From Limimonas halophila (GTDB taxonomy: Bacteria > Pseudomonadota > Alphaproteobacteria > Kiloniellales > Rhodovibrionaceae), in contig NZ_FNCE01000013.1 in the NCBI RefSeq assembly GCF_900100655.1, positions 1 through 48,075 of the forward strand: a stretch of 48,075 nucleotides of DNA, given 5' to 3'. Below, in pieces: positions 1 to 48,075 of the stretch. Every line of letters begins with the position of its first letter. Within the stretch, counting starts at the first letter, position 1. The position numbers and the translations under genes are program-made. Below the pieces are notes generated by a model. It was not told the DNA's origin and did not search any database. It worked only from the letters and a program-made list of their open reading frames with translations.

Positions 1-106
1 GCTGCCAAGCGTTCAGCGTGGCCCATTGGTGGCGGCGAAAGGGCCTGCTGTGCGACCGGTCCCCAGGTGTCGCCGTTTGATGGGGTGAAGCTGCCGACAG
101 CTTCGA

Positions 107-511
107 TTACGCGGTGAGGTGGCGGACCCGCGTGGCGTGCTCGATGGCGGCGGCGCTGAGGCGCGGGATGCGCAGGCGGTCGCGCAGGATTTCCAGCAGG
201 CGCATTTCCTCCAGCCCCGCCGAGCCGTCGGCGGCGGCGATCTCGCACGCGAGCGCGTAGGCGGTTTCGTGCAGGCGCTCCGGCAGGTCCTGATCGATGC
301 GCTGAACCGTGGTTTCCAGCCCCTCTTCGGCCTGGAGCAGCCCGGCGCAGTCCTGGGCGGCCTCGGTAAGGTGCTCGCGGTCGAAGTCGCGGAAGACGGG
401 CCAGGTGCGCACGATCTTGCCGAGCGTCGCCAGCTCGGCGTCGGACATCTCGCTGTCCGCCGCCGACATCAGGACCATCGTGTAGATCAGGGCGAGGTGG
501 TGGGGGTGCAT
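107..511 (-). CDS. TerB-like tellurite-resistance family protein
   Basis: A 134-residue, all-helical acidic protein. The N-terminal stretch 'MVLMSAADSEMSDAELATLG' (residues 12-31) and a second half with 'ACEIAAADGSAGLEEMRLL' have the paired acidic-helix look of the TerB fold: two similar halves, each with an 'AADG/AADS...E' turn. TerB-fold proteins are cytoplasmic and linked to metal or stress responses, but the reaction is unknown. The ATG at 511 has an AGGGAG ribosome site about 10 bases upstream. It is transcribed away from the DUF6455 gene, with 250 bases between them. The family call rests on motif pattern only; the tellurite label should not be taken as a function. Confidence 0.7.
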   Translation of the reverse strand: MHPHHLALIYTMVLMSAADSEMSDAELATLGKIVRTWPVFRDFDREHLTEAAQDCAGLLQAEEGLETTVQRIDQDLPERLHETAYALACEIAAADGSAGLEEMRLLEILRDRLRIPRLSAAAIEHATRVRHLTA

Positions 512-761
512 CGCGGGCTCGCTCCCTGTTCGTCGGGGGTCTGCGGCCGAGGATGCCAGGACTCACGCGGGCTGCACAAAGCTTTCGCAATCGCCGTCCG
601 CCGCAGTGCGTCGCGCGGGACGCGAGGATTTGGGATGCGAAAAATCCGTAGCGTAGCTAGGGCTATTGCACGCGGCTCGGGCTCAGGGCATCTTCGCTTG
701 CAAAACAATGAATGTGGCGTTGCCGGGCGGGCGCAACGCTCGAATCAGGGGAGGCGTTGGC

Positions 762-1172
762 ATGGCCGCTTTGTCGCCGGATTGGATCACGCGTGGGGCG
801 TCGCGCCTTCGCGGGATGGTGCGGGACACTGTGTTGGACGCGCCGCTCGGCCGGACGCCGGATCGGACGATCGACGCCGCGCTCGTCGTTCGCGGGATCA
901 CGCGCGCGGAGCTGTTCACGCCCGGGACGGCCGTCGCGCGGCACCGGGAGCGGTTGGCGCGCATGGTGGCGGAACACGGGCTCTCGCCGGCGGAGGTCGT
1001 CGCGACCCACTGGGACCATCTCAAGGAAGCCGATCAGGTGTGCGCCGTGTGCGCCAACAAGGCGCGCTGCGCGGCCTGGCTGGACGGCAAGGGCGGCGAC
1101 GACAGCCCGCGCAAGTTCTGCCCGAACGCGCTAGTGCTCGAACGGATCAAGGGCCGGCTGAGCGGCTGGTAA
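762..1172 (+). CDS. DUF6455 family protein, cysteine-containing
   Basis: A 136-residue protein. The ATG at 762 is preferred over the longer frame from 666 because GGGGAGG lies just upstream. The C-terminal half has 'HWDHLKEADQVCAVCANKA' then 'RCAAW' and 'KFCPNA'. This is four cysteines in a C-x2-C...C...C pattern, as in DUF6455 proteins, which are common in alphaproteobacteria and have no known function. The cysteines could bind a metal, but that is inference. There is no signal peptide or membrane segment, so it should be cytoplasmic. It converges on the dinG-like gene 16 bases downstream. Confidence 0.72.
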   Translation: MAALSPDWITRGASRLRGMVRDTVLDAPLGRTPDRTIDAALVVRGITRAELFTPGTAVARHRERLARMVAEHGLSPAEVVATHWDHLKEADQVCAVCANKARCAAWLDGKGGDDSPRKFCPNALVLERIKGRLSGW

Positions 1173-1188
1173 AGGACGGCGTCGGTGT

Positions 1189-3966
1189 TTATCGGCCTGT
1201 GGGCCCGCCGAGAAAACCCCGCACCCCCGCGACCGCGTCGGCGAGCCCGCAGCGCGTGACCTCGACGCCCTCGGGGAACGCGCCTTCCAGGCGCGAGGGA
1301 AACATCGGGTCCAATAGCACGAAGACGCCGTGATCGTCCGCGCGCCGGACGAGGCGGCCGTACGCCTGCTTCAGGCGCAGGCGCGTGATCATGTCGTCGT
1401 ATTTGCGCCCGCCGAAGTGCTCGCGCCGGGCCTTGTGGCGGATATCCGGGCGCGGCCAGGGCACGCGGTCGAAGACGATGCACCGCAAGGACCGCCCCGG
1501 CACGTCCACGCCGTCGCGCACGGCGTCTGTGCCCAGCAGGCAGGCGTCCTCCTCGGCGCGGAAGATGTCCACCAGCGTCGCAACGTTGAGCCCGTCGACG
1601 TGCTGGGCGAAGAGCGGCAGCCCCGCGTCCTCCAGCGGCCCGCCGATGCGCTGATGCACCGCGCGCAGGCGCGTGATCGCGGTGAACAGCCCCAGCGCGC
1701 CGCCGTGCGCGGCCAGGAAGAGCTCGCGGTAGGCGGCGGCGACCTGGTCCATGTCGTCCTTGCGCACGTCGCGCACGACATAGACGCGCGTGTTCGCCGC
1801 GTAGTCGAAGGGTGAGGGCACCTCCACGCGGTAGGCGTCGCCGATCAGATGGTCGGCGCCCGTGCGCATCTCCGCCGCGCGCCAGTTGGCCTCGGGGTCC
1901 GCACTGCCGTCGCGCAATGTGGCCGAGGTCACGACCATCCCCTGCGCCGGCCGCGCCACGTTCTCCGCGAAGGGGATCGTGGGATCGACCCAGTGGCGGT
2001 GGAAGCCGACGTCGATGTCCTGTCCGCCCGTGCGCTCCACCATCAGCCAGTCGACGAAGGCTTCCGGCGTCTCGCCCTCGCGGATGGCGCTGAGCATCTG
2101 CCGCCACGCCTGCACCTGGGTGACGCCGCGCTGGTCCAGGCTGCGGCAGGTGGCTTCGATGCGCCGGCGGGTGTCGCTGTCCAGCTGGTCCGACTCGTCG
2201 TCCAGGCGCTGACGCAGCGCCTTCAGCAGCCGCTGCATGGGGGTGAGCAGGTTTTCCAGCTTGCCGTCCAGCTCCCCGGCGGCGTGGACGAGCGCGTCGG
2301 TGGGCGGGCGCAGCTCGGCTTCCAGGCTGTACGGGTCGTTCGGCCGGTTCACGCGCGCGTACACCTGTTCGCGTACGGCCTGGAGGAAGCGCTCGCACGC
2401 CCCCTCGCCCGCGCTGCGCTGGATGCGCTGGTGCCAGCCCTCCGCGGGCAGCAAAGCTGCGGCTTTGAGCGTGTCCTGGAGGGCGTTGGCGGTTGCCTCA
2501 TCCTCGCCCATGAGGCCGTCGAGCCGGCGTTCCAGCCCGCGCACGCGCCCGCCCGATCGGCCGCCGCCGCGCTCCGCGCCCAGCAGCCAGCGCCGCAGCT
2601 CGCGCGCCTCGCGCCCGGAGAGGTGGGCGGAAAAGGCGCTGTCGGCGGCGTCGAAGACGTGGTGGCCCTCGTCGAAGACGTAGCGTTGCGGCAGGCGGCC
2701 GTCGTCGCCCTGGCCCATGGCGGCCTGGATCATCACCAGCGCGTGGTTGGCGACCACGAGGTCCGCCCGCCGCGCGCGGCGCACGGCGCCCTCGATGAAG
2801 CACTTCTTGTAGTGCGGGCAGGCGGAAAAGATGCACTCCCCGCGCCGGTCCGCGAGGCCGAGCGTGCGCGCGCGCCCCACGAGGTCCGGCAGCCAGCCCG
2901 GAAAGTCGCCGCCCACCAGGTCGCCGTCGCGCGTCGCGGCGGTCCAGCGCGCCATGAGGCCCACCGCCACGGCGTCGCGCGAGGAGACGTTGAGGGTGTT
3001 CACCGCCTCTTCCAGGTTCAGCAGGCAGAGGTAGTTCTCCCGCCCCTTGCGCACGACGACCTTGCGCCGCTTTTCGCGCGGCTCGGGGTAGAGGCGGTCC
3101 AGCTCGCCGTCGAGCTGGGTTTGCAGGTTGCGCGTGTAGGTCGCCATCCACACCGGTCCGGCGTTCTTGTCCGACCACACGCTGGCGGGCGCGATGTAGC
3201 CCAGCGTCTTGCCCACGCCCGTGCCCGCTTCAGCCAGCACGAGGTTGGGGGCGTCCGGGGTGTCGCGCGGCTGGAACGCCTGGGTGACGGCGGAGGCATA
3301 GTCGGCCTGCTGCGGGCGCGCTTCCGCGTTGGGGCCGAGCAGCTCGGCCAGGCGCGTGCGCGCCTCGTCGGGTTCGACGGGCTGGTTGCCGGGCGGCGGC
3401 TCGGGGGCGTGCTCCGACCACTCGCCCAGGCGGTCCCATGCCTTCATGCCCACGCCCTGACGCGGCGGGCCGTCGCCGTCATTGTCCACGCCCAGCGCGG
3501 CGAGCACGTGCGGCCCCCAGCGCCAGCCGCCGCGCGCCATGCGCCAGGCGATGGGGGCGGCGTCGCGGTCGTTGCGCGCGGCCAGCTCTTGCAACAACGC
3601 GGCTGCGGCGCGCTGTACCGTGACGGCGGCGGCTTCCAGGTCGTCCGGCCGCGGCAGGCCCAGCGCGGCGGCGAGCCCGCGCGGCGTGGGCGTCACCACG
3701 CGCGCCGGGCGCACGAAGGCGAAGAGTTCGAGGACGTCGTAGGCGGGGATGGCGTCCTGGCCCAGCCGCCGCGCGATCGAGCGCGCGTGGCACACGATGG
3801 GCGGCTGCTCGCGCAGGCGTTCGGCGGCCGTCGCGTGGTCCAGCAGCGCGATCTCGCCTTCGCCGTCCATCCACGCCGCCTGCCGCAGCCCTGGGGCGAG
3901 CGCCGGCGCGCGGGGAAGGCTGACGGGGCCGCTCGGGCGGTCGTCGTTGGCGGGCAGACCGGTCAT
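1189..3966 (-). CDS. DinG/XPD-family ATP-dependent DNA helicase
   Basis: A 925-residue superfamily 2 helicase. Walker A 'AEAGTGVGKT' is at about residues 245-254. An iron-sulphur-type cysteine set follows ('ENYLCLL', then 'CIFSACPHYKKC'), then the DEGHH Walker B box and a C-terminal arginine-finger motif 'QAYGRLVRR'. Together these define the XPD/DinG group, which unwinds DNA 5' to 3' using ATP and a 4Fe-4S cluster. The ATG at 3966 is preferred over an upstream start at 4011 because the extra 15 residues are mostly arginine and look non-coding. About 240 residues precede the helicase core, longer than in E. coli DinG; they contain no exonuclease motif I can see. It sits 138 bases downstream of pheA on the same strand. 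Confidence 0.9.
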   Translation of the reverse strand: MTGLPANDDRPSGPVSLPRAPALAPGLRQAAWMDGEGEIALLDHATAAERLREQPPIVCHARSIARRLGQDAIPAYDVLELFAFVRPARVVTPTPRGLAAALGLPRPDDLEAAAVTVQRAAAALLQELAARNDRDAAPIAWRMARGGWRWGPHVLAALGVDNDGDGPPRQGVGMKAWDRLGEWSEHAPEPPPGNQPVEPDEARTRLAELLGPNAEARPQQADYASAVTQAFQPRDTPDAPNLVLAEAGTGVGKTLGYIAPASVWSDKNAGPVWMATYTRNLQTQLDGELDRLYPEPREKRRKVVVRKGRENYLCLLNLEEAVNTLNVSSRDAVAVGLMARWTAATRDGDLVGGDFPGWLPDLVGRARTLGLADRRGECIFSACPHYKKCFIEGAVRRARRADLVVANHALVMIQAAMGQGDDGRLPQRYVFDEGHHVFDAADSAFSAHLSGREARELRRWLLGAERGGGRSGGRVRGLERRLDGLMGEDEATANALQDTLKAAALLPAEGWHQRIQRSAGEGACERFLQAVREQVYARVNRPNDPYSLEAELRPPTDALVHAAGELDGKLENLLTPMQRLLKALRQRLDDESDQLDSDTRRRIEATCRSLDQRGVTQVQAWRQMLSAIREGETPEAFVDWLMVERTGGQDIDVGFHRHWVDPTIPFAENVARPAQGMVVTSATLRDGSADPEANWRAAEMRTGADHLIGDAYRVEVPSPFDYAANTRVYVVRDVRKDDMDQVAAAYRELFLAAHGGALGLFTAITRLRAVHQRIGGPLEDAGLPLFAQHVDGLNVATLVDIFRAEEDACLLGTDAVRDGVDVPGRSLRCIVFDRVPWPRPDIRHKARREHFGGRKYDDMITRLRLKQAYGRLVRRADDHGVFVLLDPMFPSRLEGAFPEGVEVTRCGLADAVAGVRGFLGGPTGR

Positions 3967-4104
3967 GGCCGGGGATCGCCTGCGTCGTGCGTGGGTGCGG
4001 ACTCGGCTCACACCCCGGCCGTTTTCGCGCCACCGGGGTCCGCACGAGGCTGTCGCGCCGCGCCGCCGCGGACAAGCCGCTTTCGGCTTTTCGATGCGAA
4101 GCGG

Positions 4105-4977
4105 CTACTGGGCCGGCGCTTCGCCGTCGCGGAAGGGGGCGGCCTTGTAGACGCCCAGGATGCGGACCTCGCGGGAGAAGAAGCCCAATTCCTCCAAGGA
4201 CAGCCGCACGGCGCGCGAGTCGGGGTGGCCCTCGATGTCGGCGTAGAACTGCGCCACGGTGAACTTGGCGTCGAGGATGTAGCTTTCCAGCTTTGTGATG
4301 TTGACGCCGTTCGTGGCGAAGCCGCCGAGCGCCTTGTAGAGCGCCGCCGGCACCGAGCGCACGCGGAAGACGACCGTGGTGATGACGTGCTCCGTGTCGG
4401 GGTCCGGGTCGTCGGGCTCGCGCGCCATCACCAGGAAGCGCGTGGTGTTGTGCTCGGTGTCCTCGATGTCCGCGCTGAGCGTCTGGAGTCCGTAGATCTC
4501 GCCCGCCAGGCGCGAGGCGATCGCCGCCTGCGAGGGATCGTTGAAGCTCGCCACCTCGGCCGCCGCGCCGGCGGTGTCGGCGTGCACCGTGGGGTGCAGG
4601 TTGCGCTCGCGAATGAAATTGCGGCACTGCGTCAGCGCCTGGATGTGGCTGTGCACCACGGAGATGGTGTCCATGCTGGCGCTGCTGGGCGCGAGCAGCT
4701 GGTGGTTCACCGCCTGGAAGTGCTCGCCCACGATGTGCAGCCCGGACTCGGGCAGCAGGTGGTGGATGTCGGCCACGCGTCCGGCCGAGGAGTTTTCAAC
4801 GGGGATCATGCCGTAGGTGGCGTCCCCGTTGCGCACGGCGGCGAAGACGTCCTCGAACGCCGGGCAGGGCAGCGTCGTCATGCCGGGATAGACGGCGCGG
4901 CAGGCCATGTCGGAATAGGCGCCGGGCGCCCCCTGGAAAGCGATCGTCGTGTCGCCGTGCTCACCGGCGTCGGCCAT
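4105..4977 (-). CDS. pheA: Prephenate dehydratase
   Basis: A 290-residue cytoplasmic enzyme that converts prephenate to phenylpyruvate in phenylalanine synthesis. The catalytic part starts 'IAFQGAPGAYSDMACR' and contains the dehydratase signature 'DTEHNTTRFLV' (about residues 180-190). A C-terminal ACT domain follows, with the phenylalanine-binding type motif 'TKLESY'. There is no chorismate mutase domain, so this is the monofunctional form usual in alphaproteobacteria. The ATG at 4977 follows a GGGAG site ('CAGGGAGTGAGC'); the longer frame to 5112 would overlap kdsB. It lies 52 bases after kdsB and is probably co-transcribed with it, an order common in this class. The ACT domain implies feedback control by phenylalanine. 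Confidence 0.95.
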   Translation of the reverse strand: MADAGEHGDTTIAFQGAPGAYSDMACRAVYPGMTTLPCPAFEDVFAAVRNGDATYGMIPVENSSAGRVADIHHLLPESGLHIVGEHFQAVNHQLLAPSSASMDTISVVHSHIQALTQCRNFIRERNLHPTVHADTAGAAAEVASFNDPSQAAIASRLAGEIYGLQTLSADIEDTEHNTTRFLVMAREPDDPDPDTEHVITTVVFRVRSVPAALYKALGGFATNGVNITKLESYILDAKFTVAQFYADIEGHPDSRAVRLSLEELGFFSREVRILGVYKAAPFRDGEAPAQ

Positions 4978-5029
4978 GCTCACTCCCTGAAAAAGCCGGG
5001 CCCTCTGAAAATCGGGGTTTGTGCGCGGG

Positions 5030-5770
5030 TTAACCGCCCAGCAGCTCGCGGGCGCGCGCCAGATCGGCGGGAGTGTCGACCCCCAGGGGCACACTGTCAA
5101 CGCGCGCCACATCGATGCGCATGCCCGCCTCCAGGGCGCGCAGCTGCTCCAGCTTCTCGCGCCGCTCCAGGGGCGAGGGCGGCAGTTCCACGAAGCGCGT
5201 CAGCGCCGCGCGGCGGTAGGCATAGACGCCGATGTGGTGGTGCAGCTCCCGATCGCCCGTGGCGTCATAGGGGACGATGGCGCGCGAGAAGTAGAGGGCG
5301 CGGGCGATCGGCGTCTCCGCGCTCAGCCCGGCGGCGACCTTGACCACGTTGGGGTCGTCGCGCTCGCCAGGGTCGGTGATCGGCGCGGCGATCGTGGCGA
5401 TGTCCACGCCACTCTCCGCCAGCGGGTCCAGGCAGGCGCGCACGCTGGCGGGGTCGATCGTGGGGAGGTCACCCTGAAGGTTCACCACGACGTCGTGCGT
5501 TCCGTCGGGGTCCAGGCGTTGCACCGCCTGGTGCGCGCGGTCCGAGCCGCTGGCGAGGTCCGCCTCCGTCAGCACGGCCTCGCCGCCCGCGGCGGCGACT
5601 GCCTCGCCGACGGCGTCGTCGTCGCAGGCCACCACCACGGGACCGGCGTCCGCGGCCACGGCCCGGCGCCAGACGTGAACGATCATGGGCTTCCCGGCGA
5701 CGTCGGCCAGCGGCTTGTCGGGCAGGCGCGTGGCGCGGCGGCGCGCGGGAATGACGACGATGGGGGTCAT
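5030..5770 (-). CDS. kdsB: 3-deoxy-manno-octulosonate cytidylyltransferase (CMP-Kdo synthetase)
   Basis: A 246-residue enzyme that activates Kdo with CTP to give CMP-Kdo for lipid A-core assembly, so the cell should have Kdo-containing lipopolysaccharide. The nucleotide-binding N-terminus 'IPARRRATRLPDKPLADVAG' matches the family's R-x-x-R-L-P-x-K-P-L motif. 'VVNLQGDLPTID' is the metal-binding segment and 'HIGVYAYRR' is the typical sugar-site strand. The length is normal. The gene is first in the kdsB-pheA transcript and diverges from the cytochrome gene across 170 bases that must hold both promoters. Confidence 0.95.
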   Translation of the reverse strand: MTPIVVIPARRRATRLPDKPLADVAGKPMIVHVWRRAVAADAGPVVVACDDDAVGEAVAAAGGEAVLTEADLASGSDRAHQAVQRLDPDGTHDVVVNLQGDLPTIDPASVRACLDPLAESGVDIATIAAPITDPGERDDPNVVKVAAGLSAETPIARALYFSRAIVPYDATGDRELHHHIGVYAYRRAALTRFVELPPSPLERREKLEQLRALEAGMRIDVARVDSVPLGVDTPADLARARELLGG

Positions 5771-5940
5771 GGTGCGGGCTCGCGGCGGTGCGGAGGCTGG
5801 CGTGCGACAGTGTGACGGCTCGTCACCATACGGCCGGCGTGCGAGCCTGCAAATCTCCGGGCAAAGCGCGCCTTGAATGGGTACCCTCCGGCGGCTATGT
5901 TGCCGCGCGCTTCAGGATGGCAGGGCTTTGGGGTGACCGC

Positions 5941-6621
5941 ATGTCGCTCGAGATGAACAAGATCGCCGCGTCGGTGCTGACGGCCGGTGTGGTCGCGATG
6001 GGGGCCAGCTTCGTCGGGGAGGTGCTGATCCATCCCCACGTGCCGGAGGATCCCCACTACACCGTCGGCGTGGACAAGACGAAGAGCGCGGAGAAGGAGA
6101 AGCAGGAGCCCAAGGGCCCCGAGCCGATCCTGCCGCTGCTGGCGGACGCCGATCCCTCGGCCGGGAAGAACGCGGCGCGCGCCTGCGCGGCGTGTCACTC
6201 CTTCGAGAAGGGTGGCCCCAACAAGGTCGGCCCCGCCCTCTACGACATCATGGGCGCCAAGATCGCCGCGGTGGACGGCTTCTCGTATTCCAGCGCCCTC
6301 AAGGGCAAGGAGGGCGAGTGGACCTATCAGAAGATGAACGCGTGGCTCTACGACCCGCAGGGCTGGGCCCAGGGCACGAAGATGAGCTACGGCGGCGTGA
6401 AGGACGCCCAGGAGCGCGCGGACATCATCGCCTATCTGCGCTCCATGGCCGACGAGAAGATGCCGCTTCCCACGGAGGAAGAGATCGAGAAGGTTACCGG
6501 CGGCGGTGACGAGGGCAAGGACTCCGGCTCGGGCGACGGCGAGGCCAAGACCGAGGCCGAGGACTCGGGCGCCGACGCCGGCGACAGCGGCGGCTCCGGC
6601 GAAAGTGACGCCGACGCCTGA
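5941..6621 (+). CDS. Membrane-anchored class I cytochrome c, CycM-like
   Basis: A 226-residue protein with an uncleaved N-terminal membrane anchor (about residues 8-29) and one haem site 'CAACH' (82-86). The likely axial methionine is M148 in 'GTKMSYGG'. The cytochrome c552/CycM family carries electrons in the periplasm, often from the bc1 complex to terminal oxidases. The ATG at 5941 is chosen because the frame upstream lacks protein-like composition. The C-terminal tail (about 187-226) is low-complexity Gly/Ser/Asp/Glu and very acidic, which is not part of the fold and fits a salt-adapted periplasm. The location beside kdsB-pheA matches other alphaproteobacteria. Confidence 0.92.
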   Translation: MSLEMNKIAASVLTAGVVAMGASFVGEVLIHPHVPEDPHYTVGVDKTKSAEKEKQEPKGPEPILPLLADADPSAGKNAARACAACHSFEKGGPNKVGPALYDIMGAKIAAVDGFSYSSALKGKEGEWTYQKMNAWLYDPQGWAQGTKMSYGGVKDAQERADIIAYLRSMADEKMPLPTEEEIEKVTGGGDEGKDSGSGDGEAKTEAEDSGADAGDSGGSGESDADA

Positions 6622-6770
6622 CGTCCGGCTGGACGCGGCCGGCACCCGTCGGTTTGCAAACGGCCCGAAAATGCTCTACCGGTGGGTGAACAGCCCGCCC
6701 CGCGGCCCGGGCTCGTCGCTATTCGTTCGGCGGTGACGAGTCGCCGCGCAACCAAGCGAGTTTCGTCGTC

Positions 6771-7562
6771 ATGAGCGTTCCCGGCGCCTTCGTGGAGTTG
6801 GCCGAGCGGTTGGCCGACACCGCCCGCGAGCACCTGCGACCGCACCACCGCACCGCCCTCGAGGTCCAGCGCAAGGCCGACGGCACGCCCGTCACCGAGC
6901 CCGAGCAGGCCACGGAGCGCGCGCTGCGCGCGATCATCCACGAGGCCTATCCGGACCACGGGATCGTGGGCGAGGAAGGTGGCGCCGAGCGCATCGACGC
7001 CGAGTACGTGTGGATGCTCGATCCCATCGACGGGACCAAGCAGTTCCTCACGGGCAAGCCCGGCTTTTCCTCGCTGATCGCGCTGCTGCACCAGGGTCAG
7101 CCCGTGCTCGGCATCATCGAGGTGCCGGCGATGCAGGAGCGCTGGCTGGGCGTGCGCGACCGCGGCACGCGCCACACCGACGTCAACGGCACCCGCTTCG
7201 CGCAGACACGGCGCTGCGACTCGCTGGATCAGGCGCGCTTCGCCACCACCGTCCCCACGGGCGACGACGAGGAATCGGCGGACGCCTTCCTGCGCCTCGC
7301 GGAGAGCGTCCAGCTGGCGGTGTCCGGCGGCGACGGCCACAACTACGGCCTGCTCGCCAGCGGCTTCTGCGACATCGTGCTGGACGCCACGATGAGCGCC
7401 TACGACTACGCCGCCCTCGTGCCCATCGTCGCGGAGGCCGGCGGCGCGATCTCCGACTCCAATGGCGAGCCGCTCGGCGGCGAGGGTGAGCGAACGGTCG
7501 TGGCCTCCGGCAGCCCCGCCCTGCACGAGCAGGTGCTGAACGTGCTGGCGGGCGCATCCTGA
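6771..7562 (+). CDS. hisN: Inositol monophosphatase-family protein, probably histidinol-phosphatase
   Basis: A 263-residue, Mg2+-dependent phosphatase of the IMPase/FIG superfamily. The motifs are seen in order: 'VGEEGG' (first metal glutamates), 'WMLDPIDGTKQFLTGKPGF' (the DPIDGT metal loop followed by the F-x-x-G-K-P run typical of HisN), and 'DATMSAYDYAALVPIVAEAG' (third metal aspartate with Y-D). The K-P-x-F and 'ALVPIV' features favour histidinol phosphate over inositol phosphate. However, an inositol-3-phosphate synthase is encoded elsewhere in this window, so inositol monophosphate is a possible second substrate. It is cytoplasmic. The yejABEF operon starts 49 bases downstream. Confidence 0.8.
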   Translation: MSVPGAFVELAERLADTAREHLRPHHRTALEVQRKADGTPVTEPEQATERALRAIIHEAYPDHGIVGEEGGAERIDAEYVWMLDPIDGTKQFLTGKPGFSSLIALLHQGQPVLGIIEVPAMQERWLGVRDRGTRHTDVNGTRFAQTRRCDSLDQARFATTVPTGDDEESADAFLRLAESVQLAVSGGDGHNYGLLASGFCDIVLDATMSAYDYAALVPIVAEAGGAISDSNGEPLGGEGERTVVASGSPALHEQVLNVLAGAS

Positions 7563-7611
7563 GCACCTTTTTCTTTACAATCGCAACCGTTTGGCTTGGG
7601 CTGCGCCGGCC

Positions 7612-9597
7612 ATGCTGCGCTGCCTTGTAACCACCCTGATTCTCCTGGTGATGACCGTCGCCGGCCCGGCGCTGGCGGCGGACACCTACAACGGCGTGCC
7701 GCTGCGCCACGGCGTGGCCATGCACGGCGAGGTGAAGTACCCGGCGGACTTCGAGCACTTCGCCTACGCCAACCCGGATGCGCCGCAAGGCGGCAAGATC
7801 AAGCTCGCCGCGCAGGGCACGTACGACAGCTTCAACCCCTACATCGTCCAGGGCGTGTCGGTTCAGGGCGCGCAGCTGATGTACGACACGCTGATGGTGT
7901 CCACGGACGACGAGCCCTTTAGCGAGTACGGCCTCGTCGCCGAGGGCATCTACATGCCCGAGGACCGCTCCTGGGTGGCGTTCAAGCTGCGCGAGGGGGC
8001 GCGCTTCCACGACGGCGAGCCCATCACGCCGGAAGACGTGCTCTTCTCGCTCAACGTCCTGCGCGAGAAGGGCCATCCCTTCTACCGCTTCTACTACAAG
8101 AGCGTCGCCAAGGCGCGGAAGGTCGGCCCGCGCACGGTGCGCTTCGACTTTGCCGGCGGCACCAACCGCGAGCTGCCGCTGATCCTGGGCCAGTTGCCCG
8201 TGCTGCCGAAGCACTACTGGGCGGAGCGGAACTTCAAGGAATCCACGCTGAAGCCGCCGGTGGGCAGCGGCCCGTACCGCGTGGAATCGTTCGAGCCGGG
8301 GCGCTTCGTCGTCTACGAGAAGGTGGACGACTACTGGGCCGCCGACCTGCCGGTGACCCGCGGGCGCTGGAACTTCGCCAAAGTCCGCTACGACTACTTC
8401 CGCGACCCCACGGTCATCCGCACGGCCGTGAAGGGCGGCAGCATCGACTTCCACCTGGAGAACCAGGCGAAGGCGTGGGCGACCGCCTACGACACCCCGG
8501 CGGTGCAAAGCGGCCAGCTCGAACGCGTCGAGATCGAGCACGACACGCCCACGGGCATGCAGGGCTTCGCCATGAACACCCGGCGCAGCCCCTTCGACGA
8601 CCCGAAGGTGCGCCGGGCCATGAGCTACGCCTTCGACTTCCCGTGGACCAACCAGAACCTCTTCTTCGGGCAGTACGAACGCACGGACAGCTACTTCTCC
8701 AACTCCGAGCTGGCCGCCGGCGACGGCCCGCCCGACGGGCGGGTGCGGGACATCCTCAAGCGCTTCGAGGACGAGCTGCCGGACTCGGTCTTCACGCAGC
8801 GCTACGATCCGCCGACCACCGACGGCGACGGCTACCCGCGCGAGAACCTGAAAAAGGCGCTCAAGCTGCTCAACGAGGCCGGCTGGGTCGTGCGCGACAT
8901 GCAGCTGGTGAACGCGGAAACTGGCCGGCCGATGCGCTTCGAGATCCTGCTGGTGAACACCTCGTTCGAGCGCATCGTGCTGCCCTACGTCGCCAACCTG
9001 GAAAAGCTCGGCATCGAGGTGGAGGTGCGCGTCGTCGATTCGGCGCAGTACCAGAACCGCCTGGACAATTACGACTTCGACATGATCGTCGCCAACTGGG
9101 GGCAGTCGCTCTCGCCGGGCAACGAGCAGCGCGAGTTCTGGGGCTCCACGGCCGCCGAGCGCCCGGGCAGCCGCAATTACACCGGCGTCGCCGATCCCGT
9201 GGTGGACAAGCTGATCGGCATGGTCATCGGCGCGCCCAGCCGCGAGGCGCTGGTACAGCGCGTGCGCGCGCTCGACCGCGTGCTGCTCAGCAAGCACCTC
9301 GTGGTGCCGCACTGGCACATCGGCCACTACCGCGTGGTCTACTGGGACAAGTTCGGCCGGCCCGAGAGCAATCCGCCCTACGGTCTGCCCTACCTCTCGA
9401 CGTGGTGGGTGCAGCCGGACAAGGCACGCGACGTCGCCAGCGCGCAGCAGGTCGCGAGCGCGCAGACCGGCGAGGGCGGCGGCGACGGCCGCCGCACGAT
9501 CTGGACGCTCGCCGGGCTGGCGGTGCTGCTGGCGCTGGCCGGGTTCTTCTGGCGCCGTGCGCGCGGCGGCCGTGAGCAGGCGGGAGGTGGCGCGTGA
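7612..9597 (+). CDS. yejA: Periplasmic oligopeptide-binding protein of a YejABEF transporter
   Basis: A family 5 extracellular solute-binding protein of 661 residues. The ATG at 7612 gives a clean signal peptide (residues 1-22, cleavage after 'PALA'); a TTG at 7591 would add seven residues without improving it. Family traits are '[20 protein letters not shown]' near the mature N-terminus, '[10 protein letters not shown]' and '[10 protein letters not shown]'. A short hydrophobic segment with an arginine-rich end near the C-terminus (about 632-654) could anchor the protein, which is uncommon for YejA. YejA collects peptides and delivers them to YejBE. The stop overlaps the GTG of yejB by four bases, so translation should be coupled. 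Confidence 0.92.
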
Positions 9598-10706
9598 CCA
9601 ACTACATCCTGCGGCGCGTGCTGCTGATGATCCCCACGCTGATCGGCGCCATGCTGATCAACTTCCTGATCGTGCAGGGCGCACCCGGCGGACCGGTGCA
9701 GCAGGTGATCTCCCAGGTCACGGGCACGGGCGTGGCCGCCACGCAGCGCGTCACCCAGGGCGGCGGCGGCGAGATGGAGACCAGCGGCCCGTCCGGCGGC
9801 GGGGGCGGCGCCGAGGTGCGCGGGGACTACCGCGGCGCCCAGGGCCTCGACCCGGAGTTCATCGCCGAGCTGGAAGAGCAGTTCGGCTTCGACAAGCCGG
9901 CGCACGAGCGCTTCCTGCACATGCTGGGCAACTACGCCACCTTCGATTTCGGGGAGAGCTTCTTCCGCTCGCGCTCGGTGACCGAGCTGATCGTGGACAA
10001 GCTGCCCGTCTCCATCTCGCTGGGGCTGTGGACCACGCTGCTCACCTACGGCCTGTCCATCCCGCTCGGCATCCGCAAGGCGGTGAAGGACGGCTCGCGC
10101 TTCGACGTCTGGACCTCGGTGGTGGTGCTGGTGGGCAACGCCATCCCGGCGTTCATGTTCGCGGTGTTCCTGATCGTCGTCTTCGCCGGCGGGGCGTATC
10201 TGGACTGGTTCCCGCTGCGCGGCATCGTCTCCGACGACTGGGAGACGCTGTCCCTGCCCATGCAGCTCGTGGACTATCTCTGGCACATGACGCTGCCCAT
10301 CCTGGCGCTGGTGATCGGCAGCTTCGCCGGGCTGACGATGCTGACCAAGAACTCCTTCCTGGATCAGATCAGCCAGCAGTACGTCACCACGGCGCGCGCC
10401 AAGGGGCTGTCGGAAAAGCGCGTGCTCTACGGCCACGTCTTCCGCAACGCCATGCTGATCGTCATCGCCGGCTTCCCGGTGGCGTTCGTGAACATCCTCT
10501 TCACCGGCGCGGTGCTGATCGAGATCCTGTTCTCGCTGGACGGCCTGGGGCTGCTCGGCTTCGAGGCGGTGGTGAACCGCGACTATCCGGTGATGTTCGG
10601 CACGCTGTACATCTTCACGCTGCTCGGGCTGATCCTGCAGCTGGTCAACGACATCATGTACACCGTGATCGATCCGCGGATCGACTTCGAGGCGCGGGGG
10701 GCCTAG
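9594..10706 (+). CDS. yejB: Peptide ABC transporter permease YejB
   Basis: A 370-residue inner-membrane permease that forms half of the peptide channel. It starts with GTG inside the stop of yejA. TM1 is at about residues 10-30 and ends in '[10 protein letters not shown]'. A Gly-rich hydrophilic loop (about 50-80) then leads to '[17 protein letters not shown]', which is typical of YejB rather than OppB. Five more membrane segments follow, with the coupling-loop motif '[20 protein letters not shown]' that contacts the ATPase. The Gly-rich insert occurs in the E. coli protein too, so it is a family trait. The gene ends four bases before yejE. Confidence 0.93.
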
Positions 10707-10710
10707 GCGC

Positions 10711-11862
10711 GTGACCTACACCCAGGAGGGCGTGCGCCCCATCGCCTACGTCGGGCGCATCCCCGTCTCGCCCATCACCAAGCGCCGGCTGCGGAACTTC
10801 CGCGCCAACAAGCGCGGCTTCTGGTCGCTGATCGTCTTCCTGGTGCTCTTCGCCGTCACCGGCTTCGCCGAGGTCGTGGCGAACGACGACCCCATCCTCG
10901 TGCAGTACAAGGGCGAGCTGTACTGGCCCATGCTCCACGACTACCCGGAGACGGCCTACGGCGGCGACTTTCCGACGAAAACGGACTACTCGGACCCCTT
11001 CGTGGCCGAGCGCATCGCCGAAAACGGCTTCATGGTGCGCGCGCTCATCCCCTACGACCACACGGCCGTGGACTGGAAGCTGAAGGAGCCGTCGCCGACG
11101 CCGCCCGGCGGGGATCACTGGCTGGGCACGGATGACCAGGCGCGCGACGTGCTGGCGCGCACGATCTACGGCTTCCGCATCTCGGTCGTCTTCGGCCTGC
11201 TGATGACCCTCTTCACCACGCTCATCGGCGTCGCGGCGGGCGCGGTGCAGGGCTACTTCGGCGGCTGGGTGGACCTGACCTTCCAGCGCGTCATGAAGAT
11301 CTTCGGCACGCTGCCCATGCTGATGGTCATCATCATCGTCGCCAGCTTCGTCGAGCCCAACTTCTGGTGGCTCTTGGGGGTGATGGTGCTCTTCGGCTGG
11401 CCGTGGCCGGTGGGCTACGTGCGCGCGGAGTTCCTGCGCGCGCGCAACTTCACCTTCGTGCGCGCGGCCAAGGCGCTGGGCGTGTCCGACACCATGGTGA
11501 TGTTCCGCCACATCCTGCCCAACGCCATGGTGGCGACGCTAACTTTCCTGCCGTTCACGCTGGCGGGTTCGATCACGACGCTGACGGCGCTGGACTTCAT
11601 CGGTTTCGGGCTGCCGCCGGGCTCGGCCTCGCTGGGCGACGTCCTGGCCCAGGGCAAGGCCAACCTGCAGGCGCCGTGGCTGGGGCTGACCGGGTTCTTC
11701 GTGCTGTCGATCATGCTCAGCCTGCTGTTCTTCGTCGGCGAGGCGGTGCGCGACGCCTTCGACCCGCACAAGCTGTTCAAGGGTGAGGCCGCGGCCGGCA
11801 AGGACGCCGCCAGCGGCCCGCGCGCCCCGGCCGCCGCACAGGCGCAGGGCGGCGGGGCATGA
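10711..11862 (+). CDS. yejE: Peptide ABC transporter permease YejE
   Basis: A 383-residue inner-membrane permease and partner of YejB. The GTG at 10711 starts four bases after the yejB stop. The N-terminal segment 'RLRNFRANKRGFWSLIVFLV' enters TM1. A large periplasmic loop (about 60-130) contains the family's 'GELYWPMLHDYPETAYGGDF', then 'HWLGTDDQARDVLARTIYGF' begins the conserved permease domain. The coupling motif 'VRAAKALGVSDTMVMFRHIL' is intact. The last 25 residues are Ala/Gly/Pro-rich and probably disordered. Confidence 0.93.
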   Translation: MTYTQEGVRPIAYVGRIPVSPITKRRLRNFRANKRGFWSLIVFLVLFAVTGFAEVVANDDPILVQYKGELYWPMLHDYPETAYGGDFPTKTDYSDPFVAERIAENGFMVRALIPYDHTAVDWKLKEPSPTPPGGDHWLGTDDQARDVLARTIYGFRISVVFGLLMTLFTTLIGVAAGAVQGYFGGWVDLTFQRVMKIFGTLPMLMVIIIVASFVEPNFWWLLGVMVLFGWPWPVGYVRAEFLRARNFTFVRAAKALGVSDTMVMFRHILPNAMVATLTFLPFTLAGSITTLTALDFIGFGLPPGSASLGDVLAQGKANLQAPWLGLTGFFVLSIMLSLLFFVGEAVRDAFDPHKLFKGEAAAGKDAASGPRAPAAAQAQGGGA

Positions 11863-11875
11863 TGGGGGAAGCCGC

Positions 11876-13504
<1,629 letters not shown>

Positions 13505-13789
13505 GCCCAGCGGCGGCCGGGGCGTGCCGCGCCGGCGGTGCGCCAAATCGCATTTGCTGTACGTTAAATGTTTGACCGGGTCGCCCGACCGCGGGCCCGG
13601 TTCGATGGGCCCGGGAGCAACCGGGAATGCCAGACCTTTCGGATGCCATTAAGCGCAGGTTTACTCGCATTCAGCTACAACTGACCGCACGACGCCGTGA
13701 GGTTGCGGCTCGGGCCGAGGCCGCACGCGCGGCGTTGGGCCGACATACGGTCGAGCCGGTGTCGCGAACCCGGGAAGGGAGCCAGGGGC
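13505..13789 (+). promoter_or_regulatory. Leader of the chemoreceptor gene with two inverted repeats
   Basis: This 285-base gap separates yejF from the chemoreceptor. It holds a perfect dyad CAAAT-CGC-ATTTG (13544-13556) in a locally AT-rich stretch, where a promoter for the chemoreceptor would be expected. A GC-rich hairpin CGGGCCC/GGGCCCG with an 8-base loop lies at 13592-13613, in the likely 5' untranslated region. I cannot assign -35 and -10 boxes confidently. A reading frame starting at 13627 runs into the chemoreceptor and is discussed under rejected items. Confidence 0.4.
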
Positions 13790-15349
13790 ATGCGGTCCAT
13801 CAGCCTGCCGTCCCTCAGCCTGCGTTGGCGCGTGGCGCTGGGGTTCACCGTGTTGATCGTGCTGATCTCGGCGGTCAGCGGGTACGTTCGCGTGACCAAG
13901 CAGACGGGCGATCTGGAATCGTCCCTGCGGTCGCGCGCCGAGCGTCTGGCCGCGATCGAGGCGCAAGCCGTGGAGGGGGCCGTCTGGGATCTCAACTACG
14001 AGCGCGCGACCAGCCTGCTTAAGGGACTGAAGGGCGATCCCGCGTTCGAGTACGCGCTGGTGCGCAACAAGGAAGGCGAGGTCGTCGCCGACATTGGCGA
14101 GAAGCCGGCGGACGGCGTGGGCATCATGGCCGCGAACGCGCCGGTGACCCACGGCGAGAAAAAGCTGGGCACCCTGGAACTCGGGCTCACCACCGGTAGC
14201 CTCGCCGCGAAGACGCAGGAGAGCGTGCGCGATGCCGTCATCAGCGGCCTCGTCATGCTGGCCGTCCTGGTCGCGGCGATGGTCTTTTCGCTCAACCGCG
14301 TGCTCAAGCCGGTGGGCGCCATCACCACCGCCATGACCCGCATCGCCGACGGCTCGGAAGAGGTCGACGTGCCCTACACCCAGCGCCGCGACGAGGTGGG
14401 CGCCATGGCGCGCGCCGTCGGCGTTTTCCGCGATAATACCAGCGAAATGGCGCGCATGCGCCGCGAGCAGGAGGAGATGCAGCGGCGCAACGAGCAGGAG
14501 CGCGAGGAATCGCGCCGCAAGCTGGCCGACAGCTTCGAGGAAAAGGTGAAGGGCAATGTCGGCCAGATGACCTCGGCCGCGCAGACCGTCGCCGAGCAGG
14601 CGGGGCGCATGAACGAGGTGGCGGCGAAAAACCGCGAAAAGGTGGAGGGCGCCCTCCAGGGCTCGCGCGAGGCCAGCCAGAGCGTGCAGACCGTGGCCTC
14701 GACGACGGACGAGCTGACCTCCTCCATCCGCGAGATCGCCAACAACGCGCAGCAGTCGCAGCAGGTCTCCGACGACGCCGTGCAGCGCGCCTCCAACACC
14801 CAGTCCACGGTGGAGCAGCTGCAAACCGCGGCGAAGCAGATCGAGGAGGCCGTCACCCTCATCAACGACATCGCCGAGCGCACGAACCTGCTCGCGCTCA
14901 ACGCCACGATCGAGGCGGCGCGCGCCGGCGAGGCCGGCAAGGGCTTCGCCGTCGTGGCCGACGAGGTCAAGTCGCTGGCCAACCAGACCTCCAAGGCCAC
15001 CGAGAGCATCGCCGGCCAGGTCAAGGAGGTGCAGAGCGCCACCGGCTCCGTGGCCGAGCAGATGTCGGCGATCGCCGAGGTCATCAATCAGGTCAACGAG
15101 CACGTCTCCGGCATCTCGGGCGCGGCGGAGCAGCAGGACACGGCGACGCGCGAAATCGCGCGCAACGCCCAGGCCGCCGCGGATTCCGCGCAGTACGTGC
15201 AGAACAACCTCAGCGAGATCCAGGAAGCCGCCGCCACGAACGCCGAGGAAGCGGGCCAGGTGTCCGCGGCGATGAGCGATCTCAACGCGCGCTGCGAGTC
15301 CCTGGACAGCGACGTGGACAACTTCCTGGCCGACATCCGCGCGGCCTGA
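13790..15349 (+). CDS. Methyl-accepting chemotaxis protein with short periplasmic sensor
   Basis: A 519-residue transmembrane chemoreceptor. TM1 is at about residues 14-32, a periplasmic domain of roughly 115 residues follows, then TM2 (148-168), a HAMP domain (about 168-220), and a long signalling coiled coil. The hairpin tip '[20 protein letters not shown]' (starting near residue 370) binds CheA/CheW. The sensor contains '[20 protein letters not shown]', a pattern seen in small single-domain periplasmic sensors. There is no C-terminal pentapeptide for CheR/CheB. The ATG at 13790 follows AAGGGAGCCAGGGGC. Binding protein 1 starts 51 bases after the stop, so the two are probably co-transcribed. 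This suggests the periplasmic protein presents a ligand to this receptor (inference). Confidence 0.93.
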
Positions 15350-15400
15350 TCGCGGACCGCGTGCGTGGGGACCCACCAACGGGAACAGGGGGAACGACAC

Positions 15401-16168
15401 ATGACGTCTGGCCCGACAAAGAGCGTTCGCCGCCTTTTACGCGGGGCGGGCGCCGTGCTGGCGGTCGCTGCGCTGCTCGGCACCGGGGCGCCGGTCCAGG
15501 CCAAGGATCTCAAGATCCTCAGCGCCCACCTCCCGCCCTATTCCATGAAGGGTGAGGACAAGCAGGGCTTCGTCGCCGAGGTGGCGCAGGAAATCGCCGA
15601 GCGCGTCGGCAACCCGACGAAGCTGCACTACGCGTCCTGGTCGCGCGTCTACAAGACCATCCAGAACAAGCCCAACCGCCTGTTGGCGCCAATCGCGCGC
15701 ACGCCCCAGCGTGAGGACAAGCTGAGCTGGGTGGTGCCGGTTTTCCCGGACCGCATGGTGCTGCTGACTTATGGGGATGATGCCGAGAAGCTCAGCCTCC
15801 AGGAAGCGGCGAAGCAAGGCATCGTGGGCGTGCAGCAGGACTCCCTGATGCACGAGCTGGCGAAGAAGCGCGGCATCAAGTCCAAGAACCTGGACGTTTC
15901 CGGCGATCTCACCTCGATCGCCCGCAAGTTCGCCGCGGGACGCATCGACGCTTGGCTGTCCCTGGAATCCCTGGCCGTGTTCTCGATGAAGGAACAGGGC
16001 CTCGACACCGATCCGATGAAGGTGGGCGAGACGATCAGCGAGTTCACCGTCTACATCGGCGGGTCGCCGGGGCTGTCGGACAAGGTGAAGCAACGCTGGC
16101 GCGACGCCTTCGAGGCCATGAAGAAGGACGGCACCTACGAGGAGATCATGGCCAAGTACGGCGCCTAA
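15401..16168 (+). CDS. Family 3 periplasmic solute-binding protein, paralogue 1 of 4
   Basis: A 255-residue secreted protein. The signal peptide is about residues 1-34 (cleavage after 'PVQA') and the mature protein begins 'KDLKILSAHLPPYS'. It has the fold markers of SBP family 3 (PF00497): 'GFVAEVAQEIAERVG', 'LLAPIARTPQREDKLSWVVP' (equivalent to the family's ITPxR ligand-binding segment), 'IVGVQQDSLMHELAKKRG' and the C-terminal 'GTYEEIMAKYG'. The family binds amino acids or similar small polar ligands. No permease or ATPase gene lies next to any of the four copies, so a sensory rather than a transport role is plausible. It follows the chemoreceptor by 51 bases with a GGGGGAA site. An upstream start at 15365 would spoil the signal peptide. 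Confidence 0.88.
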   Translation: MTSGPTKSVRRLLRGAGAVLAVAALLGTGAPVQAKDLKILSAHLPPYSMKGEDKQGFVAEVAQEIAERVGNPTKLHYASWSRVYKTIQNKPNRLLAPIARTPQREDKLSWVVPVFPDRMVLLTYGDDAEKLSLQEAAKQGIVGVQQDSLMHELAKKRGIKSKNLDVSGDLTSIARKFAAGRIDAWLSLESLAVFSMKEQGLDTDPMKVGETISEFTVYIGGSPGLSDKVKQRWRDAFEAMKKDGTYEEIMAKYGA

Positions 16169-16617
16169 CGCGCGCTGCGTGCGGCAGAGCTTCGCGCCCC
16201 GCCGTGACCGGCCTGTGAAAAACACGTCCTGAATGGTCGCGGTCGTCCCCGGGGCGGCGGGAACTCCCCGTCGTCACGGGGCGACTTTGTGTGTCCACAC
16301 TTCGTCGGACGCGCGCAAATTGTTTTGGGGGCCGACCCTCCCCGAGACCGGGGTCGACACTGTCGTTTTTCGAGCTTTTTCACGCAGTTGGGGCCATGCG
16401 ATCATGCGTGATCGACATTTTGGGGGCGCCGACCCGTCCGGTATTAAGCCAGAATTTAAATTCCAAATATAACAATCGGGTGAGGACTCGCGATCGCCGT
16501 GTGAGTGGCGATTGCGCGCGCCATTCAGCCGGCCGCGTCGGGTGCGGGTGTCGGCGCAAGGGTCATCGCCCCATCGCCCGTGGCTGGCTGAAGGAGCGAA
16601 ACAGGAGGCCGATTGCC
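16169..16617 (+). promoter_or_regulatory. 449-base leader of paralogue 2 with hairpin, direct repeat and dyads
   Basis: This gap has no convincing gene. From left to right: a perfect hairpin CCCCGT-cgtc-ACGGGG (16266-16281), possibly the end of the upstream transcript; a direct repeat TTTTGGGGG...CCGACCC at 16323-16338 and 16418-16435; a perfect dyad CGATCA-tgcg-TGATCG (16399-16414) between the two repeats; an AT-rich island (16441-16476) ending in TATAACAAT, which recurs at 17512 before paralogue 3 and may be a -10 element; and a nearly perfect dyad GCGATCGCC/GGCGATTGC (16490-16515). The arrangement suggests a regulated promoter. The binding protein cannot be named from sequence. Confidence 0.5.
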
Positions 16618-17385
16618 ATGTATGCTGCTATTCGACGTGTTCGTGCGGTTGCAGGTGCCCGGCGTGCGCTTCTCGCGTTGGCGCTCGCGGTGGGGATGGG
16701 CGCAGCGCACGCGCATGCCGGCGATGTGAAAATCCTCAGCGCCGACATTCCGCCGTATTCCATCAAGGACGGCGAGACGCAGGGGTTCGTCGCCGAGGTC
16801 GCGAAGGAGATCGCGCGACGCGTCGGCCAATCCCCCGAACTGAATTATTCCTCGTGGTCGCGCGTCTACAAGGCGATCCAGACGCAGCCCAACCGCCTTC
16901 TCGCGCCCATCGCCCGCACGCCCCAGCGCGAGGAAAAGCTGACGTGGGTGGTGCCGGTCTATCCCGACCGCATGGTCGTGATGACGTACGGCGAGGACGC
17001 GGAAAAGCTCTCGCTGAAGGAGGCGGCCGAGAAGGGCATGGTCGGCGTGCAGCAGGACTCCCTGATGCACGAGCTGGCGAAGAAGCGCGGCATCGACGCC
17101 TCGAACCTGGACATCTCCGGGGACACGGCGACGCCGGCGCGCAAGCTGGCCGCGGGCCGGATCGACGCGTGGCTGGTCCTTGAGTCGATGGCGATGATGA
17201 CGATGAAGCAGGAAGGCATCGATCCCGGTCCCGCCAAGATCGGTGAGGTGATCAAGGAATTCACCATCTACATCGGCGGCTCGCCGGACTTGCCCGACCA
17301 GGTGGTCAAGCGGTGGCGCGACGCCTTCGAGGCCATGAAGAAGGACGGCACCTACGCGGAAATCATGTCGATGTACGGCGTGTGA
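16618..17385 (+). CDS. Family 3 periplasmic solute-binding protein, paralogue 2 of 4
   Basis: A 255-residue secreted protein with signal peptide at about residues 1-34 ('...AAHAHA'); the mature start is 'GDVKILSADIPPYSIKDGET'. It shares with paralogue 1 the segments 'RTPQRE', 'VGVQQDSLMHELAKKRGI', 'IYIGGSP' and 'RWRDAFEAMKKDGTY', so these two are close relatives. Differences lie around the second lobe ('MMTMKQEGIDPGPAKIGEV'), where ligand contacts may vary. The ATG at 16618 follows ACAGGAGG. The frame extends upstream to 16291 but without a signal sequence, so the later start is right. It has its own long leader and is followed by a strong hairpin at 17397, so it is probably a single-gene transcript. 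Confidence 0.88.
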   Translation: MYAAIRRVRAVAGARRALLALALAVGMGAAHAHAGDVKILSADIPPYSIKDGETQGFVAEVAKEIARRVGQSPELNYSSWSRVYKAIQTQPNRLLAPIARTPQREEKLTWVVPVYPDRMVVMTYGEDAEKLSLKEAAEKGMVGVQQDSLMHELAKKRGIDASNLDISGDTATPARKLAAGRIDAWLVLESMAMMTMKQEGIDPGPAKIGEVIKEFTIYIGGSPDLPDQVVKRWRDAFEAMKKDGTYAEIMSMYGV

Positions 17386-17396
17386 TCGATCGATGC

Positions 17397-17431
17397 CGGC
17401 GTGGCGGGCCGGTGTGCGGCCCGCCACGCCG
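17397..17431 (+). terminator. Strong hairpin downstream of paralogue 2
   Basis: A perfect 14-base-pair stem (17397-17410 with 17418-17431) with a 7-base loop begins 11 bases after the stop codon of paralogue 2. It is very GC-rich. It is followed by TGCCCTGC rather than a run of T, so it may act as an mRNA-stabilising 3' end or an atypical terminator rather than a classic intrinsic terminator. Confidence 0.55.
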
Positions 17432-17816
17432 TGCCCTGCGGAGCCGGGCAACGGTCAACCCCGCGTCGTTGGGACGGGCATCGCCTCGGAATGCGAAGCA
17501 CTATAACAATTTTTAAAAGCGGCATGTTTGATCAAGCTCATGCCCCCGGTCATCTTGGCAGAGCGTGCTGTAAAATGCTCCAAGATATAGAATATCTCAA
17601 AGAAAGTATGTGAGAACACGCAATCCAAACGATTGCATGAACGTGACCATCGGCGGCCTGACAGTTCGAGATTAAGTTGTATTTTACTGATGTCGTTTAT
17701 ATCTTCGTGCATCATGCCGCGACCGCGTCCGTGAAGCGCGGTCCGGAATCGGCCGGTCTGCGAAGCGCGTCCACGGCACGGTAGGCGGCGGGCGCGCTTG
17801 GCGAGGAGCGACGACC
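17432..17816 (+). promoter_or_regulatory. AT-rich regulatory leader of paralogue 3
   Basis: A markedly AT-rich stretch in a GC-rich genome. It contains TATAACAAT (17512-17520), the palindrome TTGATCAA (17528-17535) inside GCATG...CATGC, the perfect dyad AGATAT-aga-ATATCT (17583-17597), and then a module shared with paralogue 4. That module is CTCAAAG at 17596, the perfect dyad GCAATC-CAAAC-GATTGC (17620-17636), GTGACC, and ATTAAGTTGTATTTTACTG from 17671. The distance from the CAATC start to ATTAA is 50 bases, identical in paralogue 4. A GAGGAGCGA ribosome site precedes the ATG at 17817. No gene is seen. Confidence 0.6.
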
Positions 17817-18593
17817 ATGACGGCATCCATACACGGCCTGCCGCCGTGGCCAAGCCGTGCGGCGCGGGCGCTCACCCTGGCGGCGACGCTCGCGGTCCTG
17901 GCGGTTGCGGGCGCGGCGAAGGCGGACGATCTCAAGGTCCTCAGCGCGCATCTGCCGCCGTATTCCATGGATGTGGAAGACGGCAAGCGCGGCTTCGTCG
18001 CCGAGGTCGCCAAGGAGATCGCCCGGCGCGTGGGCGCTCCCACGGAGCTGCACTACGCCCCTTGGGCGCGCGTTTACCGGGCCGTGCGCGAGCGCGAAAA
18101 CCGTCTGCTGGCGCCCATCGCGCGCACACCTCAGCGTGAGGACGAGCTGAGCTGGGTCGTGCCCGTCTTCCCCGACCGCATGGTGGTCTTCACCCACGGC
18201 GAGGACGCCGAACCGCTGACCTTGGCGGAGGCGCGCGAGCAGGACCTCATCGGGGTGCAGCGTGGTTCCCTGATGCACGAGCTGTTGAAAAAACGCGGCG
18301 TCGAGGCCGACAAGCTCCAGGTTCAGGCACGCCAGGCCGAAACCGCGCGCCTGCTGGCGCGGGACCGCGTGGATGCCTGGGTGTCGCTGGAATCCCTGGC
18401 CGTCTTCGCCATGAAGGAAGCGGGCCTGGACCCGGAGAAGCTGGTCTATGGCGAAACGATCGACTCCTACACGATCTACATCGGCGGCTCGCCGGGGCTG
18501 CCCGAGACGGTCAAGCAGCGCTGGCGCGAGGCCTTCGAGGCCATGAAGCGCGACGGGACCTACCAGGAGATCATGGCGAAGTACGGCGCGTGA
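17817..18593 (+). CDS. Family 3 periplasmic solute-binding protein, paralogue 3 of 4
   Basis: A 258-residue secreted protein with signal peptide at about residues 1-36 ('...GAAKA') and mature start 'DDLKVLSAHLPPYSMDVEDG'. It shares 'YSM', 'DGKRGFVAE', 'PTELHYAP', 'RTPQREDELSWVVPVFPDRM' and 'EDAEPLTLAEA' with paralogue 4, so copies 3 and 4 are the closest pair. Even the leader and the bases around the start codon (GACCATGACGGCATC) match. The 'GVQRGSLMHELLKKRGVEAD' segment differs from copy 4, where the helix carries 'NSAMHQML'; this region lines the ligand cleft in family 3, so the ligands may differ. Copies 1-2 and 3-4 look like two generations of duplication. Confidence 0.88.
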   Translation: MTASIHGLPPWPSRAARALTLAATLAVLAVAGAAKADDLKVLSAHLPPYSMDVEDGKRGFVAEVAKEIARRVGAPTELHYAPWARVYRAVRERENRLLAPIARTPQREDELSWVVPVFPDRMVVFTHGEDAEPLTLAEAREQDLIGVQRGSLMHELLKKRGVEADKLQVQARQAETARLLARDRVDAWVSLESLAVFAMKEAGLDPEKLVYGETIDSYTIYIGGSPGLPETVKQRWREAFEAMKRDGTYQEIMAKYGA

Positions 18594-18944
18594 ACGGGCG
18601 ACGCGGCGGCGGTTGGCGTCGTCCGCGTGCGGGGTGACGGTGTTCGTGCGCGCGTGGGCCTTTCAAGCGCGTTTTGCGTGGGTCGCCGCAAAGCGTCCAA
18701 CTTGCTTTATTTAATCGCTCAAAGCAATTTTATGGAATGATCAATCCAAAAGATTGCGCAGGGGTGACCGGTGACGGGATGACGCGGCGCAATTAAACTG
18801 TATTTTATTGGTCTTGGAGTGATCCCGGTGCCGCCCGCCGGGATGTCGGTTGCCGCGCGGCGGCATGGATCGCCGCACGGAACCGGGGTGAGAGGCGTGC
18901 GATCGACTGGCGGCGCCGCCACGGGCGGTGCAGGAGCGAGGACC
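18594..18944 (+). promoter_or_regulatory. Regulatory leader of paralogue 4
   Basis: The gap starts with a weak hairpin (GACGC...GCGTC, near 18604) after the stop of paralogue 3. It then has an AT-rich island from about 18700 to 18815 that repeats the paralogue 3 module: CTCAAAG (18718), the perfect dyad CAATC-CAAAA-GATTG (18742-18756), GTGACC, and ATTAAACTGTATTTTATTG (18792-18810). Distances between elements match those upstream of paralogue 3 to within one base. The ribosome site is CAGGAGCGAGG before the ATG at 18945. No gene is seen. Confidence 0.6.
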
Positions 18945-19721
18945 ATGACGGCATCGTTGCGCGGTCAGCCGCCGCGTTTCGTCCGCGCCGCCGGGGCGGT
19001 CACGATCGCGGCCATGCTCGCGGTCCTGCCGGGTGACGGCGCCGCGGACGCGAGCGATCTCAAGATCCTCAGCGCGCATCTGCCGCCGTATTCCATGGAC
19101 ACGCAAGACGGCAAGCGCGGCTTCGTGGCGGAGATTGCCAAGGAGATCGCGCGGCGGGTGGGCAACCCCACGGAGCTGCACTACGCGCCCTTCGCGCGCG
19201 TCTACAAGGCGGTGCGGGAGCGCGAGAAGCGCTTGCTGGCGCCCATCGCGCGCACGCCCAAGCGCGAGGACGAGCTGAGCTGGGTGGTGCCGGTCTTCCC
19301 GGATCGCATGGTCGTGGTGACCTACGGCGAGGACGCCGAGCCCCTGACCCTCGCGGAGGCGCTGGACGCCGGCCTGGTCGGGGTGCAGCGCAACTCCGCG
19401 ATGCACCAGATGCTGCAAGCGCGCGGTGTGGACGAGTCGAAGCTGATCGTTTCGGCGGATCAGCGCGAGAGCGCGCGCCTCCTGAGCCTCGGCCGCATCG
19501 ACGCCTGGCTGTCGATGGAGTCCTTCGCCATGTACGCCATGCAGGAGGCCGGCCACGACCCGGAGAAGCTCGTCTACGGCGAAACGCTGAAGGAATTGAC
19601 GATCTACATCGGCGGCTCGCCGGGGCTCTCCGAGGCGGTCAAGGAACGCTGGCGCGAGGCCTTCCGCGCCATGAAGAACGACGGCACCTACCAGCGCATC
19701 ATGGGCCATTACGGCAGCTGA
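18945..19721 (+). CDS. Family 3 periplasmic solute-binding protein, paralogue 4 of 4
   Basis: A 258-residue secreted protein. The signal peptide is about residues 1-36 ('...GAADA') and the mature start is 'SDLKILSAHLPPYSMDTQDG'. It carries the same blocks as the other three copies ('LLAPIARTPKREDELSWVVP', 'IYIGGSPGLSEAVKERWREA', 'MKNDGTYQRIM'). The lysine in 'TPKRE' and the changed 'GVQRNSAMHQMLQARGVDES' helix set it apart, and the C-terminus ends 'GHYGS' rather than 'AKYGA'. The ATG at 18945 is used; upstream frame to 18819 lacks a signal sequence. An imperfect hairpin (19725-19745) follows the stop. The next gene, an ATP-grasp ligase, starts 89 bases on. Confidence 0.88.
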   Translation: MTASLRGQPPRFVRAAGAVTIAAMLAVLPGDGAADASDLKILSAHLPPYSMDTQDGKRGFVAEIAKEIARRVGNPTELHYAPFARVYKAVREREKRLLAPIARTPKREDELSWVVPVFPDRMVVVTYGEDAEPLTLAEALDAGLVGVQRNSAMHQMLQARGVDESKLIVSADQRESARLLSLGRIDAWLSMESFAMYAMQEAGHDPEKLVYGETLKELTIYIGGSPGLSEAVKERWREAFRAMKNDGTYQRIMGHYGS

Positions 19722-19810
19722 CCCGGCCCGTCCGAGCGGACGGCCCCTTCCGAACGGGGAGGTGCGGGGCGGCGGCGTGCCCGGCATCCTGTGTCGCCGG
19801 AGGTGACGCC

Positions 19811-20833
19811 ATGGCGCTCGATCTCGCGGTGCTGCTCGGCGATCCGCGGCTGCCCTACAGCTACACCGTCGACGGCCGCTTCAGCGACGCGGACCACGCC
19901 GCCGTGGCGCGCTTGAAAGCCGCCCTGGACGCGCTGGACGGCGTCGCCTGCCGCTATCTGGAAGATCACGGGCGCCTGATCGCGGATCTCACCGCGGCGG
20001 CGCCGGATCTGGTTCTCAACTTCTGCAACACGGGCCTGGGCAACGATCCCGCGCGCCAGCTGCACGTGCCAGCGCTGCTGGAGGCCCTGGGCCATCCCTA
20101 CGTCGGCGCCGACGCCCGCGCTCTGGCGGTGTGCCACGACAAGGCGCTGGTGATGGCGGCGGCGGCCGCGCTCGGCATCCCCGTCCCGGCGACGCGGCTG
20201 GTCGACGGGACCGATCCGCCCGCCGACCCCGCGCCGTCGTATCCGGCGATCGTGAAGCCCAACGACGGCGACGGCAGCATCGGCATCACCGCGGGCGCGG
20301 TGGTGCGCACGTCCGACGCCGCGCGCGCCTACCTCGCGGACATGACCGCGAGCACCGGGCGGCGCTGGGCCGTGGTGCAGGCGTGGCTGCCGGGGGCGGA
20401 GTACAGCGTCGCCATGGTGGGCAACCCGGAACCGGGCTTTGCCGAGCTGCCGCCGCTGCAGCTGGATTTCTCGCGCCTGCCGCCGGGTGCGCCGCCCATC
20501 CTGCCGCTGGACGGCAAGATCGACCCGGCCTCGCCCTACTACGGCGGCGTGCGCCTGCTGCCCGCCGATCTCGACGCGGCCGGCCAACGCCAGTTGCGCG
20601 ATCAGTGCGCGCGTGTCTTCGCGCGCCTGGGGTTGCGCGACTACGCCCGCTTCGACTGGCGCGCCGATGCCGCGGGTGTGCGCCACCTGATCGACGTCAA
20701 CGCGCATCCGATGTGGGGCGCCGACGGCATGATGGCCACGATGGCCGGCTTCGCCGGGGACAGCTACGCGGGCTACCTGCGCCGCGTGATCGCCGCCGGC
20801 ACCGCGCGCAACGGGCTCGCCGTGCCGGGCTGA
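19811..20833 (+). CDS. ATP-grasp protein related to D-alanine--D-alanine ligase
   Basis: A 340-residue cytoplasmic protein. The central and C-terminal ATP-grasp lobes are clear: 'YVGADARALAVCHDKAL' (typical ligase helix), 'YPAIVKPNDGDGSIGI' (the P-loop-like K-P strand and Gly-rich loop), 'VQAWLPGAEYSVAMVG' and the metal-binding end 'LIDVNAHPMWGADGMMATMA'. In true D-Ala ligases the last motif is E-V-N-T-x-P-G, and an N-terminal G-G-x-S-x-E motif binds the first D-Ala; neither is canonical here. It is therefore more likely a diverged ATP-grasp ligase with another amino or carboxylic acid substrate than the essential cell-wall enzyme. It follows the binding-protein array with no clear operon link. 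Confidence 0.75.
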   Translation: MALDLAVLLGDPRLPYSYTVDGRFSDADHAAVARLKAALDALDGVACRYLEDHGRLIADLTAAAPDLVLNFCNTGLGNDPARQLHVPALLEALGHPYVGADARALAVCHDKALVMAAAAALGIPVPATRLVDGTDPPADPAPSYPAIVKPNDGDGSIGITAGAVVRTSDAARAYLADMTASTGRRWAVVQAWLPGAEYSVAMVGNPEPGFAELPPLQLDFSRLPPGAPPILPLDGKIDPASPYYGGVRLLPADLDAAGQRQLRDQCARVFARLGLRDYARFDWRADAAGVRHLIDVNAHPMWGADGMMATMAGFAGDSYAGYLRRVIAAGTARNGLAVPG

Positions 20834-20922
20834 CGCCCGGGGCTGCGGCATCGGGCCGCCTTGTGCGCGCGCGTGCGCTCGCCCATCTCCACGCCAGTGA
20901 AAACTGCGAGGAGACGGGGCGC

Positions 20923-21570
20923 ATGCTGCCCAAAACCGCGATGGCCCGCATCTCGGCCAGCGTCTCGCTGGTGTTGCTGGTCGCGCTGCTCGGGTTTGTC
21001 GCTTGGTCGGAATGGTTCGCCGGGTCGGACGCGGAGTCCGGCATCGGCGGGCCGTACGAGCTGGTGAACACCCAGGGCGAGACGGTCACGCCGGCCAGCT
21101 TCGACGGGCAGTACCGGCTGATCTACTTCGGCTACACGCACTGTCCGTCGGTGTGCCCGCAGACGGCCAACGCCATGAGCCGCGCGCTCGACCATCTCGC
21201 GGAGAAGGCGCCGCAGCGCGCCAAGGCCATCACGCCCGTCTTCATCACGATCGATCCTGACCGGGACGATGGCGAGCGCCTCGCCGCGTGGCTGGACAAC
21301 TTCCATCAGCGTTTCGTCGGCCTCACCGGAAGCGACGGCCAGATCCGCCGCGCTGCCGAGCAGTTCCGCGTGACCTACGAAAAGCGCGGGCCCGAGGGCT
21401 TCGAGGAAGGCTCGACGATGGCCGAGCAGGCGAAGGCCAAGGGCTACCTGATGCAGCATTCCTCCTACGTCTTTCTGATGGGGCCGGACGGACAGTACGT
21501 GGACCACGTCTCCACGAACGCGGGCGCGACGCAGATCACGCGCATGCTGACCAAGCACGTGGCGGGGTAG
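20923..21570 (+). CDS. SCO1/SenC family copper chaperone
   Basis: A 215-residue membrane-tethered thioredoxin-fold protein. A single TM helix lies at about residues 10-29. The copper site is C74-P-S-V-C78 in 'YTHCPSVCPQTANAM', with the third ligand H179 in 'YLMQHSSYVFLMGPDG'. SCO proteins deliver copper to the CuA centre of cytochrome c oxidase in the periplasm. No oxidase genes are in this window. The ATG at 20923 follows GAGGAGACGGGGC; the frame is open far upstream but overlaps the ATP-grasp gene in another frame, so the extension is not coding. Confidence 0.93.
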   Translation: MLPKTAMARISASVSLVLLVALLGFVAWSEWFAGSDAESGIGGPYELVNTQGETVTPASFDGQYRLIYFGYTHCPSVCPQTANAMSRALDHLAEKAPQRAKAITPVFITIDPDRDDGERLAAWLDNFHQRFVGLTGSDGQIRRAAEQFRVTYEKRGPEGFEEGSTMAEQAKAKGYLMQHSSYVFLMGPDGQYVDHVSTNAGATQITRMLTKHVAG

Positions 21571-21618
21571 GCGGCCGTGCCGGTGGCGCCGGCGAGCTTG
21601 TGCGCCTATCCTGCGCCC

Positions 21619-22113
21619 ATGATCGAGGCGCCCGTCACCGAAACGCCGCTGGGCTGGCTGGCCGTGACCGCGACGCCGGCGGGCGTGACGTTTGTGGCGC
21701 TGGCGGATTCGGGGGATGCGGCGCGGGCGGCCGTCGCGCGCGCCGGGCCGGCCGTAAGCGGCGACGCCAGCCGCGCCGCGCTCGACGCCGTGGCGGCGGC
21801 GCTGCGGAGCGGCCGCGCGCTGCCCGATCTGGCGTGCGCCGCGCGCGGCACCGCCTTTCAGCACACCGTCTGGGACGCGCTGCGCGCGGTCCCGCCCGGC
21901 GAGACCCGCAGCTACGCCGAGCTTGCCGCCGCCATCGGCCGGCCGGGCGCGCACCGCGCCGTCGCGCGCGCCTGTGCATCCAACCCGGTGGCGCTGCTGA
22001 TCCCGTGCCACCGCGCCGTGCGGCGCGACGGCGGCCTGGGCGGCTACCGCTGGGGGCTGGCGCGCAAGCGCGCGCTGCTGGCCCGCGAAGGGGCGCTGGC
22101 GCCCGCGGCATGA
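21619..22113 (+). CDS. ogt: Methylated-DNA--protein-cysteine methyltransferase
   Basis: A 164-residue DNA-repair protein that removes alkyl groups from O6 of guanine by transfer to its own cysteine. The active site 'LIPCHRAVRRDGGLGGYRWG' holds C130 in the P-C-H-R motif. 'FQHTVWDALRAVPPGETRSY' and 'RAVARACASNP' are the usual helix-turn-helix and arginine-finger segments. There is no Ada-type N-terminal regulatory domain. The ATG at 21619 is preferred to a GTG at 21577. Its stop overlaps the start of the next gene by four bases (ATGA), so the two are co-translated. Confidence 0.92.
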   Translation: MIEAPVTETPLGWLAVTATPAGVTFVALADSGDAARAAVARAGPAVSGDASRAALDAVAAALRSGRALPDLACAARGTAFQHTVWDALRAVPPGETRSYAELAAAIGRPGAHRAVARACASNPVALLIPCHRAVRRDGGLGGYRWGLARKRALLAREGALAPAA

Positions 22114-22808
22114 CGCGCGAGGTCCACCAGCTCGACCTGGGCGACCGGACGGTGCCGCTGCTGGTCGCCAGCCATCCCAACGCCAAGCGCATCGGCCTGC
22201 GCGTCGACCGCGGCGACGGCCGCGTGCGCGTGACCATCCCGCGCGGCGCCCGCGTCGCCGACGGCCTGCGCTTCGCCAAGGCGCGCACGGCCTGGCTGCG
22301 CCGCCACCTGGACGCCATCCCCGAGACCGTCCCGCTGGTGGACGGCACGCGCGTGCCCGTCCTGGGGCGCGAGCACGTCATCCGCCACGAACCGGACGGC
22401 CGCTTCGGCGTGCGCCGCGAGGACGGCGTGCTGCGCGTTTCCGGGGCGGCGGACCACGTGCCCCGGCGCGTCACCGACCACCTCAAGCGCGAGGCGCGCG
22501 CCGCCATCCGGCCGCAGGTGCAGGCCTACGCCGCGCGCATCGGCCACACGCCGGGGCGCATCAGCGTGCGCGACACGCGCAGCCGCTGGGGCAGTTGCTC
22601 CGCGCGCGGCGAGCTGTCGTTTTCCTGGCGGCTGGTCCTGGCGCCCGAGCCGGTGTTGACCTACCTCGTGGTGCACGAGGTCGCGCACCTGCGCCACCGC
22701 GACCACGGCCCCGGCTTCTGGTCGCTCGTGCGCGGGCTCATGCCCGAGGCCGACGCCCAGCGGCGCTGGCTGCGCGAGAACGGGTCCCGCCTGTTCGCCT
22801 ACCGCTAA
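22110..22808 (+). CDS. YgjP-like/SprT-type zinc metallopeptidase
   Basis: A 232-residue protein of the YgjP-like metallopeptidase family (formerly DUF45). The zinc site 'VVHEVAHLRHRDHGPGFW' (HEVAH at 189-193) is preceded by the family hallmark 'DTRSRWGSCSARGELSFSWR'. An N-terminal beta-rich domain carries 'KRIGLRVDR'. No signal peptide, so it is presumably cytoplasmic. The substrate of these proteins is not established. It overlaps ogt by four bases and is followed 19 bases later by the efflux gene, so all three may share a transcript. Confidence 0.9.
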   Translation: MTREVHQLDLGDRTVPLLVASHPNAKRIGLRVDRGDGRVRVTIPRGARVADGLRFAKARTAWLRRHLDAIPETVPLVDGTRVPVLGREHVIRHEPDGRFGVRREDGVLRVSGAADHVPRRVTDHLKREARAAIRPQVQAYAARIGHTPGRISVRDTRSRWGSCSARGELSFSWRLVLAPEPVLTYLVVHEVAHLRHRDHGPGFWSLVRGLMPEADAQRRWLRENGSRLFAYR

Positions 22809-22827
22809 CCCATCCCGACGAGGCTTC

Positions 22828-24030
22828 ATGTCGGCTCGCCCCGACCGCGGCCCGGCGGTCGTGCTGCTCACGATGCTGGTCGCGCTCGGCCCCATCTCGA
22901 CGGACCTCTACCTGCCCTCGCTCCCGGCGATCCGGGCGGCCTTCGCCGTCTCGGCGGGCACGGCGCAGCTGACGCTGTCCGTCTTCATGGCCGGCTTCGC
23001 CGTCAGCCAGCTCGTCTACGGGCCGGTGTCCGACCGCTTCGGCCGCCGTCCGGCGCTGCTGGGCGGGCTGGCGCTCTACCTGGGAGCGACGCTGGCGTGC
23101 GCGCTGGCGGGCAGCATCGGCCAGCTGATCGCGGCGCGCTTCGTTCAGGCGTTGGGGGCGTGCGCCGGGCCGGTGCTGGCGCGCGCCACGGTGCGCGACG
23201 TCTTCGACCGCCAGCGCGGGGCCGAGGTGCTGGCGTACATGACGATGGCGATGGCGCTCGCGCCGGCGCTGGGGCCGATGGCGGGCGGCTACCTGCAAGT
23301 GGCCTTCGGCTGGCGCGCGGCCTTCGCCGCGCTGCTCGCCTTCGCCGTGCTGCTGACGGCGGGCGTGCTGTGGATCCTGCCGGAAACCAACGCGCACCGC
23401 GACGCCAGCGCCACCGATCCGGTACGCATCCTGGCGAACTATCGCCGTTTGGTGCGCGATTCGGTCTACCGCGGCTACGTCGTGACGCTGACCTGTACCT
23501 TCGCCGGGCTGTTCGCCTTCGTCTCGGGGGCGTCGTTCACGCTGATCGAGGGCTACGGCCTCAGCCCGGATCAGTTCGCGCTCTCCTTCGCCGTCGTGGT
23601 CGTCGGCTACATGATTGGCACCTTCCTGACCGGCCGACTGACGCGGCGGCTGGGCACGGACCGGCTGATCGCGCTCGGCGTGGGCGCGAACGTGCTCGGC
23701 GGCGCAGGCATGGTCGGACTGGTGGCGGCGGGTGTCGGCGGCGCGCCCGCCATCGTCGCCTGTCAGGCGGTCTACATGCTGGGCGCGGGGCTGGTGCTGC
23801 CGAACAGCATGGCGGGCGCGGTGGGTCCGTACCCGCGCATGGCGGGCAGCGCATCGGCCCTGCTGGGCTTCGTGCAGATGGGCTTCGCCGGGATCGTGGG
23901 CGTCGGCGTGGGGCAGCTCGCGGACGGGTCGGGGCTGGCCATGGCCAGCGCGGTGGCGCTCGCCGGGGTGGCGGCGGCCGTCACCTTCCGCCGCCACGTG
24001 CGTCGCGGGCGTGCGTCAGCCGCCGCGTGA
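22828..24030 (+). CDS. Bcr/CflA family multidrug efflux transporter (MFS)
   Basis: A 400-residue inner-membrane transporter with about 12 hydrophobic segments. The N-terminus 'LGPISTDLYLPSLPAIRAAF' and loop 2-3 motif A 'GPVSDRFGRRPALLGG' are the Bcr/CflA drug:H+ antiporter signatures. 'ARFVQALGACAGPVLARATV' is the family's TM4 motif. It should export small hydrophobic drugs or metabolites using the proton gradient; the specific substrate cannot be told. The C-terminus is short and arginine-rich. The ATG at 22828 has only a weak ribosome site (GACGAGG). Confidence 0.92.
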   Translation: MSARPDRGPAVVLLTMLVALGPISTDLYLPSLPAIRAAFAVSAGTAQLTLSVFMAGFAVSQLVYGPVSDRFGRRPALLGGLALYLGATLACALAGSIGQLIAARFVQALGACAGPVLARATVRDVFDRQRGAEVLAYMTMAMALAPALGPMAGGYLQVAFGWRAAFAALLAFAVLLTAGVLWILPETNAHRDASATDPVRILANYRRLVRDSVYRGYVVTLTCTFAGLFAFVSGASFTLIEGYGLSPDQFALSFAVVVVGYMIGTFLTGRLTRRLGTDRLIALGVGANVLGGAGMVGLVAAGVGGAPAIVACQAVYMLGAGLVLPNSMAGAVGPYPRMAGSASALLGFVQMGFAGIVGVGVGQLADGSGLAMASAVALAGVAAAVTFRRHVRRGRASAAA

Positions 24031-24053
24031 CAGGCGCCCGGGCATCCCACCGT

Positions 24054-24113
24054 CCAATATCTCGAATTTGATTAAAATATATTTGGTTAACGAGCTTAAA
24101 TTCATTTTAGCTT
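24054..24113 (+). promoter_or_regulatory. AT-rich promoter region with operator-like dyad
   Basis: A 60-base AT-rich island in the 151-base gap before a small unknown gene. It contains TTGATT and several TATA-like runs, suitable for a promoter. An interrupted palindrome AGCT-t-AAAT-tc-ATTT-t-AGCT (24093-24112) looks like a regulator binding site or a short hairpin. Its base composition resembles the leaders of binding proteins 2-4, but I see no copy of their CAATC-N5-GATTG dyad. Confidence 0.45.
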
Positions 24114-24181
24114 GTCCGGTTCCGACACCAACGGTAAATTTCAGTATACCTTCGGGTGACGGTTCTGCAACTGAGAGGAAC

Positions 24182-24466
24182 ATGTTTCGTATGGGTGGGG
24201 AGCACATCGAAACCGGCGCCGCCGAGAATTCCGGCACGAACGACAACGTGGTCGAGGTGTCGTTCGACCGGCCCCGGCGGGAGACCGCCGCGCCGACGCC
24301 TGCGGGCGGCGAGACTCCCCAGGACGAGGCCAAGGCCATCAAGGCCTGCCTGCGCCACCTGCAGGAGCAGGCGGCCGCCATCGACGAGCGCATGGCCGCG
24401 CAGCTGATCGGCGCCGCCGCGCAGGCCATCGGGGAGGACGCCCAGGGCGGCAGCCGGCGGCCGTAA
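24182..24466 (+). CDS. Small protein of unknown function
   Basis: A 94-residue acidic protein that I do not recognise. The N-terminal half is polar and likely disordered ('GAAENSGTNDNVVEVSFDRP'). The C-terminal half (about 48-87) is predicted helical, with a cysteine in 'AIKACLRHLQEQAAAIDERM'. No signal peptide or membrane segment. The ATG at 24182 is preceded by GAGAGGAAC, a good ribosome site, and by the AT-rich promoter region. Both support a real gene despite its size. An internal ATG at residue 4 is an alternative start. It converges on the next unknown gene with 25 bases between the stops. Confidence 0.6.
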   Translation: MFRMGGEHIETGAAENSGTNDNVVEVSFDRPRRETAAPTPAGGETPQDEAKAIKACLRHLQEQAAAIDERMAAQLIGAAAQAIGEDAQGGSRRP

Positions 24467-24491
24467 ATTCGCCCGCCGGCGCCGGGCCGCC

Positions 24492-25013
24492 TCAGGCGTC
24501 GCCGTGGTGGTTGTGGCCGCCGGCCTGGGCGCTCGCGGCCTCGCCCGGCTCGGCGGACTCGTCCGCCACGCCCTCGACCTGCACGTTGCCGCGCCGCATC
24601 TCGTCCAGGAGCGCGCGCAGGCCCGCATCCAGTTCCGCGTGGCGCTGGCGCTCGGCCTCCAGCGCCTTGGTCGCGCCCGTGTCGGGCATGCCCTCGCCGT
24701 TGCCCATGTCCAGGGCCGAGGCCAGGTAGCGCGCCTTCGCCTTGGCTGCTTTTTCCACCAGCGCCTGGACCTCGTGCGGCGAGACCTTCACCAGCGTCTG
24801 GTTGATCTGCGCGCGTTCCGTGCTGCGGATCATCATGTCCAGCCCCCGAAGGTACTCCTGCATGCGCAGGCGGTCGTCGCTGCGCCGCGGGGCCGCGTCC
24901 GTTTCCGGGATGTCGGGGGCGTCCTCGGTGGCGCCGAAGCCACCGGAGAGCAGGCTCATGAGCGTGCCGCGCTTGCCGTTGCGTTCGGTGTCGAAAAGGC
25001 TGGTCACCGCCAT
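24492..25013 (-). CDS. Hypothetical protein with helical core and His-rich C-terminus
   Basis: A 173-residue acidic protein I cannot assign to a family. Residues 40-130 are strongly helical ('RLRMQEYLRGLDMMIRSTER', 'VSPHEVQALVEKAAKAKARY') and may form a coiled coil. The tail 'AQAGGHNHHGDA' contains a histidine cluster that could bind metal. No signal peptide or membrane helix. The ATG at 25013 follows GAGGGAGGA at good spacing, and codon use matches the neighbours. Its promoter should lie in 25014-25100, divergent from the phosphatase gene. Confidence 0.65.
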   Translation of the reverse strand: MAVTSLFDTERNGKRGTLMSLLSGGFGATEDAPDIPETDAAPRRSDDRLRMQEYLRGLDMMIRSTERAQINQTLVKVSPHEVQALVEKAAKAKARYLASALDMGNGEGMPDTGATKALEAERQRHAELDAGLRALLDEMRRGNVQVEGVADESAEPGEAASAQAGGHNHHGDA

Positions 25014-25271
25014 CGTCGCGTCCTCCCTCGCCCGGACCGGGGCTTTGCGGGATCAAGTGACCGGGACACAGCAAATCCCGTGCCATAAAGGGCGGGGGCG
25101 CGACTCGGTTGCGACCCGGAGGCCGGCGAGCGCGCGCCCCGGTGCGCGGCAGATTCCGCTCCCACCGGGCGGCAAGCTTTGCAGGGTGGAGATGGGGAAC
25201 CCTCTGGCGCGCGTGCGGTGCCGCGCCTATCTCCGCACCAGCGGCAGAAGTTCACGCACAGCGGACGGGTC

Positions 25272-25802
25272 ATGCTCCCTTATCACCTGACGGTCTGCGG
25301 GCTCGACGAGCTGGACGGCCACGCGGAAACCGGCGTCAGCCACGTGATCTCCATCATCGATCCGGAAGAGCCGACGCCGGCCGTGCTGCGCGACTACCCG
25401 GAGCTGCGCGAGCACTGGGTGCTGCGCTTCCACGACGTCTCGCGCGCCATCCCCGGCGCGCGGGCGCCCCAGGCCGCCGACGTGGCCGACCTCCTGGCGG
25501 TGGGCGCGCAGCTCGCGGAATCGCGGCCGTCGCACCTGCTGGTGCACTGTCACGCGGGGGTGTCGCGCTCCGCCGCCGCGGCCGTGATCCTCATGGCGCG
25601 CGAGGCACCGGGGCGCGAGCGCGAGGCTTTCGAGACGGTCTACCGCCTGCGCCCCATCGCCGCGCCCAACCAGCGCATGATCAAGCTGGCCGACGCGGCG
25701 CTGGAGCGCGGCGGCGCCCTCAGCCGCGCGCTCGACACCTCGCTGGCCGACCGCCTGCACCTGCGCCGGCCGCGCATGTTCCAGACGCTGTTCGGGCGCT
25801 GA
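25272..25802 (+). CDS. Protein tyrosine/dual-specificity phosphatase-like protein
   Basis: A 176-residue cytoplasmic protein with the cysteine-phosphatase P-loop 'VHCHAGVSRSAAAAVILMAR' (C93, R99 in H-C-x5-R-S). The general-acid aspartate is probably in 'LRFHDVSRAIPG', and the N-terminal strand 'VSHVISIIDPEE' fits the tyrosine-phosphatase-like families of alphaproteobacteria. It removes phosphate from protein tyrosine or a related substrate; the partner is unknown. The ATG at 25272 is chosen because the longer frame from 25179 adds unlikely sequence. Single gene, 83 bases before the peroxidase gene. Confidence 0.85.
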   Translation: MLPYHLTVCGLDELDGHAETGVSHVISIIDPEEPTPAVLRDYPELREHWVLRFHDVSRAIPGARAPQAADVADLLAVGAQLAESRPSHLLVHCHAGVSRSAAAAVILMAREAPGREREAFETVYRLRPIAAPNQRMIKLADAALERGGALSRALDTSLADRLHLRRPRMFQTLFGR

Positions 25803-25885
25803 TCCCGCAATCCGCCCGGGTTTGGCACGGCGCCGCGGCGCCCGCATGCTAACCCCGCACCCGCGCTGCCACGATGGGAGCCACG

Positions 25886-26365
25886 ATGTCCGCGCATGAC
25901 TTCACCTTTTCCGGCCTGGACGGCGGCGACCTCAACCTCGCGATCTTCAAGGGCCGTGCCGTGCTGCTGGCGAACACCGCCACGGAATGCGGTTATGCCC
26001 CCCAGTTGCGTGAGCTGCAGAAGCTCTACGACACCTACGGCGACCGCGGCTTCATGGTCGTGGCCGTGCCGTCCAACGACTTCGGCGAGCAGGAGCCGCT
26101 GGAAGGCGCGGCCATCCGCGAGCATTGCGAAACGCATCACGCCGTCACCTTCCCCATGACGGGCAAGGAGCACGTCATCGGCCAGCAGGCGCACCCCTTC
26201 TTCCGCTGGATCGAGGACGAGGTGGGCGAGGCCGCGATGCCGCGCTGGAACTTCCACAAGTACCTGCTTGATCCCGAGGGGGAGTTGGTGGGCGCCTGGC
26301 CCAGTTCGGTCGAGCCCACGAGCGCGGAGATCACCGGCGCGATCGAGGACGTGCTGCCGCGCTGA
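25886..26365 (+). CDS. Glutathione peroxidase-family thiol peroxidase
   Basis: A 159-residue thioredoxin-fold peroxidase that reduces hydroperoxides. The peroxidatic cysteine C35 is in 'LLANTATECGYAPQLRELQ', replacing selenocysteine. 'VVAVPSNDFGEQEP' carries the usual F-x-x-Q-E-P box with the catalytic glutamine, and 'MPRWNFHKYLLD' the tryptophan and W-N-F-x-K-F/Y-L motif. All tetrad elements seem present. The ATG at 25886 has GGGAG five bases upstream; the ATG at 25874 lacks such a site. No signal peptide. The flavoprotein gene follows after 26 bases and may be co-transcribed. Confidence 0.93.
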   Translation: MSAHDFTFSGLDGGDLNLAIFKGRAVLLANTATECGYAPQLRELQKLYDTYGDRGFMVVAVPSNDFGEQEPLEGAAIREHCETHHAVTFPMTGKEHVIGQQAHPFFRWIEDEVGEAAMPRWNFHKYLLDPEGELVGAWPSSVEPTSAEITGAIEDVLPR

Positions 26366-26391
26366 CCCGCCCACCGCTGGAGCCGACGGTT

Positions 26392-27573
26392 ATGCGTCAG
26401 GCCGACGTGATCGTGCTGGGCGGCGGCGCCGCCGGGCTGATGTGCGCGCTCACCGCCGGGCAGGCGGGCGCAGACGTGGTCGTCATCGACCACGCGAAAA
26501 AGCTCGGCACCAAGATCCTCATCGCGGGCGGTGGGCGCTGCAACTTCACCAACCTGGAAGTTGCGCCCGAGCGCTTCATCTGCGCCAACCCGCATTTCCC
26601 CAAGTCGGCGTTGTCGCGCTACACGCAGTGGGACTTCATCGACCTCGTCCAGCGCCACGGCGTGCCCTACCACGAAAAGAAGCTGGGGCAGCTGTTCTGC
26701 GACGACACCGCCCAGCGCATCCTCGACCTGCTGCTCGCGGAGTGCGCGGCCGGCGGGGTCGACTTCATCACCGGGGAGGCGGTCACGGCCGTCGAGGGCG
26801 GCGAGCGCTTCCGCGTTGCGACCGAGCAGCACCACGTCGCCGCGCCGCGGCTGGTCATCGCCACGGGCGCGCCCTCGGTGCCCAAGACGGGGGCAACGGG
26901 CTTCGCCTACGATCTGGCGCGGCAGTTCGGGCTGGGGATCGTGGAACCGCGCCCCGGCCTCGTGCCGTTGCGCCTGGCCGAGGACACGCGCCCGCTGGCG
27001 AAATCCTTGAGCGGCGTCGCCGTGCCTAGCGAGGCGCGCAGCGAGCGCATGGCCTTCCACGAGAACGTCCTCTTCACCCACCGCGGCGTGTCCGGGCCGG
27101 CGGTGCTCCAGGCGTCCAGCTACTGGCGCCCCGGCGAGCCGCTGACGCTCGACCTGCTGCCGGATGTGGGCGACCCCGACCACCTCGTCGCCCGCAAGCG
27201 CGCCCGGCCGCGCGCGGAACTCAAGACGGTGCTGGGGGAGGTGCTGCCCAACCGCATGGCCGAGCGGCTGTGCGACCACCTGCTCGGCAACGCGCGCCTG
27301 GGCCAGCTCAAGGACAAGGAGCTGCGGCGCACGCTCGCGCGGCTCAAGCAGTGGACGCTCACGCCCGAGGCGACCGAGGGCTACGCCAAGGCCGAGGTCA
27401 CGGTCGGCGGCATCGCCACCGACGAGCTGAACCAGCGCACGATGGAGGCCCACAAGGTCCCCGGCCTCCACGTCATCGGCGAGGCCGTCGACGTCACCGG
27501 CTGGCTGGGCGGCTACAACTTCCAGTGGGCCTGGTCGAGCGGGTGGGCCGCCGGTCACGCTGCGGCGAATTAA
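26392..27573 (+). CDS. HI0933/YhiN-family FAD-dependent oxidoreductase
   Basis: A 393-residue flavoprotein. The FAD dinucleotide-binding motif 'VIVLGGGAAGLMCALTAGQA' is at the N-terminus. The family hallmark 'GTKILIAGGGRCNFTNLEV' follows at about residues 40-58, and the C-terminal flavin strand 'GLHVIGEAVDVTGWLGGYNF' closes it. These proteins are widespread BaiN-like flavoproteins without a settled substrate. Cytoplasmic. 'VTVGGIATDELNQRTMEAHK' is the conserved T-x-G-G-V/I segment before the last domain. Length is normal. Confidence 0.93.
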   Translation: MRQADVIVLGGGAAGLMCALTAGQAGADVVVIDHAKKLGTKILIAGGGRCNFTNLEVAPERFICANPHFPKSALSRYTQWDFIDLVQRHGVPYHEKKLGQLFCDDTAQRILDLLLAECAAGGVDFITGEAVTAVEGGERFRVATEQHHVAAPRLVIATGAPSVPKTGATGFAYDLARQFGLGIVEPRPGLVPLRLAEDTRPLAKSLSGVAVPSEARSERMAFHENVLFTHRGVSGPAVLQASSYWRPGEPLTLDLLPDVGDPDHLVARKRARPRAELKTVLGEVLPNRMAERLCDHLLGNARLGQLKDKELRRTLARLKQWTLTPEATEGYAKAEVTVGGIATDELNQRTMEAHKVPGLHVIGEAVDVTGWLGGYNFQWAWSSGWAAGHAAAN

Positions 27574-27707
27574 CCCCATCCCTCATTCGACACCGGGGTC
27601 CCGGCCCGGCGGATGGGGCGCCCTGTTTTCGGGCGTTTGCATGCGGTGCCGCGGCCGGCCGACGGGTGCTGGTGATGGCGACGGCCAGCGGGTGTTCGGG
27701 AGGCTGT

Positions 27708-28247
27708 ATGCCGGATCGGCCAACCGTTTCGCGCGAGCTGCTCGCCACCGTCCCGATCGCGCTGGTGGGCGGCGTGCTGCACTTTGCCTTCGAATGGGCC
27801 GGCGGATGGCCGCCGCTCGCCGTCTTTGCGGCGGTCAACGAATCGGTCTGGGAGCACCTGAAGATCGCGTTTTGGCCGGCGGCCGCCTGGGCGCTCGGCG
27901 AGGCGGCCGTCCTGCGCTGCGGGGGCGCCGCCTTCTGGGGTGCGCGGGGGGTCGGGCTGTTCGCCATCCCGCTGCTGATTGCCCTGGTCTTCTACGCCTA
28001 CACGGCCGTGCTCGGCCACCACGTCCTGGGAATCGACCTCGCGCTCTTCGTCGCCGCCATCGCGGCCGGCCAGACGCTGTCCGCCGCCCTTATCGGGGCC
28101 GCCCGGGCGAGCCGGGCCGTCCGGGTGGCGGGCTGTGCGCTGCTCGTCGTTCAGCTTGCGGCGTTCGCGTCCCTGACGTACGCGCCGCCGGATCTCGTGC
28201 TGTTCGACGCGCCGAGCGCGAGCGCGTGGACGCTCTCGGCGAAATGA
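27708..28247 (+). CDS. DUF6512 family integral membrane protein
   Basis: A 179-residue membrane protein with about five hydrophobic segments. The signature 'FAAVNESVWEHLKIAFWPAA' near residue 45 is the hallmark of DUF6512, whose function is unknown. The ATG at 27708 follows CGGGAGG; an ATG at 27675 is in frame but has no such site. It stands alone, 134 bases after the flavoprotein gene, and converges on the V-ATPase A gene with 19 bases between the stops. Confidence 0.8.
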   Translation: MPDRPTVSRELLATVPIALVGGVLHFAFEWAGGWPPLAVFAAVNESVWEHLKIAFWPAAAWALGEAAVLRCGGAAFWGARGVGLFAIPLLIALVFYAYTAVLGHHVLGIDLALFVAAIAAGQTLSAALIGAARASRAVRVAGCALLVVQLAAFASLTYAPPDLVLFDAPSASAWTLSAK

Positions 28248-28266
28248 CGCTCGCACGCGCCGCGCC

Positions 28267-30126
28267 TCAGGACGCCGCTTCCGCCGGTTCCGTCTCCCCG
28301 CTTTCCTCGCCGGACCCGGCCGCGTGTTTGTTCGCCAGGTCCTCGATCTGCTCCAGCAGCTCGCCGTAGCGGTGCGAGCGGCGTTCGGTCGTGTTCAGGT
28401 TGGTGAAGAGCTGGATCAGGCGCGTGAAGGTTTCGCGCGCGTCGGCCTTGCTGTCGAAGCTGTAGCCGCGGGTGAGCAGCTTGTGCAGCAGCTCGAAGAT
28501 CTCGCGCTGGCGGTCGAGCGGCACCGAGACGTCCACGGGATCGAAGGCGTCCTGCTGCAGGTAGACGAAGTCCAGCAGCCGCGCCTTCTGGTAGGTGACG
28601 TAGTCGCCGAGCGTGATGCCCTCCTCGCCCGTCACCTCCATCATCTGGCGCACGTCCTCGCCCTCGCCGAGCAGCTTGGCCATGCGCTGCACGCGCTCGG
28701 TCCAGCCCGTGTTCATGTTCGCGTCGTACCAGGCGCGCAGTTGGTCGCGGTAGCGCGTCCACGAGATCAGCGGGTCGATGGCGGGGTAGTAGCGCTTGTA
28801 GGCGCGGTCGGACGACAGCCCGAGGAAGGCCTTCACCGAGGCCAGCGTGGACTGCGTCACCGGCTCCTCGAAGTTGCCGCCCGCGGGCGAGACCGTGCCC
28901 ATGAGCGTCAGGCTGCCGTGCTCGCCGTGTGGCGTCTCCAGCACGCCCGCGCGCTCGTAGACCGCCTTGATCGTGGAATCGAGGTAGGCGGGGAAAGCCT
29001 CCTCGCCGGGGATCTCCTCCAGCCGGCCCGAGGTTTCGCGCATCGCCTGCGCCCAGCGCGAGGTGGAGTCCGCGATCACCAGCACGTCCAGGCCCATCTG
29101 GCGGTAGTACTCGCCGATGGTCAGGCCCGTGTAGATCGAGCTTTCGCGCGCCGCCACCGGCATCGAGGAGGTGTTGCAGACGATCACCGTGCGGTCCATC
29201 AGCGACGCGCCCGTGCGCGGGTCCGTCAGCTCGGGCAGCTCGGTGAGGGTTTCCACCACCTCGCCCGCGCGCTCGCCGCAGGCCACGATCACCACCACAT
29301 CCACGTCGGCGTAGCGGGCGATCAGGTTCTGCAGGACCGTCTTGCCGGCGCCGAAGGGGCCGGGGATGCAGGCCGTGCCGCCCTTGGCGACGGGGAAGAA
29401 GGTGTCGATCAGCCGGATCGTCGTCGCCAGCGGCGTTTCCGGGTAGACGCGCTTCACGCGCCGGCGCTTGAAGAGCTGCTGCGGCAGCGGCGTGCGCACC
29501 GGCCAGGACTGCGACATGCACACCGTGCGCTGACCCTCGCCCGTGTCCAGGCCGGCGATGGGCTCGTCCACGGTGAACGCGCCTTCCTCGATCCAGGTGA
29601 CCTCGGCCTCGCCGTCCAGGTCGAAGGGCGCGAAGACGCGGTGGGTGATCGTGCCCTCGCGCACCGAGCCCAGATGGTCGCCCGGCCCGACGTGCTGGCC
29701 GCGGCTGACCGTGGCCTGGAAGGTCCAGCGCCGCTTGGGCTCCAGCGCCGGCATGTCCACCCCGCGCGGCAGGAAGGTGCCGTGGGTGTCCGCCAGCCCC
29801 TGAAGCGGGCGCTGCAGGCCGTCGAAGACGCGCCCGAGCAGGCCGGGGCCGAGCGAGACGGACAGCATCTCGCCCGTCTGCGTGACGGGGTCGCCCACGC
29901 TCACCCCGCGCGTGCTTTCGTAGATCTGGGCGTCGGCGCGGTTGCCGTTGACGCGCAGGATCTCGCCCTTGAGGGCCGCCTCGCCGTCGGCCTCCTGCCG
30001 GCGCGGGTGGACGTGGATGACCTCGTTCTTGCGCATGGGCGCCGCCGCTTCGCCCTCGGGCTGTTCGAGGGTGACGAGCACGTCCTGCACGGCGACGACG
30101 CGGGGACGGGGCTGCTCCTCGGCCAT
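28267..30126 (-). CDS. atpA: V-type ATPase catalytic subunit A
   Basis: A 619-residue catalytic subunit of the V1 head. The P-loop G-P-F-G-A-G-K-T is at 256-263. The extra 'non-homologous region' of V/A-type A subunits is at about 110-200, which separates it from F-type beta subunits. '[14 protein letters not shown]', '[12 protein letters not shown]' and 'EEAFPAYL' are standard catalytic-subunit segments. It hydrolyses or makes ATP at the interface with subunit B. The ATG at 30126 has GGAAGAGG about ten bases upstream; a GTG at 30135, overlapping the previous stop, is an alternative. It is the last gene of the B-D-I-K-E-DUF2764-A operon. Confidence 0.95.
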
Positions 30127-30131
30127 GCGGA

Positions 30132-30827
30132 TCACGCCTCTTCCGTTTGCAACACCGGGCCGTGGGCGGCGAGCGCGCGGTCCACCAGGGCCTCGAAGCG
30201 CTGGGCGGCGGCCTCGCCGTCGTAGCGCATCCAGCGGTCCATGAGGTCCCAGCGCAGCACGTAGAGCGCCACGGCCGCGAAATCGAACCAGTGCCCCTGC
30301 GCCAGCGCGTCCAGATCGCGCCAGGCACGCGTCAGCAGCAGCTTTTCCAGCGCCAGGGAGTCCCCGGCCTGGAGGTGCTCGTCGGCATCCAGCACCCAGG
30401 CCGCGCTGTGGCGCAGGCCGAACGCGGGGTCGTCCCAGTGGCGGCGGATGCGGTCCGCCGCGCGGTGGTAGCCCAGCATCGCCGGGTCGTCGGGCGGCCC
30501 CAGGCCGTCCCGCCGGCGGCGCAGCGCCGCCACGAGGGCGCGCGATTCCAGCCGCCGCCGCACCGCCTCGCGCAGCGTGGAGTCCGCGATGGTCTCCGCG
30601 ACGCGGCGGGCGCGCGCCCCCTGCGTCCGGTCGTCGGCGCCGCCCTGGAGCACGGCCCAGCGCAGCACCCCCTCGGCTTCTTGCAGCGTGGCGGCGTCGC
30701 CGGGCTCGAGCAGGCGCAGCCGCCGGTCGAGCTGGCGCCGCGTGATGGGCCGCTCGCGCGCGGTGAAGGGCGTGCCCAGGTGGGGCAGGCTGCTGATCAG
30801 GTCGACGTAGCGGGTGGCCGCCGGCAT
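30132..30827 (-). CDS. DUF2764-type V-ATPase subunit (subunit C-like)
   Basis: A 231-residue helical protein encoded between subunits E and A. The N-terminus 'RYVDLISSLPHLG' resembles the opening of DUF2764 proteins ('YY.LIA.LPDL'), which occupy the same place in chlamydial and Bacteroidetes V-ATPase operons. The rest is arginine-rich helix with 'DLDALAQGHWFDFAAVALYV' near the end. Position and rough pattern suggest it replaces the C subunit that links stator and rotor; no canonical C or F gene is present. It starts immediately after the E stop and overlaps the alternative GTG of A by four bases, so it is translationally coupled. Confidence 0.65.
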   Translation of the reverse strand: MPAATRYVDLISSLPHLGTPFTARERPITRRQLDRRLRLLEPGDAATLQEAEGVLRWAVLQGGADDRTQGARARRVAETIADSTLREAVRRRLESRALVAALRRRRDGLGPPDDPAMLGYHRAADRIRRHWDDPAFGLRHSAAWVLDADEHLQAGDSLALEKLLLTRAWRDLDALAQGHWFDFAAVALYVLRWDLMDRWMRYDGEAAAQRFEALVDRALAAHGPVLQTEEA

Positions 30828-31535
30828 TCAGCCCACCAGCCCGTCCAGCAGCGCGCGGAAGCGCGGTTGCAGGTGCTCCAGGATCAGCTCGGCCATGGCC
30901 TGCTCGCTCAGGTCGAACTCGATCTCGTGGTCGTGCGCCACCACACGCAGCCCGGCCTGCTTGTCGCGCGCGACGCGGAAGGTCAGCCCCTCGCGCAGGC
31001 GGTCGCCCGTGATCGCCAGCACCAGCCGCATCAGCTCGTCCTGGCGCAGGGCCTCGGGGTTCTTGCGCAGCTCGTCCAGGCCCGGCGCCTCGCGCGGCAG
31101 CACGATCTCCACCTGCTCCGGGTCCGCCTCGGCCAGGGCCTCGCCCGCGCGCCCGCCGACCGCGAGGATGAGGCGCTTGACGACCTCCGCTTCGCGGATT
31201 TCCTGGGAGACGAGGCGGCGCACGTCGTCCTGGAAGCGGTTGAACATCTGCTGGCGCAGGGCGAGCACGGTGTCGCGCGCGGCCTGATGCAGGGCGTCGT
31301 GGGCCGCGCGTTTCATGCTGTCGATCTCGTGCTGGGCCTCGTCCTTGCGGCGCTGCGCCTCGCGCTCGGCCTCGTCGAGGATGCGGCGCTTCTCGCGCTT
31401 GGCCTCGTCGATCAGGCGCTGGGCCTCGCTGCGGCCCTGTTCCACGCCTTCCTCGCGCAGCTGGTCGATGAGCTGCTGCACGCCCGTGGTTTCGCGGCCG
31501 TCGCCGGGATCCGTGCCGGTGTCGTCGCCCTGCAT
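30828..31535 (-). CDS. atpE: V-type ATPase subunit E (peripheral stalk)
   Basis: A 235-residue protein. The N-terminal two-fifths is a charged coiled coil ('AQRLIDEAKREKRRILDEAE', about residues 38-95) that forms the peripheral stalk. The C-terminal part ('EQVEIVLP', 'GLRVVAHDHEIEFDLSEQAM') has the E-subunit globular fold that contacts V1. The ATG at 31535 follows GAGGGAGG; longer frames upstream overlap subunit K. No separate G/H partner gene is visible, as in other operons of this type, where the second stalk helix is not encoded nearby. Confidence 0.85.
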   Translation of the reverse strand: MQGDDTGTDPGDGRETTGVQQLIDQLREEGVEQGRSEAQRLIDEAKREKRRILDEAEREAQRRKDEAQHEIDSMKRAAHDALHQAARDTVLALRQQMFNRFQDDVRRLVSQEIREAEVVKRLILAVGGRAGEALAEADPEQVEIVLPREAPGLDELRKNPEALRQDELMRLVLAITGDRLREGLTFRVARDKQAGLRVVAHDHEIEFDLSEQAMAELILEHLQPRFRALLDGLVG

Positions 31536-31552
31536 CGCGGCCTCCCTCTCGC

Positions 31553-32002
31553 TCAGCCCGCTGGCAGGCTGGCGCTCAGCACCAGCGCGAAGACGAAGGC
31601 GAACACGGCGAAGCCCTCGACGATCGCCGCCGGGGCGAGCGAGAGCCCGAAGACCTCGGGCTTTTCCTTGGCCGTGTTGATCGCCGAGGCGCAGCACTGC
31701 CCCTGCCGGATGCCGCTGAGCAGCAGCGCCACCCCCGCCAGGATGCCGATGGCGAACAGCCCGCCGCCGGTTTCGACGCTCACGGGCCGCTGAAGGGTCA
31801 GCATGACGACGATCCCGTAGATGACCTGCGAGGAGGGCAGGGCGGACATGCCCACCAGCCGGCCGTGCCCCGTCTCGGTGTCCAGCATCGCGCCGATCGC
31901 GGCCTGGCCCGCCGTGGCGCAGCCGATGATGCTTCCGATCGCGCCCAGGGCCGTGGGGCCGTACAGCCCGCCCCAGCCCAGAATTTGCAGCAGCTCGTTC
32001 AA
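31553..32002 (-). CDS. atpK: V-type ATPase membrane rotor subunit K, sodium-type ligands
   Basis: A 149-residue proteolipid with four membrane helices from two fused hairpins. The ion-binding residues line up with the Enterococcus NtpK sodium site: L55 and S58-Q59 in 'ALPSSQVIYG', Q100 in 'GIRQGQ', and the key carboxylate E129 in 'AIVEGFAVF'. The hydroxyl and two glutamines besides the glutamate are the recognised mark of Na+ binding. The ring passes ions through the membrane against subunit I. It starts with TTG overlapping the stop of subunit I (TTGA). No ATG lies nearby that would keep TM1 whole. Confidence 0.88.
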   Translation of the reverse strand: MNELLQILGWGGLYGPTALGAIGSIIGCATAGQAAIGAMLDTETGHGRLVGMSALPSSQVIYGIVVMLTLQRPVSVETGGGLFAIGILAGVALLLSGIRQGQCCASAINTAKEKPEVFGLSLAPAAIVEGFAVFAFVFALVLSASLPAG

Positions 32003-33807
32003 ACCCGGTGCTCCGTTCGCTCCAGCGGCGTGTAGGGGTAGCCCTCGCCGCTCAGACTCCAGCCGTAGAACTCGATGTAGTCCAGGCGCAGGCCGTGCAC
32101 GACGCCGCTCACCACGGCCAGCACGAAGGTCAGCCCGTGCCCCGCGACGAGCACCAGCCCCGCCAGCAGCACGCCCAGGCCGCTCACCGAGGTGCGCACG
32201 TCGGCGGCGATGTCGTTGAAGGCGGCCGCCAGCAGCGCCGTCGCCAGCCCGAGGGCGAAGAGGCGCAGGTAGCTCAGCACGTCGCCGAACAGCTTGGTCA
32301 CGCTCGCCACGCCCAGCAGGCCGTCGAGCGCGCGCAGCAGGTGGTCCACGGGCCGGCGCACGGGGCGGTCGCTCTGGAAGACGATCACGGTCAGCAGGCC
32401 CAGCCCCACGACGCCCAGCGCCGCCAACGCGCCCGGGCGGCTGCCGGCGTCCCAGGCAAGCCACGCGGCGAAGCCCCCGAGCGTGGCCGCGACCCAGCCC
32501 AGGCGCCCGATCGCCATGCGCCGCGGCCAGTGCGCCGCCGCCCAGGCGGCGTTGCCGAGCGCGAGGTGCAGCACGCCGATGAGCACGGCCAGTTTCATCG
32601 CCGCCGTGTAGTCGGTGAGGTCCACGAGGTTGAGCGTGCCGGCGAGGCTCCCGGCCGGGGGCGTGACGCCGAAGTAGCTCCCGGTCAGCACGCCCACGCC
32701 CACCGAGGCGACGCCCAGCGCCGCCGTCAGCCGCCGCATGCGCACGCCCACCGCGCCGCGCCGCCACAATCCCAGCGGCAGCGCCGCCGTCAGCAGGACG
32801 ATGGCGCCGTAGCCCGCGTCGGAGAGGATGATGGCGAAGAAGAGCGCGAAGGAGGCCAGCAGCACGCCCGAGGGGTCCCAGTCGCGTGCGGGCGGGACGT
32901 GGTAGAAGTGCGCCAGATCCTCGCCCGGCTGCGCCGCCGGCGCGTTGGCCAGCAGCGTCGGCGGCTGGTCCTGCGGCCCCGGCCGCTCGATGCGCACCGC
33001 CATGCCCTGCGCCGTGACGCGGCGGCGGAGCTCGCCCGCCCGGTGCAGCGGCACCCAGGCCTGAAGGGCGAACAGTCCCGTCTCGTCGTGGGTGGTGGCG
33101 AGCGTGCGCGCCAGCGCGGCGGCGTCGGCCGCGCGGGCGAGGCCCCGGCGGATGGTGTCGATGTGGCGGGTGAGGGCGATGCGCTCGACCTCCAGCCCGT
33201 CCAGCTCGCTGTCGATCGCCGCCAGCTCGCGCCGCAGCGCGCGCGTGCCCGTGCCGTTGGTGCGCACCGGCGCGACGGGCAGCATGTCCGCCGGCGGCGT
33301 CTCGCGCGTCACCACCACGATGTGGCGCGCGCCCTCGGAGCGCGCGGCCTCAACCCACGCGTAGGGGATGCGCGCGAGCGTGTCGGCGTGGCGGTTGGGG
33401 ACGGCGTAGAACCAGAGCTGCGCGCCGCCCAGCGTCGCGTCGTCGCCCGGCAGGTCGAAGTCGCCCCAGGGCGCCAGGGCGTCCAGCTGCGCCTGGATCT
33501 CCTCGCGCTGGTCCAGCAGGTCGCGGCGGCGCTGCTTGGTCGCCAGCACTTGGCGCACGATCTCGCCCAGGTCGGTGTCCGGCGTTTCCGCGGCCTGGTG
33601 GCGCCGGTAGGGCGCGTCGCGCAGGAAGCGCAGAGCGCGCTGGGCGTCCTGCTCGCTGGGCTGGCCGTCCGTGGCCGCCGTCTCGTCGCCGGGCGGGTTG
33701 AGCGGCACGACGTGGAGGCAGCCCAGGTCCTGAAGCCCCCGGACCAGCCCGCGCTTGGCGCTCGCGGGGCCGCACAGCGTCACCTTGCGCATGGGCACGA
33801 TGCTCAC
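31999..33807 (-). CDS. atpI: V-type ATPase membrane stator subunit I
   Basis: A 602-residue subunit (equivalent to eukaryotic a). The cytoplasmic N-terminal half begins 'MRKVTLCGP' and has coiled-coil segments. From about residue 315 there are roughly seven membrane helices, with 'GVTPPAGSLAGTLNLVD' between early ones and 'FGDVLSYLRLFALGLATALL', the family's most conserved helix containing the arginine (in 'YLRLFALG') that faces the ion-binding glutamate of K. The GTG at 33807 overlaps the D stop (GTGA); an ATG at 33792 is possible. Ends 'IEFYGWSLSGEGYPYTPL', matching the family terminus. Confidence 0.93.
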   Translation of the reverse strand: MSIVPMRKVTLCGPASAKRGLVRGLQDLGCLHVVPLNPPGDETAATDGQPSEQDAQRALRFLRDAPYRRHQAAETPDTDLGEIVRQVLATKQRRRDLLDQREEIQAQLDALAPWGDFDLPGDDATLGGAQLWFYAVPNRHADTLARIPYAWVEAARSEGARHIVVVTRETPPADMLPVAPVRTNGTGTRALRRELAAIDSELDGLEVERIALTRHIDTIRRGLARAADAAALARTLATTHDETGLFALQAWVPLHRAGELRRRVTAQGMAVRIERPGPQDQPPTLLANAPAAQPGEDLAHFYHVPPARDWDPSGVLLASFALFFAIILSDAGYGAIVLLTAALPLGLWRRGAVGVRMRRLTAALGVASVGVGVLTGSYFGVTPPAGSLAGTLNLVDLTDYTAAMKLAVLIGVLHLALGNAAWAAAHWPRRMAIGRLGWVAATLGGFAAWLAWDAGSRPGALAALGVVGLGLLTVIVFQSDRPVRRPVDHLLRALDGLLGVASVTKLFGDVLSYLRLFALGLATALLAAAFNDIAADVRTSVSGLGVLLAGLVLVAGHGLTFVLAVVSGVVHGLRLDYIEFYGWSLSGEGYPYTPLERTEHRV

Positions 33808-34406
33808 GACGCCCGCTCCGCCCGTTTCCGCTTGGCGATCTTGGCCCGCACGACGCCCGCGCGCTCGGCGTCGCCCAGGGCGATCTGGATGCGCTTGATC
33901 TGCTCCTTGGTGCGCGGGATGAGCACCTTGTCGAAGAGGTTCACCCGCTGCGTCACCGTCTTCAGGCCCGCTTCCAGCCGCGCGAGGCGTTCCTCGGCGA
34001 TCTTCTCTGCAACGCGTTCGCGCAGCTGGGTTTTCAGCAGCTCGATCACGCGGTCCACCCAGTGCGGGCGCACCAGATAGCCTGTCGATGCCACGTCGAA
34101 GCGGACGTCGCCCAGTACCGGCACGGTGACGCCGACGATGTTGCGGGAATTCACCTCGACGTCGGCGATCGTGACCAGATCTTCCACGGCGACCTGGGTG
34201 TCGGCCAGCATGGGCAGGGTGTCGGCGACGCGCTGGCGGGTGGCGGCGAGGCGCTCGCGGATGGTGTCCAGATCGCGCTTGGCGCGGCGGCGCTCCACCA
34301 GCAGCTGCTTGCGCTTCATGTCCAGCGAGGGCAGGAAGCGCTCGTAGGTGGCGAGGTTGCGCTTCTTGCGCGCCAGCTCCGCCTTATTGAGCGGCGTCCG
34401 CGACAC
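33804..34406 (-). CDS. atpD: V-type ATPase subunit D (central rotor shaft)
   Basis: A 200-residue coiled-coil protein that turns inside the A3B3 head. The N-terminal helix 'LNKAELARKKRNLATYERFL' and the C-terminal helix 'LFDKVLIPRTKEQIKRIQIA' are the conserved ends of D subunits. The short region between them carries 'VEVNSRNIVGVTVPVL'. The GTG at 34406 lies inside the end of B, a 23-base overlap that fits translational coupling. No subunit F gene, the usual partner of D, is visible, in line with the reduced operon type. Confidence 0.9.
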   Translation of the reverse strand: MSRTPLNKAELARKKRNLATYERFLPSLDMKRKQLLVERRRAKRDLDTIRERLAATRQRVADTLPMLADTQVAVEDLVTIADVEVNSRNIVGVTVPVLGDVRFDVASTGYLVRPHWVDRVIELLKTQLRERVAEKIAEERLARLEAGLKTVTQRVNLFDKVLIPRTKEQIKRIQIALGDAERAGVVRAKIAKRKRAERAS

Positions 34407-35793
34407 GGGTTCCCTCGCGCTCGGCTGCTTCGCCCGCGCCCGTTTCGGTTGGGTAGTAGCGGTCGATGAGCTGCTGCTTCATGAACAGCTGCTCGGGCCG
34501 GAAGCATTCCGCAAGCGTTTGCCAGCACAGGTCCAGCGCGGCTTCCAGCGTCATGTCCACGTCCAGGTCCATGAAGCGCTCGCGGAACAGCCGGCCGAAG
34601 GTGAGCGCCTGCTCGTCGTGCTCCGACAGCTCGAAGGCCATGGCCTGCTTCTGCTCCGCCTCCTTGGAATCGGCGTAGAGGCGGACCATGACGTTCATGA
34701 TGTCCTTGTGATCCTCGCGCGTGGTCTTGCTGGCGACGTGCTGCTTGAGGCGCGAGAGCGAGCCGAAGGGATCGATCATGCCCTCGCGCAGGTAGAACTG
34801 GCCTTCCGTGATGTAGCCGGTGTTGTCGGGGACGGGGTGGGTGACATCGTCGCCCGGCATCGTCGTCGCCGAGAGGATGGTCAGCGAGCCGCCGCCGGCG
34901 AAGTTGCACGCCTTTTCATAGCGCTGGGCGAGCTGGGTGTAGAGGTCGCCGGTGTAGCCGCGGTTGGCCGGCACCTGCTCCATGGCGATGCCGACCTCCT
35001 TCAGCGCGTCGGCGAAGGCCGTCATGTCCGAGAGCAGGACGAGCACGCGCTTGTTGCCCTCGACGGCGAAGCGCTCCGCCACCGCCAGCGCCATGTCGGG
35101 GACGAGCAGGCGCTCCACGATGGGGTCGGAGGCGAAGTTCACGAACATCGCCGTGCGCGCGAACACCCCGGCGTCCTCGAAGGCGCGGCGGAAGTGGTGG
35201 TAGTCGTCGTAGATCAGGCCCAGCCCGCCGAAGACGACCACGTCCGCGTCCGCCTGGATGCCGATGCGCCCGAGCAGCTGATTGTAGGGTTCCCCCGCCA
35301 CCGAGAAGATCGGGATCTTCTGGCTTTCCACCAGGGTGTTGAAGACGTCGATCATGGGCACGTTGGTGCGGATCATGCGCGCGCCCAGCTCGCGTTCCAC
35401 GGGGTTCACCGTGGGCGAGCCGATCTCGACCTCGCGGTCGGTGGTCAGCGCCGGGCCGTTGTCGATCAGCTCCCCGGTGCCGGCGAAGATGCGGCCCAGC
35501 ACGTTTTCCGAGCAGATCGCGCGCGGGCCGTGGCCCAGGAAGCGCACCTTCGTGCGCGTGGAAATGCCCTTGGTGCCCGCGAAAACCTGAAGGGAAACGC
35601 GCTCGCCGTCGATCTTGAGCACCTGGGCGAGCGATTCCGTGCCCGCGCCGTCGTCGGCGCTGGCGATCGCGGCCAGATCGCCCAGACACGCCGGCGGCTC
35701 CGCCGTGTCGCTGCCCGCCGGCGGGACGTGGACCTTCAGCAGGTCGCCGACGATTTCGAGCACGCGCCCGTAACGCACGGGAATCGCGGGCAT
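34384..35793 (-). CDS. atpB: V-type ATPase regulatory subunit B
   Basis: A 469-residue non-catalytic subunit of the V1 head. It has the shared fold of A but no P-loop lysine; the equivalent segment is 'FSVAGEPYNQLLGRIG'. 'SDMTAFADALKEVGIAMEQV' and 'ANRGYTGDLYTQLAQRYEKA' are strongly conserved B-subunit blocks, and 'SLSRLKQH' is near the C-terminal helical domain. The ATG at 35793 has a perfect AGGAGG eight bases upstream, so it is well expressed; a GTG at 35802 overlaps that site and is rejected. It is the first gene of the operon, and 104 bases separate it from the cyclophilin-like gene. Confidence 0.95.
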   Translation of the reverse strand: MPAIPVRYGRVLEIVGDLLKVHVPPAGSDTAEPPACLGDLAAIASADDGAGTESLAQVLKIDGERVSLQVFAGTKGISTRTKVRFLGHGPRAICSENVLGRIFAGTGELIDNGPALTTDREVEIGSPTVNPVERELGARMIRTNVPMIDVFNTLVESQKIPIFSVAGEPYNQLLGRIGIQADADVVVFGGLGLIYDDYHHFRRAFEDAGVFARTAMFVNFASDPIVERLLVPDMALAVAERFAVEGNKRVLVLLSDMTAFADALKEVGIAMEQVPANRGYTGDLYTQLAQRYEKACNFAGGGSLTILSATTMPGDDVTHPVPDNTGYITEGQFYLREGMIDPFGSLSRLKQHVASKTTREDHKDIMNVMVRLYADSKEAEQKQAMAFELSEHDEQALTFGRLFRERFMDLDVDMTLEAALDLCWQTLAECFRPEQLFMKQQLIDRYYPTETGAGEAAEREGTRVADAAQ

Positions 35794-35897
35794 GGCCGCC
35801 ACCTCCTCGGGGCGCTCACGCTTCGATGTGGCGAATCATCACACTGCACCCGCGCCGCGGGCAATGACGCAGATCATGCCGCGTCCGGCGGCGGTCG

Positions 35898-36272
35898 TCA
35901 GACCGCCTCCACCCGCACCGGGTCGCCGGCCTTGGCGGCCTTGAGCGCGCGAACGTCGCCCACGGCGTCGGCCCAGATGTTGGTGGGCGCGACGAGGCGG
36001 ATCTCGTCGCCGGTCGAAGCGGGGGTCGGGCCGAAACCGATGGCGATGGCGCCGCCCTGCACCCAGTATGCGATCTCGCCCGGTTCCACGACCTGCTTCT
36101 GATCGGCTTCGTCCCCGGCGTCGATGGGGGCGGAAAAGAAGACCTCCTCGCCCCAGACGTTCGCCTCGGCGGTGAAGGGGCACGCCTCCACGACGGCGCG
36201 TGCGGTGGGCGTGTCGCGGCAAACGGCGTCGATGGCCGTGTCGCCGATCGTGATGCGGACGGTGGTGGACAT
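35898..36272 (-). CDS. Cyclophilin-like fold protein
   Basis: A 124-residue beta-rich protein. The pattern 'VRITIGDTAIDAVCRDTPTA', 'FTAEANVWGEEVFFSAPI', 'VVEPGEIAYWVQGGAIAIGF' and 'NIWADAVGDV' matches small bacterial cyclophilin-like proteins of the TM1367 type (PF04126). These share the cyclophilin barrel but lack the proline-isomerase active site, and their role is unknown. The ATG at 36272 follows GGGAGATC. It lies between an unknown gene and the V-ATPase operon on the same strand, so it might share their transcript, but nothing links it functionally to the ATPase. Confidence 0.75.
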   Translation of the reverse strand: MSTTVRITIGDTAIDAVCRDTPTARAVVEACPFTAEANVWGEEVFFSAPIDAGDEADQKQVVEPGEIAYWVQGGAIAIGFGPTPASTGDEIRLVAPTNIWADAVGDVRALKAAKAGDPVRVEAV

Positions 36273-36297
36273 GGCGGATCTCCCCTCGACGGGTGTG

Positions 36298-36663
36298 TCA
36301 GGCATCCGGTTGGCCCCAGTGGGCCAGGGCGGCGTCCAGCTCGCGGGCGTGGTGGCGTTCGGCTTCCGCGCCCTCGTCGGGGCCGTCGTAGCGGCCCAGC
36401 TCCCGCAGGAGCTGGAAGAAGCCGGGCGCCGGGATGCCGCGCTTGCTGATCGCCAGCGCCGCGAGCAGCGGGCGGCCGGCGGCGTGGTCGTCGCGCATCA
36501 TGGCTTCCAGCGCCAGGGTCGTGCGGTGGATGGAATGCGGCGCCTCAATGCCAGCCTCGCTGGCGAGGTCGCGGTAGGTGATGCAGGCGCCGCGCTGGGC
36601 GGCGGCGCGCAGCACGGGCGTGATCGCCATCCGCACGAGCGGGTCGGGCGTTTCCGTGGACAT
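36298..36663 (-). CDS. Conserved hypothetical protein
   Basis: A 121-residue soluble protein of unknown function. The core reads 'ITPVLRAAAQRGACITYRDL', then 'SIHRTTLALEAMMRDDHAAG', then 'RPLLAALAISKRGIPAPGFF'. This pattern (a short winged-helix-like start, an acidic 'DDHAAGRPLLAAL' block, then P-G-F-F) recurs in unnamed bacterial proteins as far as I recall, but no activity is known to me. The ATG at 36663 is preferred over the longer frame to 36711, which runs into non-coding repeat-flanking sequence. It ends 25 bases before the cyclophilin-like gene and is probably co-transcribed with it. Confidence 0.65.
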   Translation of the reverse strand: MSTETPDPLVRMAITPVLRAAAQRGACITYRDLASEAGIEAPHSIHRTTLALEAMMRDDHAAGRPLLAALAISKRGIPAPGFFQLLRELGRYDGPDEGAEAERHHARELDAALAHWGQPDA

Positions 36664-36724
36664 GCTGGCTTCATTGGTTGGTGCAGACGCCGGCAGGAGC
36701 TTTGCACACAACAGCCGGGTCCAT

Positions 36725-36866
36725 CACCCCCACCCGATCGCATGTCGGCGATCGACCTCCCCCTCTTCCGCCGAAGAGGGGGAGGTGTAAAAATGGCACG
36801 GTCAATTCCGCATCAACCTCCCCCACTGGGGGATGTCGCGCGCCGGCAGGCGCGCGGGTGGGGGCG
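36725..36866. repeat. Pair of head-to-head REP-like palindromic elements
   Basis: Two structured units of the same design face each other. The left unit, read on the minus strand, has a perfect 14-base-pair hairpin (36755-36768 with 36773-36786, loop CGCC), a second hairpin CGATCGC/GCGATCG (36735-36754), and a tail GGGTGGGGG (minus strand of 36727-36735). The right unit, on the plus strand, has CCCCC-act-GGGGG (near 36820), hairpin GCGCGCC/GGCGCGC (36838-36855), and the same tail GGGTGGGGG (36856-36864). The two tails can also pair with each other and close a multi-armed structure. It lies between the inositol operon's 3' end and an unknown gene. Confidence 0.7.
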
Positions 36867-36867
36867 C

Positions 36868-37764
36868 TTAGCCTGCCGTGGATTGATTGAAGAACGCCCG
36901 CACTTCGGCCGCGTCGGCGCTGAAGGGACCGTGGTGCGTGGCCTTGAGCGCGGCCACGGCGCCCGCGAAGCGCGCGGCGGGCCAGGGCGCGTCCCCGCGC
37001 AGCCGCCGCGCCAGATAGCCCGCCAGGAAGCTGTCGCCGCAGCCCGTGGTGTCGGCCACCGCACCCGCATCCACCGGCGGCACGGGCTGGACCTGGCCGC
37101 CCGCGGCCACCAGCGCGCCGTTCGCGCCCAGCGTCACCACGGCTTCCCCGCGCCCCATCGAGGCCAGGGCGCGGACGGCGTGGCGCGGGTCGCGCCAGCC
37201 CGTGACCAGCCGCGCTTCCGCCGCGTCCGCCTTGAGGATGTCGGCCCGCGCCAGCGCTTCCGCGGAAACGCCGCGGCAGGCGCGCACGCGCCCGGCCGCC
37301 ACCCGCCGCGTCAGCCCCTGCACGTCCAGCGCCAGCCATGTGCAGCGCTCGCGCGCCGCCGTGACCGTGGCGGGCGGGATGTCGTCGCGCGTCAACGGGC
37401 CGAGCTGGATGGCCGCCGCCGCGAGCTGCTCGAACGCCTCGGGCTTCAGCGGCGGTGCGAGGCGCGGCACCGCCTGCTCGCGCCCGGCTTCGGTCAGGGT
37501 GTTGGTGAAGCGTGTCGTGGCGTGGGCGGGCCGGACGAGGAAGCGGATGCCCAGGCCGTCCAGCGGCGCCAGCAGCTCGCGCCGGTCGCGGGCAGCCACC
37601 TGGGTCAGCAGCGCGGTGGTCAGCCCCAGGCGCGCGTGCACCGCCGCCGCGTAGAAGGCGGAGCCGCCGGGCTGCTCGCGCACGCTGCCGTCCAGTGCGA
37701 CGATGCGGTCGCGCGTGACCGGGCCGGCGGCGAGCACCTCGATGGGCTTGCCGGTCGCGGTCAT
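36868..37764 (-). CDS. PfkB-family carbohydrate kinase
   Basis: A 298-residue ribokinase-type kinase. 'REQPGGSAFYAAAVHARLG' holds the N-terminal Gly-Gly substrate motif. 'DTTGCGDSFLAGYLARR' (from residue 238) is the second PfkB signature, with catalytic base D244. Substrate cannot be read from sequence. The gene overlaps the CDP-alcohol phosphatidyltransferase by four bases (ATGA), which in turn overlaps inositol-3-phosphate synthase, and archaeal PfkB kinases include a myo-inositol 3-kinase. Inositol or an inositol-derived sugar is therefore a reasonable guess (inference). It is the last gene of this operon; the palindromic repeat pair follows the stop. Confidence 0.85.
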   Translation of the reverse strand: MTATGKPIEVLAAGPVTRDRIVALDGSVREQPGGSAFYAAAVHARLGLTTALLTQVAARDRRELLAPLDGLGIRFLVRPAHATTRFTNTLTEAGREQAVPRLAPPLKPEAFEQLAAAAIQLGPLTRDDIPPATVTAARERCTWLALDVQGLTRRVAAGRVRACRGVSAEALARADILKADAAEARLVTGWRDPRHAVRALASMGRGEAVVTLGANGALVAAGGQVQPVPPVDAGAVADTTGCGDSFLAGYLARRLRGDAPWPAARFAGAVAALKATHHGPFSADAAEVRAFFNQSTAG

Positions 37765-38378
37765 GGGTTCGCCGCCAGATGGCGGGCGGTGGCGTGGATG
37801 CGCTGGCCCACGGTGATCGCGCTCACCGCCAGGATGATGGCCAGGGCCTCGGCGATCAGCCCCGACACCAGCCCCGCGATCAGCAGCAGCACGCGCTCGC
37901 CGCGCGTCGCCAGGCCGACCTCGCAGGCCGCGCCCAGCCCCTCGGCGCGGGCGCGCGTGTAGCTCACGAGCGTTGCCGCCAGCAGCGCCAGCACGGTCAG
38001 CCCCGCTTCCAGCGCCAGCCCGGCCCCGGCGAACACGGCCGCCAGGGCGGCGTAGACGACACCCTCCGCCACGCGGTCGAGCGTGGAGTCCAGAAACGCC
38101 CCCATGCGGCTTTCCTGGTGGCCCAGCCGCGCCAGCGTGCCGTCCAGCAGGTCGAGCGCGCCGCCCACGAAGAGCACGACGCCCGCCGCGAGCGGTTGTT
38201 CCGCGAGAATCAGCCCGGCGCTCGCCAGACTGAGCGCGAGCGCGACCAGCGTGATCGTGTTGGGCGTGACGGACCAGCGCAGCAGCAGCCGGGCGAGCGG
38301 GCGCGCGACGGCTTCCAGCCGGGACTTCGTGGCCTGGCGCAGGCGATGCAGCGTCACGGTTTGGCTCCGGGGGATCAC
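37761..38378 (-). CDS. CDP-alcohol phosphatidyltransferase, candidate inositol lipid synthase
   Basis: A 205-residue integral membrane enzyme with about six helices. The complete catalytic motif is present: D76-x2-D79-G80-x2-A83-R84-x8-G93-x3-D97-x3-D101, starting 'DLLDGTLARL'. This family transfers a phosphoalcohol group from a CDP-linked donor to an acceptor alcohol, as in making phosphatidylinositol phosphate from CDP-diacylglycerol and inositol 3-phosphate. The upstream overlapping gene makes that acceptor, so an inositol phospholipid product is the best hypothesis; di-inositol-phosphate-type solutes are an alternative. It starts with GTG at 38378 inside the stop of the synthase (GTGA). 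Confidence 0.88.
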   Translation of the reverse strand: MIPRSQTVTLHRLRQATKSRLEAVARPLARLLLRWSVTPNTITLVALALSLASAGLILAEQPLAAGVVLFVGGALDLLDGTLARLGHQESRMGAFLDSTLDRVAEGVVYAALAAVFAGAGLALEAGLTVLALLAATLVSYTRARAEGLGAACEVGLATRGERVLLLIAGLVSGLIAEALAIILAVSAITVGQRIHATARHLAANP

Positions 38379-39487
38379 TCACCGGCCAGCGCGACGGGCG
38401 AGCCGGCCTCGTGGATGAAGGCCTCCACGGCCTCGCGGGCCTCGCTGTCGCGCATCTGCTCGGGTGGGTGCTTCATGTGGTAGGCGGACACGGCCCCGAG
38501 CGGCCCGGCGATCCCGCGGTCCAGCGCCAGCTTCACGCAGCGCGCGGCGTCGATCACCACGCCCGCGCTGTTGGGCGAGTCCTGCACCGAAAGGCGCATC
38601 TCCAGCTCCACGGGCGCGCCGCCGAAGCCCTCGCCCTCCATGCGGATGAAGGCGACCTTGTTGTCGCCCTGCCAGGCGACGTGGTCGGAGGGGCCGATGT
38701 GGATGGCGGCCTCATTCAGGCGCGTGTCCAGCTGCGACTGCACGGATTCCGTTTTCGAGCGCCGCTTCGAGGCCAGGCGCTCGCGTTCCAGCATGGTCAG
38801 GAAGTCGGTGTTGCCGCCGGTGTTGAGCTGGTAGGTTCGGTCCAGCGTCACCCCCCGGTCGGCAAAGAGCCGCGCCAGCGCGCGGTGCGCGATCGTCGCG
38901 CCCAGCTGGCTTTTGATGTCGTCGCCCACCAGCGGCAGGCCCTGTGCGCGGAAGGCCTCCGCCCAGGCGGGGTCGGAGGCGATGAAGACCGGTTGGCAGT
39001 TCACCAGCGCCACGCCCGCGTCCAGGCAGGCCTGCGCGTAGTGCCGCACGGCCGCCTCGGCCCCCACGGGCAGGAAGCAGATCAGCACCTCGGCGCCGTT
39101 GGCGCGCAGCGCCTCGGCCACGTCCACCGGCTCGGCGTCGGCGGGGCGGAACGCCTGGTCCTCGGGGTAGGCGGCCATGTGGTCGGGGACGCCGTCCAGC
39201 ACCGGCCCCATCTGGACGGTGACACCGGACGGCGGCAGCTCCGGCTGGAAGACGCGCGCGCAGTTGGGCGCGGCGAAGACCGCCTCCTCCAGCGGCCGGC
39301 CCACCTTGCGCCGGTCGACGTCGAAAGCCGCCACAACGCGCATGTCCGCTGGCCGGTAGGGGCCCACCGCGGGGTGCATGAGCCCGGCAAGCGTCGCATC
39401 CGACGCGTTCCGGTAGTGCTCCAGGCCCTGGACGAGGGCGTTGGCGCAGTTGCCGATGCCGGCGAGGGCCAGGCGGATGGGCTCCAT
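38375..39487 (-). CDS. ino1: Inositol-3-phosphate synthase (prokaryotic short type)
   Basis: A 370-residue cytoplasmic enzyme that converts glucose 6-phosphate to inositol 3-phosphate with NAD+. The NAD-binding start 'LALAGIGNCANALVQGLEHY' is the short actinobacterial/archaeal-type motif. 'VGDDIKSQLGATIAHRALAR' and 'YQLNTGGNTDFLTMLERERL' are the active-site blocks with the conserved lysine, and 'SKRRSKTESVQSQL' follows. Length fits the prokaryotic class and is shorter than the eukaryotic enzyme. It heads a tightly overlapping operon with a CDP-alcohol phosphatidyltransferase and a PfkB kinase. The mreB-like gene ends 97 bases upstream on the same strand. Confidence 0.94.
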   Translation of the reverse strand: MEPIRLALAGIGNCANALVQGLEHYRNASDATLAGLMHPAVGPYRPADMRVVAAFDVDRRKVGRPLEEAVFAAPNCARVFQPELPPSGVTVQMGPVLDGVPDHMAAYPEDQAFRPADAEPVDVAEALRANGAEVLICFLPVGAEAAVRHYAQACLDAGVALVNCQPVFIASDPAWAEAFRAQGLPLVGDDIKSQLGATIAHRALARLFADRGVTLDRTYQLNTGGNTDFLTMLERERLASKRRSKTESVQSQLDTRLNEAAIHIGPSDHVAWQGDNKVAFIRMEGEGFGGAPVELEMRLSVQDSPNSAGVVIDAARCVKLALDRGIAGPLGAVSAYHMKHPPEQMRDSEAREAVEAFIHEAGSPVALAGE

Positions 39488-39584
39488 TCACGCACTCCGG
39501 AGCATGGCAAGGGGTGCGCGTCTCGGCCAACGCGTAACGATTTCACAATATGTCGTGCATTGCGGCGGAGCAAGCAGGCTGGGG

Positions 39585-40610
39585 TTATTCTTCCAGCACG
39601 CTTTGGAGGGTGCGCAACTCCGCCAGCACCGTGCCGGCCCCGCGCACGCCGCAGGTCAGCGGCTCCTCAGCGACCGAAACCGGGAGGCCCGTGGCCGCGC
39701 GCACGGCGTCCGGCAAACGGCGCAGCAACGCCCCGCCACCCGTGAGCACCAGCCCGGTGTCCACGATGTCGGCGGCCAGTTCGGGGGCGGTGCGCTCCAG
39801 CGCCGACTTCACGCCCTCGACGATGGAGAACACGGGCTCGGTCAGGCTGTCGGCGATCTCCGCCTCGCTGACCTGGATGGCCTTGGGCACGCCGGAAACG
39901 AGGTCGCGCCCAGAGACCTGCACGGTCTGGCCCAGGCCGTCCTCGGGCGCCAGGGCGGCGCCCACCTGCTGCTTGATGCGCTCGGCCGTGGCCTCGCCGA
40001 TGGCGACGTTGTGGGCGCGGCGGACGTGGCCGTGAATGGCCTCGTCGAAATCGTCGCCGCCCACCGGCACGGTCACCGCGTTGACGATGCCGCCCAGCGA
40101 GATCACCGCGATCTCGGTGGTGCCGCCGCCCAGGTCCACGATCATCGAGCCGCGCGGGCTGGTCACCGGCAGGTCGGCGCCGATGGCGGCGGCCATGGGC
40201 TCCTCGATCAGGAACACCTGGCTGGCGCCCGCGCCCTCGCACGCCTCGCGGATGGCGCGGCGCTCCACGGGCGTGGCGCCGTGCGGCGTGGTGATGACCA
40301 CGCGCGGGCGGCGGAAGCCGCGCTTGCGCAGCGCCTGCTTGATGAAATACGAGGCCATCGCCTGCGCGGCCTCGAAATCCCCGATCACGCCCTTGCGCAT
40401 GGGCCGGATGGCGCGGATGGATTCCGGGGTCTTGCCCAGCATCTGCCGCGCCTGCTCGCCCACGGCCAGGATCTGCGGCTTGCCCGACTTGGTCGCGATC
40501 GCCACCACCGAGGGCTCGTTCATCACGATGCCCCGGCCCTTGGCGAACACGAGCGTGTTGGCCGTGCCCAGGTCGATCGCCAGGTCGCCCGCCTTCGCGC
40601 CGAACACCAT
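39585..40610 (-). CDS. mreB: MreB-family rod-shape actin homologue
   Basis: A 341-residue bacterial actin. 'DLAIDLGTANTLVFAKGRGI' (phosphate 1), 'MIVDLGGGTTEIAVISLGGI' (phosphate 2), 'GGDDFDEAI' and 'LVLTGGGALLRRLPDAV' (adenosine motif) are all intact. MreB filaments guide side-wall peptidoglycan synthesis under the inner membrane. The ATG at 40610 gives the usual 'VFGAKAGDLAIDLGT' start; a frame extension to 40676 is arginine-rich and unlikely. mreC and mreD, which usually follow mreB, are absent here: an inositol-3-phosphate synthase gene follows instead. This may thus be a second copy. Confidence 0.93.
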   Translation of the reverse strand: MVFGAKAGDLAIDLGTANTLVFAKGRGIVMNEPSVVAIATKSGKPQILAVGEQARQMLGKTPESIRAIRPMRKGVIGDFEAAQAMASYFIKQALRKRGFRRPRVVITTPHGATPVERRAIREACEGAGASQVFLIEEPMAAAIGADLPVTSPRGSMIVDLGGGTTEIAVISLGGIVNAVTVPVGGDDFDEAIHGHVRRAHNVAIGEATAERIKQQVGAALAPEDGLGQTVQVSGRDLVSGVPKAIQVSEAEIADSLTEPVFSIVEGVKSALERTAPELAADIVDTGLVLTGGGALLRRLPDAVRAATGLPVSVAEEPLTCGVRGAGTVLAELRTLQSVLEE

Positions 40611-40828
40611 TTGCTCCGCTGTGTCGTGATCCCGCCTGCGCCGCGCGCCGGTCATGGTAAACGGCGCCGCGCGCAATCGGGTGTGTGCATAACGCGGCGC
40701 GGCGGCGCTGTGAATGTTTGTCTCGAATACGGGCGCGAGATTCCCGGATCGCCGGGGCCGGCGCGCGTGTGCTAGGACCGGCGTGCCCGGCGAATCGAAA
40801 ACGCGGACGACAATGGGATTTGCTCACG

Positions 40829-41689
40829 ATGCGGTTTCTTACCTTCGAGGACAACGGGCAGCCGGTTCCGGCCATCGTGCGCGGTGACAGCGCCGTCGAC
40901 CTGCGCGCGCTCGATCCGGACCTGCCGCGCGACTGGGCGACGCTGCTGGCCCGCGACAACCTGGAGCGGCTGGCGACCCTGGCCGAGGCCGCGCCGGATC
41001 ACGCGCTGCGTCCGCTCGCCGGGCTCCGCTACCTGCCGCCCATCCCGGCGCCGCCGAAGACGCTGTGCGTGGGCCTCAACTACCGCGCCCACGCCGCCGA
41101 GACGGGCATGGACCTGCCCAGGTACCCCATCTTCTTCACGCGCTTCCCGACCAGCTTCGTCGGCCACCAGCGGGCCATGGTCTGCCCGTCCGTGAGCGAG
41201 AAGTACGACTACGAGGGTGAGCTGGTCGCGGTGATTGGGCGCGGCGGGCGCAGCATTCCGCGCGAGCGGGCGCTGGACCACGTCGTCGGCTATTCGATCT
41301 TCAACGACGGCTCGGTGCGCGACTTCCAGAAGCGCGCCAAGCAGTGGACGCTGGGCAAGAACTTCGACGCCTCCGGCGCCTTCGGCCCCCACGTGGTCAC
41401 CGCCGACGAGCTGCCGGAAGGGGCCTCGGGCCTGGGCGTCGAGACGCGCCTGAACGGCGAGGTCATGCAGAGCGGGCGCACGGACGACCTCATCTTCACC
41501 GTGGCCGACCTCGTCGCCGCCGCCGGCGAGGCGATGACGCTGGAGCCCGGCAGCATCCTAGTCACGGGCACGCCGCCGGGCGTGGGCATGGCGCGCGATC
41601 CCTACGTCTGGATGAAAGCCGGCGACACCGTCTCTATCACGATCGAGGGCATCGGCACGCTGACCAACCCCGTGGTCGCCGAGGGCTGA
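40829..41689 (+). CDS. Fumarylacetoacetate hydrolase family protein
   Basis: A 286-residue enzyme. The FAH fold begins at 'LCVGLNYRAHAAETG'. The metal-binding residues are seen in 'YDYEGELVAVIGRGGR' (E-x-E) and 'FNDGSVRDFQKR' (D), with 'LITGTPPGVG'-like 'ILVTGTPPGVG' later. Members cleave or decarboxylate diketo acids and related catabolic intermediates (acylpyruvases, oxaloacetate decarboxylases, isomerases). The short N-terminal domain ('MRFLTFEDNGQPVPAIVRG') is typical of bacterial members. The exact substrate cannot be told. The divergent mreB gene is 218 bases away, so both promoters lie there. pgk starts 88 bases downstream. Confidence 0.9.
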   Translation: MRFLTFEDNGQPVPAIVRGDSAVDLRALDPDLPRDWATLLARDNLERLATLAEAAPDHALRPLAGLRYLPPIPAPPKTLCVGLNYRAHAAETGMDLPRYPIFFTRFPTSFVGHQRAMVCPSVSEKYDYEGELVAVIGRGGRSIPRERALDHVVGYSIFNDGSVRDFQKRAKQWTLGKNFDASGAFGPHVVTADELPEGASGLGVETRLNGEVMQSGRTDDLIFTVADLVAAAGEAMTLEPGSILVTGTPPGVGMARDPYVWMKAGDTVSITIEGIGTLTNPVVAEG

Positions 41690-41777
41690 GCCCACCCCTG
41701 GGCGGCCCTTGTGTGGGCGCGCTTGCTGTGTAGCCTCCGCGCGCGCCCACGAACGCCGGTGAAGGGGAGAAGGTGCG

Positions 41778-42980
41778 ATGGCCGCGCTGAAAACGCTCGA
41801 TCAGGTGGACGTCCAGGGGCGGACGGTGCTCGTCCGCGCCGACTTCAACGTGCCCGTCGCCGACGGCCGCGTCACGGACCGCACGCGCATCCAGCGCGGC
41901 GCGCGCACCATCCGCGAGCTGATGGACGCCGGGGCGCACGTGGTCGTCATCTCCCACTTCGGCCGGCCCAAGGGCCAGCACAAGCCGGAGCTGTCGCTTC
42001 AGCCCGTGCTGGGCGCGCTGCGCGAGGCGCTCGGCGGCGCGGAGGTGCGTTTCGTCGGGGCCACGGTGGGCGAAACCGCCCAGGACGCCGTGCGCGCGCT
42101 GGAACCGGGGCAGGTGGCGCTGCTGGAAAACGTGCGCTTCGAGCCGGGCGAGGAAGCCGGCGACGACGCCTTTGCCGACCGGATCGCCGCGCTCGGCGAG
42201 ATCTTCGTCAACGACGCCTTCTCCGCCTCGCACCGCGCGCACGCGTCCGTTGCGGGGGTCGCCAAGCGGCTGCCCGCCTACGCCGGGCGCCTGATGGAGG
42301 AGGAGCTGCGCCACCTGGAGGCCGCGCTGGACGCGCCGGAGCGCCCGCTCATGGCCGTCGTGGGCGGCGCCAAGGTGTCCACGAAGCTCGACCTGCTGGG
42401 CAACCTCGCCGACAAGGTGGACCGCCTCGTGATCGGCGGCGGCATGGCCAACACCTTCCTGGCGGCGCTGGACCACGGCGTCGGCAGCTCGCTGTACGAG
42501 GAGGGGATGCTGGGCACGGCCCGCACCATCCTGCGCCGCGCGCAGCAGAGCGAATGCACCGTGCGCCTGCCCGAGGACGTCGTCGTGGCGCCCGAGCTGG
42601 CCGAGAACGCGCCCACGCGGACCGTGGCCGTGGACGCCGTGCCCGCGGATCAGATGATCCTGGACGTCGGGCCCAAGTCGGCGGCGACTCTGGAGGAAGA
42701 CCTCGCCACCTGCCGTACGCTGGTGTGGAACGGCCCGCTGGGCGCCTTCGAGACGCCGCCCTTCGACGCCGGCACCAACCGCGTCGCCAAGCGCGCCGCC
42801 GAGCTGACCGAAACGGGCGGGCTGCTGTCCGTCGCCGGGGGCGGCGACACCGTGGCCGCGCTCACCCACGCCGGCGTGGTGGACCGCTTTTCCTACGTCT
42901 CCAGCGCCGGCGGCGCCTTTCTGGAGTGGCTGGAGGGGCGTGAGCTGCCGGGGATTCCGCCGCTCTACGCCGAGGGCTGA
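41778..42980 (+). CDS. pgk: Phosphoglycerate kinase
   Basis: A 400-residue glycolytic enzyme that transfers phosphate between 1,3-bisphosphoglycerate and ADP in the cytoplasm. 'TVLVRADFNVPVADGRVTD' carries the conserved substrate-binding R-x-D-x-N block. 'AVVGGAKVSTKLDLLGNL' is the hinge region with the nucleotide-binding lysine, and 'WNGPLGAFETPPFDAGT' plus 'VAGGGDTVAAL' form the ATP-site end. All are intact and length is standard. The ATG at 41778 follows AGGGGAGAAGG. The usual neighbours gapdh and fba are not in this window. Confidence 0.97.
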   Translation: MAALKTLDQVDVQGRTVLVRADFNVPVADGRVTDRTRIQRGARTIRELMDAGAHVVVISHFGRPKGQHKPELSLQPVLGALREALGGAEVRFVGATVGETAQDAVRALEPGQVALLENVRFEPGEEAGDDAFADRIAALGEIFVNDAFSASHRAHASVAGVAKRLPAYAGRLMEEELRHLEAALDAPERPLMAVVGGAKVSTKLDLLGNLADKVDRLVIGGGMANTFLAALDHGVGSSLYEEGMLGTARTILRRAQQSECTVRLPEDVVVAPELAENAPTRTVAVDAVPADQMILDVGPKSAATLEEDLATCRTLVWNGPLGAFETPPFDAGTNRVAKRAAELTETGGLLSVAGGGDTVAALTHAGVVDRFSYVSSAGGAFLEWLEGRELPGIPPLYAEG

Positions 42981-43141
42981 ACGGCGCCACCACCCCGAAA
43001 ACGCGCCTGTCTCCGGCTGCCTGTCGAGCGACGCGGCGGAAACGGGCGACATAGCTTTTTGTATGCGTTAACCTCCGCGCCTGGGTCTGCTACCGTTTCG
43101 ACGGTCATCTTCCCAACACAAAAGCGCGAGGGAGGCGCACC

Positions 43142-44482
43142 ATGACGGAGACGAAGACCATCAAGGCCGGCGGGATGAACCGCCGCCGCTTCGTGCAGAC
43201 GGCCGGCATCGCCACCGGCGCGGCCGCGCTGTCCAGCACGCTGCCCATGCGCGTCATCGCCAAGCCGAACGCCATCCCGCTCGGCCAGATCGCGCCCATG
43301 ACCGGCTCCGCCGCCGAGTTCGGGCCGTTCTACCGGGACGGCGCGAAGCTGGGCATGATGCACATCAACCAGGCCGCCAAGGAGGTCTTCGGCGGGCCCA
43401 TCTTCTCCAAGCACATCGCCGAGGATACCAACACCCTGCCCACGCCGGCCATTGAATCCGCGCGCAAGCTGGTCGAGGCCGACGGCGTGCCCGCCTACGT
43501 CGGCGCCTGGTCCAGCGGCGTGACCGTGGCGACGGCGACCTCCGTGGCGATCCCGAACAACGTGCTGCAGATCTCGAACGGTTCGACCTCGCCGCTCATC
43601 AGCGTGCTGCCGGAGGACCAGGAAGCCGACCTGCTGTTCCGCACCACCTCCTCCGACGCGCTGCAGGGCGTGGTGGCCGCGCAGCTCGCCGCGGGCGAGA
43701 TCCTGGACGACTACAAGCACAAGACCGCCGCGACCATCTACGTGAACAACCCCTACGGCCAGGGGCTGTCCAACGCCTTCGCGCGGTCCTTCCAGATGCG
43801 CGGCGGCACGGTGCACGCGCAGATCCCGCACCCCGAGGAGGTGCAGGCCACCTACAGCTCCCAGCTCGCGGTCGCGCTCAAGGACGACCCGGACGTGCTG
43901 GTGTGCTGCAGCTATCCGGGCCACACCTCGACCTTCCTGCGCGAGGCGCGCGATACCTTCGGCATGACGAGCTGGCAGTTCGTGGACGGCAACAAGTCCA
44001 GCAAGGTGCTGGAGTCCGTCGGCGCCGACGTGCTCAAGGGCCAACTCGGCACCGCGCCCGGCTCCAACCCGGAGAACGATGTCACCAAGGCGTTCGCCGA
44101 GCAGTTCAAGGGCGAGTTCGGCCATGACCGCGTGCCGCCGTTCACGACCTCGGCCTACGATGCGGCCGTGGCCATCGGGCTGGCCGCCGCGCGGGCGCTG
44201 GCGCAGGGCGAGAAGGACCTGACCGGCCCGGTGCTGCGCGACAACCTGCGCCCCGTCTCCAACCCGCCGGGCGCGACCGTGCGCGGCGCCGACGTGGACT
44301 CGCTGGCGCAGGGCATGGAGATGCTGCGCAAGGGCGAGGACATCGACTTGGCCGGGGCGGCCGGCAGCGTGGACTTCGACGACAACGGCGACGTCAAGAC
44401 GCCGATCGAGGTCTGGAAGTTCACCGAGGACGGCACCGAGACGGTCGGTGTGCAGGCCGCGGGCGACATTCCCAGCGAGTGA
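43142..44482 (+). CDS. Tat-exported branched-chain amino acid-type ABC binding protein
   Basis: A 446-residue periplasmic binding protein of the Leu/Ile/Val (family 6, type I) class. A twin-arginine signal 'MNRRRFVQTAGIATGAAALS' lies at residues 12-31, so it is folded before export. The mature part has 'LGQIAPMTGSAAEFG' and 'YVGAWSSGVTVATATSVA', the ligand-lobe hallmarks, and 'ATIYVNNPYGQGL'. Possible ligands are amino acids, amides or urea-like compounds. No permease or ATPase genes lie next to it. The ATG at 43142 follows GAGGGAGG. An intrinsic terminator starts 62 bases after the stop, so it is a single-gene transcript. Confidence 0.88.
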   Translation: MTETKTIKAGGMNRRRFVQTAGIATGAAALSSTLPMRVIAKPNAIPLGQIAPMTGSAAEFGPFYRDGAKLGMMHINQAAKEVFGGPIFSKHIAEDTNTLPTPAIESARKLVEADGVPAYVGAWSSGVTVATATSVAIPNNVLQISNGSTSPLISVLPEDQEADLLFRTTSSDALQGVVAAQLAAGEILDDYKHKTAATIYVNNPYGQGLSNAFARSFQMRGGTVHAQIPHPEEVQATYSSQLAVALKDDPDVLVCCSYPGHTSTFLREARDTFGMTSWQFVDGNKSSKVLESVGADVLKGQLGTAPGSNPENDVTKAFAEQFKGEFGHDRVPPFTTSAYDAAVAIGLAAARALAQGEKDLTGPVLRDNLRPVSNPPGATVRGADVDSLAQGMEMLRKGEDIDLAGAAGSVDFDDNGDVKTPIEVWKFTEDGTETVGVQAAGDIPSE

Positions 44483-44544
44483 TCGCCTGCGCACCGCGTT
44501 TCGTCTGCTCTGACTTGTCTGCTCCAACGCATCTGCTCCCTTGG

Positions 44545-44575
44545 GGGCCCGCCACCGGTGGGCCCTCTTTTTTCG
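44545..44575 (+). terminator. Intrinsic terminator after the Tat-exported binding protein
   Basis: A nine-base-pair stem (44545-44553 with 44557-44565, including one G-T pair) with a three-base loop is followed by TCTTTTTT. GGGCCC forms the base of each arm. This is the clearest Rho-independent terminator in the window. Confidence 0.88.
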
Positions 44576-44635
44576 GTTTCGCGCTCGCCCAGTGGCGGCG
44601 CCGATGCACGCCTCGATTGACGCGTATCCGGTTCT

Positions 44636-44660
44636 GGTGTTGCCTCAGGTGCAACACCTG
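44636..44660 (+). promoter_or_regulatory. Overlapping inverted repeats before the dehalogenase-like gene
   Basis: GGTGTTGC (44636-44643) pairs perfectly with GCAACACC (44651-44658) across seven bases. A second dyad, CAGGT-gcaac-ACCTG (44646-44660), shares the right arm. Both cannot form at once. The site lies only 4 bases upstream of the GGGGAGG ribosome site of the gene at 44676. It could be a repressor operator or an mRNA switch; the sequence does not decide. Confidence 0.5.
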
Positions 44661-44675
44661 AACGGGGAGGTTGCG

Positions 44676-45488
44676 ATGAGCGAGGGCGATCAGAACGCGG
44701 TGTCCCGGCGCGAGGCCGTCAAGCTGGCGGGCGTCGGCGCCTTGGCGACCACCGCGGCGGGCCAGGCGGTCGCGCCGCGCGCGGCGAAGGCCGGACCGTT
44801 GAAGACGAAGGCGATCTTCTTCGACGTCGGTGGCACGATGCTCGACTGGACCGTGATGCCGGCCAAGATCGAAGCGTACCTGGGTGAGCGGAACATCTCG
44901 GTCGACGGCGGCGACTACTGGCCGTCGTGGCGGTCCCAGCTGTTCGCCTACATGATGTACAACACCATGATCGATCGGGCCTTCGTGCCGCTGGAAGAGC
45001 TGGCCACGCGGGCGACCCTCGCGCATGCCCAGAAAAGCGGGCTGGACATGGATCGCGACACCGCTGGCGGCATTTATCCTTTGCTGGGTGAGCTCGACAC
45101 CTACGACGAGATCCTGCCGAGCCTGAAGCGCATGCGGGGCGCCGGCTACAAGCTCGTGCCCCACACCCAGTTGAGCGAGCCGGTGCTGCGCCGGGCGCTG
45201 CTGGGCCGGTTCGATTGGGACTGGTTCTTCACGTCCGAAAGCTTCGCGATGTACAAGCCCAACCGTCCGTTCTATTTCAAGGCGCTCGACGAGTTGGGCC
45301 TGGACGTCGCCGAGGTGCTCTACGTTTCCTCCAACCAGTTCGACGTCTTCGCCGCCAAGGGCCTGGGCTTCCGCGTCATCTGGGTCGATCGCTGGGACCA
45401 GGCGCTGGAGCCCTACGGCTACACGCCGGACTGGCGCGTGCGGGACTTTGCCGAGGCGGCGGACATGCTGGAGACGGAGACGCCCTGA
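44676..45488 (+). CDS. Tat-exported haloacid dehalogenase-type HAD protein
   Basis: A 270-residue protein. A twin-arginine signal is seen at 'SRREAVKLAGVGALATTAAG' (residues 10-29), unusual for the HAD superfamily, which is mostly cytoplasmic. The nucleophile motif 'IFFDVGGTMLDW' has D50 but no second aspartate two residues later, as in 2-haloacid dehalogenases rather than phosphatases. 'MYKPNRPFYFKAL' holds the lysine and 'YVSSNQFDVFAAKGLGF' the C-terminal acidic motif of that group. It should act on a small 2-halo- or related acid in the periplasm (inference). The ATG at 44676 has GGGGAGG upstream. It is separated from the preceding gene by a terminator. Confidence 0.85.
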   Translation: MSEGDQNAVSRREAVKLAGVGALATTAAGQAVAPRAAKAGPLKTKAIFFDVGGTMLDWTVMPAKIEAYLGERNISVDGGDYWPSWRSQLFAYMMYNTMIDRAFVPLEELATRATLAHAQKSGLDMDRDTAGGIYPLLGELDTYDEILPSLKRMRGAGYKLVPHTQLSEPVLRRALLGRFDWDWFFTSESFAMYKPNRPFYFKALDELGLDVAEVLYVSSNQFDVFAAKGLGFRVIWVDRWDQALEPYGYTPDWRVRDFAEAADMLETETP

Positions 45489-45522
45489 ACCCGTTGGGGT
45501 CGGCGGGCGCGAACCGATCGCG

Positions 45523-46488
45523 TCACAGTGCGCTCGGCGCCCGTCGCATCCCCCACAGCGCCGTCAGCGCGTGGCCCGGCGTCCGGGGCAGGGCACGCAG
45601 GGCGGTGTGGCGCTGGATCAGCGTGGCGAAGGCGGAAAACTCGGGCTCGGGGAAGGCGGCGTGGCGGGCATTTGCGGCGCGCAGGCGGTCCAGCCAGGCC
45701 GCCGCCCACGCCAACTCCGCGCCGTTCAGCGGCCGTGTGCGCTCGGCCGGCCGCGTCAGTTCGAAGTGCCGGTCCAGCTCGCCGGCATCGGCTTCGATCC
45801 CGAGCTGGCGCAGGAAACGCGCCATCACCGCCTGCTTGCCCGCGCGCGCGGCCGTTCGGTCGGCGGAGGTCTGGCCGCCGTGGCTGCGCTTGAAGCCCAG
45901 CACGGCGCCGATGTTCGCGATCTCGTGGCTCGCCAGCACGCGGGCGTGCAGGTCGGAGTCCTCCGCCTGAGCGTAGGCGAGGTCGTAGGCCAGCCGGCGG
46001 GCCAGATCCCCGCGCAGCATGGCGGTGGTGTGCGCGATCCCCGCGCGCCACGGCATCTGTGCCCGCACGGCGCGCGGGGAGGTGGGGTGACGCTTGATGC
46101 GGCCGGGACGGCCCCGCTCGTCGATGCGGCGGATCCAGCCGCCGACCTCGCCCAGGTCCGGATGCGTGTCGAGCGCGTGCACCTGACGCGCCAGGCGGTC
46201 GGGTGCGGCCAGGTCGTCGCTGTCCAGCACCGCGACGTAGCGCCCTTCCGACAGCGCGAGCGCGTGGTTGCGGCTCGCCACCAGCCCCCGGTTGTGCTCG
46301 TGGCTGACCAGGTGGACGCGCGCATCGCCGCGCTGACGCACCACGGCCGCCGTGGCGTCGGTGGAGCCGTCGTCGATCACGATCAACTCGAAATCCGCGA
46401 AGCTCTGCGCCAGCACGCTGTCCACCGCCGCGCCCACGGTGTGCGCGCGGTTGTAGGCCGGCATCACGACGCTGACGGTCGGCGGCAT
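45523..46488 (-). CDS. Family 2 glycosyltransferase
   Basis: A 321-residue GT-A fold enzyme. 'VSVVMPAYNRAHTVGAAVDS' is the N-terminal nucleotide-sugar strand and 'LIVIDDGSTD' the second acidic motif. 'RYVAVLDSDDLAAPDRL' carries the metal-binding D-x-D at about residue 92-94. The second half is less conserved, as usual, and contains 'AQAEDSDLHARVLA', the catalytic E-D motif. It transfers a sugar to a surface polysaccharide, lipid or protein; donor and acceptor are not readable. No other polysaccharide genes are close. Its start faces hemH with 148 bases between. Confidence 0.9.
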   Translation of the reverse strand: MPPTVSVVMPAYNRAHTVGAAVDSVLAQSFADFELIVIDDGSTDATAAVVRQRGDARVHLVSHEHNRGLVASRNHALALSEGRYVAVLDSDDLAAPDRLARQVHALDTHPDLGEVGGWIRRIDERGRPGRIKRHPTSPRAVRAQMPWRAGIAHTTAMLRGDLARRLAYDLAYAQAEDSDLHARVLASHEIANIGAVLGFKRSHGGQTSADRTAARAGKQAVMARFLRQLGIEADAGELDRHFELTRPAERTRPLNGAELAWAAAWLDRLRAANARHAAFPEPEFSAFATLIQRHTALRALPRTPGHALTALWGMRRAPSAL

Positions 46489-46636
46489 CCCGGCGCCTCG
46501 CCCTCGCTTCCTCGCCCCGCGCCAGCATAGGATGCCGCACGGGCGCGGTGGAATCGCGCGCGTCCGCGCCGTGCCTTGCCAGCCGGCGCAACCGGCTTAG
46601 CTTGGCCTGTGCAACGGATTGGAGAAGGGCGCCGCC

Positions 46637-47731
46637 ATGGCCGAGGTCATCCATCAGGTCGACAAGCCGGCCGATCACCCCGAGCCGCCCCGGCACAAGC
46701 TGGGCGTGCTGCTGCTGAACCTGGGGACGCCGGAGGGCACGGACTACTTTTCCATGCGCCGCTACCTGAAGGAGTTCCTCTCCGACCGGCGCGTGATCGA
46801 TTACAACCCGATCTTCTGGCAGCTCCTTCTCAACACCGTGATCCTGACGACACGGCCGAAGAAGTCGGGGCGCGCGTACCACACGATCTGGAACCACGAT
46901 CAGAACGAGTCGCCGCTCAAGACGATCACGCGCGATCAGGCGCAGCAGGTCCACGACATCCTGACCGAGCGCCACGGCGAGGACATCGTGGTGGACTGGG
47001 CCATGCGCTACGGCTACCCGCGCACGGACGACGCCATCCGCGATCTTCAGGATAAGGGCTGCACGCGCATCCTGCTGCTGGCGCTGTACCCGCAGTACTC
47101 CGCGCCGACGACGGCCACGGCCTACGACCACGCCTTCCGCACGCTGATGAAGCTGCGCTGGCAGCCCACGATCCGCACGGCGCCCTGCTACCACGACGAG
47201 CCGCGCTACATCGACGCGGTCAGCGAGAGCATCCGCGAGCACCTGGCGCAGCTGGACTGGACGCCGGAGGTGCTCATCACCTCCTTCCACGGGCTGCCCA
47301 AGCGCTACCTGCTCAACGGCGACCCCTACCACTGCCAGTGCGCCAAGACCTCGCGCCTGATCCGCGAGCGCCTGGGCTGGTCGCCGGACTCGGTCAAGCT
47401 GTCCTTCCAGTCGCGCTTCGGGCCGGAAGAATGGCTGAAGCCCTACACCGACGAGCTGATCGAGGAACTGGCGAAGCAGGGCGTCAAGCGCCTGGCCATC
47501 GCCGCCCCGGGCTTCTCCGCGGACTGCCTGGAGACGCTGGAGGAGCTGAACGTCCAGGGCCGCGAAGCCTTCGAGGCCGCCGGCGGGGAGCACTTCACCT
47601 ACATCCCGTGCCTCAACGCCTCGGATCGCGGCGTGCGCCTGATCGCCGACCTCGCCTCGCGCGAGCTCTCGGGCTGGGTGGCGCCGGCCGAAAGCGCCGC
47701 CGCCGAACGCGCGCTCGCGATGGCGGGGTGA
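46637..47731 (+). CDS. hemH: Ferrochelatase
   Basis: A 364-residue enzyme that inserts Fe2+ into protoporphyrin IX, the last step of haem synthesis. 'LGVLLLNLGTPEGTDYFSMR' is the family start. 'TSFHGLPKRYLLNGDPYHCQ' contains the metal-binding histidine and the signature, and 'IAAPGFSADCLETLEELNVQ' the catalytic glutamates. A C-terminal extension (about 345-364) is Ala-rich. The ATG at 46637 follows GGAGAAGGG; an earlier start at 46619 is possible but poorer. It supplies haem for proteins such as the cytochrome c at 5941. Confidence 0.95.
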   Translation: MAEVIHQVDKPADHPEPPRHKLGVLLLNLGTPEGTDYFSMRRYLKEFLSDRRVIDYNPIFWQLLLNTVILTTRPKKSGRAYHTIWNHDQNESPLKTITRDQAQQVHDILTERHGEDIVVDWAMRYGYPRTDDAIRDLQDKGCTRILLLALYPQYSAPTTATAYDHAFRTLMKLRWQPTIRTAPCYHDEPRYIDAVSESIREHLAQLDWTPEVLITSFHGLPKRYLLNGDPYHCQCAKTSRLIRERLGWSPDSVKLSFQSRFGPEEWLKPYTDELIEELAKQGVKRLAIAAPGFSADCLETLEELNVQGREAFEAAGGEHFTYIPCLNASDRGVRLIADLASRELSGWVAPAESAAAERALAMAG

Positions 47732-47801
47732 TACGCGGGCTCAGAGAGCGGAAAACACGTGGAGCCGGCGAGGTATCAGCGGAGTCGCGGCAGGGTTCTT
47801 T

Positions 47802-47966
47802 GCACGCTGAAGCGTGCGAGGCGCTGAAAGCGCCTGTCCACCTTCAGGAGGACAGCCCGTCGAAGACGGGCTCGCGCGTCAAAGGCGCGCAAAGACAGAT
47901 TGAGGCCATGCGGTCTCCTCTCTGAGAATATGCGTATGATACCGGCGAGCCAAGGAAATCATACGC
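47802..47966 (+). repeat. Chain of six consecutive hairpins downstream of hemH
   Basis: Read left to right: GCACGC-tgaa-GCGTGC (47802-47817); AGGCGCT-gaa-AGCGCCT (47819-47835); a CTGTCC/GGACAG stem extended by CC/GG across an A-A mismatch with loop ttca (47834-47855); AGCCCGTC-gaa-GACGGGCT (47854-47872); a GCGCG/CGCGC stem with loop aaa (47874-47890); and GCGTATGAT/ATCATACGC (47932-47940 with 47958-47966). The first five are nearly back to back, and four have GAA-containing or A-rich loops. No reading frame fits. It could be a structured RNA, a composite repeat or an mRNA-end structure. Confidence 0.6.
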
Positions 47967-47979
47967 TGCGAGAGCATAG

Positions 47980-48071
47980 CCCCATCCCCCTCTGGGTTTC
48001 GGGCTATCGCCCCAAACCCATCTCCCCCTTCCCCTACAAGGGGAAGGGGGAGATTACAGAGGGGGTTGGGG
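47980..48071. repeat. Three-armed palindromic (REP-like) element
   Basis: An outer stem pairs 47980-47993 with 48058-48071 (one mismatch). Inside it, two hairpins sit directly side by side: GGGTTT/AAACCC extended by GGGC/GCCC (47994-48019), and a perfect 16-base-pair stem with a three-base loop (48020-48035 with 48039-48054). The result is a near-ideal three-way junction. Its plan (C-rich long hairpin, second hairpin, G-rich tail) is the same as each unit at 36725-36866. No transposase is nearby. Confidence 0.7.
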
Positions 48072-48075
48072 TCGA

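Follow-up and report, generated by a model that had tools for sequence, protein, structure and literature searches.

A duplicated promoter-like block with a candidate operator upstream of two tandem solute-binding protein genes in Limimonas halophila

Class I activators of transcription have their sites upstream of the -35 element. The recognition site of LysR regulators, which carries a T-N11-A motif, is often found around -65 in the account given in PMC8407307. Among binding proteins, PF00497 (SBP_bac_3) is treated in PMC9602780 as a well-populated family with amino acids as predicted ligands, and the same source describes a mechanism in which amino-acid-loaded binding proteins present their ligands to a receptor. 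Here we analyze a locus of Limimonas halophila (NZ_FNCE01000013.1; own genome 3.04 Mb) in which four PF00497 genes lie in tandem, head to tail, and two of them, SBP3 and SBP4, share a conserved block in their leaders. The window, i.e., the whole stretch of DNA that was analyzed, is 48,075 nt long. Its features are collected in Table 1.

Within the row, SBP4 is closest to SBP3 in protein sequence (73% identity), followed by SBP1 (62%) and SBP2 (58%); at the DNA level, the closest pairs are SBP3-SBP4 (77%) and SBP1-SBP2 (72%). All four proteins match NCBIfam models only far below the cut-offs, and thus no ligand is assigned to SBP1-4. Among solved structures, the binding-protein query (A1) matches 14 distinct sequences, the best being an ancestral amino-acid-binding protein, a match that likewise assigns no ligand. 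The row lies between a chemoreceptor gene and the gene for an ATP-grasp protein. An oligopeptide-type transporter is encoded at a greater distance upstream, and no amino-acid-type ABC permease or ATPase was found beside the SBP genes among the frames scanned. Elsewhere in the window, an archaeal/vacuolar-type ATP synthase cluster (two ATP-synt_ab subunits; C, D, and I subunits) occupies 28270-35802 on the minus strand. The window also contains genes for a PfkB-type kinase and myo-inositol-1-phosphate synthase (36871-39487, minus strand) and for an inositol monophosphatase (6771-7562, plus strand), which possibly serve inositol-based solute synthesis, although this is a guess.

At E 1e-3, Pfam shows no ligand-binding domain in the chemoreceptor, a lack that would agree with sensing by way of the binding protein. 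In one relative of the same class (L037), the gene for a binding protein of 40% identity lies directly 3' of a chemoreceptor gene, as SBP1 does here, and the two chemoreceptors are 36% identical over 467 aligned positions. This pairing of chemoreceptor and binding-protein genes suggests, for the present locus, that the SBPs may present ligands to the chemoreceptor.

Table 1. Positions of the genes and leader elements at the SBP1-SBP4 locus (window numbering).
Feature	Position	Strand	Basis or remark
Methyl-accepting chemotaxis protein (chemoreceptor; HAMP + MCPsignal)	13790..15349	+	Pfam; adjoins SBP1
SBP1, PF00497 solute-binding protein	15401..16168	+	Pfam; 51 bp 3' of chemoreceptor gene
SBP2, PF00497 solute-binding protein	16618..17385	+	Pfam; 449-bp leader
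GC-rich hairpin, 15-bp stem, without T run	17397..17431	+	RNA fold; directly 3' of SBP2
Conserved control block before SBP3	17591..17693	+	alignment of the two leaders
CTCAAAG, SBP3 leader	17596..17602	+	25 bases before dyad
SBP3 dyad CAATCCAAACGATTG = CAATC-CAAAC-GATTG	17621..17635	+	6-bp arms counting flanking G/C
GTGACC, SBP3 leader	17643..17648	+	dyad start +22
-35-like CTGACA, SBP3 leader	17658..17663	+	promoter scan
TGAC, SBP3 leader	starts 17659	+	dyad start +38; absent from the list of the first-pass annotation
ATTAA in putative promoter spacer, SBP3 leader	17671..17675	+	dyad start +50
-10-like TATTTT, SBP3 leader	17680..17685	+	promoter scan
SBP3, PF00497 solute-binding protein	17817..18593	+	Pfam
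Conserved control block before SBP4	18713..18814	+	alignment of the two leaders
CTCAAAG, SBP4 leader	18718..18724	+	24 bases before dyad
34-bp imperfect palindrome, 14/17 pairs, centred on TGATCA	18724..18757	+	SBP4 leader only; short dyad = right arm
SBP4 dyad CAATCCAAAAGATTG = CAATC-CAAAA-GATTG	18742..18756	+	
GTGACC, SBP4 leader	18764..18769	+	dyad start +22
-35-like ATGACG, SBP4 leader	18779..18784	+	weaker match, spacing as SBP3; below scan threshold
TGAC, SBP4 leader	starts 18780	+	dyad start +38; absent from the list of the first-pass annotation
ATTAA in putative promoter spacer, SBP4 leader	18792..18796	+	dyad start +50
-10-like TATTTT, SBP4 leader	18801..18806	+	read from sequence; scan silent
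SBP4, PF00497 solute-binding protein	18945..19721	+	Pfam
Dyad element CAATCCAAAnGATTG, candidate operator		+	SBP3 and SBP4 leaders

The control region common to the SBP3 and SBP4 leaders spans roughly 100 bases. From the dyad onward, the two leaders follow one ungapped register: CAATCCAAA(A/C)GATTGC, then GTGACC at +22 from the dyad start, TGAC at +38, ATTAA at +50, and TGTATTTTA, which starts at +57 in both. About 30 further bases 5' of the dyad, CTCAAAG included, align with a single one-base gap, and the alignment of both blocks has 69 identical columns of 111. The first-pass annotation had listed CTCAAAG, the dyad, GTGACC, and ATTAA for both leaders, and all four are indeed there; the distance of exactly 50 bases that it gave from the dyad to ATTAA is correct for both when the element starts are compared, with 35 bases separating one element from the other. 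A perfect palindrome with 6-bp arms, AGATAT-AGA-ATATCT (17583-17597), is located just 5' of the SBP3 dyad, where it overlaps CTCAAAG; the SBP4 leader does not contain it.

Within the block, TGAC-N17-TATTTT occupies the same place in both leaders and reads as a putative sigma-70-type promoter, a match that the first-pass annotation had not named. A promoter scan of 16100-19800 reported a single site, the CTGACA-16-TATTTT of the SBP3 leader (9/12; mean 0.4 in shuffles). The SBP4 counterpart, ATGACG-16-TATTTT, agrees with the consensus, TTGACA and TATAAT hexamers 16-18 bp apart, at 8 of 12 positions, below the threshold of the scan. Both blocks sit in AT-rich valleys, with GC contents of 0.41, 0.42, and 0.44 in 100-base bins versus 0.706 for the window. 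With a transcription start assumed about 7 bp 3' of the -10 sequence, the centre of the dyad would be near -64, an upstream activator position. RNA folding, without shuffle control, predicts hairpins 3' of SBP2, SBP3, and SBP4, as well as within the longer interval that follows SBP1, a pattern compatible with separate transcription units, one per gene. Rfam at gathering scores gave no riboswitch, thermometer, or other family match in 15300-19900.

The likeness of the two leaders was compared with chance and with the flanks. Their best ungapped local score is 26, whereas 300 dinucleotide shuffles of the SBP4 leader gave a mean of 11.6 and a maximum of 18; identities reach 47 in the best 70-base stretch, versus a mean of 35.0 and a maximum of 40 in 100 shuffles. 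In the fixed register, 30-base windows contain 15-21 identities across the block and 4-9 upstream, where the one-base gap shifts the register. On the 3' side (+75 on) there are 8-14 identities per 30 bases, mostly above the 7.7 expected by chance, and so some likeness persists. Thus, homologous genes are preceded by homologous blocks that are better kept than their flanks, as in a duplicated promoter/operator. The shared register is the strong part of this evidence; the dyad as such is weak. The homology of the blocks also has a simple cause, tandem gene duplication, since SBP3 and SBP4 are tandem duplicates at the protein identity given above.

Further copies were sought in the own genome. 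Exact CAATC-N5-GATTG occurs at 4 places, with about 0.5 expected from composition. Two of these are the SBP3 and SBP4 leaders, and the other two (L001 and L002) overlap long open frames: the L001 dyad coincides with the extreme end of one frame and is also contained in a longer one whose third-position GC is coding-like, and the L002 dyad is inside two overlapping long frames. With as many as three mismatches allowed, 56 rows matched the dyad pattern, 30 of them forward and 26 reverse, with some places counted on both strands; the reversed control matched 20. This 2.8-fold excess may come from dinucleotide use alone, or the genome may contain further, less exact sites for one and the same protein. 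Individually read among the 54 non-leader rows were the five with 2 mismatches, together with those of L001 and L002. One sequence two mismatches from the pattern, CAAGCCAAACGGTTG (7584-7598, minus strand), is found at the start of an oligopeptide-binding protein gene; it was rejected as the same arrangement because it is too close to that gene, and it is probably due to chance. The AT box with up to three mismatches gave 28 rows versus 33 for the control, and when all 56 dyad-like rows were set against all 28 AT-box rows, no pair besides the leaders was found on one strand at a distance of +30 to +80.

A profile of the block retrieved only the two leader copies from the own genome, in a search that starts with a loose first pass. 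In the whole window with filters off, it gave 14 rows, of which only the two leaders were full-length; the third row, at 8.9 bits, covers the region of the SBP4 dyad on the opposite strand. Across 20 own-genome loci searched with filters off, 12 of which are stretches covering the genome's 13 other binding-protein matches, the best score was only 6.7 bits (E 0.32). Within the tandem row, the 51-bp leader of SBP1 leaves no room for the module, and the leader of SBP2 has no module match by either the block profile or ungapped comparison. Compared without gaps, it scores at best 15 with the SBP3 leader, a value attained in 3 of 200 shuffles, and 12 with the SBP4 leader, a value attained in 99 of 200. 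The score-15 stretch sits just after the SBP1 stop codon and was rejected as the module.

No further copy of the module was therefore found in other promoters of the own genome. With two block copies and no third dyad plus AT box, the arrangement is a local pair, not a visible regulon. The first-pass annotation had proposed a genome scan for the dyad plus the AT box at fixed distance and had named a lack of further copies as a refutation; to that extent, the result speaks against a regulon of the module. Among 56 of the 186 frames in the window that were scanned, some of them overlapping or spurious, no DNA-binding regulator family was found, although the 1e-8 limit used in part of the scans could hide a short domain. 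A literature search for the dyad in six spellings returned no paper.

Outside the own genome, relatives of SBP3 are scarce. Three genomes of the family were compared, the own included. The best matches to SBP3 outside the own genome, in a set of 38 relatives (own included, E 1e-3), are about 30% identical. The own genome alone matches among 61 genomes of the order (E 1e-40); 385 genomes of the class (E 1e-45) yielded one non-own match, at 40% identity, and 398 genomes of the phylum (E 1e-38) yielded none. A search of 17 genomes of that class relative's family (E 1e-30) returned the same relative only. These sets overlap, and the class and phylum searches scored at most 6 candidates per genome. 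In all of them (38 relatives, 61 order, 385 class, 398 phylum, and 17 other-family genomes, at the differing E limits), no orthologous leader comparable to those of SBP3 and SBP4 was found. In the class relative, about 60 bp separate the chemoreceptor and binding-protein genes, so that there is no room for the module. Protein searches of genome contigs, from which records near the window may be left out, gave no match, and 33 plasmid records are all below 60% identity (25-32% for the ten listed). At the DNA level, CAATCCAAANGATTG-N7-GTGACC with up to two mismatches occurs at 4 foreign places in 4 of the 385 class genomes, compared with 0 for the reversed control and about 4 estimated from uniform composition. 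In each of these look-alikes the likeness stops short of the AT box, and every one of them overlaps long open frames; they were thus rejected as copies of the module and are read as chance.

The first-pass annotation had read the shared elements as a regulator dyad with its promoter, kept after gene duplication. The promoter half of this claim finds support in the fixed spacing, the clustered identity, and the promoter-like TGAC-N17-TATTTT, and a promoter kept after duplication is the most likely reading. The regulator half is plausible but only partly supported: no further copies were found, and dyads are common in shuffles. We place at about 0.6 the probability that an ancestral promoter with an upstream binding element was duplicated together with the gene and kept by selection, judging from sequence comparison. 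On this view, a gene and its promoter region were duplicated in tandem to give SBP3 and SBP4, and selection retained that region in both copies. Transcription of each gene probably begins at a sigma-70-type promoter of its own, NTGAC(A/G)-N16-TATTTT, within the block. CAATCCAAAnGATTGC, which ends about 22 bp 5' of the -35-like hexamer, would most likely bind a dimeric activator; GTGACC and the spacer ATTAA may be additional sites touched by the regulator or by RNA polymerase; and both paralogs would be expected to respond to the same signal.

Plain shared descent could also account for the block, which would then be a core promoter kept for RNA polymerase, with the dyad an incidental remnant and no regulator involved. 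We regard this as unlikely. At fourfold-degenerate sites, SBP3 and SBP4 are still identical at 82 of 120 positions (68%, versus 44% expected from composition); the pair is therefore not saturated, part of the block identity is plain descent, and the 62-67% identity of the block does not clearly exceed the level that descent without selection might have left. Shuffling the two blocks (500 shuffles) yields a perfect 5-bp dyad with a spacer of 3-8 in 40% and 44% of cases, and CAATC-N5-GATTG with one mismatch allowed has at least two matches in 20 of 100 window shuffles, both real matches being exact. The lack of a third dyad with AT box in the own genome also agrees with simple descent. However, a 16-base run around the dyad is identical at 15 of 16 positions, and it is located 5' of the -35 sequence, where a core promoter needs nothing. 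The conserved columns are, moreover, clustered: the 70-column core has 19 transitions between identical and non-identical columns versus 30.9 in permutations (P ~0.001), and all 111 columns have 40 versus 52 expected (P ~0.01), although neither the longest identical run (P ~0.4) nor the sum of squared runs (P 0.05-0.07) is clearly unusual. The case for selection is thus made by the clustering of columns together with the poor flanks, in a comparison of two sequences, the SBP3 and SBP4 leaders.

The element that is bound may be larger than the short dyad or of another kind, such as the 34-bp palindrome of the SBP4 leader or an asymmetric site, CAATCCAAA, a rather improbable alternative on present evidence. 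When the 110-base block was shuffled 1000 times, none of the shuffles equalled the 14 of 17 pairs of the palindrome, and 0.4% did so in 1000 shuffles of the whole leader, but only 2-6 of 17 pairs form at the corresponding place in the SBP3 leader, so that the palindrome is not common to both. An asymmetric site would agree with the conservation of the dyad spacer, CAAA(A/C), at 4 of 5 positions, nearly that of the arms (10 of 10); with the spacer kept to this degree, a comparison of two sequences cannot establish that selection acts on the symmetry. Gene conversion between the leaders, in place of selection, might have made the blocks alike, because tandem paralogs can convert and identity varies along the SBP3 and SBP4 genes, from 0.62 to 0.92 per 60 bases. 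A recent tract would, however, be continuous and near-identical, whereas here short identical runs alternate with diverged ones, and we consider conversion very improbable.

Returning to a duplicated promoter with an upstream binding element, a bolder and improbable extension is that a dedicated, previously undescribed local regulator reads CAATC-N5-GATTG and drives only SBP3 and SBP4 of the chemoreceptor-linked set. If so, the cell would alter what its receptor senses by switching binding proteins. The analysis precisely locates two probable promoters and a candidate operator in a genome that has few relatives among those compared, and the SBP3 and SBP4 leaders are a natural pair for testing which upstream bases selection keeps after a duplication. 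The locus also points to a chemoreceptor/binding-protein gene pair common to one distant member of the class. Otherwise, the finding is ordinary gene biology of a new genome, and the general picture is unchanged.

Compared with tandem PF00497 (SBP_bac_3) paralog systems, the locus is alike in having four PF00497 proteins in a row, but it differs in its neighbours, which are a chemoreceptor and an ATP-grasp protein, with no amino-acid-type ABC permease or ATPase among the frames scanned. Relative to the LysR box T-N11-A, positions 2 and 14 of CAATC-N5-GATTG are A and T, not T and A, and thus the dyad does not have the LysR signature. What the SBP3 and SBP4 leaders have in common with promoters of LysR-type and class I activators is the overall arrangement: a short dyad with its centre about 64 bp before the inferred start, 5' of a putative sigma-70-type promoter.
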